This document shows positions 1 to 64,000 of a stretch of 64,000 nucleotides of DNA, one piece after another. The notes under the pieces were generated by a model. That model was not told the origin of the DNA. It made no database searches and saw only the letters and a program-made list of their open reading frames with translations. Source of the DNA: Spongiibacter marinus (GTDB taxonomy: Bacteria; Pseudomonadota; Gammaproteobacteria; Pseudomonadales; Spongiibacteraceae); assembly GCF_016906995.1 (NCBI RefSeq), contig NZ_JAFBBD010000001.1, positions 434,001 through 498,000 of the forward strand, written 5' to 3'. Positions within the stretch are counted from its first letter, which is position 1. Each line of letters starts with the position of its first letter. Both the position numbers and the translations under genes were made by a program.

Positions 1-1467
1 CAAAACGAGGGCACTATCGTCTCGGTATCAGACGGTATCGTACGTATCCACGGCCTGACCGATGTGATGTACGGTGAAATGATCGAATTCGAAGGTGGCC
101 ATTTCGGTATGGCACTTAACCTCGAGCGCGATTCAGTCGGCGCGGTAGTCCTGGGTGACTACTTTGACATCGCCGAAGGCCAAACTTGTAAATGTACCGG
201 CCGTATCCTGGAAGTACCCGTAGGCCCCGAACTTCAGGGTCGCGTTATCGACGCACTGGGTAACCCCATCGACGGTAAAGGTCCCGTCGACGCCAAACTC
301 ACCGACGCAGTTGAAAAAGTTGCTCCCGGTGTAATCTGGCGTAAGTCGGTTGACCAGCCCGTGCAAATCGGTCTGAAAGCCGTTGACTCCATGGTACCCA
401 TCGGCCGTGGCCAGCGTGAGCTGATCATCGGTGACCGCCAGATCGGTAAAACAGCCATCGCTGTTGACGCCATCATCAACCAGAAAGACTCAGGCATTAA
501 GTGTGTCTACGTCGCTGTTGGCCAGAAGGCCTCTTCTATTGCCGCCGTTGTGCGCAAACTGGAAGAACACGGCGCAATGGACCACACCGTTGTCGTAGCC
601 GCGACCGCGTCTGATCCTGCTTCTATGCAGTTCATCGCACCGTTCACCGGCTGTACTATTGGCGAATACTACCGCGACCGCGGTGAAGACGCGCTGATCA
701 TCTACGATGACCTGACCAAGCAAGCCTGGGCTTACCGCCAAATCTCGCTGCTGCTGCGTCGTCCGCCAGGCCGTGAAGCCTACCCCGGTGACGTATTCTA
801 CCTCCACTCGCGTCTGTTGGAGCGTGCTGCACGAGTTTCTGAAGAGTACGTAGAAAAATTCACCAACGGTGAAGTAAAAGGCAAAACCGGTTCATTGACC
901 GCACTGCCTGTTATCGAAACCCAGGCTGGTGACGTTTCTGCTTTCGTACCGACCAACGTAATCTCGATCACCGACGGTCAGATCTTCCTCGAAACCGACA
1001 TGTTCAACGCCGGTATTCGTCCGTCAATGAACGCCGGTATCTCGGTATCGCGTGTTGGTGGTGCAGCGCAGACAAAAGTAATCAAGAAACTGTCCGGTGG
1101 TATTCGTACCGCACTGGCTCAGTACCGCGAACTGGCGGCCTTCTCCCAGTTTGCTTCTGACCTCGACGACGCAACCAAAGCTCAGCTTGAGCAAGGTGAG
1201 CGCGTAACCGAGCTGATGAAGCAGAAGCAATACAGCCCAATGAGCATTGCCGACATGGCTCTGTCACTGTACTGCGCGAACGAAGGTCACCTGAAAGACG
1301 TTGATGTTAGCAAGGTACTGGACTTCGAAGCGGCGATCCTGGCTTACGCACACGCTGAATACGGCGACGTGATGAAGCAGATCAACGACACCGGCAACTG
1401 GAATGACGAGCTGGAAGGCAAGTTCAAAGAACTGGTCGAAAAGTTCAAGTCAACACAGACTTGGTAA
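1..1467 (+). CDS. atpA: F1 ATP synthase subunit alpha (5' end cut by the window)
   Basis: Non-catalytic nucleotide-binding subunit of the F1 headpiece, which alternates with beta in the alpha3beta3 ring on the cytoplasmic face of the membrane. The reading frame is open from base 1, so the gene starts upstream; 488 residues are visible against a usual length of about 513, so roughly 25 N-terminal residues are missing. The Walker A loop GDRQIGKT lies at about visible residues 144-151, and the conserved stretches [10 protein letters not shown] and [14 protein letters not shown] are intact. It is followed by gamma, beta and epsilon in the canonical order. The family assignment is certain. The GTG at 64 is internal and is not the start. 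Confidence 0.98.
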
Positions 1468-1474
1468 GACGGAT

Positions 1475-1498
1475 AAAGCGCTCTCCCGGGAGCGCTTT
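1475..1498 (+). other. Intra-operon hairpin between atpA and atpG
   Basis: A 9-bp perfect stem (AAAGCGCTC, 1475-1483) and its complement (1490-1498) enclose a 6-nt loop, 8 bases after the atpA stop. No T tract follows and atpG begins 21 bases later, so it is unlikely to end transcription fully. It may be an mRNA processing or stability element, or may tune the alpha:gamma ratio. The role is inference. Confidence 0.5.
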
Positions 1499-1519
1499 AC
1501 TGCTTGAGGATTTTTAATC

Positions 1520-2386
1520 ATGGCAGGTGCAAAAGAAATACGCACCCAGATCTCCAGCATCAAGAGCACGCAAAAAATCACTAGCGCCATGGAAATGGTT
1601 GCGGCGAGTAAAATGCGTAAAGCTCAAGATCGCATGGAAGTGGGTAAGCCCTACGCGCAGCGTATGCGCGCAGTGGTTGGGCATATCGCCAATGCAAATC
1701 CGGAATACCGTCATCAATATATGGAAGAGCGTGACGTTAAGCGCGTTGGCTTCGTTATTGTCTCTACAGACCGCGGTCTGTGTGGCGGCCTGAACACCAA
1801 CCTGTTCAAGCAAGCTATTAAAGACATGCGCAGCTGGTCTGACAAAAACGTCGACGTTGATCTTTGCCTGATTGGTGGCAAAGCAGCGGGCTTCTTCAAC
1901 AGCTTTGGCGGCAACATCGTTGCATCAGTGCGCGACATGGGCGAAGCGCCCAGCGTTAGCGATCTGATCGGCTCTGTTAAAACCATGCTGGACGCCTATA
2001 GCGAAGGCCGGATTGATCGTCTTTACCTGGTGGGCAATGAGTTTATCAACACCATGACTCAAACGCCGTTTGTTCGCCAACTGCTGCCACTGGAAGCAGA
2101 GCAAGACGACAGCTTAAAACATCACTGGGACTACATTTACGAGCCCACTCCAGAAGAACTGCTGGAAGGTCTGCTGACTCGCTACGTTGAGTCACAGGTA
2201 TACCAAACAGTGGTTGAAAACGGAGCATGTGAACAAGCTGCCCGGATGATCGCGATGAAGAGCGCTACCGACAACGCTGGCGAAATCATCGACGGTCTGC
2301 AACTGGTATACAACAAAGCCCGTCAGGCAGCCATTACGCAAGAGCTGTCAGAGATTGTTGGCGGTGCTGCAGCGGTATCGTCATAA
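1520..2386 (+). CDS. atpG: F1 ATP synthase subunit gamma
   Basis: Central rotor stalk of F1, whose rotation inside alpha3beta3 drives ATP synthesis. The protein is 288 residues, the normal bacterial length. The N-terminal coiled-coil signature ([20 protein letters not shown]) and the C-terminal helix ([20 protein letters not shown]) are both present. The ATG at 1520 follows a GAGGA ribosome-binding site. It lies 52 bases after atpA and 54 before atpD in one operon. Confidence 0.97.
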
Positions 2387-2428
2387 CACGATACCGGCAA
2401 CGGATTTTGAAATTTTTAAGGTTTTTAA

Positions 2429-3838
<1,410 letters not shown>

Positions 3839-3877
3839 GTCCGCGCAAGCGGGCTTCACGCCTAAGAGGCTGAAGAT

Positions 3878-4303
3878 ATGGCTATGACAATACATTGCGA
3901 CATCGTAAGTGCCGAAGAAGAAATCTTCTCCGGCCGCGCCAAGCTGATCGTTGCCAATGGCATTCAGGGTGACCTGGGTGTGACCTACGGTCACGCCCCG
4001 CTGTTAACCTCGCTCGAGCCCGGCCCCGTACGCCTCGTACTGGACAACGGCGAAGAGCAGGTTTACTACGTCTCCGGTGGCTACCTCGAAGTCCAGCCCA
4101 ATGTTGTGAGCATTCTTGCCGACACAGCATTGCGTGCCGACGACCTCGACGAAGCCGCTGCACTGGAAGCACAAAAGCAAGCTCAGCAAGCCATGCTGAA
4201 CCAAAGCGCCGACGTAGACTACTCGCGCGCTGCGGCTCAATTGGCAGCAGCCACTGCACAGCTGCGTACCCTGCAGCAAATTCGCAAGGCGATGGGCAAG
4301 TAA
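3878..4303 (+). CDS. atpC: F1 ATP synthase subunit epsilon
   Basis: Regulatory rotor subunit at the foot of gamma, which inhibits ATP hydrolysis. It is 141 residues: an N-terminal beta sandwich ([17 protein letters not shown], then [16 protein letters not shown] and [13 protein letters not shown]), followed by the C-terminal helical hairpin. It is the last gene of the atp operon, 39 bases after atpD, and is followed by a rho-independent terminator. In many gammaproteobacteria glmU comes next; here glmU is about 20.8 kb away. Confidence 0.97.
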
Positions 4304-4322
4304 TTCCCTTTGGGAGTTACAG

Positions 4323-4350
4323 AAAAAGGCGGCTTAGGCCGCCTTTTTTT
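4323..4350 (+). terminator. Rho-independent terminator of the atp operon
   Basis: GGCGGC (4328-4333) pairs with GCCGCC (4338-4343) around a TTAG loop, flanked by A5 upstream and T7 downstream. It lies 20 bases after the atpC stop. The A tract would also let it work on the opposite strand. Confidence 0.92.
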
Positions 4351-4479
4351 ATGCCTGCAAAACAGCCCTACCAACTCAACAATTCCCTTCCTTTCTATCA
4401 ACGTGTTCGCATCAATGTAGGAGCGTTTTGGCACTGCCTACCATCATAGTGGCTGTGACCGCGACCGATCCGAGTTACT

Positions 4480-4515
4480 TGTAGGAGCGGTTTTAACCGC
4501 GATCTTAACCGCGAT
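4480..4515. repeat. REP-like palindromic element
   Basis: GTAGGAGCGG followed by TTTTAACCGCGAT resembles the extragenic REP elements of pseudomonads and relatives (GTAGGAGCGGnnnnnnnCCGCGA). A second CTTAACCGCGATT follows at once, and a shorter GTAGGAGCG copy sits near 4419-4427. Family membership is by resemblance only. Confidence 0.5.
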
Positions 4516-4580
4516 TCCGATACGTGGTCCCTTTATGATGGCCCGCTGAAATATTCATTCTCCCAGATGCTGATACCAAT

Positions 4581-4880
4581 GGTTTCGCCCTGCTGGGCGA
4601 CCCCCTTTCTCTTTGCTTGCCCAAAGAGAAAGGGGGGAAAGACAATGTGTTTTCTGCATTGAGCGCCGCTCGTCGGCGACCCGAAGGGCGAAGGCATGCA
4701 ATGCCGAGTAAAAAGGCACCCCGCATCACTGTCGTCGGCTGGTCGCCGCCGATACCCTGCGCGCGGCGCTGCCCAAGCGGTCGCTGCGGAACTCGCCTAT
4801 CGGCTCAAACAGTCCTCGCTCTCATCCGCTTGAGCACCGCCGTGCTCGGCAGTGCTGAGGGGAGAGTTCGTCCGTGCCAG
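4581..4880. repeat. Hairpin-rich intergenic repeat block
   Basis: Two adjoining perfect hairpins start the block: TCGCCC/GGGCGA with a 4-nt loop (4585-4600), then a 15-bp stem CCCCCTTTCTCTTTG (4601-4615) pairing with 4622-4636 around CTTGCC. The GC-rich run after it contains more short inverted repeats. It resembles a widespread proteobacterial intergenic repeat whose open frames are often wrongly called as proteins. The 105-codon frame at 4617-4934 has low-complexity R/P-rich sequence and no ribosome-binding site, so I do not call it a gene. Confidence 0.45.
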
Positions 4881-5232
4881 AGATTTAGCTCCAATAAATA
4901 CTTGCCTAATGTGGAGCGAAAATTTAGGGTATAAACGCGACGCAGTTAAGGATGTCCTGCCCCCAATACCGAAGGAACGGTAAGAATTTTACTAAATTTC
5001 CTCCAACTTCCCTCGCTATTAACAAGGCAACCCACTTAACAGTTAAACCGAGCTTCTGTTGGCCCTATTAATGAACTCAGGGCTAATTAATTAGAGAATT
5101 AGTACTTTCAATAAAGCGGCGTAAAATAATGGCCTGAAAGTGATAGATGGCAGCTCGGTAATATTAATTATGAGGCCAATAGTCTGATAAACGAGCTGTT
5201 CGCTACTCGTCCCTGAATTTGGAGAATCACTT
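4881..5232. other. AT-rich gene-free stretch upstream of the SIR2/DUF262 unit
   Basis: There is no convincing coding frame or RNA gene here. Composition switches from the GC-rich repeat block to AT-rich sequence from about 4890, marking the probable left edge of acquired DNA. It must contain the promoter for the downstream pair, but I see no clear consensus boxes. Confidence 0.5.
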
Positions 5233-6279
5233 TTGAGAAAAAAACTATTTATAGCTCTAGGAAATGGGTTCACCGTTGACTTTCTCCATCATATAAACCG
5301 AGAGGGCGAGATTGATGTTGTAAATCTATTCAAGCGTGGCGCTGAAGTTCCATGGCCAACAACAGGCATGCCTGGTTTTTTATCGTTCAAACACTGCCCC
5401 CATCTTTGGAACCTTGGCGCGAGGCCGAACATGGATAATGACAGCGCAATGCAATTAATTGAGGATATAATCACCTGTGTAAATGTTTACGCATCAAAGG
5501 AGAAACGCAACCCTGTTGGCCATGAATATAGGCCTAATGATATATACATTTATGCCTACAAAGAATTGCTTCAATACTTGAAACATTTATTCATATTTTA
5601 TAATCGGAAAATTGAGGATATTCCGGACTCAGCTGAGAATTGGCCATGGTTAAAATTTATAAAATACGCAAACGAGAGCGACTATTACAGTGAAATAGTT
5701 ATAGTTACCTATAACTATGATATATGGCTTGAACGTGTTTTGCAGAAGTTCGATATACCCTTTAACGTTGGCATGATTGGCGAAAATGATCCCATGGTGA
5801 AAATTAATATATTGAAGCCTCATGGTTCTATAAGCTTCACACATAAACAAAAAATGGATAAAGATTCATATTTCATCAAGCTCAATAATGAACTTTTAGA
5901 TGGGTCAACAGACGAGTTTACAGTCAGCTACGAAAATCTAGATGATAATTATTTAGTAAGCGCTTTAATTCCGCCAGCTGGAGAATCCTCTAGATTTAAT
6001 CACACTTGGGCTTCGCAAATAAGAGGAACTGCAAAACACAAGGCAACACGCTTAGATAAAAACGACGAAATGATAATTTGTGGCCTTTCTTATTGGCATG
6101 TGGATCGAGCCGAGCTCGATGAGCTTTTTGTAAGCTGCGACCCCCTCCTAGACGTTACTATGATAAATCCAAATCCAAAGCGTACAATAAATGCTGTATT
6201 AACCAGTATATTTAGCAATTTTGTAACGTATTCTGGCTCTGCCACATTGAAGGAGAAAATAACATGTCAAGCATACTGA
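5233..6279 (+). CDS. SIR2-like domain protein, putative NAD-consuming defence effector
   Basis: 348 residues with features of the SIR2-like family: an N-terminal GNGFT nucleotide-binding turn (10-14), VTYNYD with N161, KPHGS with H197, ALIPP (244-248), a long helix, then IICGLSYWHVD (281-291) and INPNP (311-315). The Asn/His pair about 36 residues apart resembles the catalytic pair of defence SIR2 NADases. The TTG start at 5233 is set by GGAG 8 bases upstream. Its last 16 bases overlap the DUF262 gene, so the two are probably co-translated. The gene is AT-rich compared with atp and glmS. Family assignment is from motif recall; NAD cleavage and a role in phage defence are inference. Confidence 0.72.
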   Translation: MRKKLFIALGNGFTVDFLHHINREGEIDVVNLFKRGAEVPWPTTGMPGFLSFKHCPHLWNLGARPNMDNDSAMQLIEDIITCVNVYASKEKRNPVGHEYRPNDIYIYAYKELLQYLKHLFIFYNRKIEDIPDSAENWPWLKFIKYANESDYYSEIVIVTYNYDIWLERVLQKFDIPFNVGMIGENDPMVKINILKPHGSISFTHKQKMDKDSYFIKLNNELLDGSTDEFTVSYENLDDNYLVSALIPPAGESSRFNHTWASQIRGTAKHKATRLDKNDEMIICGLSYWHVDRAELDELFVSCDPLLDVTMINPNPKRTINAVLTSIFSNFVTYSGSATLKEKITCQAY

Positions 6280-7301
6280 GCCGAGAAACAAATACCATCA
6301 CAGTTGCAAACTTTTGGGAAAACTTTCTCCTTGATAAATATAATTTTGATCCTGCTTACCAACGAAAAAGTGTTTGGAGTGATGAGAAACAATCATTCTT
6401 TATAGATAGTGTTCTCAAAAACTTTCCAATGCCTCCAATATTTCTTCATCAAAAGATCGATGATGATACGGGTAAAACAAAGTACGATATCATTGATGGG
6501 AAGCAAAGGTTGACCTCTCTAATACGTTTTTTAAAAAATGAAATCCCAGCATCTGATGAGTTTGAAAATAGTCCCTTCTATGATGAAAATATTGCAGGTG
6601 TGTATTTTAGCGATTTGGATAAAAAAGGGCTCACAGAATACAAGAGAAAACTGTGGAGATATGTAATACCAATTGAATATATCGATACATCAGATAAAAA
6701 GGTTATTGATAATATATTCGATAGACTAAATCGTAATGGAGAACCGCTTAATGGCCAAGAGTTGAGAAAATCTGTATATCACGGAACAGGTTTGTTGCTA
6801 CTCGTAGAGAGAATCGCAGATTTGCCATTTTGGAAGGAAAGGCTATCAAAAACAGATGTTGCAAGAATGGAGCACTATGAGTTTGTATCAGAAATATTAT
6901 TTCAGTTAATCGAGGACACTCCCTTACACGCGAATCAACAAGAACTTGATGATTTGTACGAAAAATATGTTAATGAGACTTTAGATTGGAATGGCTTGGA
7001 ATCTAGATTCATTGAAGTGACAACTTATATTGAAAATATTGATATCGATTTTGATGCGTATCGAGTAGGTGGTGTTTCTCACTTGTACGGTATTTGGTGC
7101 TTGGCAAATAAATGTGTTCAAGAACGGATTCCTGTTGAAGATGTTAAGAATAAGTTGAATGATTTTTTTACGGAGCTACGATCCGGTAATATTGAAAATG
7201 AACACATAGATATTTATAAAAAAAGCATGTCAGCGAGAACTAAAGATCAAGGCCAAAGAAAGCGCAGGTTTCAAGCACTTTGGGATTATGTTGCTCTATA
7301 G
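6264..7301 (+). CDS. DUF262 (GmrS/ParB-like fold) protein, partner of the SIR2-like protein
   Basis: 345 residues. The N-terminal half has the DUF262 hallmarks: FDPAYQRKSVW (28-38), a helix ending in NFPMPPIFL (53-61), the IIDGKQRLTSL loop (76-86), and later FDRLNRNGEPLNGQELRKS. DUF262 domains have a ParB-like nucleotide-binding fold and occur in type IV restriction (GmrSD) and other defence systems. No DUF1524 HNH nuclease motif is visible in the C-terminal half, unlike full-length GmrSD. It starts inside the SIR2-like gene (16-base overlap; AAGGAG just before the ATG). It may sense modified or invading nucleic acid and trigger the SIR2 partner; that is inference. Confidence 0.78.
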   Translation: MSSILSRETNTITVANFWENFLLDKYNFDPAYQRKSVWSDEKQSFFIDSVLKNFPMPPIFLHQKIDDDTGKTKYDIIDGKQRLTSLIRFLKNEIPASDEFENSPFYDENIAGVYFSDLDKKGLTEYKRKLWRYVIPIEYIDTSDKKVIDNIFDRLNRNGEPLNGQELRKSVYHGTGLLLLVERIADLPFWKERLSKTDVARMEHYEFVSEILFQLIEDTPLHANQQELDDLYEKYVNETLDWNGLESRFIEVTTYIENIDIDFDAYRVGGVSHLYGIWCLANKCVQERIPVEDVKNKLNDFFTELRSGNIENEHIDIYKKSMSARTKDQGQRKRRFQALWDYVAL

Positions 7302-7573
7302 ACTTTAAAACTCAATGCTCTCGGACGCAGGCATCTAATCTGCGCTGGTGCTTGAAGGTTGAATGTCGAACAGCTTCTGTATGCTTATAGGGTGAAGTTT
7401 TTAGCACCCGCCTATCTCATTTCCGTAAGTTCAATAATCTACATTCGCGCGGCTCCCATAGCCGCGTGTACGGGCATCACCGCCATATCGGTAAATCACA
7501 ATCCTCTGGACTCTTTAACGCTCAGTGTTTATATTCATTTCCCGCCATCCGCAGAAAAATAGACACGATAATA

Positions 7574-8602
7574 ATGACGACAGCAACGCTCCTCCCTATC
7601 GATGGTTCAACCTTCTCTATCTCCTTACTGGACTTAGGAGAAAATTTTTTTGAACACAGAAAAGTAGATGTAAAAAATTTATACGACCGCTGCGAGATCA
7701 CAGCCGATCAGATTAACCGTAGCGATAGCTATATTTCAGGCTGGCAACTACGCGAGATGCTCCGCAGCTGTCGAGACATCGCCATTCCGGGCCAACCACT
7801 TTCCGTCTTACTTTCGGAGTTTGCGCCGATAACGGTACCTGGCGGTATGTTTGGATTAGCATCCTTCACAGCCAAAACAGTGGATCAGGCACTGAAATTA
7901 ATGGTTGACTACTCACATACCGTAATGCCCGCATATCACTTCGAAAGAATTGATAGCGGCGGAAAGTGCCACATAGTTATGCGTCCGGTCATCGATTTTG
8001 GTGATGTACAGCATTACTTAGATGAGGTTGTTGCAGGCTATTTTTTAAACCTGCGATATTTTTGTAATTTGCCTTTGCCTGCCCCAAGAATTCATCTGAC
8101 TCATTGCATTGAAAATGATATTTCCCGGTATGAATATCATTTCAAAGCGACCTTTGCTTTCTCAAAGCGCATTATTGAGGTAATTTTCGACAACCATCAT
8201 CTAATTCAACACCTTCACACCCATAACCAATCCACGTTTGAGCAGGTCTACGCTAGTTTAAAAACCGCTACCCCACCGTCGACGCCGTCATTATCCAGTA
8301 AAGTAAAAAACCTTCTTCGGCAACGACTCACTAAGGGCTTATCGATACATATCGCTCCTATTGCCGAACAAATGCATTATTCAGAGCGAACGCTCGCGCG
8401 CCACCTACAGAGCGAAAACACATCATTTCTTGAATTAAAACAACAAGTTTCGATCGAACATGCGAAGTTTTTACTAGCCAGCACCGACGATCCAATTTGT
8501 AAAATATCGCACGCTTGTGGCTATAACAGCGACTCCAATTTTTCACGCGCCTTCAAAAATTTTACCGGCAAAACACCCAAGAGATTTCGTCAAGATCAAT
8601 AG
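7574..8602 (+). CDS. AraC-family transcription regulator
   Basis: 342 residues from the ATG at 7574. The N-terminal domain resembles the arabinose-binding-type domain of OruR-like AraC proteins (FGLASFTAKTVDQALKLMVDY). The C-terminal 90 residues form two helix-turn-helices (IAEQMHYSERTLARHLQ and ISHACGYNSDSNFSRAFKNFTG, then TPKRFR). The frame extends to 7466, but the extra residues look non-coding. It lies directly upstream of the ferredoxin, P450 and GMC genes in the same direction and is probably their activator, as in known CYP153 clusters. The 272 bases before it hold nothing I can identify. Confidence 0.88.
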   Translation: MTTATLLPIDGSTFSISLLDLGENFFEHRKVDVKNLYDRCEITADQINRSDSYISGWQLREMLRSCRDIAIPGQPLSVLLSEFAPITVPGGMFGLASFTAKTVDQALKLMVDYSHTVMPAYHFERIDSGGKCHIVMRPVIDFGDVQHYLDEVVAGYFLNLRYFCNLPLPAPRIHLTHCIENDISRYEYHFKATFAFSKRIIEVIFDNHHLIQHLHTHNQSTFEQVYASLKTATPPSTPSLSSKVKNLLRQRLTKGLSIHIAPIAEQMHYSERTLARHLQSENTSFLELKQQVSIEHAKFLLASTDDPICKISHACGYNSDSNFSRAFKNFTGKTPKRFRQDQ

Positions 8603-8833
8603 GCTTAAAACCGTTGATATTGCCTGCTCTCCTCCTTATATATTTCAAATACTTTATCCGTAGTCCAAATCGGCGCACAATTTTTCGTTCCATCCAGATA
8701 ATTTCTCTCCTTGAGTTCCAACAGGCTGAGCATGCTGTCGTCTTATGAACAGGAATGGACTGAAAATGACAAGTCGTTCCAACCTATATTTCTTTCGACA
8801 ATATCAGCATTACCCAAAATAAGGAGAACGACG

Positions 8834-9154
8834 TTGATTGAACTCACTTTCATTGAACATAACGGCGAAGTACATAACGTACGCGCTGCACCTGGTACCA
8901 ATCTAATGCAGGCTGCGCTGGATAACAACGTCCCAGGTATTGATGCTGATTGTGGTGGTAGCTGTGCCTGCGGCACATGCCACGTTTTCATCGATACTAG
9001 CTGGATGGACAAAGCCGGCAAGCCCAGCGAATCGGAGTGTGCAATGCTGGAAATGACCCCAGAAAAAAACGAAATGTCCAGGTTAGCTTGCCAAATAACT
9101 GTTGAGACGCCTTTAAACGGATTGGTTGTAAAACTTCCAGAATTTCAGATGTAG
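8834..9154 (+). CDS. [2Fe-2S] ferredoxin, adrenodoxin/putidaredoxin type
   Basis: Small electron carrier that would pass electrons from a ferredoxin reductase to the P450. 106 residues from the TTG at 8834, chosen because AAGGAG (8821-8826) sits 7 bases upstream; a longer in-frame start at 8711 gives an N-terminus unlike the family. The cluster ligands are C40, C46, C49 (DADCGGSCACGTC) and C86 (RLACQI), matching the C-x5-C-x2-C...C spacing of putidaredoxin. It ends 17 bases before the P450 start. Confidence 0.93.
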   Translation: MIELTFIEHNGEVHNVRAAPGTNLMQAALDNNVPGIDADCGGSCACGTCHVFIDTSWMDKAGKPSESECAMLEMTPEKNEMSRLACQITVETPLNGLVVKLPEFQM

Positions 9155-9171
9155 CTCATCAGGAGATAGTA

Positions 9172-10449
9172 ATGGCAAATCAGCTAGACCCACAAAATAA
9201 TACCTTGCCGGATGCGACCAGTGTTCCCTTAGATAGAATCGATCTCAGCGATCCGCGTCTTTATTCACAACACAGGTGGCCGGAATACTTCCGGCGCGTT
9301 CGTGACGAAGACCCTGTGCACTTTCTAGAGGACAGTCCATTCGGTCCCTTTTGGTCTATTACTCGTTTTGAGGATATCGTTGCCGTAGACACCAATCATG
9401 AGGTTTTCTCTGCTGAACCTTTTATTATGATCGGTGACCCGGAGCCCGACCTCCCGCTAGAAAATTTTATTGCGATGGACCCGCCAAAACACGACGTTCA
9501 GCGCGCAGCGGTTCAACCAGTCGTGGCGCCGCGGAATTTATCGGCAATGGAGGGCCTCATTCGCGAAAGAATCGGCGTGATCTTAGATAATCTGCCGCTC
9601 AATGAAAGCTTTGACTGGGTATCTCGAGTTTCCGTCGAGCTAACCTCGCAAATGCTGGCAACGATTTTTGACTTTCCTTATGAAGATCGTCATAAGTTGC
9701 CGTATTGGTCTGATATTGCCACAGGCGCCCCCGAACTGTCGGGAGGCACCGCCGATAAAGAAGAGAGGAATGCGGCACTCCAAGATATGGCAGAAACGTT
9801 TTCGAAAATGTGGTTTCAGAAAGCGGCGCTAAGAGAAGCCGGACATGAACCCACCTTCGATTTAATTAGCTTAATGGAAGCTAATGCCGACACCAGAGAT
9901 ATGATCAATCGCCCTGCTGAGTTTCTTGGCAATTTAGGCCTGTTAATCGTCGGCGGCAATGATACAACTCGCAATTCGATCACAGGTAGTGTTCTAGCCA
10001 TGAACATGTTTCCAGGTGAGCTCGAGAAACTTAAGCATAATCCGGATCTAATCCCCAGCATGGTTTCCGAGATTATTCGTTGGCAGACCCCCTTGTCCTA
10101 TATGCGCCGCATAGCTAAATCTGACTTCAACCTCAATGGCAAATTGATCAAGAAAGGCGACAAGGTCGTTATGTGGTATATCTCCGGAAACCGCGATGAA
10201 AGAGTGATCGACAATCCTGATAAGGTAATTATTGATCGGCCTCGAGTGCGTCAACACCTATCATTTGGTATGGGAATTCACCGCTGTATGGGTAATCGGC
10301 TTGGCGAGATGCAGCTTCGAATTACCTGGGAAGAGATACTCAAGCGATTCGATAATATAGAAGTTCTTAAACAGCCAGAGAGAGTACATTCAAATTTTGT
10401 GAATGGTTATGTAAATATGCAAGTTAAAGTGATTCCTAAAGCCTCGTAA
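9172..10449 (+). CDS. Cytochrome P450, CYP153-like
   Basis: 425-residue soluble class I P450. The I-helix oxygen-activation motif GGNDTTR is at 261-267, the K-helix ExxR is in VSEIIRWQTP, and the heme loop FGMGIHRCMG has Cys372 as thiolate ligand. Long stretches (FIAMDPPKHDVQR, LLIVGGNDTTRNS, WEEILKRF) match the CYP153 family as I remember it. CYP153 enzymes hydroxylate the terminal carbon of alkanes and fatty acids or epoxidise alkenes. It has a GGAG ribosome-binding site and is co-directional with its ferredoxin. The true substrate is not readable from sequence. Confidence 0.9.
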   Translation: MANQLDPQNNTLPDATSVPLDRIDLSDPRLYSQHRWPEYFRRVRDEDPVHFLEDSPFGPFWSITRFEDIVAVDTNHEVFSAEPFIMIGDPEPDLPLENFIAMDPPKHDVQRAAVQPVVAPRNLSAMEGLIRERIGVILDNLPLNESFDWVSRVSVELTSQMLATIFDFPYEDRHKLPYWSDIATGAPELSGGTADKEERNAALQDMAETFSKMWFQKAALREAGHEPTFDLISLMEANADTRDMINRPAEFLGNLGLLIVGGNDTTRNSITGSVLAMNMFPGELEKLKHNPDLIPSMVSEIIRWQTPLSYMRRIAKSDFNLNGKLIKKGDKVVMWYISGNRDERVIDNPDKVIIDRPRVRQHLSFGMGIHRCMGNRLGEMQLRITWEEILKRFDNIEVLKQPERVHSNFVNGYVNMQVKVIPKAS

Positions 10450-10559
10450 TTATTATAACTAATCACCCTCCCCTTACGCCTCTATGTGATCGGATCTGGC
10501 ACGCTTATTATCACACAGGATTTTTCCTGAGAGGCTTTTTTACTATTTTGGCCGATATT

Positions 10560-12173
10560 ATGAATAAGTTCGATTATGACTATATTATCGTCGGTTCGGG
10601 TTTTGGTGGCAGTGTTAGCGCATATAGATTAAGCGAAAAAGGCTATAGTGTACTGGTCATCGAACAAGGAAAGCGATGGACTCCCGAGAATTTACCGTCG
10701 ACGAACTGGAAAATTTGGTCTTACCTTTGGCAACCAATACTAGGTTTGCACGGCTTTCTCCGGCTTCGTCTTTTTAAACATGTGATGGTCCTTCATGGCA
10801 ATGCCGTAGGTGGAGGCTCTATCACCTATGCCCAAACTCTGCTTATTCCCCCCGATTCAGTTTGGAATGATGGTGGCTGGTCGTCTCTTGATGATTGGCA
10901 GAATATCATGCCAGCGTACTATGCCATGGCCAAGAAAATGTTAGGCGTCACGCGCAATGAACGCGGAGCGGCGGCGGATGAAAAACTTCGGCAGATGGCA
11001 AAGGCGGCAGACGTAGAAGATAGCTTTTACTATACCGATGTTGGCGTTTTCTTCGGAGAAAAGCACGACGCACCTGGCACTGAATATAGCGACCCTTATT
11101 TTGGCGGCAAGGGGCCCTCTCGCAATTCCTGTATCGGTTGCGGTGGTTGTATGGTGGGCTGCCATTATAATGCGAAAAACAGCTTAGACAAAAACTACTT
11201 ATACCTGGCTGAACATAATGGCGTTCAGTTGCTTCCTGAAACGCGTGTTGTGGATGTATCACCACTGGGCACCTCCGGTGACGGTGAAGAGGGCTATCGT
11301 GTAAAGACGGTTAACAGCTTTGCTTTTTTTTCAAAAAAACCGAAATTCTATACTGCGCGATCGGTAATTTTTTCAGCCTCATCCCTAGGTACGCAAAGCT
11401 TGTTATTTGATCTTAAAGACAAGGGCTCGCTACCGAATATTTCCTCTGACCTAGGTAATCGCGTTCGTACTAACTCAGAATCAATATTAGGAATTCGTTA
11501 TCCCGGTACAGATGAGGACTTGTCAAAAGGTATCGCTATAGGTTCAGGTATCCACATAGATAAGAATACCCATATTGAAGCAGTTCGCTATCCCGACGGC
11601 TCCAACTTACTAAGCGGGCTTTTCACCGTATTGACTGGTGGCCGACCCGGTGTTGTGCGAATTCTATATTGGCTCAAAGCAATAATAAAACTACTATGCA
11701 CCCAGCCTATCAGTGGCTTGCGAAGTCTACTTCCATGGCGATTTTCACGAGAGACCGTGATCTTTCTGGTTATGCAAACCATCGAAGGGCATATCAACAT
11801 GCGCTGGAAACGTCGCTGGTATTGGCCCTTTTCTAAGAGCCTTAATAGTGAGGGGAAGCCTATCCCTACATTTATTCCGGAAGCCAATGATTTCACCGGC
11901 AAAGTCGCTCAGGCTACAGGGGGCATCGGACTAAGCTCATTATCGGAAATTGCATTTAACGTTCCTACGACCGCACATTGTATGGGCGGATGCGCTATGT
12001 CTGACTCACCCGAGACCGGCGTGATCGATGCAAAAAACCGCGTTTTTAATTATAAAAACCTCTACATCATCGACGGCTCTATGCTGTCCGCCAATCTAGG
12101 CGTCAACCCTAGTCTGACCATTACCGCTCTGGCAGAACGTGCCATGAGCTTCATTCCTAACAAAGTACAGTAG
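10560..12173 (+). CDS. GMC-family FAD alcohol/sterol oxidoreductase
   Basis: 537 residues. The N-terminal FAD fold is YIIVGSGFGGSVSAYRL (8-24) and the C-terminal GMC domain has AHCMGGCAMSD and LGVNPSLTITALAERAM, carrying the usual catalytic His/Asn. It resembles the cholesterol-oxidase/long-chain alcohol dehydrogenase branch. Cysteines at 191, 194, 197 and 201 (CIGCGGCMVGC) follow an iron-sulfur-like CxxCxxCxxxC pattern seen in this branch. It probably oxidises the alcohol made by the upstream P450. The start is ATG 10560 by comparison with relatives; an in-frame TTG at 10548 lies closer to GAGAGG and is an alternative. Confidence 0.85.
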   Translation: MNKFDYDYIIVGSGFGGSVSAYRLSEKGYSVLVIEQGKRWTPENLPSTNWKIWSYLWQPILGLHGFLRLRLFKHVMVLHGNAVGGGSITYAQTLLIPPDSVWNDGGWSSLDDWQNIMPAYYAMAKKMLGVTRNERGAAADEKLRQMAKAADVEDSFYYTDVGVFFGEKHDAPGTEYSDPYFGGKGPSRNSCIGCGGCMVGCHYNAKNSLDKNYLYLAEHNGVQLLPETRVVDVSPLGTSGDGEEGYRVKTVNSFAFFSKKPKFYTARSVIFSASSLGTQSLLFDLKDKGSLPNISSDLGNRVRTNSESILGIRYPGTDEDLSKGIAIGSGIHIDKNTHIEAVRYPDGSNLLSGLFTVLTGGRPGVVRILYWLKAIIKLLCTQPISGLRSLLPWRFSRETVIFLVMQTIEGHINMRWKRRWYWPFSKSLNSEGKPIPTFIPEANDFTGKVAQATGGIGLSSLSEIAFNVPTTAHCMGGCAMSDSPETGVIDAKNRVFNYKNLYIIDGSMLSANLGVNPSLTITALAERAMSFIPNKVQ

Positions 12174-12302
12174 ATTAAGAGGTGAAATATTTTTATTTAA
12201 CCAAAGCGAAAGCTAAGTTTATAAACGCAACGGATATGGTGGAGATTACCCGACTGTTCTCTTGGTTCGCAATGCTATGGCTGGCTAACCGGCCAGTCAT
12301 AT

Positions 12303-12329
12303 AAAAGGGGCGGCCCAGGCCGCCCTTAT
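12303..12329 (-). terminator. Terminator between the convergent GMC and DUF1348 genes
   Basis: GGGCGGC (12308-12314) and GCCGCCC (12319-12325) form a stem with a 4-nt loop. Read on the minus strand it is followed by CTTTTAT, so it best serves the leftward DUF1348 operon; a short AT run on the other side may serve the GMC gene. Confidence 0.7.
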
Positions 12330-12337
12330 CGCTATCC

Positions 12338-12814
12338 TTACAGCCCCAGCTCGCTCAAGCCCGGGTGATCATCAGGGCGACGGCCCAGCGGCCAGTGGAA
12401 CTTGCGGTCGGCCTCGCTAATCGCCATGTCGTTAATGCTGGCGTGGCGGTAGGCCATTAGGCCGCGCTCGTCGAACTGCCAGTTTTCATTGCCGTAGGAG
12501 CGATACCACTGACCGCCGTCATCGCGCCATTCGTAGGCAAAGCGCACGGCAATGCGGTTGCCGCTGTGGGCCCACACTTCTTTAATCAGACGATATTCCT
12601 GCTCGCGCTGCCACTTGTTGGCTAAGAACGCGATGATTTCTGCGCGGCCCACCGGAAAGTCAGCGCGGTTTCGCCATTGAGAATCTTCAGTGTAGGCCAG
12701 GGCGATGGCCTCGGGGTTACGGCTGTTCCAGGCATCTTCTGCCTTGCGGGTTTTCACTACCGCTTCTTCGTAGCTAAACGGGGGCAGCGGTGGGCGAGTA
12801 TTGGGGTCGGTCAT
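12338..12814 (-). CDS. DUF1348 / NTF2-like protein
   Basis: 158 residues of the nuclear-transport-factor-2-like fold, DUF1348 subfamily: [22 protein letters not shown], then [24 protein letters not shown] and YGNENWQF. No catalytic function is established for the family. Three consecutive ATG codons follow AAGGA; the third (12814) has the best spacing and begins like its relatives ([13 protein letters not shown]). An ATG at 12850 directly after the upstream stop would add 12 residues. Third gene of a leftward operon with the FMN-binding and AhpD-like proteins. Confidence 0.85.
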
Positions 12815-12850
12815 CATCATTTCCTTGTGCTTGGCTATTAGGGTTGGCAT

Positions 12851-13438
12851 TTACTGTTGGTTGGGGTCTACGCCGAGTTCGCGCAAGCGCTGCTCGACCA
12901 TGCGATCAATATCCGCGTCGGTATAACGGGGGGTGATGTGCTGGGGGCAGTTCCAGTCAAAGGCGGCAATGTGTATCAGCACGCCGCGCTCAATGCGGGC
13001 GCGGTAGTTCGGGTCCAGCAAGGCCTGTAAGCGCGCATCATCTGGGTCGATAAACTCCAACCGCCCCGCCACTTTCAGACGGCGGCGGTTTGGGTAGTCC
13101 ATCAAAAACAGCGACACGCGATTATTGCTCTGCACATTGCCAGCACTGATGTACTGGCGATTGCCACGATAGTCGGCAAAGCCCAGCGTCGCCGCGTCCA
13201 ACACTTTGATAAACCCCGGCGGGCCACCGCGATGTTGCACATAGGGCCAGCCCGACTCGCTAACGCTGGCCATATACAGGCTGTCGCGCTGACGAATAAA
13301 TTGCGCCTCCTTGTCGCTGAGCAAATAGTTGTAGTCCTCGCCCTGCTCCATTCGCGCATAAGTGTCGCGGCTGCGGCCCTGGCTTTGCAGCGCTTTGGCG
13401 GCGGGGCTAAACATTAGCTTGGCGTAGCGGTGTCCCAT
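12851..13438 (-). CDS. Pyridoxamine 5'-phosphate oxidase-like FMN-binding protein
   Basis: 195 residues of the FMN-binding split-barrel superfamily: YMASVSESGWPYVQHRGGPPGFIKVLD, a middle strand RVSLFLMDYPNRRRLKVAGRLEF, and the C-terminal helix TDADIDRMVEQRLREL. Members of this subfamily are generally flavin- or heme-binding reductases of unknown substrate. A GGAGG ribosome-binding site lies 7 bases before the ATG. Its stop abuts the DUF1348 gene. Confidence 0.85.
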   Translation of the reverse strand: MGHRYAKLMFSPAAKALQSQGRSRDTYARMEQGEDYNYLLSDKEAQFIRQRDSLYMASVSESGWPYVQHRGGPPGFIKVLDAATLGFADYRGNRQYISAGNVQSNNRVSLFLMDYPNRRRLKVAGRLEFIDPDDARLQALLDPNYRARIERGVLIHIAAFDWNCPQHITPRYTDADIDRMVEQRLRELGVDPNQQ

Positions 13439-13496
13439 GGTGCTGCCTCCGGTGGCCCCTTGCCCTCGACTGCCAAGGGGCCGTGGCTGAAAACGC

Positions 13497-14051
13497 TCAG
13501 GCAGCGCCTTGGCTCAGGCTCAGTTCTACCGTGGGGAAGTCGATCTCCACCTCGCTGGCCTTGCCGATGAATTTGGTCAGAATGTTCATGCCAACGTGGG
13601 TGATAATCTCCACCACCTCCGCGTCGCTGTAGCCCGCGCTGTGCAGCTCGGCGATCTCGGCGGCGGTGACACTGCCACTGTGTTCAACCAGCGTATTGGC
13701 AAACTTCACCGCCACCGCGGCTTTGGCATCCTGGCTGCCACCGGCGCGATTGGCGGCAATTTCGTCGCCGTTCAAACCGGCCTTGCGACCAATGGCCGTG
13801 TGCGCCGACACGCAGTACTGGCAGGCATTTTGTTGAGCCACCGCCAGAGCGATGCGCTCGCGGGTAGCCGGCGGCAACTCACCCTCACCGGCAATACCGT
13901 GCAGGCCGAGAAAGGCGCGCAGCGCCGCGGGGGAATTGGCAAAGATCTTCAGAAAATTTGGCACCATGCCCAGCTTTTGTTGAATTGCATCAAGCAACTC
14001 TTGCTGCTCGGCACTGGCGTTGTCATGGTCGATAATAGGTAAACGGCTCAT
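13497..14051 (-). CDS. AhpD-like / carboxymuconolactone decarboxylase family protein
   Basis: 184 residues of the all-helical AhpD fold. The redox motif CQYC with the following SAH (about 97-103) is the peroxidase-type active site; GMVPNFLKIFANSPAALRAFLGL is the family's N-terminal signature. It probably reduces peroxides or receives electrons from a thiol donor. First gene of the leftward operon, divergent from the LysR gene, whose product probably controls it. Confidence 0.88.
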   Translation of the reverse strand: MSRLPIIDHDNASAEQQELLDAIQQKLGMVPNFLKIFANSPAALRAFLGLHGIAGEGELPPATRERIALAVAQQNACQYCVSAHTAIGRKAGLNGDEIAANRAGGSQDAKAAVAVKFANTLVEHSGSVTAAEIAELHSAGYSDAEVVEIITHVGMNILTKFIGKASEVEIDFPTVELSLSQGAA

Positions 14052-14195
14052 CGTGGCATCCTCAAGTAAGTGGTTTGGTGCAGCTACCGCCGTAACTGCC
14101 CGACACCGCTACCTTGCCGAATTTCACATAGAAGAAGAATCGGCGTACATTGCAATTCATTATTACTTTAACCGGAATAATGGCGCGCAAGACTT

Positions 14196-15104
14196 ATGGA
14201 CAAATTTCACTTGCTTAAGGTGTATGTGGCCGTTGCCGAAGCCGAGGGCTTTGCCGCCGCCGCGCGGCGTTTGGAGCTGTCGCCCCCCGCCGTTACCCGC
14301 GCCATTGCCGCACTTGAAGATAACCTGGGCGTAAAGCTGTTGCAGCGCAGCACCCGCTACGTGCGCACGACCGATATCGGCAGGCGTTATCTGGACGATG
14401 CCAAACGGATTCTTGCCGAGCTGGAGGCCGCCGACCACACCGCAAGCGGGATCAACACCGAACCCCAGGGCCAGCTCACCGTCACCGCGCCCGTACTGTT
14501 TGGGCGGCGCTTTATTACGCCCAGTATTGTTCGTTACCTGGAGCGCTATCCCAAAACCACGGTAAATGCCGTGTTTCTCGACCGCGTGGTTAACCTGCTG
14601 GAAGAAGGGATTGATGTCGGTATACGCATTGGCGAGCTGCCGGATTCGTCACTGCGCGGCCGCAACGTCGGCAGCGTGCGTATGGTGGTCTGCGCCTCGC
14701 CGGACTACTTGCAGCGCTATGATCGCCCAGAACGCCCGGACGAACTGCGCAAGCACAGCTTGATCGCCTCACTGGCGGTTGGCGAAAACCAGCACTGGCA
14801 CTTTCAATCGCCGGACAAAGCCCGCGCGCAACAGCGCATTACGATTGCGCCACGACTCACGGTCACAACGAATGATGCCGCCGTTGAAGCGGCCGTGAAT
14901 GGGCTGGGGATTACCCGCGTATTGTCCTACCAAGTGGCCGACGAGGTCGCGGCAGGCAAGTTAGAAATACTACTGGAAGACTATCAACCAGCCGCCAAAC
15001 CGATCACCATTCTCCATCGAGAAGATCGCAATCCAGCGGTAAAGGTTCGCGCCTTTATTGATATGTTAGCTAAAGAACTTGCGGGCCATTCAGCTCTACA
15101 TTAA
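14196..15104 (+). CDS. LysR-family transcription regulator
   Basis: 302 residues. The N-terminal winged helix-turn-helix (FAAAARRLELSPPAVTRAIAALE, about 17-39) is followed by the LysR substrate-binding domain (QGQLTVTAPVLFGRRFITP onward). It is divergent from the AhpD-like operon across a 144-base gap that includes an AT-rich stretch near 14150-14180, the classic LysR arrangement with its target. Convergent with the EamA transporter, overlapping it by 4 bases. Confidence 0.93.
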   Translation: MDKFHLLKVYVAVAEAEGFAAAARRLELSPPAVTRAIAALEDNLGVKLLQRSTRYVRTTDIGRRYLDDAKRILAELEAADHTASGINTEPQGQLTVTAPVLFGRRFITPSIVRYLERYPKTTVNAVFLDRVVNLLEEGIDVGIRIGELPDSSLRGRNVGSVRMVVCASPDYLQRYDRPERPDELRKHSLIASLAVGENQHWHFQSPDKARAQQRITIAPRLTVTTNDAAVEAAVNGLGITRVLSYQVADEVAAGKLEILLEDYQPAAKPITILHREDRNPAVKVRAFIDMLAKELAGHSALH

Positions 15105-16006
15105 CGCGCTTGACCGTGTTTTCGTAGCGGCTGCAAGGCAATGATATTTCCGGCCAGCATTAATGTACCACCCAATAATATTGCCCAGTCGAACGCCTCG
15201 GCGTACAGCGCCACACCCAATAGCGCTATCAATGGCAAACGCAAAAAGTCCAGCGTAACTACCACACTTACCTCGGCATAGTGCATGGCCTTGCTCATGC
15301 AAAAATGTGCCGACAACGCCATAAGGCCTATCAGCAGCAACCACCCCCACTGCCCGGAATCAGGCCACTGCCAGTGGGCAATCGACAGGGCAAAACCAAT
15401 GGGTAACTGCACCAGACACATATAAAAAATAATTGTGAACGGCGAGTCGGCACCGCCGAGTGCTTTCGTGCAGGTGTGAGAAACGGCGTAGCCAATGGCC
15501 GCCGCCAACACAATAAGCGATGCGCTATCGACAATGCTGTAGCCCGGCTGAACAATCACCAACACGCCCAGCAGGCCCATCAAAATGGCCAATAATTTTC
15601 GGCGCGTTATCGCCTCGTTTAAGGCAACGGCGGCAATCAGCATCGTCCAAAACGGCACGGTAAATTCCAGCGCAAACACCTCGGCTAATGGCAGCAAACC
15701 AATGCCGACAAACCAACCGTACTGGCCGCCAAAGTGAAAAACATTGCGCAGCACATGCAAACCCGGGCGCTGACTGCGCAGCCGCAGCGCTGATGACGCT
15801 AAGTGGTTTGAGTGGGAAAACCTGGCCACCAGCATAATCAGTAACAAACACAGCAAACCGATAGCGCTGCGAAAGAACAGTTGCTGGTGTACGGCAATTT
15901 CGCCGCTCAGCTCACGCGCCGATATCGCCATTGTGCTGAACGACGCCAAGGCGCCAGCCATCCAGGCCGCCGCGCGGGGCGTTTGTTGATGATGAAATGC
16001 GTCCAC
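15101..16006 (-). CDS. EamA/DMT-family inner-membrane transporter
   Basis: 301 residues with ten hydrophobic segments in two EamA-type halves, the drug/metabolite transporter pattern. Conserved pieces include PLAEVFALEFTVPFWTMLIAA and ALLGVALYAEAFDWAILLGGTLMLAGN. It probably exports a small metabolite; the substrate is unknown. It follows rsuA in the leftward direction after 16 bases, so the two may share a transcript. Confidence 0.9.
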   Translation of the reverse strand: MDAFHHQQTPRAAAWMAGALASFSTMAISARELSGEIAVHQQLFFRSAIGLLCLLLIMLVARFSHSNHLASSALRLRSQRPGLHVLRNVFHFGGQYGWFVGIGLLPLAEVFALEFTVPFWTMLIAAVALNEAITRRKLLAILMGLLGVLVIVQPGYSIVDSASLIVLAAAIGYAVSHTCTKALGGADSPFTIIFYMCLVQLPIGFALSIAHWQWPDSGQWGWLLLIGLMALSAHFCMSKAMHYAEVSVVVTLDFLRLPLIALLGVALYAEAFDWAILLGGTLMLAGNIIALQPLRKHGQAR

Positions 16007-16022
16007 TGCCGTCTTCGCGTCC

Positions 16023-16748
16023 TTACGTTGGCGGGGCAGTATATCGCGCTATCGCCGCAAGCTCTTCACTACTCAACAAGCGGCTTTCACCCAGGGCTAA
16101 GTCCGCCAAGGCTACCGGCCCCACCGACTCGCGATGCAGTGCCAACACCTCGTTATCAAAAGCGCCGAACATCCGCTTCACCTGGTGGTACTTACCCTCG
16201 GTAAGCGTTAGCCGCGCCGTGGTGGCCGACAGAATCTGCAACTGCGCGGGCTGAGTGGTAATGCCCTCATAAGCAAAATAAACACCGCGCTGAAAGGCAT
16301 CGATATAGTCCTGGGAGAGCGGCGTGGCCACCTCCACCCAATACACCTTGGCGAGCTTCGTTTCCGGCAAACTGATACGCCGCGACCAGCCGCCGTCATT
16401 GCTAAGCAACACCAAACCCGTGGTATTAAAGTCCAAGCGACCGACGAAATGCAGCTCCGCCTTGCGCGGGTGATCCAGCACATCAATCACCGTGCGGTGA
16501 GCATCATCCTTCGTCGCGCTCACCACCCCTTTCGGCTTATTCAAGGCAATATACAACGGTGAGTCCGCTTGCAGGCACAGCCCATCCACTTCAACGCGAC
16601 TAAAGCGATCAATACGTTGGTTAATCGACTGGGCCAGCTCCCCATCCACCAGGATACGCCCCTGCGCCAATAACAGCCGCGTATCCGACATAGCGAACGC
16701 CGTATGCTGGCGGATGAAACGGTCGAGGCGAGTCGTGTTGGCAGTCAT
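16023..16748 (-). CDS. rsuA: 16S rRNA pseudouridine synthase RsuA
   Basis: 241 residues. The N-terminal S4 RNA-binding domain (TRLDRFIRQHT, then LLAQGRILVDGE) is followed by the synthase domain with catalytic Asp106 in GRLDFNTTG, and the RsuA-typical LTEGKYHQVKRMFGA. It converts U516 of 16S rRNA to pseudouridine in the enterobacterial homologue. The next gene rightward is divergent, separated by about 180 bases. Confidence 0.93.
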   Translation of the reverse strand: MTANTTRLDRFIRQHTAFAMSDTRLLLAQGRILVDGELAQSINQRIDRFSRVEVDGLCLQADSPLYIALNKPKGVVSATKDDAHRTVIDVLDHPRKAELHFVGRLDFNTTGLVLLSNDGGWSRRISLPETKLAKVYWVEVATPLSQDYIDAFQRGVYFAYEGITTQPAQLQILSATTARLTLTEGKYHQVKRMFGAFDNEVLALHRESVGPVALADLALGESRLLSSEELAAIARYTAPPT

Positions 16749-16925
16749 GCGCGTATTATTGCGGGTAGATGGGGACCCGCTTTGGTAATTATCGTGTAAG
16801 TACCTTTGGCGACGGGCAATAGCTTGACCTGATTTGAATAATAATGGCGGCTATTCATAAACGCACAAGCGTATCTTGCGTGAGGTTATAAATCATAATA
16901 TCTAAAGTTGCGGGAGATAATAATA

Positions 16926-19427
16926 ATGGAGTCGCGGAAGTTATTGCTAGGCAGTGCTATTAGTATTGGTCTGCTTAGTGTTGGGAGTACAGCAGTCGCT
17001 GCTCCTATGCTCGAGGAGGTGATTGTTACAGCTCAGAAAAAATCTGAGAGCACGCAAGACACACCAATCGCAATTACCGGTATGTCGGAGAATCAACTGG
17101 AAAAATTTGGATTTTCTAGCGCTAATGACATATCGGCCCAGGTGCCAAATATGCAAGTTAGTGGCCCTTACGGAGAAGTACAGCCGATTTTTTCGGTTCG
17201 CGGCGTTAGCATGTCGGACTACAGCTCAAACCAAGCAAGCCCAATAGGTGTGTATAACGACGAAGCATATATGGGTGCCGTGTATACCCATGGGATGAGT
17301 TTTTTTGACGTAGCTCGGTTGGAGGTATTGCGCGGTCCTCAAGGAACACTGTACGGCAAGAATACTACGGGTGGAGCTATCAATATTGTTACGAAAACTC
17401 CGCAGATCGACGATGGTCTTCACTTCGATGCTAAGCAGGGAGTTGGGAACTACAACAGCCATAAAGGCGATTACGGTGTAGAGGGTACGTTAGTCCAAAA
17501 TAAGCTGGCTGCGAGGCTTGCTTACTCTTATTCGCGTCGCGACGGCTATTATAAAAATGCGCTTGGCGGACCTGATCTATCTCAGCAGGATTTCCAGGGT
17601 GCGCGCCTAGTACTTAACTATGATATGACAGATCATATCAATATGGTCTTCAAGTATACCAAGGCAAGAAACGACGCCTTGGGTAGCCCCAGTCGCAATG
17701 AACCGCGTGGCAGGTTGGCAAATAATCCGGCATTGGTGACTGCGTTAGAGACGTCTGGGGTCGGTGTCTACGATCAGCCTAACAATGGATATATCGACAA
17801 TACCGGCTACTCCCGGCCTGCGAGGGGCTTAGACTATTACGAGGTTGAGGATAACTACACTGGTGCTTTAGTGGTTAATTTAGACCAGTACGTGCATAAA
17901 ATAGATTATATCCATGATGCCTTTACGGTTACCTCGGTTACGTCTTACACCGACAATGATTATGCGCAACAGCAAAATGTAGATGGTAGTCCTGATGGGC
18001 TTCTCGAAATCGATTGGGCGGTCGCTACCCAGGCATTTAGCCAAGATCTACGGATATCGACGACGTTTAAAGAGGATTTTGATCTGATAGCGGGCGCTTA
18101 CTACCAGTTCGAAGATCAACAGCTAAACAACGTTTATCGATTGTATGAAACGCCGCCGGATACGCGTGTAGCAGCTACCTTCCCAGGGGTTGGGGGTTAC
18201 TATCCATATCTACTGGATTTTGGTGCGCTCGACCAAAAAATGGAAACTGAGAAAGAGAGCTTTGCACTCTATTCGCAGATGCGTTGGAACGTCACCGCGG
18301 ACTTTGGTATTGATTTCGGCGTACGCTATACCGACGACAAGATAGACCTCCCCTATTTAAATATCTCACGCGTGGGCTATGACGGATCGCCCAGGGGTAC
18401 CTAAGTTCCAGGGAATAATACGGGTGTTGATAATATCTTCATTCCAGCAAATGTAGCGGGGCAAAGTCCCTTTGAGCCTGGGGTGTTGATACAAGAGCTC
18501 CTCGCCGGAGAAATAAGTGTGAATGACCTTTTGCTAACGGCACAAACTGGCTATACCCACGGTCCCTACACCGAGGAGTCAGCGACCCTGCTGAGTGCTC
18601 AGGAAAAAGAATGGACCGGAAAAATAGGTATGGACTACCGTCTGAATGATTCCCTGATGGTATATGGCTCATATAGCAAAGGCTTCAGAGCGGGGAACTT
18701 CAATGCTGGCGTGTATTACGAAGAGCGTGAATTTGAAGACGCCTATGCCGCTCCTGAATTCCTGGATGCTTATGAAATAGGCATTAAAGCTGACTTTTGG
18801 GATCGGCGCGCTCGCATCAATAGCGCGTTCTTTTACTACGACTACACCAACCAACAATTTATCAACGTAGTCGGGGTGTCTAACTTTCTTGAAAACGCGG
18901 GTGGTTCTAAGATCATTGGCTTTGAATCTGAAATGTTTTTCGCGATAACGGAAGCGCTTACCGTCCAGCTAGGTATGGGAATTCTTGAGACGGAATATAC
19001 CGAACTGGAACTATCAAACGTGCAAACGGTTAACGATGACGATGATATTGTGGATCTCTCTGGTAATGAGTTGATTTCAGCACCCAAGATCAGCGCAAAC
19101 GTATCAATCGATTGGGAAATATTCAGCAATAACGCTGGCTACCTGAGTATGAATCTGAATGGTAATTACCAAGACGACCAATGGTATAGCGCTTACAACG
19201 ACAAAATTGGCTACGAAAATATAAAGCAGGATGCCTACGCAATATACAATGCGCGGTTTACCTGGTTTAGTTCCAATGACGACTACACTATTGCTATTTG
19301 GGGAAAAAACATCACTGAAACTAAATACGATAGTTACGCGATTAATCTACAGGCTGGTTTCGGGTTCGATTATTACCAACAGGGCGCGCCGGCAACCTAC
19401 GGTTTAGAAATGACATATCGTTACTAA
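16926..19427 (+). pseudogene. TonB-dependent receptor interrupted by one in-frame TAA
   Basis: Outer-membrane siderophore/substrate receptor of the FecA-like TonB family. The ATG at 16926 follows GGGAG; a signal peptide, the TonB box region LEEVIVTAQKK, the plug (LEVLRGPQGTLYGKNTTGGAINIVTK) and barrel strands follow. Codon 493 is TAA (18402-18404). The same frame then continues without a break (VPGNNTGVDNIF...) to a proper C-terminal strand ending in MTYRY at 19427, 834 codons in all. The lesion is therefore a single nonsense codon, not a frameshift. It precedes the small secreted protein, the isomerase-like protein and the ferredoxin reductase. It may be a pseudogene, a sequence error or a readthrough case. 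Confidence 0.85.
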
Positions 19428-19464
19428 AATCGATTTATTATGATTTGATAATAGGGTTATAAAA

Positions 19465-19878
19465 ATGAAAATAAAAAATTATATTTATACGCTTATAACA
19501 ATTTTTTTACTAAGTTCAGCAAATTCTGCGAGTAGTATGGGTATTCCCGTCGTCAGTGGCGGTTCGCTGGGCTCCTTAATACCGGTGGGTGTTTTGTCCC
19601 AGGTAGATGGGTTGTTTATTGGCCGCGATATCCCGGTGTTAAGTGACCTCGTTTTGGTGGAAGACCTCCCTGTTGTTGACGGCAGAGGCATACCGGTTAT
19701 TAGAGGTGTTGATGAGTCGCTGAGGATTAGCGAGGGGCTGGTTGCGGTAGTCCTTGGAAACCAAAACCTTGCAGCTAGTGAGTCGCTTCCGGCAACTGAC
19801 CCCTTGTTCATTATTGAGCTACTGTTGCCCCCCGATGCTCTGGTCAACGTAATTTCTATCAATGAATTATTTTTTTAA
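19465..19878 (+). CDS. Small secreted protein with repeated IPV-type motifs, unrecognised
   Basis: 137 residues. An N-terminal lysine pair and hydrophobic stretch (YIYTLITIFLLSSANSASS) make a clear Sec signal peptide. The mature part repeats a short hydrophobic unit: GIPVVSGG, LIPVGV, DIPVLSD, LPVVDG, GIPVIRG, spaced by about 12-20 residues, then an acidic, hydrophobic tail. It has no cysteines. I do not recognise a family. It sits between a TonB receptor and the isomerase-like membrane protein in the same direction, so a periplasmic role in uptake or handling of the same substrate is possible, but that is a guess. Confidence 0.6.
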   Translation: MKIKNYIYTLITIFLLSSANSASSMGIPVVSGGSLGSLIPVGVLSQVDGLFIGRDIPVLSDLVLVEDLPVVDGRGIPVIRGVDESLRISEGLVAVVLGNQNLAASESLPATDPLFIIELLLPPDALVNVISINELFF

Positions 19879-19903
19879 TTAGCGTAAATAATGAGATGTT
19901 GGC

Positions 19904-20383
19904 ATGACTGATTTTTACAGCTGCCGGCTGGTTCGGCAAGGTTTTTGGGCGCTGCTAGTCGCTTTAATTTCTGGGTTTACGCTAATTTTTTCAATGATAG
20001 GTGGGGTTTCGCTTAGTCCGATTCCCTTACACATTCCCGTTGACATTCCTGGCACGACCGAGGGCTGGAGAACGGTACATACTGGAATGCTTATGAATGC
20101 ATTAATGGCGATATCTATAGGCTCGTCGGTTAGATTGTTGGGCGTAGATGGCGATTCAAGCAGAAAAATATTTTTAGGATGCTCAATCGCCATTTGGGGG
20201 AATTTTTGCTTCTATGTATTTGGCATGTTCGCCCCGAATCATGGCCTTACACTGCAAAGCAACGCGCTGGGTGCGGCATCGCTGTCAGGTGCACTGGCTT
20301 TCTTTCCCGCGTTATTGGGAGCTGTCTCATTGATATATGTGGTAGTCATCGTGTTGCTCTCTAAGCCCGGCAATCGCTTTTAA
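19904..20383 (+). CDS. Membrane protein resembling styrene-oxide isomerase (StyC-like)
   Basis: 159 residues with four predicted membrane helices, the size and topology of styrene-oxide isomerase (about 169 residues). From memory it aligns well with StyC: IPGTTEGWRTVHTGMLMNALM against a VPGSPEGW...HSG...LN segment, then GNFCFYVFGMFAPNHGLTL against SNVGFYLFSNFSPNRGLTF. His59, Asn65 and Tyr104 line up with the heme ligand His58, Asn64 and Tyr103 of the characterised enzyme; the Asp95 position is not clearly kept. StyC rearranges epoxides to aldehydes in the membrane. The neighbouring ferredoxin reductase and a P450 nearby could supply an epoxide. Homology is probable; substrate and activity are inference. 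Confidence 0.68.
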   Translation: MTDFYSCRLVRQGFWALLVALISGFTLIFSMIGGVSLSPIPLHIPVDIPGTTEGWRTVHTGMLMNALMAISIGSSVRLLGVDGDSSRKIFLGCSIAIWGNFCFYVFGMFAPNHGLTLQSNALGAASLSGALAFFPALLGAVSLIYVVVIVLLSKPGNRF

Positions 20384-20396
20384 ATTGGGGGTACCT

Positions 20397-21629
20397 ATGT
20401 CTGTAGATAATTGCTTGATTATTGGCGGTAGCCACGCGGGTGCGACCCTGGCTGCGTCACTAAGGCAGGAAGGTTGGTCTGGCAAAATAGCTCTTATTAG
20501 CGCCGAAGAATCCCTGCCGTATCATCGGCCGCCACTTTCAAAGAGTGCTTTGAATGGTGAAAAAGAGGGTAGCGAAATATTAATTCGTCCAGCCGATTTT
20601 TATAAGAAGGCTGACATTGATGTGGTGCTTGGGGCGCGTGTACTAAAAATTGACCGCGTGGATAAAAAAATAGCTCTCGAAGACGGGCGTGAGCTGTCAT
20701 ATAGCAAGCTGGCCTTAACTACCGGTGCCAGCGTACGGAGAATTAAACTTCCAGGCATTCATTTGCCGGGAGTGTGTTACCTGCGTGACCTTCAAGATGT
20801 TCATGAAATTCGTAAGTATATTGGCAATGGGCGGTCAGCGGTCGTTATCGGTGGTGGCTATATTGGCCTTGAGGCTGCAGCGTCGTTAAGGGCCGTTGGC
20901 ATGGACGTGACAGTACTAGAGGCATTGCCGCGAGTACTGGCTCGAGTGACATCGCCAGAGATCTCCGAATTCTATGCCAGGGTGCATCGCGAAGAGGGCA
21001 CTCGGGTACTCACAGATGTGTCCATTGATAGAGTCGCGGGGGAAGGCTCTGTGACCGGCGTTCACCTGGCCGATGGCAGTTACATTCCGGCCGACCTGGT
21101 ATTGGTTGGTATAGGGGTTTCCCCGGCGACTGGGCTTGCAGAAGCGGCTGGACTAGATGTGGACAATGGCATTGTTGTAGATGAGTTTGCCCAAACCAGT
21201 GATGAGGATATCGTTGCCGCGGGTGATTGCACCCGCCATTACAATCCGATCTATAAAACCACCCTGCGTTTGGAGTCAGTGCAAAATGCCAATGATCAGG
21301 CCAGGGTTGCTGCAAGGACAATATGTGGTAAGTATCAGCCATATCGTGCCTTGCCGTGGTTTTGGTCTGATCAATACGATGTAAAACTGCAGATTGCCGG
21401 ATCTTGCGCTGGTTTTGACAAGGTGGTCTTACGTGGTGATCCGAAAAGTGGTCGCAGCTTCGCTGCTTTCTATTTTAGTGGCGATACACTTTTGGCTGTG
21501 GATGCGATAAACCAACCTAAGGCATTCTTATTGGCCAAGCGATTTTTAAGTGAGGGAAAAACGGCGGATCCATTAAAGGTAGTGGATGAAACCGTTGATC
21601 TAAAAGACGTATTTTTCGACCCTAGATAG
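20397..21629 (+). CDS. FAD/NAD(P)H ferredoxin (rubredoxin-type) reductase
   Basis: 410 residues of the putidaredoxin-reductase family. Two Rossmann folds are visible: NCLIIGGSHAGATLAASLR at the N-terminus for FAD and SAVVIGGGYIGLEAAASLR at about 149-167 for NADH; then IVAAGDCTRH and the C-terminal dimerisation domain. It would reduce the [2Fe-2S] ferredoxin encoded at 8834 to feed the P450 at 9172, which otherwise has no reductase in the window. ATG 20397 follows GGGGG; a TTG at 20385 is less likely. It starts 13 bases after the isomerase-like gene. Confidence 0.9.
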   Translation: MSVDNCLIIGGSHAGATLAASLRQEGWSGKIALISAEESLPYHRPPLSKSALNGEKEGSEILIRPADFYKKADIDVVLGARVLKIDRVDKKIALEDGRELSYSKLALTTGASVRRIKLPGIHLPGVCYLRDLQDVHEIRKYIGNGRSAVVIGGGYIGLEAAASLRAVGMDVTVLEALPRVLARVTSPEISEFYARVHREEGTRVLTDVSIDRVAGEGSVTGVHLADGSYIPADLVLVGIGVSPATGLAEAAGLDVDNGIVVDEFAQTSDEDIVAAGDCTRHYNPIYKTTLRLESVQNANDQARVAARTICGKYQPYRALPWFWSDQYDVKLQIAGSCAGFDKVVLRGDPKSGRSFAAFYFSGDTLLAVDAINQPKAFLLAKRFLSEGKTADPLKVVDETVDLKDVFFDPR

Positions 21630-21804
21630 TGTCCGTGTGAAATAGGGCGCTATCTTGATGTCGCCCTTCGGTGTCGGGAGAAATTACCCTTCTTCGTATG
21701 TTGATCGAAAGCCAGCGAGATGCTTTCCATTTTCGGTATGCCCAATAACTACGCCGCGTTGTGTACAATGTGTGTAATTCCATGTGCATTTCTTGGCAGT
21801 TTCT

Positions 21805-23103
21805 ATGAGCGTCTCCAGTTACCGTATTGTCAACACGTGTTTCCAACTCGTGTGTTGGAAAAAACAGCTTCTTCGTGGTTTGGTTGTTCCTTTACTCATT
21901 CTTTCCCTTGTAGCCTGCGGTGGCAGCAGCAGTAGTAGTAATAGCGGTAGTGCAGGTTCAGGCAGCAGCCTACGGGCGTGGCCGGCCTCGCAACCCGGTG
22001 AAGATCCCCCGGCTGCGCCGGAGGAATTGGCGCCACTGATCACGAATTTGTCGCTGCTGTCAGCGGCCCTGCCGCGCGATGTGGCTGCCCGCCTGTTCGA
22101 CCCCGTTGCCCTCGGCTACACCATTAACGATATTAGCGACCCGGTGATTGTCGAGCACATGGTGCGATCAACCCTGGCGCAGGGGCAGGATGGCTCGCGC
22201 ATAGAGCACGCTTACCACTGGTACGGTCACCCTTACGAAAACCCCAATGTGGCGCTGGTGCCGGTGGAATTTAATAACCGCTACGGCACTCGTCTGCACG
22301 GTGAAATCGTGCTGCCCAAACAGGGTTTGGTACCGCCTACGCAGGGGCCGTTCCCGGTGATTGTTGCCCTGCAGGGCTTAAACACCAACACCGCCATGTA
22401 TCGTTGGTGGCACCGCCTGTTCGCCGACAATGGCTATGTAGTGTTCGCCTTCGACTTCAGCGGCCAGGGCCGCTCGGATGATGCCGGCGAGTCCGACCCG
22501 GACAACAACTTGCACGATGCCCAAGATGCCATTCGCTACTTGTTTGAAGACTCGCCCGTGGCCGCCGCGTTGGATGCCGACCGGCTGGGCGTGATTGGCC
22601 ATAGCATGGGCGCGGCTGCGGCGCTACGCGTGCAGGAACAAGAGGCCGCCGATGCCGCCGAGCCCAACCCGGTTCGCGTTCGCGCGGTTGTGGCGGCGGC
22701 GCCAGTATTCGAGTCGGTCACCGCCAGTCCGATACCGGTGATGATCCAAACCGGCGATCACGATGGCCCCATTGCGCCACTGCCCTTTGTGAACCCCGCC
22801 GTGGTGCGCCCGCTCTACGACAGCCTGAGTAGCGACCGCGCCTTTATTGTTGCCGAGGCAGCCAGTCATGCGCAGCACACTAATTATCCCTTGCTGCCCA
22901 CCTCAACCTGGGGTCGCGAAATTGCCGCGAACTACTCGCTGGCATGGATGGAGTACTACCTAAACAACAATACTCAGGCGCTGTTGACCCTGCTTGGCGG
23001 CCATCCGCATTTGTCGTATTTGCACGACAGCCTGGTGCGTATTGGCGACAGCGAGCAAAGCTACCGCGGCAATGGTTTGGCGCCGTCAGGCGACGAGCTG
23101 TAG
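21805..23103 (+). CDS. Alpha/beta-hydrolase lipoprotein
   Basis: About 432 residues. The N-terminus has a hydrophobic segment ending in the lipobox LVAC followed by GGSSSSS, a lipid-anchored, Ser/Gly-linker start. The rest is an alpha/beta hydrolase: IVALQGLNTN (oxyanion region), FDFSGQGRSDD, the nucleophile elbow GHSMG with Ser, a possible acid in QTGDHDG, and a late His in SHAQHTNYP. It may be a secreted esterase or dienelactone-hydrolase relative. The start is uncertain: ATG 21805 or a GTG close to the signal peptide. Ser-rich linker and high GC mark the return to host-like composition. Confidence 0.75.
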   Translation: MSVSSYRIVNTCFQLVCWKKQLLRGLVVPLLILSLVACGGSSSSSNSGSAGSGSSLRAWPASQPGEDPPAAPEELAPLITNLSLLSAALPRDVAARLFDPVALGYTINDISDPVIVEHMVRSTLAQGQDGSRIEHAYHWYGHPYENPNVALVPVEFNNRYGTRLHGEIVLPKQGLVPPTQGPFPVIVALQGLNTNTAMYRWWHRLFADNGYVVFAFDFSGQGRSDDAGESDPDNNLHDAQDAIRYLFEDSPVAAALDADRLGVIGHSMGAAAALRVQEQEAADAAEPNPVRVRAVVAAAPVFESVTASPIPVMIQTGDHDGPIAPLPFVNPAVVRPLYDSLSSDRAFIVAEAASHAQHTNYPLLPTSTWGREIAANYSLAWMEYYLNNNTQALLTLLGGHPHLSYLHDSLVRIGDSEQSYRGNGLAPSGDEL

Positions 23104-23163
23104 CGACCAATATTGCGTATGATGGTCGGCGCACCGCAACAGACTGAATAAGGAAGCATCACC

Positions 23164-23892
23164 GTGTCGCTAATGTTTGAAGAAATCGACAGCCAGGACT
23201 CTGCCCTGGGTGAAATTTCCCTGCGTCGGCGGCGCATTCCCGCATTGGGTGAGCGCGATATTTACGAGGTAAAACTGGGCGACGAGTTTCTGATGTCGAG
23301 CATGTTTTACGATGCCGAGGAAGCCCTGTCGACCCTGGGCTTAGCCGCTGTGCAGGGCGAAAACCTCAGCGTGGTGGTGGGCGGCCTGGGCCTTGGTTAC
23401 ACCGCCGTTAAAGCCCTGGAAGACGCGCGAATTGATGAGTTGTTTATCGTGGAGGCGCTGGACACGGTGATCGGCTGGCACCGCGACGAAAAAGTGCCGC
23501 TGGGTAAAATTCTCAACGCCGATAGCCGCAACCGCTATGTGCTGGGCAGCTTTTTTGAGCTGGCCACCCAGCCCGAACTTGGCTTTGACCCGGCGGTACC
23601 CGGCAAGCGTTTCGACGCCATATTATTGGATATCGATCACTCGCCGTCGGAGTTTCTCAACGCCGCCAACGCCGGTTTTTATACCACGCAAAACCTCTCG
23701 CTAATGGCTAGCCAGCTCAAGCCCGGTGGCGTGTTTGCCATGTGGTCGCAAAATCTGCCCGACGCCGAATTTGAAGCGCTGCTAGGCAGCGTATTCGCTA
23801 GCGTGGCGTCCCACGTGGTGTCGTTTTACAACCCCTTCCAAAATACCGAGTCCACCAACTCGGTGTATGTGTGCACCGTGGCGGCCGAGTAG
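23164..23892 (+). CDS. Spermidine-synthase-like (SAM-fold) protein
   Basis: 242 residues. VVVGGLGLGYTAVKALED (about 76-93) is the nucleotide-binding glycine loop of the Rossmann methyltransferase fold, followed by FIVEALD and FDAILLDIDHSP, and the late KPGGVFAMWSQN. It is closest to the spermidine synthase/SAM-dependent fold, but I cannot confirm polyamine synthesis. GTG 23164 is set by AAGGAAG 7 bases upstream. It stands apart from neighbours of other functions. Confidence 0.78.
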   Translation: MSLMFEEIDSQDSALGEISLRRRRIPALGERDIYEVKLGDEFLMSSMFYDAEEALSTLGLAAVQGENLSVVVGGLGLGYTAVKALEDARIDELFIVEALDTVIGWHRDEKVPLGKILNADSRNRYVLGSFFELATQPELGFDPAVPGKRFDAILLDIDHSPSEFLNAANAGFYTTQNLSLMASQLKPGGVFAMWSQNLPDAEFEALLGSVFASVASHVVSFYNPFQNTESTNSVYVCTVAAE

Positions 23893-23912
23893 TCGTTAAC
23901 CAGGGCAGCAAT

Positions 23913-24347
23913 ATGTTTGAAATTCGCTTTACCGAAACCGTGGCGGCCCCGGCCGAAAAAGTCTGGCAGGTTCTACTCGATACCGCCCACTACGCCGTAT
24001 GGAATCCGTTTATCGTGGCCTGCAAATCCAGCTTTGTTGTGGGCGAGCCTATTTTTATGCAGGTACAACTGCTGCCCTCGCGGTGTATTTCTCAAACCGA
24101 AACCATCCGCGCAAACACGGCGGCCGAATACCTGGAGTACGGCATTCAATTGCCGCTGGGCCTTTTATCCAGTTCGCGCCAGCACCGCCTAACAGCGTTG
24201 GATAACAGCAGCTGCCGCTATGAATCGGTGTTTATCCTGCGCGGCGGGCTGTCGCCGCTGGTGCGCCTGCTATTGGGCAAGCACTTGGCGCGCGGCTTTC
24301 AGGGCATGACTCGCGGCCTGGTTCGCCGTGCTGAAGCGTTGACGTAA
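23913..24347 (+). CDS. SRPBCC / polyketide-cyclase-like lipid-binding protein
   Basis: 144 residues of the START/SRPBCC fold: FTETVAAPAEKVWQVLLDTAHYAVWNPFI is the typical first helix-strand unit, followed by strands and the long C-terminal helix (GFQGMTRGLVRRAEALT). The family binds hydrophobic ligands. The start ATG 23913 fits the fold; the frame runs back to 23871 inside the previous gene, without support. 20 bases after the spermidine-synthase-like gene. Confidence 0.8.
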   Translation: MFEIRFTETVAAPAEKVWQVLLDTAHYAVWNPFIVACKSSFVVGEPIFMQVQLLPSRCISQTETIRANTAAEYLEYGIQLPLGLLSSSRQHRLTALDNSSCRYESVFILRGGLSPLVRLLLGKHLARGFQGMTRGLVRRAEALT

Positions 24348-24365
24348 CTAACGCACCCCGTAAAT

Positions 24366-24971
24366 GTGAGGAGCAAGGCCATTAAAGCTATCTGGATTGT
24401 GGTGTTTACGGCGGTGTTGCTGTGGTCGGGTATTGGGCCCCACGACCCCTTTACCTGGCTGTTGGAAGTCGCGCCCGCGGTTATTGGCGTCGTTGTTATG
24501 GCGGCAACATACCGGCAGTTTCCGCTCACGCCGCTGCTCTATACGCTGATTTTATTGCACTGCGTGATACTGATGGTCGGCGGCCACTACACCTATGCCG
24601 AAGTGCCCGGCTTTGATGGTTGGTTTGGCAGCGAGCGCAATAACTACGACAAAATTGGCCACTTCTTTCAGGGTTTTGTGCCCGCTGTCTTGGCGCGGGA
24701 AATCTTTATTCGCAAAAAGGCGGTGAACGGCAGCCGCTGGTTGGCACTGTTTGTGGTGGCTATCTGCCTCGCGTTTAGCGCCTTCTACGAACTTATCGAA
24801 TGGTGGGTGGCCGAGCTAAGCGGTGAAGGCGCGGAAGCCTTCCTTGGCACCCAAGGTTATGAGTGGGACACCCAGTCGGATATGGCACTGGCGTTGGTCG
24901 GTGCCATCACGTCGCTGGTTTGCTTGTCGCGCTGCCATGACCGTCAGTTGGTGGGTGGCCGATTTGTGTAG
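24366..24971 (+). CDS. YjdF-like DUF2238 membrane protein
   Basis: 201 residues with about six hydrophobic segments and the DUF2238 signature: HYTYAEVP, RNNYDKIGHFFQGFVPA, FSAFYELIEWWVAEL, EWDTQSDMALALVGA. Function unknown; predicted inner membrane. GTG 24366 starts the frame 18 bases after the previous stop, so the two may be co-translated. Confidence 0.85.
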   Translation: MRSKAIKAIWIVVFTAVLLWSGIGPHDPFTWLLEVAPAVIGVVVMAATYRQFPLTPLLYTLILLHCVILMVGGHYTYAEVPGFDGWFGSERNNYDKIGHFFQGFVPAVLAREIFIRKKAVNGSRWLALFVVAICLAFSAFYELIEWWVAELSGEGAEAFLGTQGYEWDTQSDMALALVGAITSLVCLSRCHDRQLVGGRFV

Positions 24972-25093
24972 TCGCTGGGTGTTGGTTCACTGAGCTTTTC
25001 CATTTATAGCAAGTACTTACGTTCACCGCGCTGGTCGCGGTGGGCGGCATTCGTTACCATTCTCCTGTCGCCACGGTATTGAAGGGATCATCG

Positions 25094-26455
25094 GTGTCTT
25101 TAGAAGTCATTATCCTTGCAGCGGGTCAGGGTACTCGTATGCGTTCGGCCTTACCCAAAGTGTTGCACCCATTGGCGGGCAAGCCGATGTTGCAGCACGC
25201 CATCGATGCGGCCGCGCAAACTGATCCGGCCGCTATTCATGTGGTGGTGGGACACGGCGCCGAGCAGGTGAAGGCCGGGGTTTCGCACCCCAACTTACAG
25301 TGGGCCTTGCAGGCGGAGCAGAAGGGCACGGGTCACGCGGTGGCTCAGGGCTTGGCCGCGGTAGCCGAGGATGCCACGGTGTTGATTACCTACGGCGACG
25401 TGCCGCTGGTGCGCCCCGAAACCTTGCAGGCCATGGTTGCCCGCTGCCGCGACACGTTGGTGTTGCTCACCGCCACGCTGGACGACCCCACTGGTTATGG
25501 TCGCATTATTCGCAATACCGACGGTGCGGTGCAGGCCATTGTTGAGCAAAAAGATGCCAGCCCCGAGCAACTCGCCGTTCGGGAAGTGAACACCGGCATG
25601 ATGGCCCTTCCTGCCAAGTACCTGCGTGAGTGGCTGCCTGCGCTGTCGGCTGACAATGCGCAAGGCGAGTACTACCTAACAGATATTATTGCCATGGCGG
25701 TGGCGGCGGGAGTTGCCGTTGACGTGGCTCAGCCCGAGGCGCTGTGGGAAGTGGAGGGCGTGAACAATCGTCTGCAACTCAATGCGCTGGAGCGCCAGTA
25801 CCAGCGCTTGATCGCCGAGCAACTAATGACCGACGGCGCCACCCTGGCCGACGCCCAACGTATTGATGTGCGCGGCACGCTGTCCATCGGTCAGGATGTC
25901 AGCATTGATGTGAACTGTGTGTTTGAAGGCGAAGTTGAGCTGGGTGACGGCGTAGAAATTGGCCCCAACTGCGTGATCAGCAACAGCCGCGTGGCGGCGG
26001 GTACGGTCATCAAGGCCAACTCGGTGTTAGAAGATGCGGTGGTCGGTCAGCAGTGCACCATTGGCCCCTTTGCGCGTTTGCGCCCTGGCACTGTGCTGGC
26101 CGATGCAGCGCGCATTGGCAATTTTGTGGAAACCAAAAACGCGCAGGTGGGTGAGGGCAGCAAAATCAATCACCTTAGCTATGTTGGCGATGCCAGCCTT
26201 GGCGCGGGCGTAAATATTGGTGCGGGAACCATTACCTGCAACTATGATGGAGTGAACAAATCTCGCACCGAGATTGGCGATGGTGCCTTTGTCGGCTCCA
26301 ATACCGCGCTGGTCGCGCCGGTGTCGGTGGGCGAGGGCGCGACGGTGGCGGCGGGCTCAACCATCACCGGAAATGTCGCCGACGGCGAACTGGGCGTTGC
26401 CCGTGGCCGCCAACGCAATATCAAGGGCTGGAAGCGGCCCGTTAAAACATCCTGA
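25094..26455 (+). CDS. glmU: Bifunctional UDP-GlcNAc pyrophosphorylase / GlcN-1-P acetyltransferase
   Basis: 453 residues. The N-terminal uridyltransferase has LAAGQGTRMRSALPK (about 7-21); the C-terminal left-handed beta-helix has hexapeptide repeats and the acetyltransferase motifs RLRPGTVLADAARIGNFVETK and NYDGVNKSRTEIGD. It makes UDP-GlcNAc for peptidoglycan and lipid A. GTG 25094 follows GAAGGGA with 7-base spacing; the frame's earlier start at 25040 is not supported. In relatives it follows atpC directly; here it is 20.8 kb away. Confidence 0.97.
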   Translation: MSLEVIILAAGQGTRMRSALPKVLHPLAGKPMLQHAIDAAAQTDPAAIHVVVGHGAEQVKAGVSHPNLQWALQAEQKGTGHAVAQGLAAVAEDATVLITYGDVPLVRPETLQAMVARCRDTLVLLTATLDDPTGYGRIIRNTDGAVQAIVEQKDASPEQLAVREVNTGMMALPAKYLREWLPALSADNAQGEYYLTDIIAMAVAAGVAVDVAQPEALWEVEGVNNRLQLNALERQYQRLIAEQLMTDGATLADAQRIDVRGTLSIGQDVSIDVNCVFEGEVELGDGVEIGPNCVISNSRVAAGTVIKANSVLEDAVVGQQCTIGPFARLRPGTVLADAARIGNFVETKNAQVGEGSKINHLSYVGDASLGAGVNIGAGTITCNYDGVNKSRTEIGDGAFVGSNTALVAPVSVGEGATVAAGSTITGNVADGELGVARGRQRNIKGWKRPVKTS

Positions 26456-26481
26456 TCGCTACTATTTATTAGGGCTCGAAT

Positions 26482-28311
26482 ATGTGTGGAATCGTCGGTG
26501 CTGTTGCCCAACGAGAAGTTGCTGGAATTCTGCTAGAGGGCTTGCGTCGCCTGGAATACCGGGGCTACGACTCAGCCGGTATGGCGGTTATCTCAGCCAA
26601 TGGCGACAACGACTGCCGCAAGCGTGTGGGTAAAGTCGAGGCGCTGGCACAGGCGCTGGGCGAGCAGCCGCTGCCGGGCCACACTGGCATTGCCCACACC
26701 CGCTGGGCCACCCACGGCGAACCCTCGGAAGCCAATGCCCACCCCCACAATTCCGGCAAGCTGTCGCTGGTACACAACGGCATTATCGAAAACCATGAAG
26801 CGCTGCGCAGCAAACTCAAAGCGCTGGGCTATACCTTTTTATCGGCCACCGACACGGAAACCATCGTTCATTTGGTCCACCACTATTACCAACAGCAGCG
26901 CGACCTGCTCGGCGCGGTCAAGCTGGCGGTAACGGAGTTGGAGGGTGCCTATGGTCTGGCCGTTATCCACGCCGACCAACCCGACAAACTGGTGTGTGCG
27001 CGCAAGGGCAGCCCACTGGTCATTGGTATGGGTATTGGCGAGAACTTTATCGCCTCTGACCAACTGGCGCTGCGCCAGGTGACCGATCGCTTTGTGTATC
27101 TGGAAGAGGGCGATATTGCCGAAGTGACCGTTGGTCACTACCGCATTTGGAATGCCGACCTGGAGCCGGTCACCCGCGAAGTCAGCCAGATCGATGCCGC
27201 CGCGGAATCCGCCGACAAGGGCCATTACCGCCACTACATGCTCAAGGAAATCTACGAGCAGCCCACGGTTATTCAGCGCTCACTGGCGGGGCGACTGGGC
27301 AGCAAAAAAGTGCTGGCCGAGGCGATGGGGCCGCGCGCCAACGACATTTTGCAGTCGGTATCCTCGGTGCAGATTGTGGCCTGTGGTACCAGCTATCACG
27401 CAGGCATGGTCGCCAAGTATTGGATCGAAGGCATCGCCGGTGTGCCTTGCCGGGTCGAAGTTGCCAGCGAGTTTCGCTACCGCAAATTCAAAGTGCAGGA
27501 AAACACCCTGTTCGTCACCATCAGTCAGTCCGGTGAAACGGCCGATACGCTGGCCGCCCTGCGGCTGGCCAAAACCCTTGGTTACAGCGCCAGCCTCACC
27601 ATCTGCAATGTGGCGCTCAGCTCGCTGGTACGCGAGTCCGATCTCTATTTAATGACCGAGGCCGGCCCGGAAATCGGTGTGGCATCGACCAAGGCCTTCA
27701 CCACCCAGCTGGTGGCACTGTTGCTGCTTACTGTTGCGCTGGGTCGCCACCACGACCTCACCGAAGAGGAAGAGCAAAGCATTGTTGCCGCCTTGCACCA
27801 ACTGCCCGCTCGACTCGACGAAACCCTGACCCTGGATGCAGCGATCCAGCAAATGTCAGAAGCCTTTGCCGACAAGCACCACGCCTTATTTCTGGGGCGC
27901 GGTGCGCAGTGGCCGGTGGCGATGGAAGGTGCGCTTAAGCTGAAGGAAATTTCTTATATCCACGCCGAAAGTTATCCCGCTGGCGAGCTTAAACACGGTC
28001 CGCTGGCGCTGGTGGACAGCGACATGCCGGTTATCGCTGTGGCCCCCAATGACGAGCTGCTGGAAAAGCTGAAATCCAATCTTCAAGAAGTGCAGGCGCG
28101 CGGCGGACAGCTCTTTGTTTTCGCCGACAAAGCCGCTGGCTTTAGCCCCGAGCCCAGCTTGCAGATTATTGAGCTGCCCCATGTCAGCGATATCGTCGCA
28201 CCGATTTTGTACACCATTCCTCTGCAACTGCTGAGCTACCACGTGGCGATTTTAAAAGGCACCGATGTTGATCAGCCGAGAAACCTCGCCAAGTCGGTAA
28301 CGGTGGAGTAA
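26482..28311 (+). CDS. glmS: Glutamine--fructose-6-phosphate aminotransferase
   Basis: 609 residues. The N-terminal nucleophile Cys2 (MCGIVGAV) of the glutaminase domain is present, with [10 protein letters not shown] and the C-terminal SIS isomerase domains ([19 protein letters not shown]-type region STKAFTTQ). It makes GlcN-6-P, the entry step to UDP-GlcNAc, paired with glmU 26 bases upstream. The last residues, NLAKSVTVE, are the coding part of the Tn7 attachment target. Confidence 0.98.
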
Positions 28312-28340
28312 GCGCGCTTAACGGCGTTCTCGCTCACGGC
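28273..28340 (+). other. Empty Tn7 attachment site (attTn7) at the glmS 3' end
   Basis: The last 13 codons of glmS (28273-28311) match the sequence TnsD recognises; Tn7 would insert about 25 bases after the stop. The next 100 bases show no Tn7 ends or tns genes, only a short gap and the zinc-ribbon gene. So the site is present and unoccupied. Known biology plus sequence reading. Confidence 0.65.
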
Positions 28341-28413
28341 GCGGTGACCCGGCCGTGCAGTGGGTTGGAGTCACACCGCTTTTTTATATTCACTAGGTGT
28401 TTTACAGGCCGCT

Positions 28414-28695
28414 ATGAAAAGAAGATGCCCACACTGCAAAGAGACGTGCATCGCCCCGCAAGACTTTAAAGTGGGCGTCTTACATCGCTGTCCGCGCTGT
28501 CAGACCGGGGTGGAAGTGGGGAGGTTTTATACGGTGGCGCTATCACTGGTTCTGGCGTTGCTCTGCGCCTACTTTTTCAGTGTGGGTAAGCCAGAGGTGG
28601 GATTTTTGCTCTTTACCCTAATACTATTCAGGGCGTTTTATTCAAAAGCGGTGGATGCCCTTTTTCTGCCCTTACAAAAAAGTGTGGATAATTAG
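28414..28695 (+). CDS. Small zinc-ribbon membrane protein, unrecognised
   Basis: 93 residues from ATG 28414: an N-terminal zinc ribbon with CPHC (about 5-8) and CPRC (about 28-31) pairs, then two hydrophobic helices (YTVALSLVLALLCAYFF and PEVGFLLFTLILFRAFY). The upstream in-frame ATG at 28360 would add 18 residues with no ribosome-binding site. Function unknown. Confidence 0.65.
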   Translation: MKRRCPHCKETCIAPQDFKVGVLHRCPRCQTGVEVGRFYTVALSLVLALLCAYFFSVGKPEVGFLLFTLILFRAFYSKAVDALFLPLQKSVDN

Positions 28696-28805
28696 CATTT
28701 GGCTCATTGCCTAAGTTGTTGTTTTTCTAAGCGGCCTCGGCGCTGGTAGGCCGTATTTATCACAGTTAGATAAATAAAATAAATGGTAGGGATTTCCTCT
28801 GTTTA

Positions 28806-28833
28806 TTGTATTGATGTCGGTACTCGTTATAGT
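28806..28833 (+). promoter_or_regulatory. Possible sigma-70 promoter for the thiolase gene
   Basis: TATAGT at 28828-28833 matches the -10 box in five of six positions; TTGTAT at 28806-28811 is a weak -35 with a 16-base spacer. It lies 78 bases before the thiolase ATG in an otherwise empty 215-base gap. Confidence 0.35.
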
Positions 28834-28910
28834 AGCGCCTACCTTGCGACGCCCTGGCGCAGTGCTGGTGGGGTCTGTACGCTACCGTTGACTAAACAGG
28901 AGAGAATTTC

Positions 28911-30092
28911 ATGACCCAAGATGTTGTTGTATTGAGCGCGGCCCGTTCGGGCATTGGGACTTACGGTGGCGGCCTGAGCGGTATCGAGCCCCATGAGTTG
29001 GGCGGCCAGATTATGAAGGCGGCCATTGATCGCTCTTCTGTTGATCCTCAGAACATTAACTACGTGACAGTGGGTAACTGTATTCCCACTGACTCTCGCT
29101 ATGCCTACGTGGCGCGTGTGGCGTCAATTCAGGCTGGCCTGCCGATGGATTCCGTGGCGATGGGTGTAAACCGCCTGTGTAGCTCGGGCCTGCAAGCCAT
29201 TGTCACCACTGCCCAAAACATTATGTTGGGTGATTGCGACTACGGTATTGGCGGTGGTGTGGAAGTCATGTCGCGCAGCGCTTACTTGTCGCCCACCATG
29301 CGCAACGGTGCACGCATGGGCAATGTAGAAATGCTCGACGCGATGACCTCGGCGTTGACCGACCCCTTCGGTGTGGGCCACATGGGCATTACCGCTGAAA
29401 ACCTGGCAGACAAATGGGAGATCAGCCGCGAAGAGCAAGACGCCTTTGCTGCCGAGTCTCACCGCCGCGCTGCCGCTGCCATTGAAGCGGGTTACTTCAA
29501 AGAGCAAATCGCGCCCGTCACGCTGAAAACCCGCAAGGGTGAAGTGGTTTTCGATACCGATGAGCACGTGAAGCCCGGCACCACCGTCGACACGCTGGCG
29601 AAACTGCGCCCCGCCTTTAAAAAGGATGGCTCGGTAACCGCGGGCAACTCGTCGGGTTTGAATGACGGTGCTGCGTTTATGGTCTTGGCTTCTGCCGAAG
29701 CGGCGGAGAAAGCGGGTCAAAAGCCGATTGCACGCATCGTGTCCTACGCGGTAGCCGGTGTTCCTAACGACGTGATGGGTGAGGGCCCGATCCCAGCATC
29801 TACGAAAGCTTTGGAGAAGGCCGGTCTGTCAGTGGCAGACATGGATGTGATCGAATCCAACGAAGCCTTCGCTTCGCAGGCCCTAGCGGTGGCTAAAGGT
29901 CTGGGTCTGGACTTGAGCAAGACCAACCCCAACGGTGGTGCCATTGCACTGGGTCACCCAGTAGGTTGTTCTGGCGCGTTCATCGCCACTAAGGCGATCT
30001 ACGAGCTGCAGCGCACCGGTGGTAAATATGCGCTGGTCACCATGTGTATTGGTGGTGGTCAGGGTATCGCGGTTATCTTCGAGCGCGTATAA
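28911..30092 (+). CDS. Acetyl-CoA acetyltransferase (beta-ketothiolase)
   Basis: 393-residue thiolase. The acylated Cys is in NRLCSSGLQAI (about 88-98), His in GHPVGCSGAF and the second Cys in MCIGGGQG near the C-terminus. It condenses two acetyl-CoA or cleaves 3-ketoacyl-CoA. No phaB/phaC or fad genes adjoin it, so the pathway (PHB or beta-oxidation) is not decided. AGGAGAG ribosome-binding site. Confidence 0.94.
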   Translation: MTQDVVVLSAARSGIGTYGGGLSGIEPHELGGQIMKAAIDRSSVDPQNINYVTVGNCIPTDSRYAYVARVASIQAGLPMDSVAMGVNRLCSSGLQAIVTTAQNIMLGDCDYGIGGGVEVMSRSAYLSPTMRNGARMGNVEMLDAMTSALTDPFGVGHMGITAENLADKWEISREEQDAFAAESHRRAAAAIEAGYFKEQIAPVTLKTRKGEVVFDTDEHVKPGTTVDTLAKLRPAFKKDGSVTAGNSSGLNDGAAFMVLASAEAAEKAGQKPIARIVSYAVAGVPNDVMGEGPIPASTKALEKAGLSVADMDVIESNEAFASQALAVAKGLGLDLSKTNPNGGAIALGHPVGCSGAFIATKAIYELQRTGGKYALVTMCIGGGQGIAVIFERV

Positions 30093-30101
30093 GCCTTTCA
30101 A

Positions 30102-30128
30102 CACCGGCGGCTGCAATAGCCGCCGGTG
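30102..30128 (+). terminator. Strong inverted repeat after the thiolase gene
   Basis: CACCGGCGGCT (30102-30112) pairs with AGCCGCCGGTG (30118-30128) around GCAAT, an 11-bp perfect stem 9 bases after the stop. There is no T tract, so it may be a terminator with weak release or an mRNA-protecting hairpin. Confidence 0.65.
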
Positions 30129-30196
30129 AATTCCACACCCACTTCTCTCCGTTCAGTTTCCCCAGCACGCTTTTTCAGCAAGCTAGGCGCGTCGTC

Positions 30197-31216
30197 TTAG
30201 TGCGCAAACCAGTGGCGCGTGCGATTCGCAAACCACACTAGCGACAGCATTACCGGTACTTCTACTAACACCCCAACCACTGTGGCGAGGGCGGCACCGG
30301 AATGCAGGCCAAACAGCGAGATCGCCACGGCCACTGCCAACTCGAAAAAGTTGGAGGTGCCAATCATGCAAGCGGGAGCGGCGACATTGTGCGGCAACTT
30401 TAATTGCCTGGCGGCAAAGTAGGCGATGGCAAAGATGCCGTAGGTTTGTATGAGCAGGGGAACAGCGATTAATGCGATCACCATAGGTTTGGCGATAATG
30501 GTTTCTGCCTGAAAACCAAACAGCAGCACCACGGTTGCCAGCAAGCCGATAATCGACCAGGGTTTCAGTGTGGCAACAAAGTTATTCAGGCGGCTGTGGT
30601 CGTTAGCGCTGTCCAGGCGGTGACGGGTAATGGCGCCGGCGATCAGCGGCAGTACCACATACAGCACCACCGAAAGCAGCAGTGTTTCCCAGGGCACTTG
30701 AATATCGCTAATGCCAAGTAAAAACGCAGTAATCGGCGCGAAAGCGAAGATCATAATAATGTCGTTGATCGACACCTGGACCAGGGTGTAGTTGGCATCC
30801 CCTTTTGTGAGTTGGCTCCATACAAATACCATCGCGGTGCAGGGTGCAACGCCGAGTAAAATCATCCCGGCGATATACTCGCCAGCAGATTGCGGGTCTA
30901 CCCAGTCGGCGAATATCACCTTGAAAAACAGCCAGCCCAGCATAGCCATGGTAAAGGGCTTGATAAGCCAGTTAACGGTGAGTGTTAGCAGCAGCCCCTT
31001 GGGTTTTTTACCCACGTCTTTTAGCGAGGCGAAGTCGATCTGAATCATCATCGGATAGATCATCAGCCAGATCAGCACCGCCACCACCAGGTTAACGTGG
31101 GCAAGCTCCAGGGCGGCAACCTGTGCAAATACCCCGGGGATGGTATTGCCCAGTACAACACCGGCCGCGATACACAGCCCAACCCAAAGCGAAAGATAGC
31201 GCTCAAAAAGTCCCAT
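30197..31216 (-). CDS. acr3: Arsenite efflux transporter, ACR3 family
   Basis: 339 residues with ten hydrophobic segments. The ACR3 signature includes [13 protein letters not shown] with the essential Cys126, and [19 protein letters not shown] near the end. It exports As(III) across the inner membrane. Last gene of the leftward ars operon, 33 bases after arsH. Confidence 0.95.
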
Positions 31217-31249
31217 GGTTTTCTCTCTTGATTACAGCTTAATTGCGGC

Positions 31250-31969
31250 TTAAATAGAGCGTTGGTTAACGCGTTCCATTAATTTTTCGGCGCTTTCCAC
31301 GCGCTCGGAATAGCGGTCGACCAGGTAGTCGCTGTTATCGCGGGTGAGCAGGGTGAACTTCATCAGTTCCTCCATGACATCCACAATGCGGTTGTAATAG
31401 CTGGAAGGCTTCATGCGGTTATTGTCGTCAAACTCGAGAAAGGCCTTGGCCACCGACGACTGGTTGGGGATGGTGATCATCCGCATCCAGCGGCCCAGTA
31501 CCCGCAGTTGATTCACCACATTAAAAGACTGGGAGCCACCTTCCACCTGCATCACCGCCAGGGTTTTACCTTGGGTGGGCCGCACTGCGCCCTGCGACAG
31601 GGGGATCCAGTCGATCTGCGCCTTCATAATGCCGGTCATCGCGCCGTGGCGTTCGGGAGAGCACCACACCTGCCCTTCCGACCAGATGGCCAGTTCACGC
31701 AATTCTTTTACCTTGGGATGATTCTCGTCAGCGCCGTCAGGCAGTGGCAGGCCCTCGGGGTTGAAGATACGCACTTCGCCGCCCATATGGCTAAGCAGTC
31801 GCGCGCATTCTTCGACCACTAAGCGGCTAAAGGAGCGCTCGCGCAGCGAGCCGTACAGCAGAAGAAAGCGCGGCTTGTGGCCGGAATAGTTCGCGTTAAA
31901 TTGTGCTGTGCTCGGGCTGGCGAACTGGCTGTTATCCACATTGGGCAGAGACATATCATCAAGACTCAT
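31250..31969 (-). CDS. arsH: NADPH-dependent FMN reductase ArsH
   Basis: 239 residues. The flavodoxin-like FMN loop [14 protein letters not shown] and the ArsH hallmarks [22 protein letters not shown] and [19 protein letters not shown] are present. ArsH oxidises trivalent organoarsenicals in studied bacteria. ATG 31969 shares a base with the arsC stop (TAATG), so the two are translationally coupled. Confidence 0.93.
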
Positions 31970-32433
31970 TACTTTGCTCCCAGGTCTGCCAGCGCGGCAG
32001 TCCATTCAGATTTGTCGAGGGTGGCAATGGTTTTTAACGCCGTGACACGCTCACTGATCAGCGCAATGCAGGCGCGGAATGCCGCGTCGATCTCTTCCTC
32101 TGTGCCGGTCAGTTTCGACGGGTCTTCCAGGCCCCAGTGCACTTTCAGTGCCTTGCCGAACCACAGCGGGCAGGACTCGCCAGCGGCCGAATCGCAAACG
32201 GTAACCACCAGGTCGGGGGCAAAGCTCTCCAGCTCGTTCCATGACTGGCTTTGTAGGCCGCTGGTATCAATACCGGCGGCGCGCAGGGCTTTTAGTGAGG
32301 TGGGGTGCACTTCACCAGCTGGCTGGCTGCCGGCACTGCGCGCCTCGATAAGGTCGCTGGCAAGGTGGCGAGTGATCGCTTCAGAGAGGATGCTGCGACA
32401 GCGGTTGTGGGTGCAGATATATAAAATCTTCAT
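31969..32433 (-). CDS. arsC: Arsenate reductase, low-molecular-weight phosphatase type
   Basis: 154 residues. The P-loop CTHNRCRS gives C7-x5-R13 as in thioredoxin-linked Ars[10 protein letters not shown] (about 82-90) carries a further Cys for the relay. It reduces As(V) to As(III) for export by Acr3. Second gene of the leftward operon, 16 bases after the arsC-arsR fusion. Confidence 0.9.
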
Positions 32434-32449
32434 AGTAGCCTCGTGGCAA

Positions 32450-33178
32450 TTAACACTGGGAAGACAGCTCTTCCAGGCGGCTTTTAAGGTAGTTGGCGTT
32501 GTTGCTAAGGGTGACCTTGAGTATGTCGTGGGCCCACTCAGGCAGCGCTGGATGAAGTTGGTAGTACACCCACTGCCCCTGCCGACGGTCCTGAAGAATG
32601 CCGCGCTTTCGCAGCTGCGCGAGATGGCGGGAGATCTTGGGTTGCGACTCGTTAAGCGCTTCCATCAGATCGCACACGCAGAGCTCGCCGCGCTCGGTAA
32701 TTAACAGCATTGACAGCAAACGGGTGTCATCCGCCAAGGCCTTAAAAAAGTCCACAGGGCTGAGCGGCGGTGTGCTGACCGTTTTGCTGTTCACCAGTAG
32801 AAACAGCCGAATGCGTTCGCTGATCTCCTGCAGGGTGTGAGCGAAGGCCTGGGGTTGGTCGCTGGCTTTCGGGTCTGGAAAATCCCACGCCATAACAACC
32901 CCAGCCCCCGGCCACTGCTGACAGGCATTGTGCGCCTTGTCGCAGAGCGTAATGACATAGTCAAAATGCTGATCGGCAAAGTCCTCGACCGGCTTTGACG
33001 ACAGCCCAGCCGTGGACACCCCGGCGTCGGCGAGGGTGGATAGGGTTCTCGGGTCGATGGCCTGCGGCGCAGTGCCAGCACTAAAGACCTCTATGCCTTC
33101 GACTGCCTGGTGGCGAAGCACCGCTTCGGCCATTTGCGAGCGCACGGAATTGCCCGTGCACAGAAAGAGTACTTTCAT
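32450..33178 (-). CDS. ArsC-ArsR fusion: phosphatase-type arsenate reductase joined to an ArsR repressor
   Basis: 242 residues, two domains. Residues 1 to about 130: low-molecular-weight phosphatase fold with C7-TGNSV-R13. Residues about 140-242: ArsR/SmtB winged helix with the arsenic-sensing ELCVCDL (Cys167, Cys169), then SQPKISRHLAQLRKRGI and RRQGQWVYYQL. It would repress the operon and relieve it when As(III) binds; the attached reductase could couple As(V) reduction to sensing. ATG 33178 opens the phosphatase fold; an in-frame ATG at 33211 adds 11 residues. First gene of the ars operon. Confidence 0.9.
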   Translation of the reverse strand: MKVLFLCTGNSVRSQMAEAVLRHQAVEGIEVFSAGTAPQAIDPRTLSTLADAGVSTAGLSSKPVEDFADQHFDYVITLCDKAHNACQQWPGAGVVMAWDFPDPKASDQPQAFAHTLQEISERIRLFLLVNSKTVSTPPLSPVDFFKALADDTRLLSMLLITERGELCVCDLMEALNESQPKISRHLAQLRKRGILQDRRQGQWVYYQLHPALPEWAHDILKVTLSNNANYLKSRLEELSSQC

Positions 33179-33225
33179 GGTGATCTCAAGCTGAGAAATG
33201 ACGTGATTCATATGCTATCAGCAAT

Positions 33226-33245
33226 ATATATGAATTTCCATATAT
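33226..33245 (-). promoter_or_regulatory. Candidate ArsR operator
   Basis: A perfect 7-bp inverted repeat, ATATATG (33226-33232) and CATATAT (33239-33245), with a 6-base spacer, lies 48 bases upstream of the first ars gene. AT-rich palindromes in this position are typical ArsR operators. Binding is inference. Confidence 0.6.
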
Positions 33246-33628
33246 GTAGTTTTTGAAATATAGCCTGCCAGATTTTTGTATCAGATTTTGGTTCAGGGAG
33301 GGGTAAATGAGAGTTGAATAGTTGAACCAGTCGAAGCTAGGCAAAAATATTTTTAATGAACTCGCCTTAACTGAAGTGTTTTCTTGTTGCGGAGTACGAC
33401 TCGGTTACAGAGCAGTAACTCGATTTTTCGTGATAAAAGCCAGCCATTTCGCACTAGTTCACGATTGTTAGCGCCTGCTATTACTCAGCATTTTTATTAT
33501 CGCTGCGGTGACTACGTATCCCATTAGGGGTTACAGATTATTAACTTGTGCGCCGCTGAAAAAGCAAAAATCCATAAAAATTAGAAGTTTAACAACCCAC
33601 TGACAAAATACTGGCAGGGAGAGTGAAA
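33246..33628. other. Gene-free stretch between the ars operon and the second TonB receptor
   Basis: About 380 bases with no coding frame, RNA gene or clear promoter boxes. It must hold the rightward promoter for the receptor; I see no Fur-type box (GATAATGATAATCATTATC). Confidence 0.4.
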
Positions 33629-36043
33629 GTGAAATCTAACGAAAATGATAAGGGGTGGCTGTCGCTAGTGGCATTGCTGGCCGCGCCAATGGCCATGGCA
33701 CAACCCGGCGACACCCAGCGTTACGCATTGGAAGAGGTTGTTGTCACCGCGCAGAAAAAAGCGGAGTCACTGCAAGATGCACCCATTTCGCTGACTGCGT
33801 TTGGCCAACAAGCACTGGAAAACAAGGGCATCAACAGCCTTGCTGATATCGGTGCCAATGTGCCGAGCATGAGTATTGAACCCTTCCCCATTAACAATGC
33901 GACCCTGCGTATTTTTATCCGTGGTATTGGTATTTCCGACGCGCAAATCACCCAAGACCCGCCGGTGGGCATCTACATGGACGGTGTGTACATCGCCCGT
34001 TCTACAGGCACTGCGCTGGACGTTGCCGACCTGGAGCGCATCGAGATTTTGCGTGGCCCACAGGGCACACTCTATGGCCGCAACACGACCGGTGGCGCCA
34101 TCAACCTGGTTAGCAAGCGACCAAATACTGAAGCCTTCGAATTCGAGCAAAAATTCACAGTGGGCGACCGCTACCTGCTTACCTCGAAAACCTCTGCCAA
34201 TATTCCGATCACCGATACCCTAGCAGCGAAGCTGGCCTTCCTGCATACCGAGCAAGATGGCTTTGTGGAAAACACCGGGCCGGGTGGCGATTTTGGCGAT
34301 CGCGAAGTCCAAGGCTACCGCATGGATGTGCGCTGGGATATCAACGACAGTCTGACTCTGGACTACGCCTACGACCACTCCTAGCTGGATTACTACAACT
34401 CCATGTATCAGTCGGTGACACCGCCTCTGGGTAATAAGGGGCAGGCCGAGCCGATTAAAGAACACGCCGCTGAGCAAAGCGTATTCAGTAAGAAACGGTT
34501 GGACTCGCTGGCAACCGGTATGCCGCTGGAAGAATCCAATACTGAAATTACCGGCCATGCCATTACGCTGACGGCGAACTTTGACGCTGGCGAGTTTAAG
34601 TATATCGGGGCCTACCGCGAGCTGAGTGACTCCTCCTACGCTGACTTGGGTGGCGGTGCGGGTTCTACGGAATTCCGTTTGGACAGCCACGGCTACGATG
34701 GCCAGGCAACCGATAAAGTAAACGGTGGCCCAACTGATCTGGTAAAACCGCTGGTTACCCAGCGCCAGCGCTCCCACGAGCTGCAATTTAGCGGCGATGC
34801 GGCCGATGGCCGTGTAGAGTTTTTGACCGGCGCTTATTACTTTAGCGAGTCGGCCATTGAGGATAACTCACCTCTTCACCACCAGCTCAGCGCTGATGCG
34901 CGTGTGCCCGGTGTGCCTTTCCGTACCCATGCGGTTAACTTGCTGTCGCAGCATTACGAGATCGACAACGAAGCGCTGGCGTTGTTTGGCCAGGCCACCT
35001 GGACACCGGCCATCATGGAAGACCGCCTGCACCTGACCTTCGGTGCGCGCCACTCCCGTGACAAGCGCGCCGCGGTTAAGAATCAGACCGACCTGAATAT
35101 TGTCGAGCTATACGGTCTGGTAATGGATTTGCCCTGGGGCACTATTGACCAAACCGACCCATCTCGTCAGTTCGACGACGTAAAAGCGGAGAAGGATTTC
35201 ACCGATAACTCCTTCAGCTTTGTGGCCGAGTATGACCTGAGCGACACCGTGAATATCTACGGCAAAATCAACGAGGCCTATAAGAGCGGCGGCTTTAACA
35301 CTCGTGACCCACAGCGCGACGGTAACCAGGGGCCGGCCAGTGATGGCGTGAATTACGGCTTTGGTTTTGCTGAAGGCTTTGATGAAGAAAAAGTGCGCTC
35401 CATGGAGCTGGGTATTAAGAGCGAGCTGATGGATCGCCGCCTGCGGATCAACGCCGACATCTTCCGCAGTGTGTACAGCGATATGCAGCTGAACTTTATT
35501 CTGGCGGGCACCGTGGCGGACACCAAAATCACCAACGCGGGTGAAGCGGAAATGCAGGGCTTTGAGGCTGATATCACCTTCATGGCAACGCGCAATCTGC
35601 TGCTGATGCTCAGCTACGCCTACCTGGATGCCGAGGTCACAAAAGCTGAAGACGTGTCTGGCAAGGATGTCAGCGACGAATTTGTATTCTTTGCTGCGCC
35701 TGAGCAGTCCTATACCGCAGCGGCGGATTGGACACTGGCCGATGCCGACTGGGGCCGTACCTCGTTGAACCTGAGCTACAACTACATGGATGAGCGCAAC
35801 GGCGGCTCGCGGGCAGAAAATGTGAAAAACACGCGCCTGGAAGCCTACGGTGTGTGGAATGCGCGCTTCGGTGTGAGCGACATGCCCTTTGCGGGTGGCA
35901 ACCTCAGTGTTGCAGCCTGGGGTAAAAACCTCACCGACGAGGAGTACGCGATTACTGCCATCGACAATCAGCCGCAATCCGACCGCTCGGTATTGTGGGG
36001 CGAGCCACGCAGCTACGGCCTCGACCTGATTTACCGCTACTAA
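33629..36043 (+). pseudogene. Second TonB-dependent receptor, interrupted by one in-frame TAG
   Basis: 805 codons in one frame with a single TAG (34382-34384, codon 252). Before it: signal peptide, LEEVVVTAQKK, and the plug motif ILRGPQGTLYGRNTTGGAINLVSK. After it the frame resumes at LDYYNSMYQ and runs to a proper last strand (LIYRY). GTG 33629 has AGGGAG 7 bases upstream; GTG 33623 also opens the frame. The stop sits at TCC TAG CTG, a place where relatives often have a Glu or Lys; a single GAG or AAG to TAG change would explain it. Followed by a terminator and an LLM-class oxidoreductase. Confidence 0.85.
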
Positions 36044-36060
36044 TCTCCCACCCATCACCC

Positions 36061-36085
36061 TTCGCCGCCTACGGGCGGCTTTTTT
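36061..36085 (+). terminator. Rho-independent terminator after the second TonB receptor
   Basis: GCCGCC (36064-36069) pairs with GGCGGC (36074-36079) around TACG, followed by six T. It lies 18 bases after the receptor stop. Confidence 0.9.
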
Positions 36086-36285
36086 ATGCCTGGGTGAAAC
36101 GCGCGCGTGCATCGCCGCGGTGGCAGTTTAAAAATCTGCGCCCCAGGCGTATTTAGGCGCCGCACGGCCGTTAAAGGTTTGACGGTCTTCACCATCGAAA
36201 ATACAGTGCCGTAAGCAGATCAGGAATGGCCGCCCATAACCGAGCTCTCAATAATAGCTGCGCCAAATAATAATGGAGAATTGCG

Positions 36286-37143
36286 ATGCAACTAGGCTTT
36301 ACCTCAATGAACACCGTGCACGACCAACGCCCAGCGGAGCTGGCGCGCATTGTGGAAGATGCCGGCTTTGACTCCCTTTGGTATGGCGAGCACAGTCATA
36401 TTCCCATGTCGCGGAAAACGCCCTATCCGCCCGGTGGTGAATTGCCCGAACCCTACAAAGAAATGATGGACCCCTATATTTCCTTAATGGAAGCCGCTTC
36501 AGCGACCACAACGCTAAAGCTGGGTACCGGCATCGCCTTACTTATGGAGCGCGAATTGCTCTCCCAGGCCAAAACCATTGCCACCCTGGATAGGTTGTCG
36601 GGTGGCCGTGTGATTATTGGCACCGGGGTTGGTTGGAATGAAGAGGAATTTACCAACGCCACCTCACTGCCCTGGAAAAAACGCTACAGCGGCTTGCGCG
36701 AAACCGTTCAAGCGACACGCGCCTTGTTTCGCGACCCTGCGCCGGAATTTCACGGCGACATGATCGACTTCGATCCCGTGTGGTTTGAGCCCAAGCCCGT
36801 GCAGGCGGGCGGCCCGAAGTTTCTGTTCGGTGCGATGGGGCCGCTGGGCATTAAACACGCTGCCGAATGGGCCGATGGCTGGATGCCGGTGGATGTAGTG
36901 ATGCCCGATGTCGGTGAGGGTATTGCCCAATTTCGCCAAGCCGTGCGCGACAACGGTCGCGATCCCGACCAAATAGACATCACTATGGTGGCCATGGGCG
37001 AGCTTAGCGTCGACCTGCTCAAGCGCTATCGCGATATGGGCATCAGCCGCGTGAACATCGGTGTGGGCATGGAAAACTGGAACAAGCCCGAAATTGTTAT
37101 GCCGATGATCAGCAAGTTCTCAAAGATTATTCCGCAGCTATAA
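36286..37143 (+). CDS. Luciferase-like (LLM class) flavin/F420-dependent oxidoreductase
   Basis: 285-residue TIM barrel. The family signatures LARIVEDAGFDSLWYGEH, LGTGIALLMEREL and SGGRVIIGTGVGWNEEEF are present. It oxidises or reduces an unknown substrate with reduced flavin or F420. Separated from the receptor by a terminator and 200 empty bases, so it is probably a separate unit. Confidence 0.88.
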   Translation: MQLGFTSMNTVHDQRPAELARIVEDAGFDSLWYGEHSHIPMSRKTPYPPGGELPEPYKEMMDPYISLMEAASATTTLKLGTGIALLMERELLSQAKTIATLDRLSGGRVIIGTGVGWNEEEFTNATSLPWKKRYSGLRETVQATRALFRDPAPEFHGDMIDFDPVWFEPKPVQAGGPKFLFGAMGPLGIKHAAEWADGWMPVDVVMPDVGEGIAQFRQAVRDNGRDPDQIDITMVAMGELSVDLLKRYRDMGISRVNIGVGMENWNKPEIVMPMISKFSKIIPQL

Positions 37144-37204
37144 ACCCCAGGCGGAACGCCGCGGCTCGACGGGTGTCGTAATTCAAACACCAGAGAGAGC
37201 CGCC

Positions 37205-37444
37205 ATGACCTTGTTCCGCCGACCCTGGTGTGGCCCCGTTATTTTATGGCTGGCCGCGCTGTTCTGTATGCTGGGTTTTCAGCAAATTGGCTCCTATGTG
37301 GATGAGCAGGGTGTTCTTCGCGAACCCTTTGGCCTGATTCCCCTCGGCTACCTGTTTGCCACTGCCGCACTGTGTTGGACGGTGTGCTTAGTAATCAACA
37401 CGGTGCGGCGCCGCAGTCGACGTCAAAACAAGCCAAGTAAATGA
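37205..37444 (+). CDS. Small membrane protein, DUF3955-like
   Basis: 79 residues with two hydrophobic helices (GPVILWLAALFCMLGFQQIG and LIPLGYLFATAALCWTVCLVI) linked by DEQGVLREPFGLIPLGYL, which resembles the DUF3955 pattern (GxxxxEPFxLIPLG), and a basic tail. Function unknown. Confidence 0.6.
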   Translation: MTLFRRPWCGPVILWLAALFCMLGFQQIGSYVDEQGVLREPFGLIPLGYLFATAALCWTVCLVINTVRRRSRRQNKPSK

Positions 37445-37462
37445 TTTGGTATTGGCTGAGCA

Positions 37463-38713
37463 CTAGCGGCACAGCTGCTGGTGCAGGGCGCGGCGATAGG
37501 CACTGATGCCGGGAATCAGCGCAATAACGGCGGTGCTTACTAGTAGTAGCGCCAATACGATCGCGGCGGGTTTTGCCAGCAGCGCATAGTCGATAAACAA
37601 ACTGAATTTCTCTGCCAGTAGCGGCGCGCCGAGCGCGGTAGTCGCCGTCAACGCGCCGCTCGCCAGGACAAAACCGCTCAGCGCAATCAGCGTGGCCTCG
37701 CCTTCAATTAATAGCAGTAAAAACCACGGCGGCGCGCCAATAGCGCGCATAACGGCAATTTCCTGCTGGCGCTCGCGAATGCTGGCAAGCAGCATCGCCG
37801 CCAGGCCAAGCAGCGCAGCAAAAAACACCAGCGCGGAAATCAGCCGCAGGGTATTTTCCATCACCGACATTAACTGCCAGAGCTGGCTGAGGGTTACCCC
37901 GGGCAAAATGGCCAGCAGTGGCTCTGCCTGAAAGCCGTTAATTTGTCGCTGTAGCGAGAAGGTGGCCATTTTAGATTGCAGCCCTACCATAAAGGCGGTG
38001 ATGCTCTCGGGGGTAAGGTCAACATGCTGCGGTGATTGCTGTGCACTCAGGTGGCGGGGCAATTGAACACCGTTTTGCCAGCCCAGATGAATCGCTTCGA
38101 TCCCTTCGAGGCTAACGGTCAGCGTTTGGTCGACGGGGGTGCCGGTGGCATTGAGAATGCCCACGACGGTAAAGGGCTTGTCGCTGTGTTTGCTGAAACT
38201 GGTGCGACCCAGGCCGTGGGCCAGAACAACCTCGTCGCCAAGCGTGTAGCCCAATGTTTTGGCGACTTCGCTGCCTAACACCAGGTCGAAGGTGTCGGCG
38301 AAGGCACTGCCTTTTGCAAAAGCCAGCGGCTGTTTTTGGCCGTAGCGAAAGTGCTGAAAATAGTCGCTGCTGGTGCCCATAACTCGGTAGCCTTTGTGCG
38401 AGTCGCCCAGGGCGATGGGAATGGTCCAGGCCACTTCGGGCTTGTCGGCGATCTGCCGATAGCTTTCCCAGGAAATATTGTTGGTGGCGTTGCCAAGGTG
38501 AAACACCGAGTAAAGAAGAAGGTTGATGTCGCCGGTGCGCGCACCCACGATAAGGTCAATGCCGGAAACCGTATTATAAAAGCTGCTTTTCGCTTGGCCG
38601 CGCACCAGCTCGACTCCTAGCAATACGAATACGCTAACGGCGATGGCCAGCAGAGTGAGCAGGGCTGACCCTTTGCGATTCCACAAACTGGCGATGGCGA
38701 GGCGTACTAGCAT
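37463..38713 (-). CDS. zrgC: ABC transporter permease of the ZrgABCDE-type zinc system
   Basis: 416 residues: one N-terminal helix (RLAIASLWNRKGSALLTLLAIAVSVFVLLG), a large periplasmic MacB-type domain, and three C-terminal helices in an FtsX-like permease. It partners with the ATPase just upstream (stop and start share a base, TAATG). In vibrios the zrgABCDE cluster imports zinc; the names here are transferred by gene content and order. Convergent with the small DUF3955-like gene. Confidence 0.8.
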   Translation of the reverse strand: MLVRLAIASLWNRKGSALLTLLAIAVSVFVLLGVELVRGQAKSSFYNTVSGIDLIVGARTGDINLLLYSVFHLGNATNNISWESYRQIADKPEVAWTIPIALGDSHKGYRVMGTSSDYFQHFRYGQKQPLAFAKGSAFADTFDLVLGSEVAKTLGYTLGDEVVLAHGLGRTSFSKHSDKPFTVVGILNATGTPVDQTLTVSLEGIEAIHLGWQNGVQLPRHLSAQQSPQHVDLTPESITAFMVGLQSKMATFSLQRQINGFQAEPLLAILPGVTLSQLWQLMSVMENTLRLISALVFFAALLGLAAMLLASIRERQQEIAVMRAIGAPPWFLLLLIEGEATLIALSGFVLASGALTATTALGAPLLAEKFSLFIDYALLAKPAAIVLALLLVSTAVIALIPGISAYRRALHQQLCR

Positions 38714-39375
38714 TACAGTGCAACCTCGGCGCGGTTAATATCGAGCAGTGACTCCACGCGATCAAAGGATTTGGCCAAACGCGGGTCGTGACTGACAAAA
38801 ATCAGCGCGGTATTGCCCTCGCTCAACTGCTCCATTAATAGCCCCATAAACTTATCGGCATTTTTTTTATCCAGCGCCGAGGTGGGCTCGTCCACAATTA
38901 ATAGCTCGGGCTGATTGATTAGCGCCCGCGCTATGGCAATGCGTTGTTGCTGACCAATACTCAGGCGGCCCGTGGCGCGGTGCTGATCGGACTCCGCCAA
39001 ACCCAGTGCGGACAGCAACGCTTTGGTGCGGGCGGTGGTGTTTTTGTTGCCGGCAAAATGCCCGGCGAGCTTGATATTGTCTACCGCGCTAAGAAAGGGG
39101 ATGAGATTAAACTGTTGAAAGACCACGCCGATATGTTTGGCGCGCAGCGTATCGCGTTGGCGGCCACTAAGCTGTGCGGTGTTGTTACCGAGTATCTCGA
39201 TGCGGCCCTGGCTCGGCAATAATACCCCGGCGATCAGGTTTAGCAGGGTCGATTTGCCGGTACCGGAGGGGCCGTGCAGGAACACCTGCTCACCGCTGGC
39301 GAGCTGCCAGTGAGGAATATTAAGAATGGCGGTGTGATCGGCGCGGTAGTGAAAACGCAGATCGTCAATCGTCAC
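38713..39375 (-). CDS. zrgB: ABC transporter ATPase of the ZrgABCDE-type zinc system
   Basis: 221 residues from GTG 39375. Walker A GPSGTGKST, signature LSIGQQQRIAIARAL, Walker B LLIVDEPTSALD and the switch His in FVSHDPR are complete. The frame extends to 39450, but the ATG near 39426 lies inside the Zur-like box, so the start must be downstream; GTG 39375 (TIDDLRFHYR) fits the family. It energises the zrgC permease. Confidence 0.85.
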   Translation of the reverse strand: MTIDDLRFHYRADHTAILNIPHWQLASGEQVFLHGPSGTGKSTLLNLIAGVLLPSQGRIEILGNNTAQLSGRQRDTLRAKHIGVVFQQFNLIPFLSAVDNIKLAGHFAGNKNTTARTKALLSALGLAESDQHRATGRLSIGQQQRIAIARALINQPELLIVDEPTSALDKKNADKFMGLLMEQLSEGNTALIFVSHDPRLAKSFDRVESLLDINRAEVAL

Positions 39376-39411
39376 GAGCAAGGCCTGACACCGGTTCTGA
39401 TCGTTTGGCAA

Positions 39412-39429
39412 ACTATGATATAACATTTC
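39412..39429. promoter_or_regulatory. Zur-box-like operator between zrgB and zrgD
   Basis: The stretch ACTATGATATAACATTTC agrees with the second box in 14 of 18 positions and contains TATAACATTTC, a perfect half-site of the enterobacterial Zur consensus. It sits between the divergent zrgB and zrgD starts, where Zur with zinc would repress both. Binding is inferred. Confidence 0.65.
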
Positions 39430-39504
39430 TTTTGTGAGATATCTCGCCACATAGGCCTGCGGTTGCGGCGCACTGCGCGGCCGGGGCCGAGCTTCGGAGT
39501 TACT

Positions 39505-40075
39505 TTGATAAACACACTGATAAAGATGCTCGCGGCGGTAGTGCTGCTGCCTGGCTTGTTGGCGCCCAACGCCGCCCTGGCGAAGGACTACCGCACCATC
39601 GAGTGGACGGATCTCATGCCAGCGGACGATCTGGAAGCGTTGCTAAACCCGCCGGAGTACCTCAACGAGATTGAAGACGGCTCTGAGGAAGACCGGATTG
39701 CCAGCCAAGTGTATTCAGCGGTTAAGCAGGCGAATGACAGTGCTTATCAGCGCGCTTAGTTCGACCAGGGTCCGGCCCGAATTTGATGGCCAGTCACTGC
39801 GGGTGCCGGGGTTTATCGTGCCACTTGAATTTGGCGCCACAGAAAAACACGTAACGCGCTTTTTCTTAGTCCCGTATTTTGGCGCCTGTATTCACGTGCC
39901 GCCGCCCCCGCCGAATCAAATTATCTACGCCGAATACGACAAGGGCTTTGTCCTGGAGTCGCTTTACGATCCGTATTGGATCTCCGGCGTGCTGACGACC
40001 AGCCTCACCGAAAACGACACCGCCACATCCGCTTACTCGATAAAGGTCGAAAGGGTGGCGCCCTATACCGAGTAA
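39505..40075 (+). pseudogene. zrgD: ZrgD-like DUF3299 protein broken by a frameshift
   Basis: The first part, from TTG 39505 (GGAG 5 bases upstream), has a signal peptide and KDYRTIEWTDLMP, the DUF3299 start. It hits TAG at 39757 in frame. A +1-shifted frame continues with RVRPEFDGQSLRVPGFIVPLEF and FLVPYFGACIHVPPPPPNQI, the DUF3299 core, to 40075. One extra or two missing bases near 39745-39785 would join them. ZrgD is a periplasmic accessory protein of zinc import. Convergent overlap of 13 bases with the CobW gene. Confidence 0.85.
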
Positions 40076-41097
40076 AGCGTTGACGGGGCCTGCTCAATAA
40101 CGCAGTTCAACAGCGCGGCTTCCATGCCCTCAAATACGGCTGGGTCGGCGCTAATGCACTCCACGCGGCTGTCCATACATTCATCAAGCGACACCTCTGT
40201 TAGCACGCCGTCGGCTTTGTTGTAGGCGGTGATACCTCGGTCAGTAATAAACACGCCTTTTAGGCGCTCCGCGTTAATACCCAGCAGCAGGTCATAAAGC
40301 TGCTGACTGTTGAAGGTCCACTCCGGCTTGAATATCCAGCCGCGACTAAAGAAGCCCTCGCCCTGATTGTCGATACTGAGATAGCCCGCCTCGGGTATCT
40401 CCGGATCGATAACCGCCGCTTCGGTTTCATGGTGGTGATGGTGATGAGGGAGCTGATGTTCGGGGGCCGGCGCTGCCAACCACTCCAGCGCCAATTGCCC
40501 GTGGGTAACTTGAAAGACTGACTTCGCGTCCAGTCCGATGTCTGCTTCAAGAAAGCTCAACAGGGCAGGAAAGTCCTTTGCCTCGTATTGGTCGGCCTTG
40601 TTGGCAACAATCACGTCGGCAATCGCTAATTGCTGTAAAAATGTCGGGTGCTGGGTGTAGCGCTCATCACTGACTTTGCGCGCATCTACCAGGGTAACGG
40701 TGGCGCGAAGATCGAGCAGGTCTTTGTAGTGGTCGGCAGACAACACCGCCAACACCTCTTTGGGGTGGCCGAGGCCGGTGGGCTCGATAATGAGTCGATG
40801 GGGCCGAGAGCGGGACAGCAGTCGATTCATCGCGATCTGCATGGGCAGCCCCGCTGCACAACACATGCAGCCGCCGGGTACTTCGCTGATGAATACACCG
40901 GAGTCCTCCGACTCGCGGCCGCCTAATACACTGCCGTCGATACCGATTTCACCAAATTCATTGACTAGCACCGCCCAGCGTTCATCGGCGGGTTTTTGCT
41001 TAAGCAAATGAAGAATGGCGGTGGACTTGCCCACGCCGAGAAAGCCAGTAATGACATTCGTGGGGATGGCGCTCAGTTTTTCTTTGCGGGAACTCAT
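40063..41097 (-). CDS. CobW/ZigA-type zinc metallochaperone GTPase
   Basis: 344 residues. Walker A GFLGVGKST (18-26), the metal-binding CxCC in PGGCMCC (Cys77, 79, 80), the GTPase NKAD motif, six consecutive His (218-223), and the COG0523 C-terminal domain. Under zinc limitation such GTPases deliver zinc to key enzymes. Part of the leftward zinc group after merC. Confidence 0.93.
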   Translation of the reverse strand: MSSRKEKLSAIPTNVITGFLGVGKSTAILHLLKQKPADERWAVLVNEFGEIGIDGSVLGGRESEDSGVFISEVPGGCMCCAAGLPMQIAMNRLLSRSRPHRLIIEPTGLGHPKEVLAVLSADHYKDLLDLRATVTLVDARKVSDERYTQHPTFLQQLAIADVIVANKADQYEAKDFPALLSFLEADIGLDAKSVFQVTHGQLALEWLAAPAPEHQLPHHHHHHETEAAVIDPEIPEAGYLSIDNQGEGFFSRGWIFKPEWTFNSQQLYDLLLGINAERLKGVFITDRGITAYNKADGVLTEVSLDECMDSRVECISADPAVFEGMEAALLNCVIEQAPSTLYSV

Positions 41098-41163
41098 TAC
41101 ATACCTTTATGGCGGGTTGTCGTCGCGCCGTCGCTACAAAGACCGACCGCAGCATTTTTCGAA

Positions 41164-41568
41164 TTAACGTTCATTGCCGCAGGGGCAGTTCAGTTGCTGG
41201 CAGAGTCGATGATTTATCCAGTGCCCGACAGCAATAAGTGACGCGCCCAGTAGCGACGCCAGTTTTTCCCCAGTTTCGCCCAGTAGGTCGTGGCCCCACA
41301 GCGCGGTGAAGGAAAGAATCAACAAGTCGGGAATACCCCAGCGCAAGGTGCTGAAATTGTGATGCCGACGGCAGCCAAGGCCAAGCGCCACCACACTGAT
41401 CGGCAACACGGCGATAAGTAGCCATTGGTGGAAGGCTTCGCTGGCAAAACCGGAGGCAGCCAGCGTTGGTGCCATGACCAGTGCTACAGGTAATAACAGG
41501 CAATGTATGGCGCAAAATAAAGAAAGGCCAATGGCCGTTTTATCCAAGCTGGCAGCGGGTGTCTTCAC
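41164..41568 (-). CDS. MerC-domain membrane protein
   Basis: 134 residues, four hydrophobic segments and the MerC pattern LFCAIHCLLLPVAL with paired Cys near the first helix, and a C-terminal Cys cluster (CQQLNCPC). MerC proteins take up mercury or other soft metals; beside zinc genes a zinc role is likely but inferred. Between zrgA and the CobW gene. Confidence 0.85.
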   Translation of the reverse strand: MKTPAASLDKTAIGLSLFCAIHCLLLPVALVMAPTLAASGFASEAFHQWLLIAVLPISVVALGLGCRRHHNFSTLRWGIPDLLILSFTALWGHDLLGETGEKLASLLGASLIAVGHWINHRLCQQLNCPCGNER

Positions 41569-41628
41569 ATGGTCTCCAAAATCACGGGTAGAGGTATTTC
41601 GTATTCCCTCGCCACATCGTAGGTGGGG

Positions 41629-42180
41629 TTACTTAAATATAATGTGTTGTTGGTTGTGGTTTATGTTGGCCGCTCCCTGACGATGATTCAGTACCCACTG
41701 AGCGTTCAGCGAATGTATGCTGGGAAAGACGCGTTGGATGCTGGTAGAAAGCGACTGCAATGTCTCGGCGCGCTTGCACTGATATCCATAGCTTGCGACA
41801 ACATCGTTGTGACGCTGATGGGCGCTGTCGTTTGACGAGCCCGCGATGTCGATCGACACCGTTGTGAGTTGGCAAGTCCCGCCTTCTAAGCGAAAAAGTG
41901 AACCGCCGTCAGACAGTTTTGCCCGCGCTTGCTCGGCGGCCTGCAAATAGTCGGCGTGCTCTACCGGGTGTTCAAATCCTAAGATGTTCAGCGCTGGCGA
42001 GCGCAGCTCAATGCTCAGCATTTCGCCATCTTGTAGTAGTTGCAGTTCCGCCACGCCGTGAACGTGGGCATGGTGATGTTGTGCATGCAGCGGGCTACCC
42101 GCTAGGGCGCAGGCCACAATGGCGAGATACGCGGTGTATCTCGCCACGCGTGTTGCTAACCGGGAGCCCGCCGGCCTCAC
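41629..42180 (-). CDS. zrgA: Periplasmic zinc-binding protein, DUF2796/ZrgA
   Basis: 183 residues with a signal peptide, then QHHHAHVHGVAELQLL, the His-rich mature N-terminus of DUF2796/ZrgA proteins, and SIELRSPALNILGFEHP. It would bind zinc in the periplasm for the ZrgBC transporter. GTG 42180 directly follows the receptor stop, so they are coupled. Confidence 0.88.
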   Translation of the reverse strand: MRPAGSRLATRVARYTAYLAIVACALAGSPLHAQHHHAHVHGVAELQLLQDGEMLSIELRSPALNILGFEHPVEHADYLQAAEQARAKLSDGGSLFRLEGGTCQLTTVSIDIAGSSNDSAHQRHNDVVASYGYQCKRAETLQSLSTSIQRVFPSIHSLNAQWVLNHRQGAANINHNQQHIIFK

Positions 42181-44619
42181 TTAGAAGCTACCCCGAACGC
42201 CGAGGCTAAAGCCGCGGCCTGGCAGTGGTGCGCGATCCTTCAGGAAGGAGGAGTGCACGCGCGCTTCTTCATCAGTCAGGTTGCTGCCCTTCACGTAGAC
42301 AGTGACGTCGCCGGGGTATACCGCAAAGGTATAGGCGAGCTCCGCATCGATCATGGTGTAGGCGCCGGTAACGGTTTCCAGCTCGGCCACTTGGTCTTGT
42401 TCCAGATAACGCGTGGCGCTGATCTCTGCATCCCAGCCATTGCTGCTGTAAGCCAACTGGCTGCCTAGTCGCGCGGGCGGAATGCGGGGCAGGTCACCGC
42501 CGTCGTCGAGTTCACCCCAGGTGCGGTCCGCCCACAGGCTCAGTTTAAAGGGTGACGCGAGTTGCCATGCTAGCTGAGCTTCCATGCCGTACAGTGTGGC
42601 ATCGGCCTGTTCAAATACGTAAAGGGGTAGCTCCCTGTGCGCGTGCTCTTCCTCTGCGCCGGCGTCGTGCTCGTCATGCTCATGGCCTTCAATATCTTCG
42701 CTGCTTAGGCCGGTATTGCGCTCGCAATAAAAGTTATCCACTTCGTTGTAGAACACATTCAGCACCCAGGCGACATTGCCGGTGTGTTTGCGAAGGCTTA
42801 GGTCAATGTTGTTTGAGGTTTCTTCTTCCACATCGTTTAGGTAGTGGAAGTGCGGATCGTCGCCTTCGTGTAAACGCAGCAGGGCGCCGACTTCAAAATT
42901 GCCGGTGGCTATGTGCGGGCCGTAGGAAAACAACTCCGCAGCACTCGGCGCGCGCTGGGCATGGGTAAGCGAGATACCGGCGTTGTAGTCAGGTGCGAAG
43001 TCCCACACTACGCCAGCGGAAACACTGTAGGGCGTGAAGTCGAGGTCGTCGAAGTGCAGTAACTCGTGGTCATGCTCTTCTTCTTCCATTGCCTCTTCGC
43101 CGTGGTGGTGCTCCTCCCATTCAATGGGGTCGGCTTCAATGCTGACTTTCTCGACGCGTGCACCCAGTTGCCAGAGGAAATTGCCGACATGTTTTTCTTG
43201 CATCACGGCAATGGCAAAGCTTTCGGTGCGGCTCGGTGGCGTAAAGGCTTCCTCGCCAATCGCTTCGAAGTCAGTGCTTTTTGCTTCAAATGACAGCGCG
43301 CCTTTCCAGCCGGAAAATTCCTGCAGCAGTAAATCAATGCGGGCTTGCAGTGTTTCGTTTTTAAACACGGTGCCGGTTTCGCCGCCTTCAATTTCAGCGT
43401 GCTCGTAGTCGGTGTAACCAAGGCGGGTGTTAATACCGCTCAGCAGCGCGTTGTCCAGCGACAGCTCGCTGATCAACTGCCAGCGATCTTGTGTAAGGTC
43501 GGAGAGCACACCTTCATCGTCGTGGTGCTCTTCGTCATGGTGCTCGTCTTCGTGAGCGTCTTCATGGCCTTCCTCTTCGTGCTCGCCATGACTGTGGCCG
43601 GGTACGCCATTCAGGCGCTCAAGGCGGCCATAGGAAACACCCACGTAGCCGTTGTCCAGCAGTAAGCTACCGCCAATATTGAAGCCCTCGCTCTCTGATG
43701 CGCTGTCTTCAAGTACACCCTCGCGGTGCTCCTCGTGACCTTCTTCCTCGTGTTCTTCTTCGGTTTCCAGAACAGCGATGCCGGGAATCTCGTAGTCGTT
43801 ACCCTCGCGGCAGAAGCCATCAACATGAAAGGCGAAGAACTCATTGCCGCCGGTAAAGGCCAGAGACGCTTCGTTTTCGTCGGCGACCGTATTGTGGCCA
43901 ATCGAGAATGCGCCAGTGGGCTCGCTGGAGGAGGGCACGCGGTCATCGACGATGTTGACGACACCGCCAATGGCGCCAGAGCCGTAAAACAGGGTGGCAG
44001 GGCCGCGCAGAATTTCAATTTGCTGGGCGGTCATCGCTTCGGTGGCAACCACGTGGTCCGGGCCAACCCGGGATGCATCGCTGACATCCAGGCTGTTTTG
44101 GGTGATCAACACCCGTGGGCCGTTAAGGCCGCGAATAATCGGGGTGCTGGATACCGGGCCGAAGTAGCTGGAGTGAACACCCACTTCGTTTTTCAGCGTT
44201 TCGCCGAGGGTGGATGCCTGCTTACGGCGAAGTTCTTCGCCGCTGACAACGGTAACCGGCTGAGCCGATTCCATTACCGAGATGTGCAGTGGCAAACCCA
44301 CAACATCAACCTGCTCAATGGGTGAGCGACGCAGGGTGATGCTCAGCTTGTCGCTGCCGGCATCCAGGTGCAGTGTCTGGTGGCTAAAGCCAGGCGCGCT
44401 GATGTGAATCTCTTCAGGCAGTTCCGCGCCGGTATCGAGGTTGAAGCGACCATCGGCAGACGTGCTGGCGGTTTGTTTGCTACCCACTGCTTCAATGGTT
44501 GCCCCGTAGACGGGTTTACCTTGGGTATCGCTGACCTGGCCGGTCAACGCATGAGCGGCACTGGATAGCGCCAGCCCCGAAATGCCGATCAGGGCGCAGT
44601 GCCCCAAAACTACTTTCAT
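42181..44619 (-). CDS. znuD: ZnuD-like TonB-dependent zinc receptor with His/Glu-rich loops
   Basis: 812 residues. After the signal peptide there is a CarboxypepD-like domain (GKPVYGATIEAVG), then the plug (QQIEILRGPATLFYGSGAIGGVVNIVD) and barrel. Four His/Glu-rich loops lie at about 286-303, 340-370, 500-520 and 643-660, the last strongly His/Asp. These loops capture zinc at the cell surface in ZnuD of Neisseria. Between the DUF1826 gene and zrgA in the zinc operon. Confidence 0.9.
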   Translation of the reverse strand: MKVVLGHCALIGISGLALSSAAHALTGQVSDTQGKPVYGATIEAVGSKQTASTSADGRFNLDTGAELPEEIHISAPGFSHQTLHLDAGSDKLSITLRRSPIEQVDVVGLPLHISVMESAQPVTVVSGEELRRKQASTLGETLKNEVGVHSSYFGPVSSTPIIRGLNGPRVLITQNSLDVSDASRVGPDHVVATEAMTAQQIEILRGPATLFYGSGAIGGVVNIVDDRVPSSSEPTGAFSIGHNTVADENEASLAFTGGNEFFAFHVDGFCREGNDYEIPGIAVLETEEEHEEEGHEEHREGVLEDSASESEGFNIGGSLLLDNGYVGVSYGRLERLNGVPGHSHGEHEEEGHEDAHEDEHHDEEHHDDEGVLSDLTQDRWQLISELSLDNALLSGINTRLGYTDYEHAEIEGGETGTVFKNETLQARIDLLLQEFSGWKGALSFEAKSTDFEAIGEEAFTPPSRTESFAIAVMQEKHVGNFLWQLGARVEKVSIEADPIEWEEHHHGEEAMEEEEHDHELLHFDDLDFTPYSVSAGVVWDFAPDYNAGISLTHAQRAPSAAELFSYGPHIATGNFEVGALLRLHEGDDPHFHYLNDVEEETSNNIDLSLRKHTGNVAWVLNVFYNEVDNFYCERNTGLSSEDIEGHEHDEHDAGAEEEHAHRELPLYVFEQADATLYGMEAQLAWQLASPFKLSLWADRTWGELDDGGDLPRIPPARLGSQLAYSSNGWDAEISATRYLEQDQVAELETVTGAYTMIDAELAYTFAVYPGDVTVYVKGSNLTDEEARVHSSFLKDRAPLPGRGFSLGVRGSF

Positions 44620-44662
44620 TGTCCGCTCCTATTGGTATTGGGTTTTGCCTGTATGTTCAGGC

Positions 44663-45315
44663 TTATAAAAAGTCGAGAGTTAACAGTAATCGCTGTTGGC
44701 CCGGCGCGACGGCGGGTGAACGGTGAACCAGGCCAGCGCCTTCGTTCCCCTCCCAGTTTTCGCCTTTTAGCAGGGCCACATGGTGTGTTTGCAAGGTATT
44801 GATGTCGCTTGCCGCGGGATACAAACCGCTATCGGCATCGCTGAGGCCGCGGCTACCCGCGCCCAATTTGCTGCGGTCTACGCAGTGGTGCGGCAGCCAT
44901 TGGGTGCCGGGGCCGCTGTAGCTGGTTACCAGCCGACAAGCCACGTTGTCGGTGTGGAACTTGGGGCACATCTTGCCGCTCAGGGGGTGAGCCGCAGGCC
45001 GACGGCGTCCAGTTCAAATAGCAGGCTAAACATATCGGCCAGAAGCTGGATGTCGCTGCTTAGTGCTGGATACGCTGTTAATACTGGCTCGGCCTCGCTC
45101 AGTGTACTGAGCTGGCTTGTTGGCAAAGAGAGACTGCAGCCGCGAAAGCGGCCTTCTTTTAATAAGGCGTCGCACTCGGCGTTAAGCGCCGGGCTAACGG
45201 CGCGCTGCCAAACCGCCATATTGACGTCGGCCCGGTAGGTATCGCCGAAGATTTCCGCGCTGTCACCGGCGACGGTGTACACCTCGGGCATCGATGTTTG
45301 CAGTGGGATAGCCAT
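44663..45315 (-). pseudogene. DUF1826 protein broken by a 1-base deletion in a C run
   Basis: The first part (start 45315) runs ELDAVGLRLTP then stops at about 44980; the frame one base over continues MCPKFHTDNV, CRLVTSYSGPGTQWLPHH, DRSKLG and HVALLKGENWEGNEG to 44663, the DUF1826 core. The junction is a run of five C read as CTCACCCCCTGAGC; six C would restore one frame. DUF1826 genes often accompany COG0523 GTPases and zinc receptors. First gene of the leftward zinc operon. Confidence 0.88.
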
Positions 45316-45672
45316 ATTGTCGCGCCTCCGCGGTGGTCACGCCTATCAGCCTGTTGCCGTCCCCATTGTTTTTGCCGTGGTGTTCTGCAACGCCGGGCAA
45401 ACAAAACGGGTTCTGCCAGTGAGTAATTCGGACAAAATGATATGTTATAACATGTCTAAAGAAAAGAGGGAGGTGACATTTCTCAGATCGGGTATGGGTA
45501 TTGCTTGCTTAAGAGGAGAGTGGTCGGGTCTATTAATAGGGGCTGTGAACAGAGCCGAGGGGCCGCGTGTTGACCAAACGGTTGTTGGGCCGCCCTCTAA
45601 ATTGGGGATTCATCTGCCGTTGAGCGCTGCTAAGATGATCCGGGCCGCTGAAAACTTTCTCTGGGAGCCACC
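45316..45672. other. Gene-free stretch between the zinc operon and the ankyrin lipoprotein
   Basis: Besides the Zur-like box I see no coding frame, terminator or RNA gene. The 133-codon frame at 45275-45676 lacks a ribosome-binding site and family-like sequence, and I reject it. Confidence 0.5.
45439..45456 (-). promoter_or_regulatory. Zur-box-like operator upstream of the zinc operon
   Basis: ATGTTATAACAT (45442-45453) is a perfect 12-bp palindrome, extended by matching bases to GATATGTTATAACATGTC, close to the Zur consensus. It lies 124 bases upstream of the first leftward gene. Confidence 0.7.
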
Positions 45673-48273
45673 ATGACTCGCATAAATACTTTGTTCTCCA
45701 AAGGCTTACTTGCCCTCTGCTGTGCACTGCTCTCTGCCTGTGCCAGCTTCTCGGACTACACCACCGCTGCAAACCAGGGCGATATGGCTTTTATCGACAG
45801 CTACCTTGCCGAGGGTGGTGCGGTCGATGAGCGCGATGGCATGGGCTACACCGCCCTGCACCGCGCTGCACAAAGCGGCCGATTGGCGGTCGTGACGCGT
45901 TTACTTGATGCCGGTGCGAACCCCAATGTGGAAATGGGAGAAAGCCAGGAAAATGCCCTGATTGCGGCCGCGGGTGCCAGTGCCAATAGTGCTGACATGG
46001 TGGCGGCTCTGCTGCGCAGTGGTGGCGACCCCAATCAGGCCAATGCATTTGGTAAAACGCCGCTGTGGGCCGCGGTGAGCATGAATAATGTCGAGGCCGC
46101 GCGCCAGCTGATGGATGCCGGTGCCGACCCCGACGTGCAGGTGACTGGCTATACCCCCCTGATGTTGGCCGCCCATAACAAGTACAGCGAATTGGTGCGC
46201 TTGCTGCTGGTGCGCGGCGCCGATGTTGAGGCCGTGAGCAATGGCGTTGTGGCCGGTTACAACGCGCTGTACTTCGGTGTTGAACGCCGCAACTGGAACC
46301 AAAAAAGTGGCTGGCAGAGTGCGACCCGCCTCGGCCCGGTGGCCGCCTCTCATCGCGGTGTAAACGGTGTTAATGAAGCCTTTTTGCACAGTGAGCAGCA
46401 AAAAGTCGTGGATATGTTGCTGGCTGCCGGTAGCGACCCCAATATCCGCGGCAAGTGGACACCGCTGACACGCGCCGCGCGTCAGGGCGCGGATGCAGGA
46501 GTTGTTGAGTCGCTGTTGCTGGCAGGTGCCGAGGCGGATAAGAAAACCCCCGACGATTACAGCGCCCTGTATCTCGCTGCGGGCTGGAACCGCGACGAGC
46601 AGGTCGGCCTGTTATTGGCGGCGGGCGCCGATGTGAACCTGGGCAATGACAACGAATTTGAGACCGCCTTATTCAACGCGGCAAATAACGGCCATGTTGG
46701 CCCGGTAAAACGCCTGCTGGCGGCCGGGGCAAATGTTGAGCTAGCCGATACGGAAGGCTTCACGCCGCTTTATTTGGCCAGCTATGAGGGCTATGCAGAA
46801 GTGGTTCGACTTCTACTGGCAGCGGGTGCGAATACTGATACACGCAATGGCAAAGGTGATTGGAGCCCTCTGCAAACTGCGGCGGAACGAGGCCATACCG
46901 ATGTTGTTCGAGAATTGGTGGCGGCCGGTGCCGATGTTGATCAAAGAAGTAAGCGCCAATCAACGGCAACGTATTTTGCAGCGAAGTCGGGTAAGAAGGC
47001 TACGGACGACATTATTAAAATGTTGGCGGTGGCGGGTGCCGATGTTAACGCTCGCTGTGACGGTGGTTACTACGCTCTACACATCGCTGCCGATAAAGGT
47101 TACTACGACACCGTAAAGACCTTGCTTTCCTTGGGTGCCAACCCCAACCTGCGCGACAAAGACAATGAGTCGGCGCTGGATATTGCTATGCGCCACGGTT
47201 ACAAAAAAACCACAGCCTATATTCAGCAATACGGTGGCCAGACCAACTCCTATAAAAAGTCCAACAGCGGCGATATGTTTGGCAAAATCTTCGCCACGGT
47301 GGCGATTGGCGCCATTGCCGGCAGTGCCGATATTCCCATCGAAAACTCGCTGGATGTGATGGGAGCGGCCGTTGGCGATATTTGGGTAGACGATGGCAAG
47401 GGCACGCGCCTGGCGCAAATGCAGCAACAGGTTGCTCAGGGCACTTACCAAATTAAAGACCCCGCGCTGCGCCGTTTGGCAGAAACCCGCGTGCAACTTG
47501 AGCAGCAAAATCGCGAAATTCAACAGCAGGTTGCGGCCTACAACGCCGAACAAAAGCGTCGCCAGGAAGAGCAGCGAGCGCAAATCGCAATGAAGCAGGC
47601 CCAGTACGCTGAGCAAAAAGCGGCGTATGAACAACGCCAACGAGAAGCCGCAATAGCGCGCCAGGAAGCTGCCCGCGCAGCAGAGCAGGCACGCCGCGAA
47701 GCGGAGCAGCGCCGCCGAGAGCAACAAGCCCAACAGCAAGTCCAGCAACAGCAGGAGGCCGCGCAGGCACGCGAGCGTGAGACCGCCAAGCGCGCAGCAG
47801 AAGCGGCGCGCCCCAAACCGCGCTCGGGCAGTATTAACAGCGGCCGCATGAATACCGCAGAGAAGGCGAATTGTGATTGTGAGGGAACACTGACCAAGCA
47901 GAACTTCTCCGTTGGCGCGTGCCAAGTGGCCTCGTTGAAGGTGGCCTACGAGGTGAGTCACTTCTTTGGTGAGCCCTTGGTGAAAGGCGACTACAAATGG
48001 CAGAAGGGCGGCGCAGAAGATGACTGCCTGCCGAGCGACTTTACCCTGTGGCTGAAAATCCAAAATGGCGATGCCTTTGGCTATGTGGAAATCGACCCCG
48101 CGATCCCTCGTGCGGGTCAGGTGTCTTTTTCGGGCACCGCCAGCAGCCCCGACTGGGACAGCTTCATCTGCGGTTATCAGGGCGGAACACGCACCGCCTG
48201 CTTCGACGCGGAAACCGCGAAAACCCTCTACAAGCAGGGCCGGGTGGTTGGCTTTGAGGTCTCCCACCAATGA
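45673..48273 (+). CDS. Ankyrin-repeat lipoprotein with a Gln-rich coiled coil and C-terminal domain
   Basis: 866 residues. A lipobox (LLSAC, about 19-23) is followed by about 14 ankyrin repeats (about 30-510; GYTALHRAAQSGRLAVVTRLLDAGA and similar), a short Gly-rich hydrophobic segment (535-560), a Gln/Arg/Ala coiled coil (about 595-720) and a Cys-containing C-terminal domain (about 730-866; CDCEGTLTKQ, CQVASLKVAYEVS). It is probably anchored to the outer membrane and displays a protein-binding surface. It shares ATGA with the next gene, so the pair is coupled. Function unknown. Confidence 0.85.
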   Translation: MTRINTLFSKGLLALCCALLSACASFSDYTTAANQGDMAFIDSYLAEGGAVDERDGMGYTALHRAAQSGRLAVVTRLLDAGANPNVEMGESQENALIAAAGASANSADMVAALLRSGGDPNQANAFGKTPLWAAVSMNNVEAARQLMDAGADPDVQVTGYTPLMLAAHNKYSELVRLLLVRGADVEAVSNGVVAGYNALYFGVERRNWNQKSGWQSATRLGPVAASHRGVNGVNEAFLHSEQQKVVDMLLAAGSDPNIRGKWTPLTRAARQGADAGVVESLLLAGAEADKKTPDDYSALYLAAGWNRDEQVGLLLAAGADVNLGNDNEFETALFNAANNGHVGPVKRLLAAGANVELADTEGFTPLYLASYEGYAEVVRLLLAAGANTDTRNGKGDWSPLQTAAERGHTDVVRELVAAGADVDQRSKRQSTATYFAAKSGKKATDDIIKMLAVAGADVNARCDGGYYALHIAADKGYYDTVKTLLSLGANPNLRDKDNESALDIAMRHGYKKTTAYIQQYGGQTNSYKKSNSGDMFGKIFATVAIGAIAGSADIPIENSLDVMGAAVGDIWVDDGKGTRLAQMQQQVAQGTYQIKDPALRRLAETRVQLEQQNREIQQQVAAYNAEQKRRQEEQRAQIAMKQAQYAEQKAAYEQRQREAAIARQEAARAAEQARREAEQRRREQQAQQQVQQQQEAAQARERETAKRAAEAARPKPRSGSINSGRMNTAEKANCDCEGTLTKQNFSVGACQVASLKVAYEVSHFFGEPLVKGDYKWQKGGAEDDCLPSDFTLWLKIQNGDAFGYVEIDPAIPRAGQVSFSGTASSPDWDSFICGYQGGTRTACFDAETAKTLYKQGRVVGFEVSHQ

Positions 48274-48728
48274 TCGCTCCCTATGAACCCCGCGACTGCC
48301 AGTATCTGGAGACATGGCAGCTTGGGGATTGGCGCATGAAGGCCTACGGCATTCGCTATGGCGACGCGCCAATCCAGCCGCAGTTGTTGCGCGCAGCAAA
48401 ACAGCTAACTGCAGATAGGCTGGCAGATAGCGCCGATGTTAGTGCTCACTATCACGTGGGTTATGTCGGCGTTCATCAGGGTAAAACGGCGCACTTTGTC
48501 TTCGTTGATTGGTGGGCCGATGAAAATGAGCTTCACCACCACGTGTACGTGGCACCACTGGAAGACCCAACGGCCTTTCGCTATACCACTCCCTCAGGTT
48601 TAATCGCCTGTGTGTGGGATATGAAACTGATGGCCCTTGAGCGCAACGCTTGGGTGGAAACGGTATTGGCAAACCCGGCGGGCAGCGTTGAGGACTACCT
48701 GGCTCGACACATGAACGGGCCGCTTTAG
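48270..48728 (+). CDS. Conserved hypothetical protein, translation-coupled to the ankyrin lipoprotein
   Basis: 152 residues. Recognisable conserved stretches are WRMKAYGIRYG, HFVFVDWWADENELHHHVYVA and VWDMKLMALERNAWVETVLA, suggesting a known but unnamed family. No signal peptide or helix. Start overlaps the previous stop as ATGA. I do not know its role. Confidence 0.75.
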   Translation: MIAPYEPRDCQYLETWQLGDWRMKAYGIRYGDAPIQPQLLRAAKQLTADRLADSADVSAHYHVGYVGVHQGKTAHFVFVDWWADENELHHHVYVAPLEDPTAFRYTTPSGLIACVWDMKLMALERNAWVETVLANPAGSVEDYLARHMNGPL

Positions 48729-48743
48729 CGGGAGCACGCGGTA

Positions 48744-49118
48744 ATGGAACACCCCTTTGCAGAACATATCGGCTTGCAGGTGCTGGAGCAGCGCGACGGA
48801 TACAGCGAATGTGAACTGACCCTGGACCCCGCCCGCCACATGAACCCCCATCAGGTGGTGCATGGCGCCGTGCTGTATGCGCTGGCCGACACCGGCATGG
48901 GGGCCGCGGTATATCCCGGTTTGGCGGCAGACGAGTACTGCGCCACGGTCGAGATCAAAATCAATTATTTTCGGCCTGCTATCGCTGGCATCGTGCGCTG
49001 TGTAACGGAAATGGTTAATCGTGGGCGCAGCCTTGCTAACCTTGAGTCGCGACTTTACTGCGGCGATAAGCTATTGGCGCAGGCCAACGGCAACTTCGCC
49101 ATTATTCCCCGCCGCTGA
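48744..49118 (+). CDS. PaaI-type hotdog thioesterase
   Basis: 124 residues of the hotdog fold: MNPHQVVHGAVLYALADTGMG is the PaaI signature (His, Gly, Asp), followed by EIKINYFRPA. It hydrolyses an acyl-CoA of unknown chain. GGGAGCACGCGGTA precedes the ATG. Convergent overlap of 17 bases with the next leftward gene. Confidence 0.9.
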   Translation: MEHPFAEHIGLQVLEQRDGYSECELTLDPARHMNPHQVVHGAVLYALADTGMGAAVYPGLAADEYCATVEIKINYFRPAIAGIVRCVTEMVNRGRSLANLESRLYCGDKLLAQANGNFAIIPRR

Positions 49119-49512
49119 AATTCCCCGCGCGCCTAGGGTGTACGGCCCACAGCAACCGGGCCACCAGCGTAGACAGTACCAGGCCCAGAGAGCTCAGCAG
49201 CCACACCAACACTGCGATATCGCGAATCGCGTGTTGGGAGAGGGTTGCCTGCACATTTATCGCAAAGGCCACGGCCGCGATGGGCGCCAGCGCGGCGGCG
49301 ATGGCGACGGTGGTATAGGGCTTGTGAAATAAAGAACGACTGCGGAAATAGGGCTTGATGGCCACCGCCAGCACCAGGCCGATCAAGCTGAGCAATACGC
49401 CGCATACCCAGGGCGTGATCGCGAGTAGGGAGTCAGAGGGCATCCACAAACAGGCTGCTGCGCCGAGAAGGCCCCACGCGGGCAGCAGTGTGCGGCAGGC
49501 AATGGTGAACAC
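49102..49512 (-). CDS. Small inner-membrane protein, unrecognised
   Basis: 136 residues with four hydrophobic helices (ITPWVCGVLLSLIGLVLAVA, TVAIAAALAPIAAVAFAI, DIAVLVWLLSSLGLVLSTLVA) and a short basic tail. No family recognised. It overlaps the thioesterase 3' end by 17 bases on the opposite strand. Confidence 0.65.
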   Translation of the reverse strand: MFTIACRTLLPAWGLLGAAACLWMPSDSLLAITPWVCGVLLSLIGLVLAVAIKPYFRSRSLFHKPYTTVAIAAALAPIAAVAFAINVQATLSQHAIRDIAVLVWLLSSLGLVLSTLVARLLWAVHPRRAGNFSGGE

Positions 49513-49621
49513 GATCTCTCCAAGCGTTGGCGGCTAAACAACGTTATACGGCGTATCGCGTTGGGGAGATTTTTCGCTACAAGCCAGCAGGCTGGAGCCA
49601 TTCAATGAGAGTAAGCGGGCC

Positions 49622-49849
49622 CTAGGTTCTTACCTTGGAGAACTCTTCATCCATTCGCATAAACATATACACGCCCATGCGGTTCTCGTCATCGTTGAAG
49701 TTGTCGGTGATATTGCGAATCACCTCGCAGGCACTGGCGATCATATCCTCGCAGTGCTGCTTGCCCGCTGGGGTCATGGTAATCAGTTTTTCGCGCCCGG
49801 AATTGGGTTCTTCGGTTAGCTCGATGTACTCAAGCGAGGCCTGTGCCAA
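49622..49849 (-). pseudogene. MarR-family regulator remnant lacking its N-terminal half
   Basis: 75 residues whose sequence (YIELTEEPNSGREKLITMTPAG and following helix) is the wing and dimer helix of a MarR regulator. The upstream bases encode no DNA-binding helix in any frame, so the gene is truncated from its 5' end. Confidence 0.7.
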
Positions 49850-49946
49850 CGCTGACCTTTTTGCTTGCTACTTTAATCGGCACAGCCTATTGAGGCGCTG
49901 TGCGTTCTGCGTTTCACTAAGCGCAGCACGGTGTCGGGGTGGGCAA

Positions 49947-50336
49947 ATGATCATTGCGCGAAAAACAGCTTACTTGATTGCTACGGGCACTCTGATTGCT
50001 GCGGCTGCGCTTTACCTGGGGCGCGGCGCTGATACCTCTCCCAGTGCGGTAACGCCCACTCCAACTGGCCAACAACGCAGCGACAAAAGCGTACGTCACC
50101 AGGCGCTGGTGCAAAGCCCCAGGGGGGATGCCAGCCAAACAACTGAGGGTTTGACCGACATGCAGCGCCGAGCCCAGCAGCGCGAGCAGGCATTCACGGC
50201 GGCGTTTACGGCGTGGTATCAACCACCCGCCGAGTGCGAAGACATCCAGTCGGACGCGCAAATGCTGAAATGCGCCAGCGATAAATTGGCCGCCAAGCGC
50301 CGTTTCCGCCAACACTATGAGGCCGCGGAGCCCTAA
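49947..50336 (+). CDS. Small membrane-anchored protein A with a C-terminal Cys-pair motif
   Basis: 129 residues: an N-terminal anchor (AYLIATGTLIAAAALYLG), a polar middle, a helix (DMQRRAQQREQAFTAAF), then YQPPAECEDIQSDAQMLKC followed by a basic helix. The C-terminal motif (aromatic, PxxC, SDxxMxxC, A-RF) is shared with the gene at 51684, so the two are paralogues. ATG 49947 is the only start with an anchor; the open frame before it is noise. No known family. Confidence 0.65.
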   Translation: MIIARKTAYLIATGTLIAAAALYLGRGADTSPSAVTPTPTGQQRSDKSVRHQALVQSPRGDASQTTEGLTDMQRRAQQREQAFTAAFTAWYQPPAECEDIQSDAQMLKCASDKLAAKRRFRQHYEAAEP

Positions 50337-50358
50337 GCTGCGTGGAAGGCAAGTCAAT

Positions 50359-50751
50359 ATGGATTACTCATTGATCAAGGCGCTACACATCAGCGCGGCG
50401 CTGAGCAGCTTTGCATTCTTTTTGCTGCGCGCCACATGGTCACTGCGTGCCTCGCCTATGATGCAGCGGCGGTGGGTGCGGGTGTTGCCCCATGTGCTCG
50501 ACACCGGCCTGTTGGCGCTGGGTGTCAGCCTGATGATTATGCTCAGTGCCTGGCCGCAGCAAACGCCCTGGCTGGCGGCAAAGCTCTCTGCCTTGCTGCT
50601 GTACATCGTACTGGGCAGTGTTGCGATAAAGCGCGGCCGCAGCCCTGCGCAAAAGGCGGCTTTCGCTGCGTTGGCGGCGCTGGTCTTTCTCTATATGCTC
50701 AGCGTGGCCTTTAGCCATAACCCACTTGGGTTCCTGGCGCTGCGCTGGTAG
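50359..50751 (+). CDS. SirB2-family inner-membrane protein
   Basis: 130 residues, four hydrophobic helices: ALHISAALSSFAFFLLRATWSL, VLPHVLDTGLLALGVSLMIML, SALLLYIVLGSVAIKRG and ALVFLYMLSVAFSHNP, the SirB2 pattern. Function unknown. ATG 50359 has AAGGCAAG upstream. It follows paralogue A after 22 bases. Confidence 0.82.
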   Translation: MDYSLIKALHISAALSSFAFFLLRATWSLRASPMMQRRWVRVLPHVLDTGLLALGVSLMIMLSAWPQQTPWLAAKLSALLLYIVLGSVAIKRGRSPAQKAAFAALAALVFLYMLSVAFSHNPLGFLALRW

Positions 50752-50756
50752 CGCTT

Positions 50757-51578
50757 TTATGCCACGCGTTGCAGCCGTCGCGGCGGCCTGCTGGGGTAGT
50801 TGGGGCCGGTGGGTTCGGAGTGCTCCAGCAGATAGGCCTGCACCGCATCGCGTACCGCGCGCCCGCCACCCTCAACACCGTGATGCCCAAACAGCCGATT
50901 AAACTCCAATACATAGGGATGGTTGCCCACCATGGCAATATCGAACCCTGCGTGATTGATATCCAGGCTGCGCGCTAAGTGCAGGGCGAGCTGAGTGGCC
51001 GCCTCGGGAACGGCGCCGTGGTCGCACAAGCCGCCCTTGGCGACATTGTTGTAAAAGCCCTGTTCAGATTGCAGACGCCAGTACGCCGAGAGCACCTTGT
51101 CGCCGATCACCACCACGCGAATATCGCGGTCGATCGGCAGGTACTCCTGAACGTAGATCACGTCGCTGCGTTGCAGGTAGCGCTCCCAATCGGCGCGATC
51201 GCCGATCAGCCATACCCCGTCGCCCTGAGAGGCCTTGGGTAACTTGGCGACAAAGGGCAGCAACATGTCGCGCCATACCCGCTGTGCGTTTTCGGGGGTG
51301 TTCGCCAGGATAAGCGTTTGTGGGCAATGCCCGGGGGCGACAATTTCAAAGGCGCGCGTCATCTCAATTTTATTGTGGCCGAGCCGATAACTGGCCTCGC
51401 TGGGGAAAACCCGCGCGTTCAGGCCATAAACCAGTGCATTGAGCTGCCAGTACTCTGGGTAAAGCACCCAGTCGGCATTGCTTATATCTTCGCGACAACG
51501 AAAAATATCGTCGGGCTTGAGGACTTGTGTATCGGCGAAGCCGAGGCTGCGAAACACATCGAAAGAGATCCAGGCCAT
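50757..51578 (-). CDS. RimK-like ATP-grasp protein
   Basis: 273 residues: an N-terminal domain then the ATP-grasp fold with FVAKLPKASQGDGVWLI (lysine strand), YVQEYLPIDRDIRVVVIGDKVLSAY and VLEFNRLFGHHGVEG (magnesium ligands Glu/Asn). It ligates an amine or amino acid to a carboxylate of an unknown partner. ATG 51578 is the likely start; the frame to 51692 adds 38 residues without support. Between the two small paralogous genes, opposite strand. Confidence 0.83.
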   Translation of the reverse strand: MAWISFDVFRSLGFADTQVLKPDDIFRCREDISNADWVLYPEYWQLNALVYGLNARVFPSEASYRLGHNKIEMTRAFEIVAPGHCPQTLILANTPENAQRVWRDMLLPFVAKLPKASQGDGVWLIGDRADWERYLQRSDVIYVQEYLPIDRDIRVVVIGDKVLSAYWRLQSEQGFYNNVAKGGLCDHGAVPEAATQLALHLARSLDINHAGFDIAMVGNHPYVLEFNRLFGHHGVEGGGRAVRDAVQAYLLEHSEPTGPNYPSRPPRRLQRVA

Positions 51579-51683
51579 GGTATAACACACGCAATTGAAC
51601 GGCGGGTTTTTACGGTGAAATGCCCGGCCCGTCAATAGCAGTAAAACGGAATTTTTAGCAGTTTTTTCAAGGAGTGATCGGCA

Positions 51684-52112
51684 GTGAAACAATGGTTATT
51701 CAAAGGGGTGATTGTCGTCACCGGGGTGGCGTTGCTGTGGATGTTTCGCGTGGCAATTATCGAGCAGTTTGGTCAGCGCATGATGAATAACGTCCAGCAG
51801 TTACAAACGCAAAATCTGGAGCGCATCGCCGCGCACCAGACGGCCCAGCAAGCGCAGCGGGACGCCGAGCAACAGCGCATTCTCCAGCGAAAAGCGGCGG
51901 CGCGGGCAAAGGCAGAGCGGCAGGCGAAATTAGAGCGGGCTTTCGAGCAGCAGTACACGGCGCCGGGCGGCTGCCATAACTGGCAATCCGATCGGCACAT
52001 GGTTGAGTGCGTTAATCACCGCATGCGCGCCAGGCGGGCATTTTACGAGACGCAAGATAAGCGCCTGCCGCCAACGCAACGTGACGGGGCGAGCGTGCGC
52101 AGCGCCGGCTGA
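51684..52112 (+). CDS. Small membrane-anchored protein B, paralogue of protein A
   Basis: 142 residues: an N-terminal helix (VIVVTGVALLWMFRVAII), a long Gln/Ala/Arg coiled coil (NLERIAAHQTAQQAQRDAEQQ and on), then YTAPGGCHNWQSDRHMVEC and a basic helix ending RRAF. The Cys-pair end matches protein A at 49947. AAGGAGTGATC precedes the GTG or ATG start. No known family. Confidence 0.65.
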   Translation: MKQWLFKGVIVVTGVALLWMFRVAIIEQFGQRMMNNVQQLQTQNLERIAAHQTAQQAQRDAEQQRILQRKAAARAKAERQAKLERAFEQQYTAPGGCHNWQSDRHMVECVNHRMRARRAFYETQDKRLPPTQRDGASVRSAG

Positions 52113-52211
52113 CGGCGAGCACGATATACCGCCGCCTAAGCCGTTTGTGCCTTGCGACGCTCCGGGTAGCAGGGCAGCATAACGAACCACTCTCACCGGA
52201 CGAGCGCCGCA

Positions 52212-52808
52212 ATGACCGCCTTTACCGACAGCAGCTACTACTCACAGACCTTCTCTGAGCTTGAGATGCAGGATCAATGCATCGAGGGTGTGGAGTTTGA
52301 GGGCTGTCACTTCAAACAGTGCAATTTCTCTCAGGCCAGTTTTCAGCGCTGCAATTTTGTCGATTGCGAATTTGAACAGTGCGACCTCAACTTACTGGAC
52401 CTTGGCTACAGCAAATTTTCAGACAGCCTGTTTCGCGACTGCAAAATGCGCGGCGTGGATTGGTCGAAAGTTTCCTGGCCACGGGTATTGTTTGCCGCGC
52501 CGGTGCGGTTCTTTCAGTGCCTGTTAGACGACGCCTCGTTTTACGGCCTGCAATTACCGGAATTGATCGTGGAAGACTGCCGGGCCTGTCGCGCAGATTT
52601 TCGCGAGGCAGATCTGAGTCAGGCCAGTTTTCAACGCAGCGATTTAAGCGGTGCGCAGTTTTCAAAAACCGTTCTTGAGCGCGCGGATTTTCGCGACGCA
52701 CAGAATTATCACATTGATATTTTTCACAATCGCATTAGCGGCGCAAAATTTACCCGCTACGAAGCGCTTAGCCTGCTCGACAGTTTAGATATTGAGCTGA
52801 GTGACTAG
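52212..52808 (+). CDS. Pentapeptide-repeat protein, Qnr-like
   Basis: 198 residues of A(D/N)LxX-type repeats, e.g. GCHFKQCNFSQASFQRCNF and ADFREADLSQASFQRSDLSG, interrupted by a short non-repeat segment near the middle (as in Qnr proteins), and ending TRYEALSLLDSLDIEL, like the Qnr tail. Qnr proteins mimic DNA to shield gyrase from quinolones. Whether this one does is inference. Confidence 0.8.
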   Translation: MTAFTDSSYYSQTFSELEMQDQCIEGVEFEGCHFKQCNFSQASFQRCNFVDCEFEQCDLNLLDLGYSKFSDSLFRDCKMRGVDWSKVSWPRVLFAAPVRFFQCLLDDASFYGLQLPELIVEDCRACRADFREADLSQASFQRSDLSGAQFSKTVLERADFRDAQNYHIDIFHNRISGAKFTRYEALSLLDSLDIELSD

Positions 52809-53235
52809 GGCACCTCTGACTAATTGAGTTACGCCTGTTGCGGCTAAAAATTCGCCAACCCAGGAATGAGAAGAGAAGTTTGGAATAACCAGACGTCGCT
52901 TCCTTCGCCCTGCTGGAGGCAAGAATGACCTCGGGCAGGTGCATCTCAATTAGTGTTAGCAGGCCCTGGGTTTTATCGCTAAAAACACGGGTTTTTACCG
53001 CATTGATTCACGGCCTCAATACTAATTATTGCTGCGCTGAATGCGTAAAATGTATGTATGATCGCGACATAAATAATGCGGTAGAATTTGTCCGTTTTTC
53101 CCTTGCGATCCGCTTTTTCAATCTATATCGTGCCCGACAAATTTGCTGTCGATAGGTGATGCGCGGTGTATTTCACGCCTTGCATAAACTATCGAACAGC
53201 GTGTTCATTCCCCGGCGATGTAGAAGGAAAACACC
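52809..53235. repeat. Gene-free stretch with a possible insertion-element remnant
   Basis: ACTAATTGAG (52819-52828) and CTCAATTAGT (52945-52954) form a 10-bp inverted repeat about 116 bases apart; the end GGCACCTCTGACTAATTGAG looks like an insertion-sequence terminus. No transposase is present. The rest holds the promoter of the next gene. The remnant is a guess. Confidence 0.3.
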
Positions 53236-53778
53236 ATGCGTAACACATTCTCTGCTTTGGTTCTGGCAAGCGGTATTGCTGCAGCGTGCCCAGCGCTTGC
53301 TGAAGAAGACCGTTATTTTGGCGCCGCAGCGGGACAGTTCACCGTGACCGAGAGCGGTGAAGAAGCGGAACCGGCGTTTGCCTTTTTGCGCTATGGCATG
53401 GAGTTTAACGACTACCTGGCGGCCGAGTTCCGCGCGGGTATGGGGCTGGGCGATGACAGCGTCAATATCGAGGGAATGGCAGTGGAAACTGAGCTCAAGC
53501 AACTGCTCGGCGCCTACCTGAAAGTGGGTTACCCCGTAACAGAAAGCATTTATCCCTATGTATTGCTCGGCGCGTCGCACACTAAGTTTAATGCCTCAGT
53601 GGCGCAGCGCCCCGGCCGAGTCACGGTTAGTGAAAAGCGCGACAGTGTTTCCTACGGCCTGGGCGTCGCGTTTGAAGTGAGCGACCTGCTGGCGATTACC
53701 GTTGAGCAAACCCGCTACACCGATAAAGACGAGCTGGAAATGGACGGCTTGAGCATCGGTTTTAGCCGCAACTTCTAA
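53236..53778 (+). CDS. Small outer-membrane beta-barrel protein
   Basis: 180 residues. Signal peptide with cleavage after AAACPALAEE, then alternating amphipathic strands (FLRYGMEFNDYLAAEFRAGMG, YLKVGYPVTESIYPYVLLGAS, VSYGLGVAFEVSDLLAITVEQTRY) and a C-terminal FSRNF ending in Phe, the outer-membrane signature. OmpA/OmpW-type barrel of unknown function. AAGGAAAACACC precedes the ATG. Confidence 0.82.
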   Translation: MRNTFSALVLASGIAAACPALAEEDRYFGAAAGQFTVTESGEEAEPAFAFLRYGMEFNDYLAAEFRAGMGLGDDSVNIEGMAVETELKQLLGAYLKVGYPVTESIYPYVLLGASHTKFNASVAQRPGRVTVSEKRDSVSYGLGVAFEVSDLLAITVEQTRYTDKDELEMDGLSIGFSRNF

Positions 53779-53801
53779 CGCAAGGCGGGCCTCGTGCCCG
53801 C

Positions 53802-54461
53802 TTACTGCCGCGTTTTCAGCAGGTAGTCAAAAATCGGCAGGGTGATGTTGAAATTGCACGCGGCCATTTTATCGCGCTGATGATGAACGCGGTGGCTGTG
53901 TCGCAGTGAGCGCCAGCCAGGAATACAGGCAAATACCCGTTCGGCCGCCGCGCCCTCGGGAATGTGATAGCTAAAGTGCAGCACCTCGTACAACAGATAG
54001 CCGCCAATCGCAGCAATGACATAAAGGTAGGCAATGTTCGGGCTGGCAATCTGGCTTAACACCAGCGCCCCGGGTATTGCCAAGCCGACAGTAAACGCCA
54101 CGATCAAATAGCTGGGAAACAACACCACGCGCCAGTCCCGCGAGTTGGCGTAGTCCATATCGTCGTGCAGAAAAAAGCTGTGATGATCGCCGGTGTGGCG
54201 CTTGTAAAATAATCCGCCCAGTCGGGTTTTACGGTGTCCCAGCCAGCGATGGGCGTAGTACTCGGCAAAGTTCACCAGTATTAAGGTAATCGGCAGCGCC
54301 AGGTACTCCGCAGGCGAGGGCTGCTCGGTTTGCATCACGGCGTAGGCGATCACGGCCAAACCCATCGCGGCCACACTGAGCATGTGCAGCCAGCCGGAAT
54401 AGTAGGGGCTGATGTCGCGGCGGTAGCGCTCTCGAAACGCCAGCATGGCATCGCGTTGCAT
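53802..54461 (-). CDS. Fatty-acid-hydroxylase/sterol-desaturase superfamily membrane protein
   Basis: 219 residues with several membrane helices and the eight-histidine di-iron motif: HRWLGH, KRHTGDHH, HSHRVHH. These enzymes hydroxylate or desaturate lipids in the membrane. ATG 54461 has AGGAGA 7 bases upstream; the longer frame to 54554 lacks support. Divergent from the symporter gene. Confidence 0.87.
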   Translation of the reverse strand: MQRDAMLAFRERYRRDISPYYSGWLHMLSVAAMGLAVIAYAVMQTEQPSPAEYLALPITLILVNFAEYYAHRWLGHRKTRLGGLFYKRHTGDHHSFFLHDDMDYANSRDWRVVLFPSYLIVAFTVGLAIPGALVLSQIASPNIAYLYVIAAIGGYLLYEVLHFSYHIPEGAAAERVFACIPGWRSLRHSHRVHHQRDKMAACNFNITLPIFDYLLKTRQ

Positions 54462-54620
54462 GGTGTCTTCTCCTATAAAGCTGTTCAGAGCATAGCTATT
54501 GAAGTGGGGCTTGGGTAGCGGCTTACGAGAGTTGTTTGAAGCACCGATTTTCAATCTTGAACATGGTACGCGCTGGGCGGTAGTGGAAGTGGCGGCAGGC
54601 CGTTACTATAAGCCTTTGTT

Positions 54621-56093
54621 TTGTCGCCATGGATTCCGCCAGTGCCGAGCAAACCCGCTGATACCCCATCGTCTGCTAGCACCCTGCGCCGCGTTGCGCT
54701 GTTACTCGGCCCTGGCTTGCTGCTGGCCGCCGAGCTGTTGCCTGCACCGGCAGGGATGAGCGACTCCGCCTGGCTATGTGCGGCGCTAGCACTGTGGATG
54801 GCGCTGTGGTGGGGCACCGAGGCCATTGCCATTCCCGCTACGGCACTGCTGCCACTGCTGTTCGCACCCATCATCGGTCTGTCGCCCCTCAAGGCGGTGG
54901 CGGCGGCCTATGCTCACCCCATTGTGTTTCTGTTTATGGGCGGCTTTATGCTCGGCCTGGCCATGCAGCGCTGGCAGTTGCACCGGCGCTTGGCGCTGAC
55001 CATATTGTGCCGCGTGGGCGCGGAGCCGCGTCGGCAAATTGCCGGCTTTATGGTTGCTACCGCCTTTCTAAGTATGTGGGTAAGTAACACTGCCACCTCG
55101 GTAATGATGCTGCCGATAGCGATGTCGGTAATTGGTCTGCTGCCTGAGTCCCTGGGCGCCGCAAGGCGCAATTACGCTATCGCGTTGCTGTTAGCCATTG
55201 CCTACAGCGCCAGTATTGGCGGCATGGCTACCCTGATTGGCACGCCTCCCAATGCCCTGCTCGCCGCCTACTTACAAAGCAGTCACGGCATTGAGGTGGG
55301 TTTTGCCCAGTGGATGGGCTTGGCGCTGCCGCTGTCGCTTGCGATGTTAGTGATCTGCTGGCGGCTATTATGTCGTCGCGACTTTAGCGGCGTTGCCGAC
55401 TACAGCAATGCCGATATCAGCCGGCAGGCGCTGATTGAGATGGGGCCGATCACCACTGCCGAGCGCCGCGTGGCCATTGTTTTTTGCGTGGCCGCTGCGG
55501 CGTGGATAGGCCGTCCCTTTGCCGAGCAACTGCTGCCGGGCTTAAGTGATACCGGCATTGCACTGGCGGCGGCGCTGAGTTTGTTTGTGATTCGCTCCGG
55601 TGTGCCGGGCAGCGCATTACTGGATTGGAAAACCACCGAAAAGCTGCCCTGGGGTGTGCTGCTGTTGTTCGGTGGCGGGCTTGCGCTGGCAGCGCTGATT
55701 GGCAGCTCGGGGCTGGCTGAGTGGATCGCCAGCCGTTTTGAACAACTGGCGGCGCTGCCACTGGCGCTCATATTACTGTTGATCGTGAGCGTAATGATCT
55801 TCCTCACCGAGCTAACCAGTAACACCGCCACCACGGCGGCATTTTTGCCGCTGCTCGGTGCGCTGGCGGTGGCCCAGGGGATATCGCCCCTGCTGTTTTG
55901 CTGCGCGGCGGCGTTGGCGGCCTCCTGCGCGTTTATGATGCCGGTGGCGACACCGCCCAATGCCGTGATCTTTGGCAGCGGCGAGCTGGAAATTCGCGAT
56001 ATGATGCGCGCCGGTTTCGCCCTGAATCTGCTGGGTATTGCGCTGGTGTCACTGTGTAGTTACGGTGTCATCACGCTGCTATGGCTGGCTTAG
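54621..56093 (+). CDS. SLC13/DASS-family dicarboxylate:sodium symporter
   Basis: 490 residues with about eleven helices. The SNT motifs are present (MWVSNTATSVMMLPIAMSVIG and FLTELTSNTATTAAFLPLLGA), with SIGGMATLIGTPPNALLAAYL between. It probably imports C4-dicarboxylates or citrate with sodium. The start is uncertain; TTG 54621 or GTG 54642 (MPSKPADTPSS). Confidence 0.88.
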   Translation: MSPWIPPVPSKPADTPSSASTLRRVALLLGPGLLLAAELLPAPAGMSDSAWLCAALALWMALWWGTEAIAIPATALLPLLFAPIIGLSPLKAVAAAYAHPIVFLFMGGFMLGLAMQRWQLHRRLALTILCRVGAEPRRQIAGFMVATAFLSMWVSNTATSVMMLPIAMSVIGLLPESLGAARRNYAIALLLAIAYSASIGGMATLIGTPPNALLAAYLQSSHGIEVGFAQWMGLALPLSLAMLVICWRLLCRRDFSGVADYSNADISRQALIEMGPITTAERRVAIVFCVAAAAWIGRPFAEQLLPGLSDTGIALAAALSLFVIRSGVPGSALLDWKTTEKLPWGVLLLFGGGLALAALIGSSGLAEWIASRFEQLAALPLALILLLIVSVMIFLTELTSNTATTAAFLPLLGALAVAQGISPLLFCCAAALAASCAFMMPVATPPNAVIFGSGELEIRDMMRAGFALNLLGIALVSLCSYGVITLLWLA

Positions 56094-56141
56094 GAAAGCG
56101 CTTATTACGCGCACACTAACAACAACGATAACGAGGTAAAC

Positions 56142-56549
56142 ATGAATATTCCGATGATCTGCATCGCGGTACTGGGGCTGCTGTGTTTTGTGCTGGGTTT
56201 AAACGTCAGTATTGCGCGCACCAAGGCCAAACGCGGTAGCGGCTGCCCAGATGACCCGAAAGACCCACTGCACAAAGCCATTCGCGCCCACGCCAACACG
56301 GTTGAATACGCGCCGGCGCTAATGGTGTTGATCTACATTGCCAGCCAGGCACAAATGGCCCTGTGGGTGATGTGGACCATGGTGGCCGTTACCGCCTGCC
56401 GCGTGCTGTTTGTGCTGGGCATTCTCACCACGCGCACCATGGCGCGCCCCAACCCCATGCGGTTTATAGGCGCACTCGGCACTTATGCGGGCGGTATAGC
56501 GCTGGCGGTTGAGGTGCTGTTTCAGGCGATGGGCTGGCGGGTAATGTAA
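56142..56549 (+). CDS. MAPEG-family membrane protein
   Basis: 135 residues with four helices. The MAPEG pattern RAHANTVEYAPALMVL and RVLFVLGILTTRTMARPNPMRFIGALGTYAGG is clear. The family includes glutathione transferases and peroxidases of membranes. GAGGTAA precedes the ATG, 48 bases after the symporter stop. Confidence 0.9.
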   Translation: MNIPMICIAVLGLLCFVLGLNVSIARTKAKRGSGCPDDPKDPLHKAIRAHANTVEYAPALMVLIYIASQAQMALWVMWTMVAVTACRVLFVLGILTTRTMARPNPMRFIGALGTYAGGIALAVEVLFQAMGWRVM

Positions 56550-56556
56550 GCCTGCC

Positions 56557-57390
56557 CTAGTCATCAAAGCGCGGCGGCCGTTTCTCAAAAAAGGCCGCTG
56601 CTGCCTCTTCAACATCCCCGCTTAAACCGTTCAAAATCTGATTGCGATTCTCCAGTTGCAACGCCTGCTGCAGTGACTGGGCGTTGAGGTTTTCCCACAT
56701 TGCCTGCTTGGTCGAAATCACGCCATAGGGACTGAATTCAGTGAGCGAGCGTGCCAGTGCCCGGGCCTCTTCGGCCAGTGCGTCATCGCTGGTCAGGCGG
56801 GTGACTAAGCCCCATTGCTCGGCTTGCTCGGCATCGACCACACGGGCGGTCAGCATCATGTCATGGGCGCGACTGGCGCCGATCAAACGCGGCAGGGTAT
56901 AGCTCACACCAAAGTCGCAACCGGAAACCCCCAGGCGAATAAACTGGCTGCAAAAGCGCGCCGAGCTTGCTGCTATGCGCAGGTCGCAGGCCAGTGCCAG
57001 GGCCAGTCCGCCACCGTAGGCGTGGCCGTGCACGGCGGCAATAATCGGCTGCTGAATGCGGCGCATCAGCAGCGCAATATCGGCCATGTATTCCTGGGCG
57101 CGCATACCGGCGCGGCTTCCGGCTTTGATCTCGCCAATGGTGTCGCGCAGGCTGTCCGGGTTGTTTTGGTCGAGTAAATCCAGGCCCGCGCAAAAGGACT
57201 TGCCCGCGCCGCTGAGAATAATCACTCGCACGCGGTTGTCCTGATCAAGCAGGTGCAAAGCCGCCTTTAATTCGCGCATCAGTTCCCAGCTCAGCGCATT
57301 GCGGGACTGCGGGCGGTGCAGTTGCAGCTCGACAATCTGGTCTTCCAGCGGCGTGATGCGCAGGCAGTTAAAGTCGGGGTAATTGCTCAT
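56557..57390 (-). CDS. Enoyl-CoA hydratase/isomerase (crotonase) family protein
   Basis: 277 residues. The crotonase signatures ALSWELMRELKAALHLLDQD, SGAGKSFCAGLDLLD, and AAVHGHAYGGGLALALACDLRIA give the oxyanion hole. It may act in fatty-acid or branched-chain breakdown. Co-directional with the SDR gene, 23 bases after it, so the pair is probably one transcript. Confidence 0.9.
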   Translation of the reverse strand: MSNYPDFNCLRITPLEDQIVELQLHRPQSRNALSWELMRELKAALHLLDQDNRVRVIILSGAGKSFCAGLDLLDQNNPDSLRDTIGEIKAGSRAGMRAQEYMADIALLMRRIQQPIIAAVHGHAYGGGLALALACDLRIAASSARFCSQFIRLGVSGCDFGVSYTLPRLIGASRAHDMMLTARVVDAEQAEQWGLVTRLTSDDALAEEARALARSLTEFSPYGVISTKQAMWENLNAQSLQQALQLENRNQILNGLSGDVEEAAAAFFEKRPPRFDD

Positions 57391-57413
57391 CGTATTAGTC
57401 CTTTTACGCCGCC

Positions 57414-58175
57414 TTACAACACCATAAAGCCGCCGTCGGCGACGACAGTGCTGCCCGTGGTGTAGCGCCCCAGGTCGCTGGCCAAATACAGTACCGGGCC
57501 GAGAATTTCGTCCGCATCGGCAATACGTTTTTGTAAATTGCTTTGCAGGGTGGCCTCTTCAAAGCCCGGTACCTGGAAGCTGTTTTTCACCATGTCGGTC
57601 AGGTAGGTGCCGGGGGCCAGCGCGTTAACGCGAATGTTGTTATCGGCCCACTCGGCGGCCATCACTTTTGTCATGGCATTCAGTGCGGCTTTGGTGGTGG
57701 CGTAAAAGCCCATCAGTGCCGAGGGCTTTAAACCACTAACAGAGATGACATTGATAATGCTGCCGCCGCCGCTTTTTGCCATATGGGGCGCCAGCCGCGA
57801 GGCCAAATACCAAGGCCCCTTCAGGTTCACGTCCACCATTTTGTCGAACATGGCGGGCTCCAGTGCCGATAGCTCGCCAAAGGCGGGGTTGATGCCAGCG
57901 TTATTGATCAAAATATCCACCTTGCCCATCGCCTCCAGTGCTTGGCTGATTAAGGCGTCGAGGCTGGCGCAGTCGCCAGCGTGGGCAGCAATGGCCACGG
58001 CGCGGCGGCCGCAGGCGCGCACTTCCTCGCAAACGGCTTCGCAGGCCTCCAGCTTGCGACTGGCCACAATAATATCGGCACCGGCTTTCGCCAGGCCGAG
58101 GCTCATGGCGCGTCCGAGGCCGCGACTGCCGCCGGTAATTAAGGCAACTTTGCCGCTGAGGTCGATGTTGTGCAT
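57414..58175 (-). CDS. Short-chain dehydrogenase/reductase
   Basis: 253 residues. The NAD(P) motif TGGSRGLGRAM (13-23), the NNAG motif ILINNAGINP, the catalytic Ser and Tyr-x3-Lys (GFYATTKAALN) are present. It oxidises or reduces a hydroxyl or carbonyl on an unknown substrate. It heads the short leftward pair with the crotonase gene. Confidence 0.92.
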   Translation of the reverse strand: MHNIDLSGKVALITGGSRGLGRAMSLGLAKAGADIIVASRKLEACEAVCEEVRACGRRAVAIAAHAGDCASLDALISQALEAMGKVDILINNAGINPAFGELSALEPAMFDKMVDVNLKGPWYLASRLAPHMAKSGGGSIINVISVSGLKPSALMGFYATTKAALNAMTKVMAAEWADNNIRVNALAPGTYLTDMVKNSFQVPGFEEATLQSNLQKRIADADEILGPVLYLASDLGRYTTGSTVVADGGFMVL

Positions 58176-58355
58176 GGTGATGGCTCCCTGTTTTTATCGT
58201 TAGTGGGCTGCGACCATAGTAGGTGGCAAAGTGGCGGCCCGCCAATGGCAGAGTCGGCCAAGCTGTTAGCCACACTACCGGCCGTGCTATAAACCTTGGC
58301 AGTGCCACTACCTTCAGTTTCGGGCAGCGCCAAACTGCCGCCAAAGGATTTATTC

Positions 58356-58787
58356 ATGTCTGCACCGCTATACGATGAGATTCACTGCCTCACCCTCAAT
58401 CTGCTGCGCGCCGCCGAGGGCAACGACCGCAAGGGCGAGGCCAAAGCCTTTCAGGCCTTAAAGGCGCTGTGTGCAGACAATGCCGACACCGAGGCCGACC
58501 ACCCCCTGCAATGGGAGGCCCTGGGCGATTTTTCCAACAACGTGGAGCAGGCCATTACCGCCTACGAAACCGGCTTAGCCTGCGCTGAGCGCGCAGGCCT
58601 GGATGAATATATCGCCTCATTAAATTTCGCCCTGGCAGAAGTGTTTGCCGAGCAGCAAGACCTGGCGCGGGCGTTAACGCATGCCCAGCGGGCCAGTGAG
58701 CTGAGCGAACAGCTCGACGACAGCAAGTTTGCCGAGGCGGTAAGCGAGCTGGTGGCGCAACTGGAGCAGGCGACAACCGAGCAGTGA
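58356..58787 (+). CDS. TPR-like helical protein, unrecognised
   Basis: 143 residues of helical repeats (NNVEQAITAYETGLACAERAGL, FALAEVFAEQQDLARALTHAQRASELSEQL), of tetratricopeptide type, cytoplasmic with no signal. ATG 58356 follows AAAGGA. Function unknown; probably a protein-binding scaffold. Confidence 0.7.
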   Translation: MSAPLYDEIHCLTLNLLRAAEGNDRKGEAKAFQALKALCADNADTEADHPLQWEALGDFSNNVEQAITAYETGLACAERAGLDEYIASLNFALAEVFAEQQDLARALTHAQRASELSEQLDDSKFAEAVSELVAQLEQATTEQ

Positions 58788-58811
58788 AACTACCCCAAAA
58801 AGGAGAGTGTG

Positions 58812-59231
58812 ATGGCCAGTGAAACGCAGCAACAAGGCAGTTGTTTATGTGGCAAGGTGTCGGTGTTTGCCACCCCGTCCTCTATGCATATCGATGCCTG
58901 CCACTGCGACATGTGTCGCCAGTGGGGCGGCGGTCCGCTATTGGCCGTGGAGTGTGATGGCGAGGTGCGGTTCAGCGGCGAGGAATATATTAGCCGTTAT
59001 CAGTCTTCTGAGTGGGCCGAGCGCGCCTTTTGCAGCCAGTGCGGCACCCACCTGTTTTATCGATTAACGGCCGACAATCATTACGCTCTGCCGGTGGGTT
59101 TGTTTGGCGATGTGGACTGGCAATTTAGCAAGCAGATCTTCATCGACCAAAAACCAACCTACTACGCGTTTGCCAATGCCACCGAGAAATTGACCGGCGA
59201 AGAAGTGTTTGCCGCCTACGCTGCTAAGTAG
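58812..59231 (+). CDS. GFA-family (glutathione-dependent formaldehyde-activating) zinc protein
   Basis: 139 residues with the seven-Cys GFA motif: SCLCGKVSV, CHCDMCRQWGG, FCSQCGTHLFYR. The family binds zinc and sometimes glutathione-formaldehyde. ATG 58812 follows AGGAGA; a GTG one codon earlier is the open-frame start. Confidence 0.9.
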   Translation: MASETQQQGSCLCGKVSVFATPSSMHIDACHCDMCRQWGGGPLLAVECDGEVRFSGEEYISRYQSSEWAERAFCSQCGTHLFYRLTADNHYALPVGLFGDVDWQFSKQIFIDQKPTYYAFANATEKLTGEEVFAAYAAK

Positions 59232-59246
59232 CGTTGCTACGGCGGC

Positions 59247-59280
59247 AAAAAAAGCACCCGCGGCGCAATGCCAGCGGGTG
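59247..59280 (-). terminator. Terminator of the leftward copper receptor gene
   Basis: CACCCGC (59255-59261) pairs with GCGGGTG (59274-59280) with a 12-base loop; on the minus strand it is followed by seven T (59253-59247). It lies 6 bases beyond the receptor stop. Confidence 0.8.
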
Positions 59281-59286
59281 AAGGGG

Positions 59287-61305
59287 TTAGAATTGATAGC
59301 GCGCCTTGATCCAGTACTGGCGTCCGGGTTCGTTCACGCGAACGGCCGTTGGGTCGAAGGGGTCAGATGAGGCGGTGTTAACGTGGTAGGCGTAGCTCTT
59401 ATCCGCCACGTTTTCCACACCGGCTTCCAGCGATAGCGCGTCGGTCACTTCCCAGTTCCCGTAGATATTCACCACACCAAAACCGGCTGTTTCTTCCGGT
59501 ACATCGTTGTCGACATCAATGCGGTTTTGCCGATCGGCAACAATCCACTGAACGCCCACCGACCAGCCATCGCGCTGATAATCAACATGGGTGGTGGCTT
59601 GCAGCGGCGAGATAGTCGCCAGGTCGCCGTTGTCGCCTTCACCCTCGGTATAGGCAATACCCACCCGCGCAGATACGCCGCCAAACAGTGGTTTGCCCGC
59701 CTCCAATTCCACGCCGCGCAACTGGGCGTTGGTGTTGCGGTACAGGGTGGCGGTGCCGCGATTGTAGCGCTCGATGTAGTCGGTCACTTCGTCCCAGTAC
59801 ACCGTGGCCGACCAGTGGCTGTCGCCCTGGCGAGACAGCAAGGTCAGGTCTAGCTGCTGGTGAATTTCCGGGTCGATATTGGGGTTGCCCACCCAGCTCT
59901 TGCCCATGGCGCTGCGGGCAATAAAGTTCTCGCTGGCATCCGGGTGGCGAACCGAGCGGCTAAGGTTGGTGCTAAACAAGGTGCTTTCGCTCAGCTTGCG
60001 GTCCCAGCCCAATACCAGGCCCAGGTCATTGGTAGTGGCCTTGTTGCTGCGCGTGCCGTAGTTAGCCTGATAAAGGTTGGCGGGGGTGGCCGCGCCCATC
60101 ATGCCGGCGGGTTTTTCGCTGGAGGTAGCCTCTGAGCGGAATTGGTCATAGCGCACGCCTACACGCAGCTCATCCACCGCGTTCAGCTCGTAGTCCAGTT
60201 CGGCAAACAGGCCCGTTAGGCGCTGCTCAATATCGGGCCACATGCGAGACACCAGCATATCGAAGCTACCGTCTTTGCCGGCATCCATAAACAGGTCGGC
60301 ACGGCGGTCATTGGCGCGGTGGTCGATACCCACTCGCCATTCGCTGTTGTCGCCATTTAGCGTGGCCATAAAACGGCCGCCCCAGGTGTCCGATGAACTT
60401 GGCGCTGCCATGCCGTTCGGCATCGCATTGCGCGGGCGTAGCGTGTAATTGTCCATCAAGTGCGTAACATCGCTGCGATACAGATTCAGCGACAGCGCAT
60501 CTACCGGGCCAATCGAGGCGTTGTAATGCCACTTAAAGCGGCTGGTGGTGGAATCGGCATAGGGCGCATCCATGCCGTTCCCGGCATAGAACAGGTCTTC
60601 CTCGTTGGCCACCTCATGAGAGGCTTCAAGATAGTGGTTGCCGATATCGCCACCTACAATCACGCCGAAGCTGTTGGAGTCGAAGGCCGACGACACGGTG
60701 TTGCCGTCACCATCATCGTAGTTGTCCGATTCAATGTTCTCGCTGAATACGCGAACAAAGCCGCGGTCATTGCCTGCGGCAAAATCCACCGCAGCGCTGC
60801 GCAGGTCGGAGTTGCCGGTGTAGCCAAGGCGAACATTGCCGCGATAACCGCTTTCATCAAATTCCGGGCGTTGGTGTTCAAACAATAGCGTGCCGCCGCT
60901 GCCGCCAGCGCCGTAAATCACCGAGCGATTACCCTTAATCACAGAAACCTGATCAAAACTGTCAAAGCCGACATAAGTGGTGGGTGGATCCATGCGGCCG
61001 GGGCAGGCGCCGTAGTTAAACGCGCCATCGGAAATAATATTCAAACGGTTCTGGCTCTGGCCGCGAATAATTGGCTCAAAGCCGCGACCGCCACGCCGTG
61101 TGGCACTCATGCCCGTTACCGAACGCAGCAACTCACCGGCGTCGTGCACCGGCTTGGTGAGCGGCGCATCGCTAAAAATCTGATCCGCTGTTGGGTCCAG
61201 GTCGCGCTCAGCCGTCACCTCAACCAATTCAATGGCCAAGTCATGGTTGGCCAACCCCAGTGCGGGCGCCATCGCGAACGCCGTCAGTAAAAATTGCTTC
61301 TTCAC
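59287..61305 (-). CDS. TonB-dependent copper receptor (OprC/NosA-like)
   Basis: 672 residues. Signal peptide, plug with RSVTGMSATRRGGRGFEPIIRG and the OprC-type YGACPGRMDPPTTYVGFDSFD, then a barrel ending in KARYQF. OprC/NosA bind copper in pseudomonads. No copper-box recognised upstream. Stands alone with its own terminator. Confidence 0.88.
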   Translation of the reverse strand: MKKQFLLTAFAMAPALGLANHDLAIELVEVTAERDLDPTADQIFSDAPLTKPVHDAGELLRSVTGMSATRRGGRGFEPIIRGQSQNRLNIISDGAFNYGACPGRMDPPTTYVGFDSFDQVSVIKGNRSVIYGAGGSGGTLLFEHQRPEFDESGYRGNVRLGYTGNSDLRSAAVDFAAGNDRGFVRVFSENIESDNYDDGDGNTVSSAFDSNSFGVIVGGDIGNHYLEASHEVANEEDLFYAGNGMDAPYADSTTSRFKWHYNASIGPVDALSLNLYRSDVTHLMDNYTLRPRNAMPNGMAAPSSSDTWGGRFMATLNGDNSEWRVGIDHRANDRRADLFMDAGKDGSFDMLVSRMWPDIEQRLTGLFAELDYELNAVDELRVGVRYDQFRSEATSSEKPAGMMGAATPANLYQANYGTRSNKATTNDLGLVLGWDRKLSESTLFSTNLSRSVRHPDASENFIARSAMGKSWVGNPNIDPEIHQQLDLTLLSRQGDSHWSATVYWDEVTDYIERYNRGTATLYRNTNAQLRGVELEAGKPLFGGVSARVGIAYTEGEGDNGDLATISPLQATTHVDYQRDGWSVGVQWIVADRQNRIDVDNDVPEETAGFGVVNIYGNWEVTDALSLEAGVENVADKSYAYHVNTASSDPFDPTAVRVNEPGRQYWIKARYQF

Positions 61306-61342
61306 AGAAAAATCGCCTAATTATAGATGTCGGCAATAGTCT

Positions 61343-61511
61343 AATGACTGACTCAACGCCTGAGGATGTGACATGGTGTCGCACCAAACCCGCGGCAAAA
61401 CACCGACGTCGGCAATTAAATTCACAAATAAAAGAACGCTTGGCGGTTAGCGCACCGTTAATTCGCCGGTTCCAGGCCGCCAAAGAGTGTGGAATACTCA
61501 ATGCAGCATGA
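61343..61511 (+). CDS. Possible small protein, 55 codons
   Basis: An open frame of 55 codons (MTDSTPEDVTWC... IKERLAVSAPLIRRFQAAKEC), basic and helical. It overlaps the next small frame as ATGCAGCATGA. No ribosome-binding site is clear, so this is weak. Confidence 0.2.
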
Positions 61512-61662
61512 GTACCTGATTATGGCGCTGCAGGCCGCAGCAAAACGCTACCGCGTACTTCAGAATGGAGTCAATAGTGACTACGGCATGGATGTGAAGC
61601 CCTCCTTAAAGTATACCCCACAGCAAGCCCGCACCTGGCGTGTTTCGCCATTGTTATCGTGA
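61501..61662 (+). CDS. Possible small protein, 53 residues
   Basis: An open frame (MQHEYLIMALQAAAKRYRVL ... TWRVSPLLS) with GGA about 9 bases upstream, overlapping the previous small frame by 11 bases. Too short to be sure. Confidence 0.2.
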   Translation: MQHEYLIMALQAAAKRYRVLQNGVNSDYGMDVKPSLKYTPQQARTWRVSPLLS

Positions 61663-61781
61663 AACGCTTTTTTTTAAGCCTGTCTTCTTAGTCGATAATA
61701 ATATTACGTGACAGCAGGTAGCATTTGATCCGATGACTCATACTGGTGTAAAAACTCAAAGCAGGTGCAAAGGATTAGACA

Positions 61782-62207
61782 ATGATTTTGAAAGCTTGGC
61801 TGCTAAACGGGTTATTTCACAGTGCCCCAGGTTACTTGTCGATTGAGGGTGACGAGATTGCATTCTCACTCATCGACACAGGGACGTTTGGTAAGAAGAA
61901 GCTCGACTTGATGGTGGATAAAGAGGGCGCTTTTGAGGAGATCTCCGAGGGTCAAAATATCGAAGTGTTTCGCACTCAGCGGTCAAATGCCAATTTCCAC
62001 TCGCCGTGGTATATGTTTATGGGTGGTGGCGTGTTGAAGCTTCCTAATGGGACACACAAATTGTCATTCATGCAACCTCAGAATACGAAGTTTCCTTATC
62101 AGCGTTTAGGTATTATTCGAGAGAGTGATATCACCGACTTTAAGGACGGGCGGGAGCTAGGAAAACGGTTTAACGCGTATATTAATAATAAAAATAAAAC
62201 TTGGTAA
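61782..62207 (+). CDS. Hypothetical cytoplasmic protein, unrecognised
   Basis: 141 residues, beta-rich (LSIEGDEIAFSLIDTGTFGKKKLDLMVDKEG, WYMFMGGGVLKLPNGTHKLSFMQP), with no helices in the membrane. An AAAGGA sits 7 bases before the ATG. No family recognised. Lower GC than its left neighbours. Confidence 0.65.
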   Translation: MILKAWLLNGLFHSAPGYLSIEGDEIAFSLIDTGTFGKKKLDLMVDKEGAFEEISEGQNIEVFRTQRSNANFHSPWYMFMGGGVLKLPNGTHKLSFMQPQNTKFPYQRLGIIRESDITDFKDGRELGKRFNAYINNKNKTW

Positions 62208-62254
62208 ATCGATAAAGAAATCCCCACTCAATTAAGGCTTACTAAAGCAGTGCG

Positions 62255-63283
62255 CTACACCAGATATAGAATATTTTTGTCATTTTGGTAACTAACCGCG
62301 TAAATCATATCCAAATGAGCAGGCTTGTATAGAGTAATAGCATCCGACGCTGACAAGGCGTTGTAGATTTCTTCAGTCACGTCCCACCGCCCCTCAGCCG
62401 TCAAAAGTCGAAATTTAGTTTTTGCCAGATTCGATGTTGTAGCGAATTTGTCTTTTACCCTCGTTCTAATTTCCACTTTGCCAAGATCAGTATTCGTAAA
62501 CCGTCGGTAAAGATTGTAGGCTGAGAAAAGACCTAAAGCCTTGTATAGCAGAACAATGGCCAAAGGAAATGAAAAAAGGATCAAATTGGTCGTAAAGATA
62601 GGGAAAAACAGAACCAGCATGGCGATAAAGAAATAAAGCTTCTTTCGCCATTGTTTGAAGAAAAGCTTCTTAACTATTGATCGTTCAGTAGGAGAAATAT
62701 GTAATTCTCGTTTCTTCCGCGAAGAACTAACCTTTCGAGATTCAGGAGCTTCTTCAGTTCGCTCATGAATGTGAGCATTTAAAATCTCAAAATTCAGAAT
62801 CAGCTTTTTCTTGGGGCTGATATGTAATGAAATTTCGTCCCCTACGGACGCTTGATGATATTCTTTAGGCGTTACCTTTAGCTCTTCGCCATTAATTGAC
62901 AAATAGTGTGTAATGGTTGTTCTGGTTCGGCTTCCCCCGTTACCTGCGCGATTTGGGGAGCGATGATTTCCTGTTCTGGAGGTATGCTTGTTGACACGCT
63001 TATTGGTTACCACCCCTGTGTAACAGTGTTTGACCCCGTCTCTGAGCTCGATGTGGTTTTGCCGGGCGATGCTTGTAATAACAGCAAAAAAAATCACAGC
63101 GAAAAAACCAAAAATGACCATTGGAATGGCGCTGTTATGGGTAGAAGAAACAATCGAGGTAAAAATCACATAGAAGATCGCTCCGGCAAAGAGTGAAAAA
63201 CCGCCAATCAACCAATATTGATTTTGTATGCGCTTTCTATCCTGGGGTGATAAGCGTTTTATATCGTATTTAGCCGTTTTCAT
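62255..63283 (-). CDS. Membrane protein with DUF3592-like loop, unrecognised
   Basis: 342 residues. Two N-terminal helices, a beta-rich loop resembling DUF3592 (YTGVVTNKRV, HYLSINGEELKVTPKEYHQAS, VGDEISLHISP), two more helices in the middle (YFFIAMLVLFFPIF, LILFSFPLAIVLLYKAL) and a soluble C-terminus. It is the last gene of a leftward group with 63298-63720 and 63727-64000. Function unknown. Confidence 0.65.
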   Translation of the reverse strand: MKTAKYDIKRLSPQDRKRIQNQYWLIGGFSLFAGAIFYVIFTSIVSSTHNSAIPMVIFGFFAVIFFAVITSIARQNHIELRDGVKHCYTGVVTNKRVNKHTSRTGNHRSPNRAGNGGSRTRTTITHYLSINGEELKVTPKEYHQASVGDEISLHISPKKKLILNFEILNAHIHERTEEAPESRKVSSSRKKRELHISPTERSIVKKLFFKQWRKKLYFFIAMLVLFFPIFTTNLILFSFPLAIVLLYKALGLFSAYNLYRRFTNTDLGKVEIRTRVKDKFATTSNLAKTKFRLLTAEGRWDVTEEIYNALSASDAITLYKPAHLDMIYAVSYQNDKNILYLV

Positions 63284-63297
63284 GTTCTTCCCATAAA

Positions 63298-63720
63298 TTA
63301 GCTAATAGTGTTTCTAATTTGCAGTTGTCGCACTCGACGCCACTCTCGTGCCGCCCCCATTGACGTGCCCACAGGAAATACAGAAATAGCAATTAAAAAA
63401 TAATTGAAAGCGCCACTCCTGAATCCCTCAAATAACGCGATTGCCAACAGCTGAAGAAACCCAATTATCCCTAAGACCCAAAAGGCAGTGATGGTTCGGC
63501 TGATAAACGGTGTGACACGCTGCGTAGTCGAGCTTTGAAACACGAACAGCCACCTCAGCAGAGCTGCGGCCAAATAAGCCAGCGCCACAGCCAGGCAGGG
63601 ATAAATAAACGTCGACAGCGGATCTTGCTGCGTCACCAAGCCAAATAGCAGCGTTATTGCACCCCAAAGCCACACGACACGTTGCATCCACCACTCAGAG
63701 TGTACGATCCATTTCGTCAT
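63298..63720 (-). CDS. Small four-helix membrane protein, unrecognised
   Basis: 140 residues with four hydrophobic helices (VVWLWGAITLLFGLVTQ, FIYPCLAVALAYLAAALLRWLF, TITAFWVLGIIGFLQLLAIALF, FNYFLIAISVFPVGTSMG). No family recognised. It lies 6 bases after the partial gene at 63727 and 14 before the DUF3592-like gene, so one transcript is likely. Confidence 0.65.
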   Translation of the reverse strand: MTKWIVHSEWWMQRVVWLWGAITLLFGLVTQQDPLSTFIYPCLAVALAYLAAALLRWLFVFQSSTTQRVTPFISRTITAFWVLGIIGFLQLLAIALFEGFRSGAFNYFLIAISVFPVGTSMGAAREWRRVRQLQIRNTIS

Positions 63721-63726
63721 GGCGAA

Positions 63727-64000
63727 CTATCGCTTTGAGGTAAAGCAGGTTTCTGTGCCGTCATAATTGTTGTAACAGTCCCGTCGGTAGCCGTTGTAAC
63801 TGTTGTTGCGGTTATTGATCTGACCTTGCTTAATCATCGCATCACCCCAGGCATTCAATGCATCGCCAAAGCTCTGTGAGCTGTTACGATTGGACGGGTG
63901 GGCGGCTTGAAAAGCCTGTTGTTTACGCCACTCTTCTTGTGCTGCCCTATAAGCACGTTCACGCTCTTCTTCTCTACGGCGCTTCGATTCAGCAATTTTT
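63727..64000 (-). CDS. Unrecognised protein, N-terminal part outside the window
   Basis: An open minus-strand frame enters at 64000 and stops at 63727, giving 90 C-terminal residues: a charged helix (ESKRRREEERERAYRAAQEEW) followed by an Asn/Ser-rich part (RNSSQSFGDALNAW, NNRNNSYNGYRRDCYNNYDG) with two Cys near the end. It would be the first of three in the leftward group. Length and start unknown. Confidence 0.7.
   Translation of the reverse strand, partial: KIAESKRRREEERERAYRAAQEEWRKQQAFQAAHPSNRNSSQSFGDALNAWGDAMIKQGQINNRNNSYNGYRRDCYNNYDGTETCFTSKR

Follow-up and report, generated by a model that had tools for sequence, protein, structure and literature searches.

We analysed a stretch of 64,000 nucleotides from Spongiibacter marinus (hereafter the window) and examined two adjacent genes on its forward strand, together with the features listed below.

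5233..6279, + strand: gene 1, encoding a SIR2-like protein (ORF call, TTG start, 348 aa)
6264..7301, + strand: gene 2, encoding a DUF262/GmrSD_N protein (ORF call, ATG start, 345 aa)
6264..6279, + strand: overlap between the end of gene 1 and the start of gene 2 (16 bases)
5190..7355, + strand: unit common to the window and Amphritea sp. (blastn, 88.8% identical)

The ORF coordinates, the shared strand and a drop in GC content (0.36-0.38 over the pair in 1-kb windows vs 0.51-0.55 over the upstream atp genes) all agree with the first-pass annotation, which had described an AT-rich pair in one direction with a 16-base overlap, and the gene pair is confirmed as real. Its upstream neighbour is what we take, from the ORFs, to be the end of the atp operon. 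Genes for an AraC-type regulator, a ferredoxin, a P450 and a cholesterol oxidase were assigned by profile searches on the 3' side, and a tRNA scan of the window returned none. In three loci (L006, L007 and L008), the gene 1 start chosen by script is a TTG at the identical place and, with these script-chosen starts, the overlap is 16 bases in each; such an overlap suggests that translation of the two genes may be coupled.

Pfam searches with gene 1 retrieved SIR2_2 with an E-value of 0.0024, which is below the curated cut-off, and no other family; 26 of the 32 members of the gene 1 family matched SIR2_2 at E<=0.01. Neither gene 1 nor gene 2 matched NCBIfam at E<=1, and the PADLOC models matched by gene 1 were general SIR2 models only, all weakly (best E-value 6e-6). 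For gene 1, the AF2 model (pLDDT 90.4, pTM 0.90) adopts a predicted SIR2 Rossmann-type fold. When compared to the PDB, this model retrieved SIR2-HerA proteins first, followed by KomC and human SIRT2 within an E-value of 0.001, with ThsA, yeast Hst2 and DSR2 just outside this threshold. A total of 39 chains matched at E<=0.001, of which 33 were titled SIR2-HerA, SIR2, KomC/KomBC or SIRT2 and 6 came from one entry titled trimeric HerA. The SIR2-like assignment of the first pass thus fell short as a Pfam call and held in the fold prediction and across the family. Because the rmsd of the structural matches was high and their TM-scores moderate (0.35-0.56 by query length over 50 matches), we regard gene 1 as a distant SIR2 branch. 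It shares 12-16% identity with the SIR2-HerA structures at ranks 1-20, and its best PDB sequence match has an E-value of 0.042, far from the solved SIR2 NADases.

For the SIR2 alignment, we left out L004, L036, L044, L045 and all frames shorter than 280 aa. Residues GNG 10-12, D16, N161, D163, K195-P196, H197, PP 247-248 and S286-Y287-W288 are invariant in the 32 sequences and F13 is nearly so; the motifs read from gene 1 in the first pass (GNGFT, N161, H197, ALIPP) were therefore found present, with GNG, N161, H197 and PP among the invariant positions. In a weak profile match to the SIR2-HerA protein 8w9l (E-value 0.067), N161 and H197 align with its motifs TNYD and HGS, and by analogy these two residues would be the catalytic ones. 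According to PMC11559045, the SIR2 protein of V. cholerae SIR2-HerA (Nezha) is anti-phage, and changing its active-site residues N168 and H227 abolishes immunity. Judging from the model and this analogy, gene 1 is a predicted NADase effector.

Gene 2 matched the Pfam family GmrSD_N (DUF262) with an E-value of 7.5e-29, and Pfam gave no HNH or DUF1524 match for it at E<=1. Across 35 relatives, YQR 32-34, W38, DGKQRL 78-83 and FDRLNR are invariant (the DUF262 alignment left out L045, and A5 left out L003). Both first-pass statements on gene 2, that it has the DUF262 core and that it lacks the HNH domain, were upheld. Its structural model (pLDDT 90.5, pTM 0.78) comprises a ParB-like N-terminal part, in which the YQR, DGKQRL and FDRLNR motifs are located, and a helical C-terminal half. 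The best Foldseek matches were Noc, BrxU and ParB, all weak (E-values 1.5e-3 to 1e-2), with no match at E<=0.001 and TM-scores by query of 0.22-0.30 in the top ten; a PDB sequence search with the DUF262 protein returned chance-like matches only. Against PADLOC, gene 2 matched NsnA (7e-37) over most of its length and PD-T4-2_A (8.3e-26) over residues 25-236. The review PMC10952713 describes DUF262 domains as forming an NTP-binding pocket and serving modification-dependent enzymes, namely GmrSD for glc-5hmC, BrxU for 5mC/5hmC/glc-5hmC and SspE for phosphorothioate, and reports that in several systems NAD+ is depleted through the SIR2 domain. The DUF262 cousins that read glc-hmC, m5C or phosphorothioate do so with a nuclease effector.

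To assess the recurrence of the pair, we searched a species genome collection with a two-row alignment, yielding 39 loci with relatives of gene 1 in many bacterial phyla and one archaeon. The hosts include Amphritea, Endozoicomonas, Photobacterium, Shewanella, Vibrio, Klebsiella, Pseudomonas, Paenibacillus, Flavobacterium, Butyrivibrio and other Clostridia, Nitrospirae, Calditrichaeota, Acaryochloris and the archaeon Methanimicrococcus. A DUF262 gene is located directly downstream on the same strand in 35 of the 39 loci, some of which are closely related; among these 35, the contig end truncates it in L021 and its frame is broken in L036. No DUF262 gene was seen at the remaining four loci: in L040, the contig ends within gene 1; in L043, only some 110 nt separate a gene 1 fragment from the end of the contig; L042 has a gene 1 fragment and L044 a distant relative of gene 1 (24%). 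Where gene 1 is unbroken (31 loci), the two genes are spaced by -17 to +5 nt and, with start codons chosen by script, overlap in 25. The trees of gene 1 and gene 2 correlate over 31 loci (r 0.82), a value that none of 5000 permutations reached. On plasmids, we found a frame-broken gene 1 homologue (51% identical) with an adjoining DUF262 gene in Sulfurovum, and a 24% relative of gene 1 (L004) with no DUF262 gene in Carnobacterium.

For the reverse search, we ran the DUF262 profile against viral contigs and took the best 80 of 183 loci. Among these 80, only the four closest full-length matches (38-49%) carry the SIR2 gene of the pair, two of them nearly identical to L022 and L026. A scan of the viral contigs with single sequences gave no relative, using patterns that were not the conserved ones, and phage records searched with gene 1 gave none. 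In E. coli, the Klebsiella pair used as a query matched 38 of 5426 complete genomes and was covered to at least 80% in 26. The candidate two-gene system named in the first pass is thus a recurrent pairing, found in 35 of 39 loci, in four viral loci and in E. coli, and the 35 paired loci rule out chance juxtaposition of the two genes. At shorter range, the pair is present in one of 18 genomes of the genus (the window's own, the other 17 lacking it) and in one of 21 genomes of the family; in the class, 2 of 369 genomes gave matches, namely the window's own genome and one weak partial match at 30%. In the family of G416, it was found in 2 of 397 genomes, G416 itself and the newly found G619, in which DUF262 is present and the 14 kb covered contain no C5 methyltransferase. 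The pair is widespread across microbes yet rare within the genus, the family and the class.

The boundaries of the pair in the window point to its movement as a unit. We compared positions 4300-8600 of the window with seven sequences, including L006 and L007, using blastn. The match to Amphritea starts 43 nt before gene 1 and stops 54 nt after gene 2, and nothing else in this query matched Amphritea at E<=1e-3 beyond 5190-7355. Between the window and Amphritea, its nearest relative, dN/dS is 0.076 for gene 1 and 0.085 for gene 2 (NG86): purifying selection on both genes is strong. The two E. coli loci examined adjoin a tRNA-Arg gene and a tyrosine integrase gene. In G008, the closest member of the genus, the sequence corresponding to window positions 7471-12034 joins 16776-24337 directly and in opposite orientation, which suggests an inversion between the two genomes from 7471 to about 16775 with the pair at its edge.

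In four loci (L003, L014, L037 and L039), the SIR2 frame is broken and the DUF262 frame intact, as expected if gene 1 were the costly part; L036 does not single out gene 1 in this way, because both of its genes are broken. The breaks in L014 and L039 fall at runs of A and may be assembly errors, and that in L003 does not. The breaks of L003 and L014 lie at nearly the same place and we considered a programmed frameshift in gene 1, which we rejected since the breaks differ, reading them as decay or assembly error.

We then surveyed the neighbours of the pair in 38 loci, leaving out L003, L004, L005, L044 and L045. A C5-cytosine methyltransferase gene, detected by motif and BLAST, flanks the pair in 18 of these 38 loci, as compared to 0.28 loci expected from the 82 PF00145 matches, some of which are gene pieces, in about 154.5 Mb of the same genomes. 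Counting every flanking ORF with a minimum length of 90 aa (401 in total), 20 are of C5 type. Restricting the survey to the nearest ORFs (up to two per side, 135 in total) and to Pfam matches at E<=1e-5, we found 16 C5 methyltransferases, in agreement with the motif and BLAST calls, and 6 matches to the NgoMIV restriction family. An earlier reading of the recurrent neighbours as integrases was dropped when Pfam showed C5 methyltransferases. As a loose control, in that the set differs in kind and the methyltransferase queries came from loci of the pair, a C5 methyltransferase was detected near 7 of 76 viral DUF262 loci without the SIR2 gene of the pair (Fisher p 8e-6 vs 18 of 38). Since these seven exist, the C5 link is an enrichment and is not exclusive to the pair.

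In 14 of these 18 loci, we could identify a restriction enzyme next to the methyltransferase. Ten were identified by profile: NgoMIV (L019, L033), Bse634I/Cfr10I (L010), EcoO109I (L030), NgoFVII (L017), HNH (L014, L039) and type II models (L011, L021, L026); those of L029, L031, L032 and L034 were identified by BLAST match to the L033 enzyme. None was identified in L008, L035, L036 and L042 in the part of the neighbours that was scanned. The genes follow the order M-R-(Vsr)-SIR2-DUF262 on one strand in L029, L031-L034 and L039, M-R-M-SIR2-DUF262 in L030, and SIR2-DUF262-M or SIR2-DUF262-M-R in L008, L010, L014 and L017. The methyltransferase gene is convergent in L011 and L019, divergent in L026 and L036 and further upstream in L021 and L035, and L042 has fragments. 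In 11 of the 18 loci, the genes lie on one strand with no ORF of at least 90 aa in between, and on this basis they would form operons.

The linked methyltransferases (19 ORFs, leaving out the L042 fragment) were clustered at 38% identity, resulting in two larger families and four singletons. On the DUF262 tree (35 rows, 15 with the link), the C5 link requires at least 7 changes, a number as low being reached in 7 of 2000 shuffles: the link is clustered on the tree but is not one event. In seven genomes (G391, G393, G394, G397, G402, G412 and G414), the sole PF00145 match of the genome adjoins the pair. A general defence-island origin of the methyltransferases was also considered and rejected, as N6 types would then be expected too. 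Among the 401 flanking ORFs, the motif search for N6/N4 types gave two matches longer than 150 aa, the one in L041 being judged spurious and the other, an SPPYW protein in L009, credible; the genomes carrying the pair contain 48 PF01555 matches. Comparing C5 to N6/N4 types (20:1 vs 62:47) gave a Fisher p of 4e-4, which is rough given that detection methods differ, some PF00145 matches are gene pieces and loci are related.

No C5 methyltransferase was found near the window pair, nor in 20 of the 38 loci (Amphritea included), several of which lie on short contigs, nor at four further loci of the pair (L003, L096, L098 and L179). PF00145 had no match at E<=1e-10 in 12 of the 38 host genomes; the window's genome has two matches elsewhere. 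A methylated self genome is therefore no general requirement, because 20 of the 38 loci and 12 of the 38 genomes lack a C5 methyltransferase. Distant DUF262 genes (27% and 23%) adjoin N-6 methylase genes, and DUF262 genes at large are therefore not C5-specific. The linkage to C5 restriction-modification is the strongest clue to the function of the pair, and it is missing at the window's own locus.

Taken together, we consider it probable that the two genes move together and act against phages by abortive infection, as one system that backs up restriction-modification with a SIR2 effector and a DUF262 switch. The assignment of roles, with DUF262 as the DNA-reading switch and SIR2 as the killing effector, is inferred from the known roles of both domains as given in PMC10952713. 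The first-pass proposal that DUF262 may sense phage DNA and SIR2 may deplete NAD fits the folds and the conserved residues.

The pair could also be an ordinary variant of a DUF262 system such as Menshen or PD-T4-2, or a system named elsewhere, with SIR2 as its effector, which we find rather doubtful. Gene 2 resembles Menshen NsnA and PD-T4-2_A in its DUF262 domain, and all 35 DUF262 members match both PADLOC models (best E-values 4.4e-43 for NsnA and 3.7e-28 for PD-T4-2_A). PADLOC NsnA presumably belongs to Menshen. However, gene 1 weakly matches SIR2-type PADLOC models only and matches no PD-T4-2 model, and the available part of PMC10952713 associates the DUF262 gene of Menshen with a predicted OLD nuclease and mentions no SIR2 partner for Menshen or PD-T4-2. 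For the Menshen partner genes, neighbours at the other loci were covered through 25 of 163 PADLOC families and 10 single scans. A word search of 5.39 million open-licence papers listed no title or abstract on such a pair, including with cytosine methyltransferase and type II terms; this review, the available part of which treats them separately, was the only paper with both DUF262 and SIR2, and the name NsnA gave irrelevant matches only. The first-pass remark that a named system of just these two genes is not known agrees with the PADLOC-DB 2023 models and with the open-licence literature searched by words.

Other known systems resemble the pair in part. SIR2-HerA (Nezha) likewise consists of two genes, one of them encoding a SIR2-fold protein (340-430 aa in most modelled chains), and provides the best structural match, but its partner is a HerA helicase, whereas here the partner is DUF262, directly downstream both in the window and at 35 of the 39 loci. 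Thoeris combines the TIR protein ThsB with a SIR2 protein carrying a SLOG domain, and other ThsA types exist; gene 1 has SIR2_2 as its only Pfam match and DUF262 as its partner, and the 25 neighbour families listed (of 147) did not include TIR. DSR1 and DSR2 are single large proteins with SIR2 at the N-terminus, and gene 1 has only 348 aa. AbiH is a single-gene Abi protein whose profile (PF14253) was weakly matched by 2 of the 32 gene 1 relatives (best E-value 0.0021) and not by the window protein. On the DUF262 side, GmrSD and BrxU, as described in PMC10952713, share with gene 2 the N-terminal DUF262 domain and a DGxQR-type motif. They are DUF262-DUF1524 proteins, whereas gene 2 has no DUF1524 or HNH match, a helical C-terminal half and a separate SIR2 effector; an HNH toxin of the GmrSD type was ruled out, as gene 2 has no HNH match. 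SspE, a phosphorothioate-sensing DUF262-DUF1524 protein, similarly works with a DNA-modification system (PMC10952713), but the pair is linked to modification genes for type II cytosine-5 methyltransferases, in 18 of 38 loci, and the effector differs.

Another reading, which we consider unlikely, is that the pair serves addiction or the maintenance of restriction-modification: the SIR2 toxin would be held by DUF262 and freed when host methylation falls, securing the element and not acting against phages. The same-strand M-R-(Vsr)-SIR2-DUF262 order of several loci, the tight coupling of the two genes, the four loci with a broken SIR2 and an intact DUF262 frame and the location of both examined E. 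coli loci in mobile islands would all suit such a role. However, 20 of the 38 loci have no C5 methyltransferase, and the other solved SIR2 relatives are phage-triggered effectors. The Nezha SIR2 protein also acts against phages (PMC11559045).

Finally, SIR2 could modify a target (by deacylation, or ADP-ribosylation of protein or DNA) or make a signal under the guidance of DUF262, as a regulatory or modification enzyme near restriction-modification genes, which is improbable: the fold of gene 1 does match human SIRT2 and yeast Hst2 and its sequence is distant from those of solved SIR2 NADases, but its nearest structures are anti-phage SIR2 proteins and its distribution is patchy, mobile and linked to restriction-modification.

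Returning to the anti-phage reading, gene 1 would be a SIR2-fold enzyme that, once on, breaks down NAD+ through its N161/H197 active site. Gene 2 would be a ParB-like DUF262 NTPase, holding gene 1 off and turning it on upon meeting a DNA trigger. Because the pair repeatedly adjoins m5C type II restriction-modification genes, with which it often seems to share an operon, the trigger would most likely be the state of DNA modification (wrongly modified or unmodified cytosine sites) or a failure of restriction, and the pair would be a second, suicidal line behind restriction. If m5C were the trigger, the linked methyltransferases would be toxic, and if its absence were the trigger, genomes without a methyltransferase would suffer. 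It is thus possible that different clades respond to different triggers, or that the signal is a failure of restriction (cut or protected DNA, or anti-restriction proteins) rather than the mark itself. A more specific version, which we put forward tentatively, is that DUF262 reads whether cytosine sites are methylated or restricted and passes the signal on to a SIR2 NADase, where its cousins use a nuclease; an infected cell would then die once restriction fails. If true, this would be, to our knowledge, the first modification-sensing system with a metabolic and not a DNA-cutting effector.

Systems made of a sensor and a SIR2 effector are a kind already known; the DUF262 partner is unusual and the link to restriction-modification unexpected. 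Several defence systems are known to use SIR2 effectors, and several to use DUF262 proteins; the two did not appear as a pair in the sources searched. The presence of the pair in E. coli makes it testable in laboratory strains. If the linkage to C5 restriction-modification is functional, bacteria would back up restriction by programmed NAD loss, and it would become testable whether DUF262 domains generally read the modification state of DNA and can be combined with different effectors.

In G008, the genome of the closest genus member, window positions 7471-12034, which hold genes for an AraC regulator, a ferredoxin, a P450 and a cholesterol oxidase, are joined to position 16776 in the genome comparison, so the block at 7471-16775, downstream of the pair, seems to be inverted relative to that genome. 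The DNA of this block is 99.8% identical to G008, versus 96% for the atpC region. The cholesterol oxidase gene (window 10548-12170; strong match to NCBIfam NF058674, E 9.9e-304) is adjoined by genes for a 2Fe-2S ferredoxin and a P450 related to SolI, and together these genes probably form a steroid-using cluster.

At other loci, the genes near the SIR2-DUF262 pair included the following (locus coordinates):

L032, 5712-7547: fusion of a C5 methyltransferase and an NgoMIV-type restriction enzyme, 612 aa
L017, 7367-9664: two tandem C5 methyltransferase matches in one 766-aa frame
L041, 10517-13666: type IV methyl-directed restriction enzyme near the archaeal pair (PADLOC, E 2e-215)
L026, 10210-11925: AbiU directly downstream of the pair (PADLOC, E 1.7e-170; Pfam AIPR)
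L006, 10144-10791: 216-aa protein immediately after the Amphritea pair

In the L032 fusion, which is followed by Vsr and then by the pair, the methyltransferase spans residues 1-329 and the NgoMIV-type part residues 316-612, the latter being 58% identical to the stand-alone enzyme of L033. The 766-aa frame of L017 adjoins an NgoFVII-type restriction enzyme. The 216-aa protein of L006 carries an E-x-K pattern, which we take to recall PD-(D/E)XK nucleases.

Gene 1 was broken or partial in seven loci (L003, L014, L036, L037, L039, L042 and L043), with an intact DUF262 frame beside it in L003, L014, L037 and L039. The E. coli island at tRNA-Arg (L046, L047) also carries an integrase and IS remnants, and genes annotated as encoding an afimbrial adhesin (bmaE/afaD) start ~7 kb past the pair in strain 744.

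Distant DUF262 proteins (27% and 23% identity) were found on two Rhizobium plasmids (L088, L089), with no SIR2 gene beside them in the plasmid annotation. Both genes adjoin N-6 DNA methylase genes, one of the two loci also having a BsuBI/PstI-type restriction enzyme. These neighbours hint that association with restriction-modification genes is more general among DUF262 genes.
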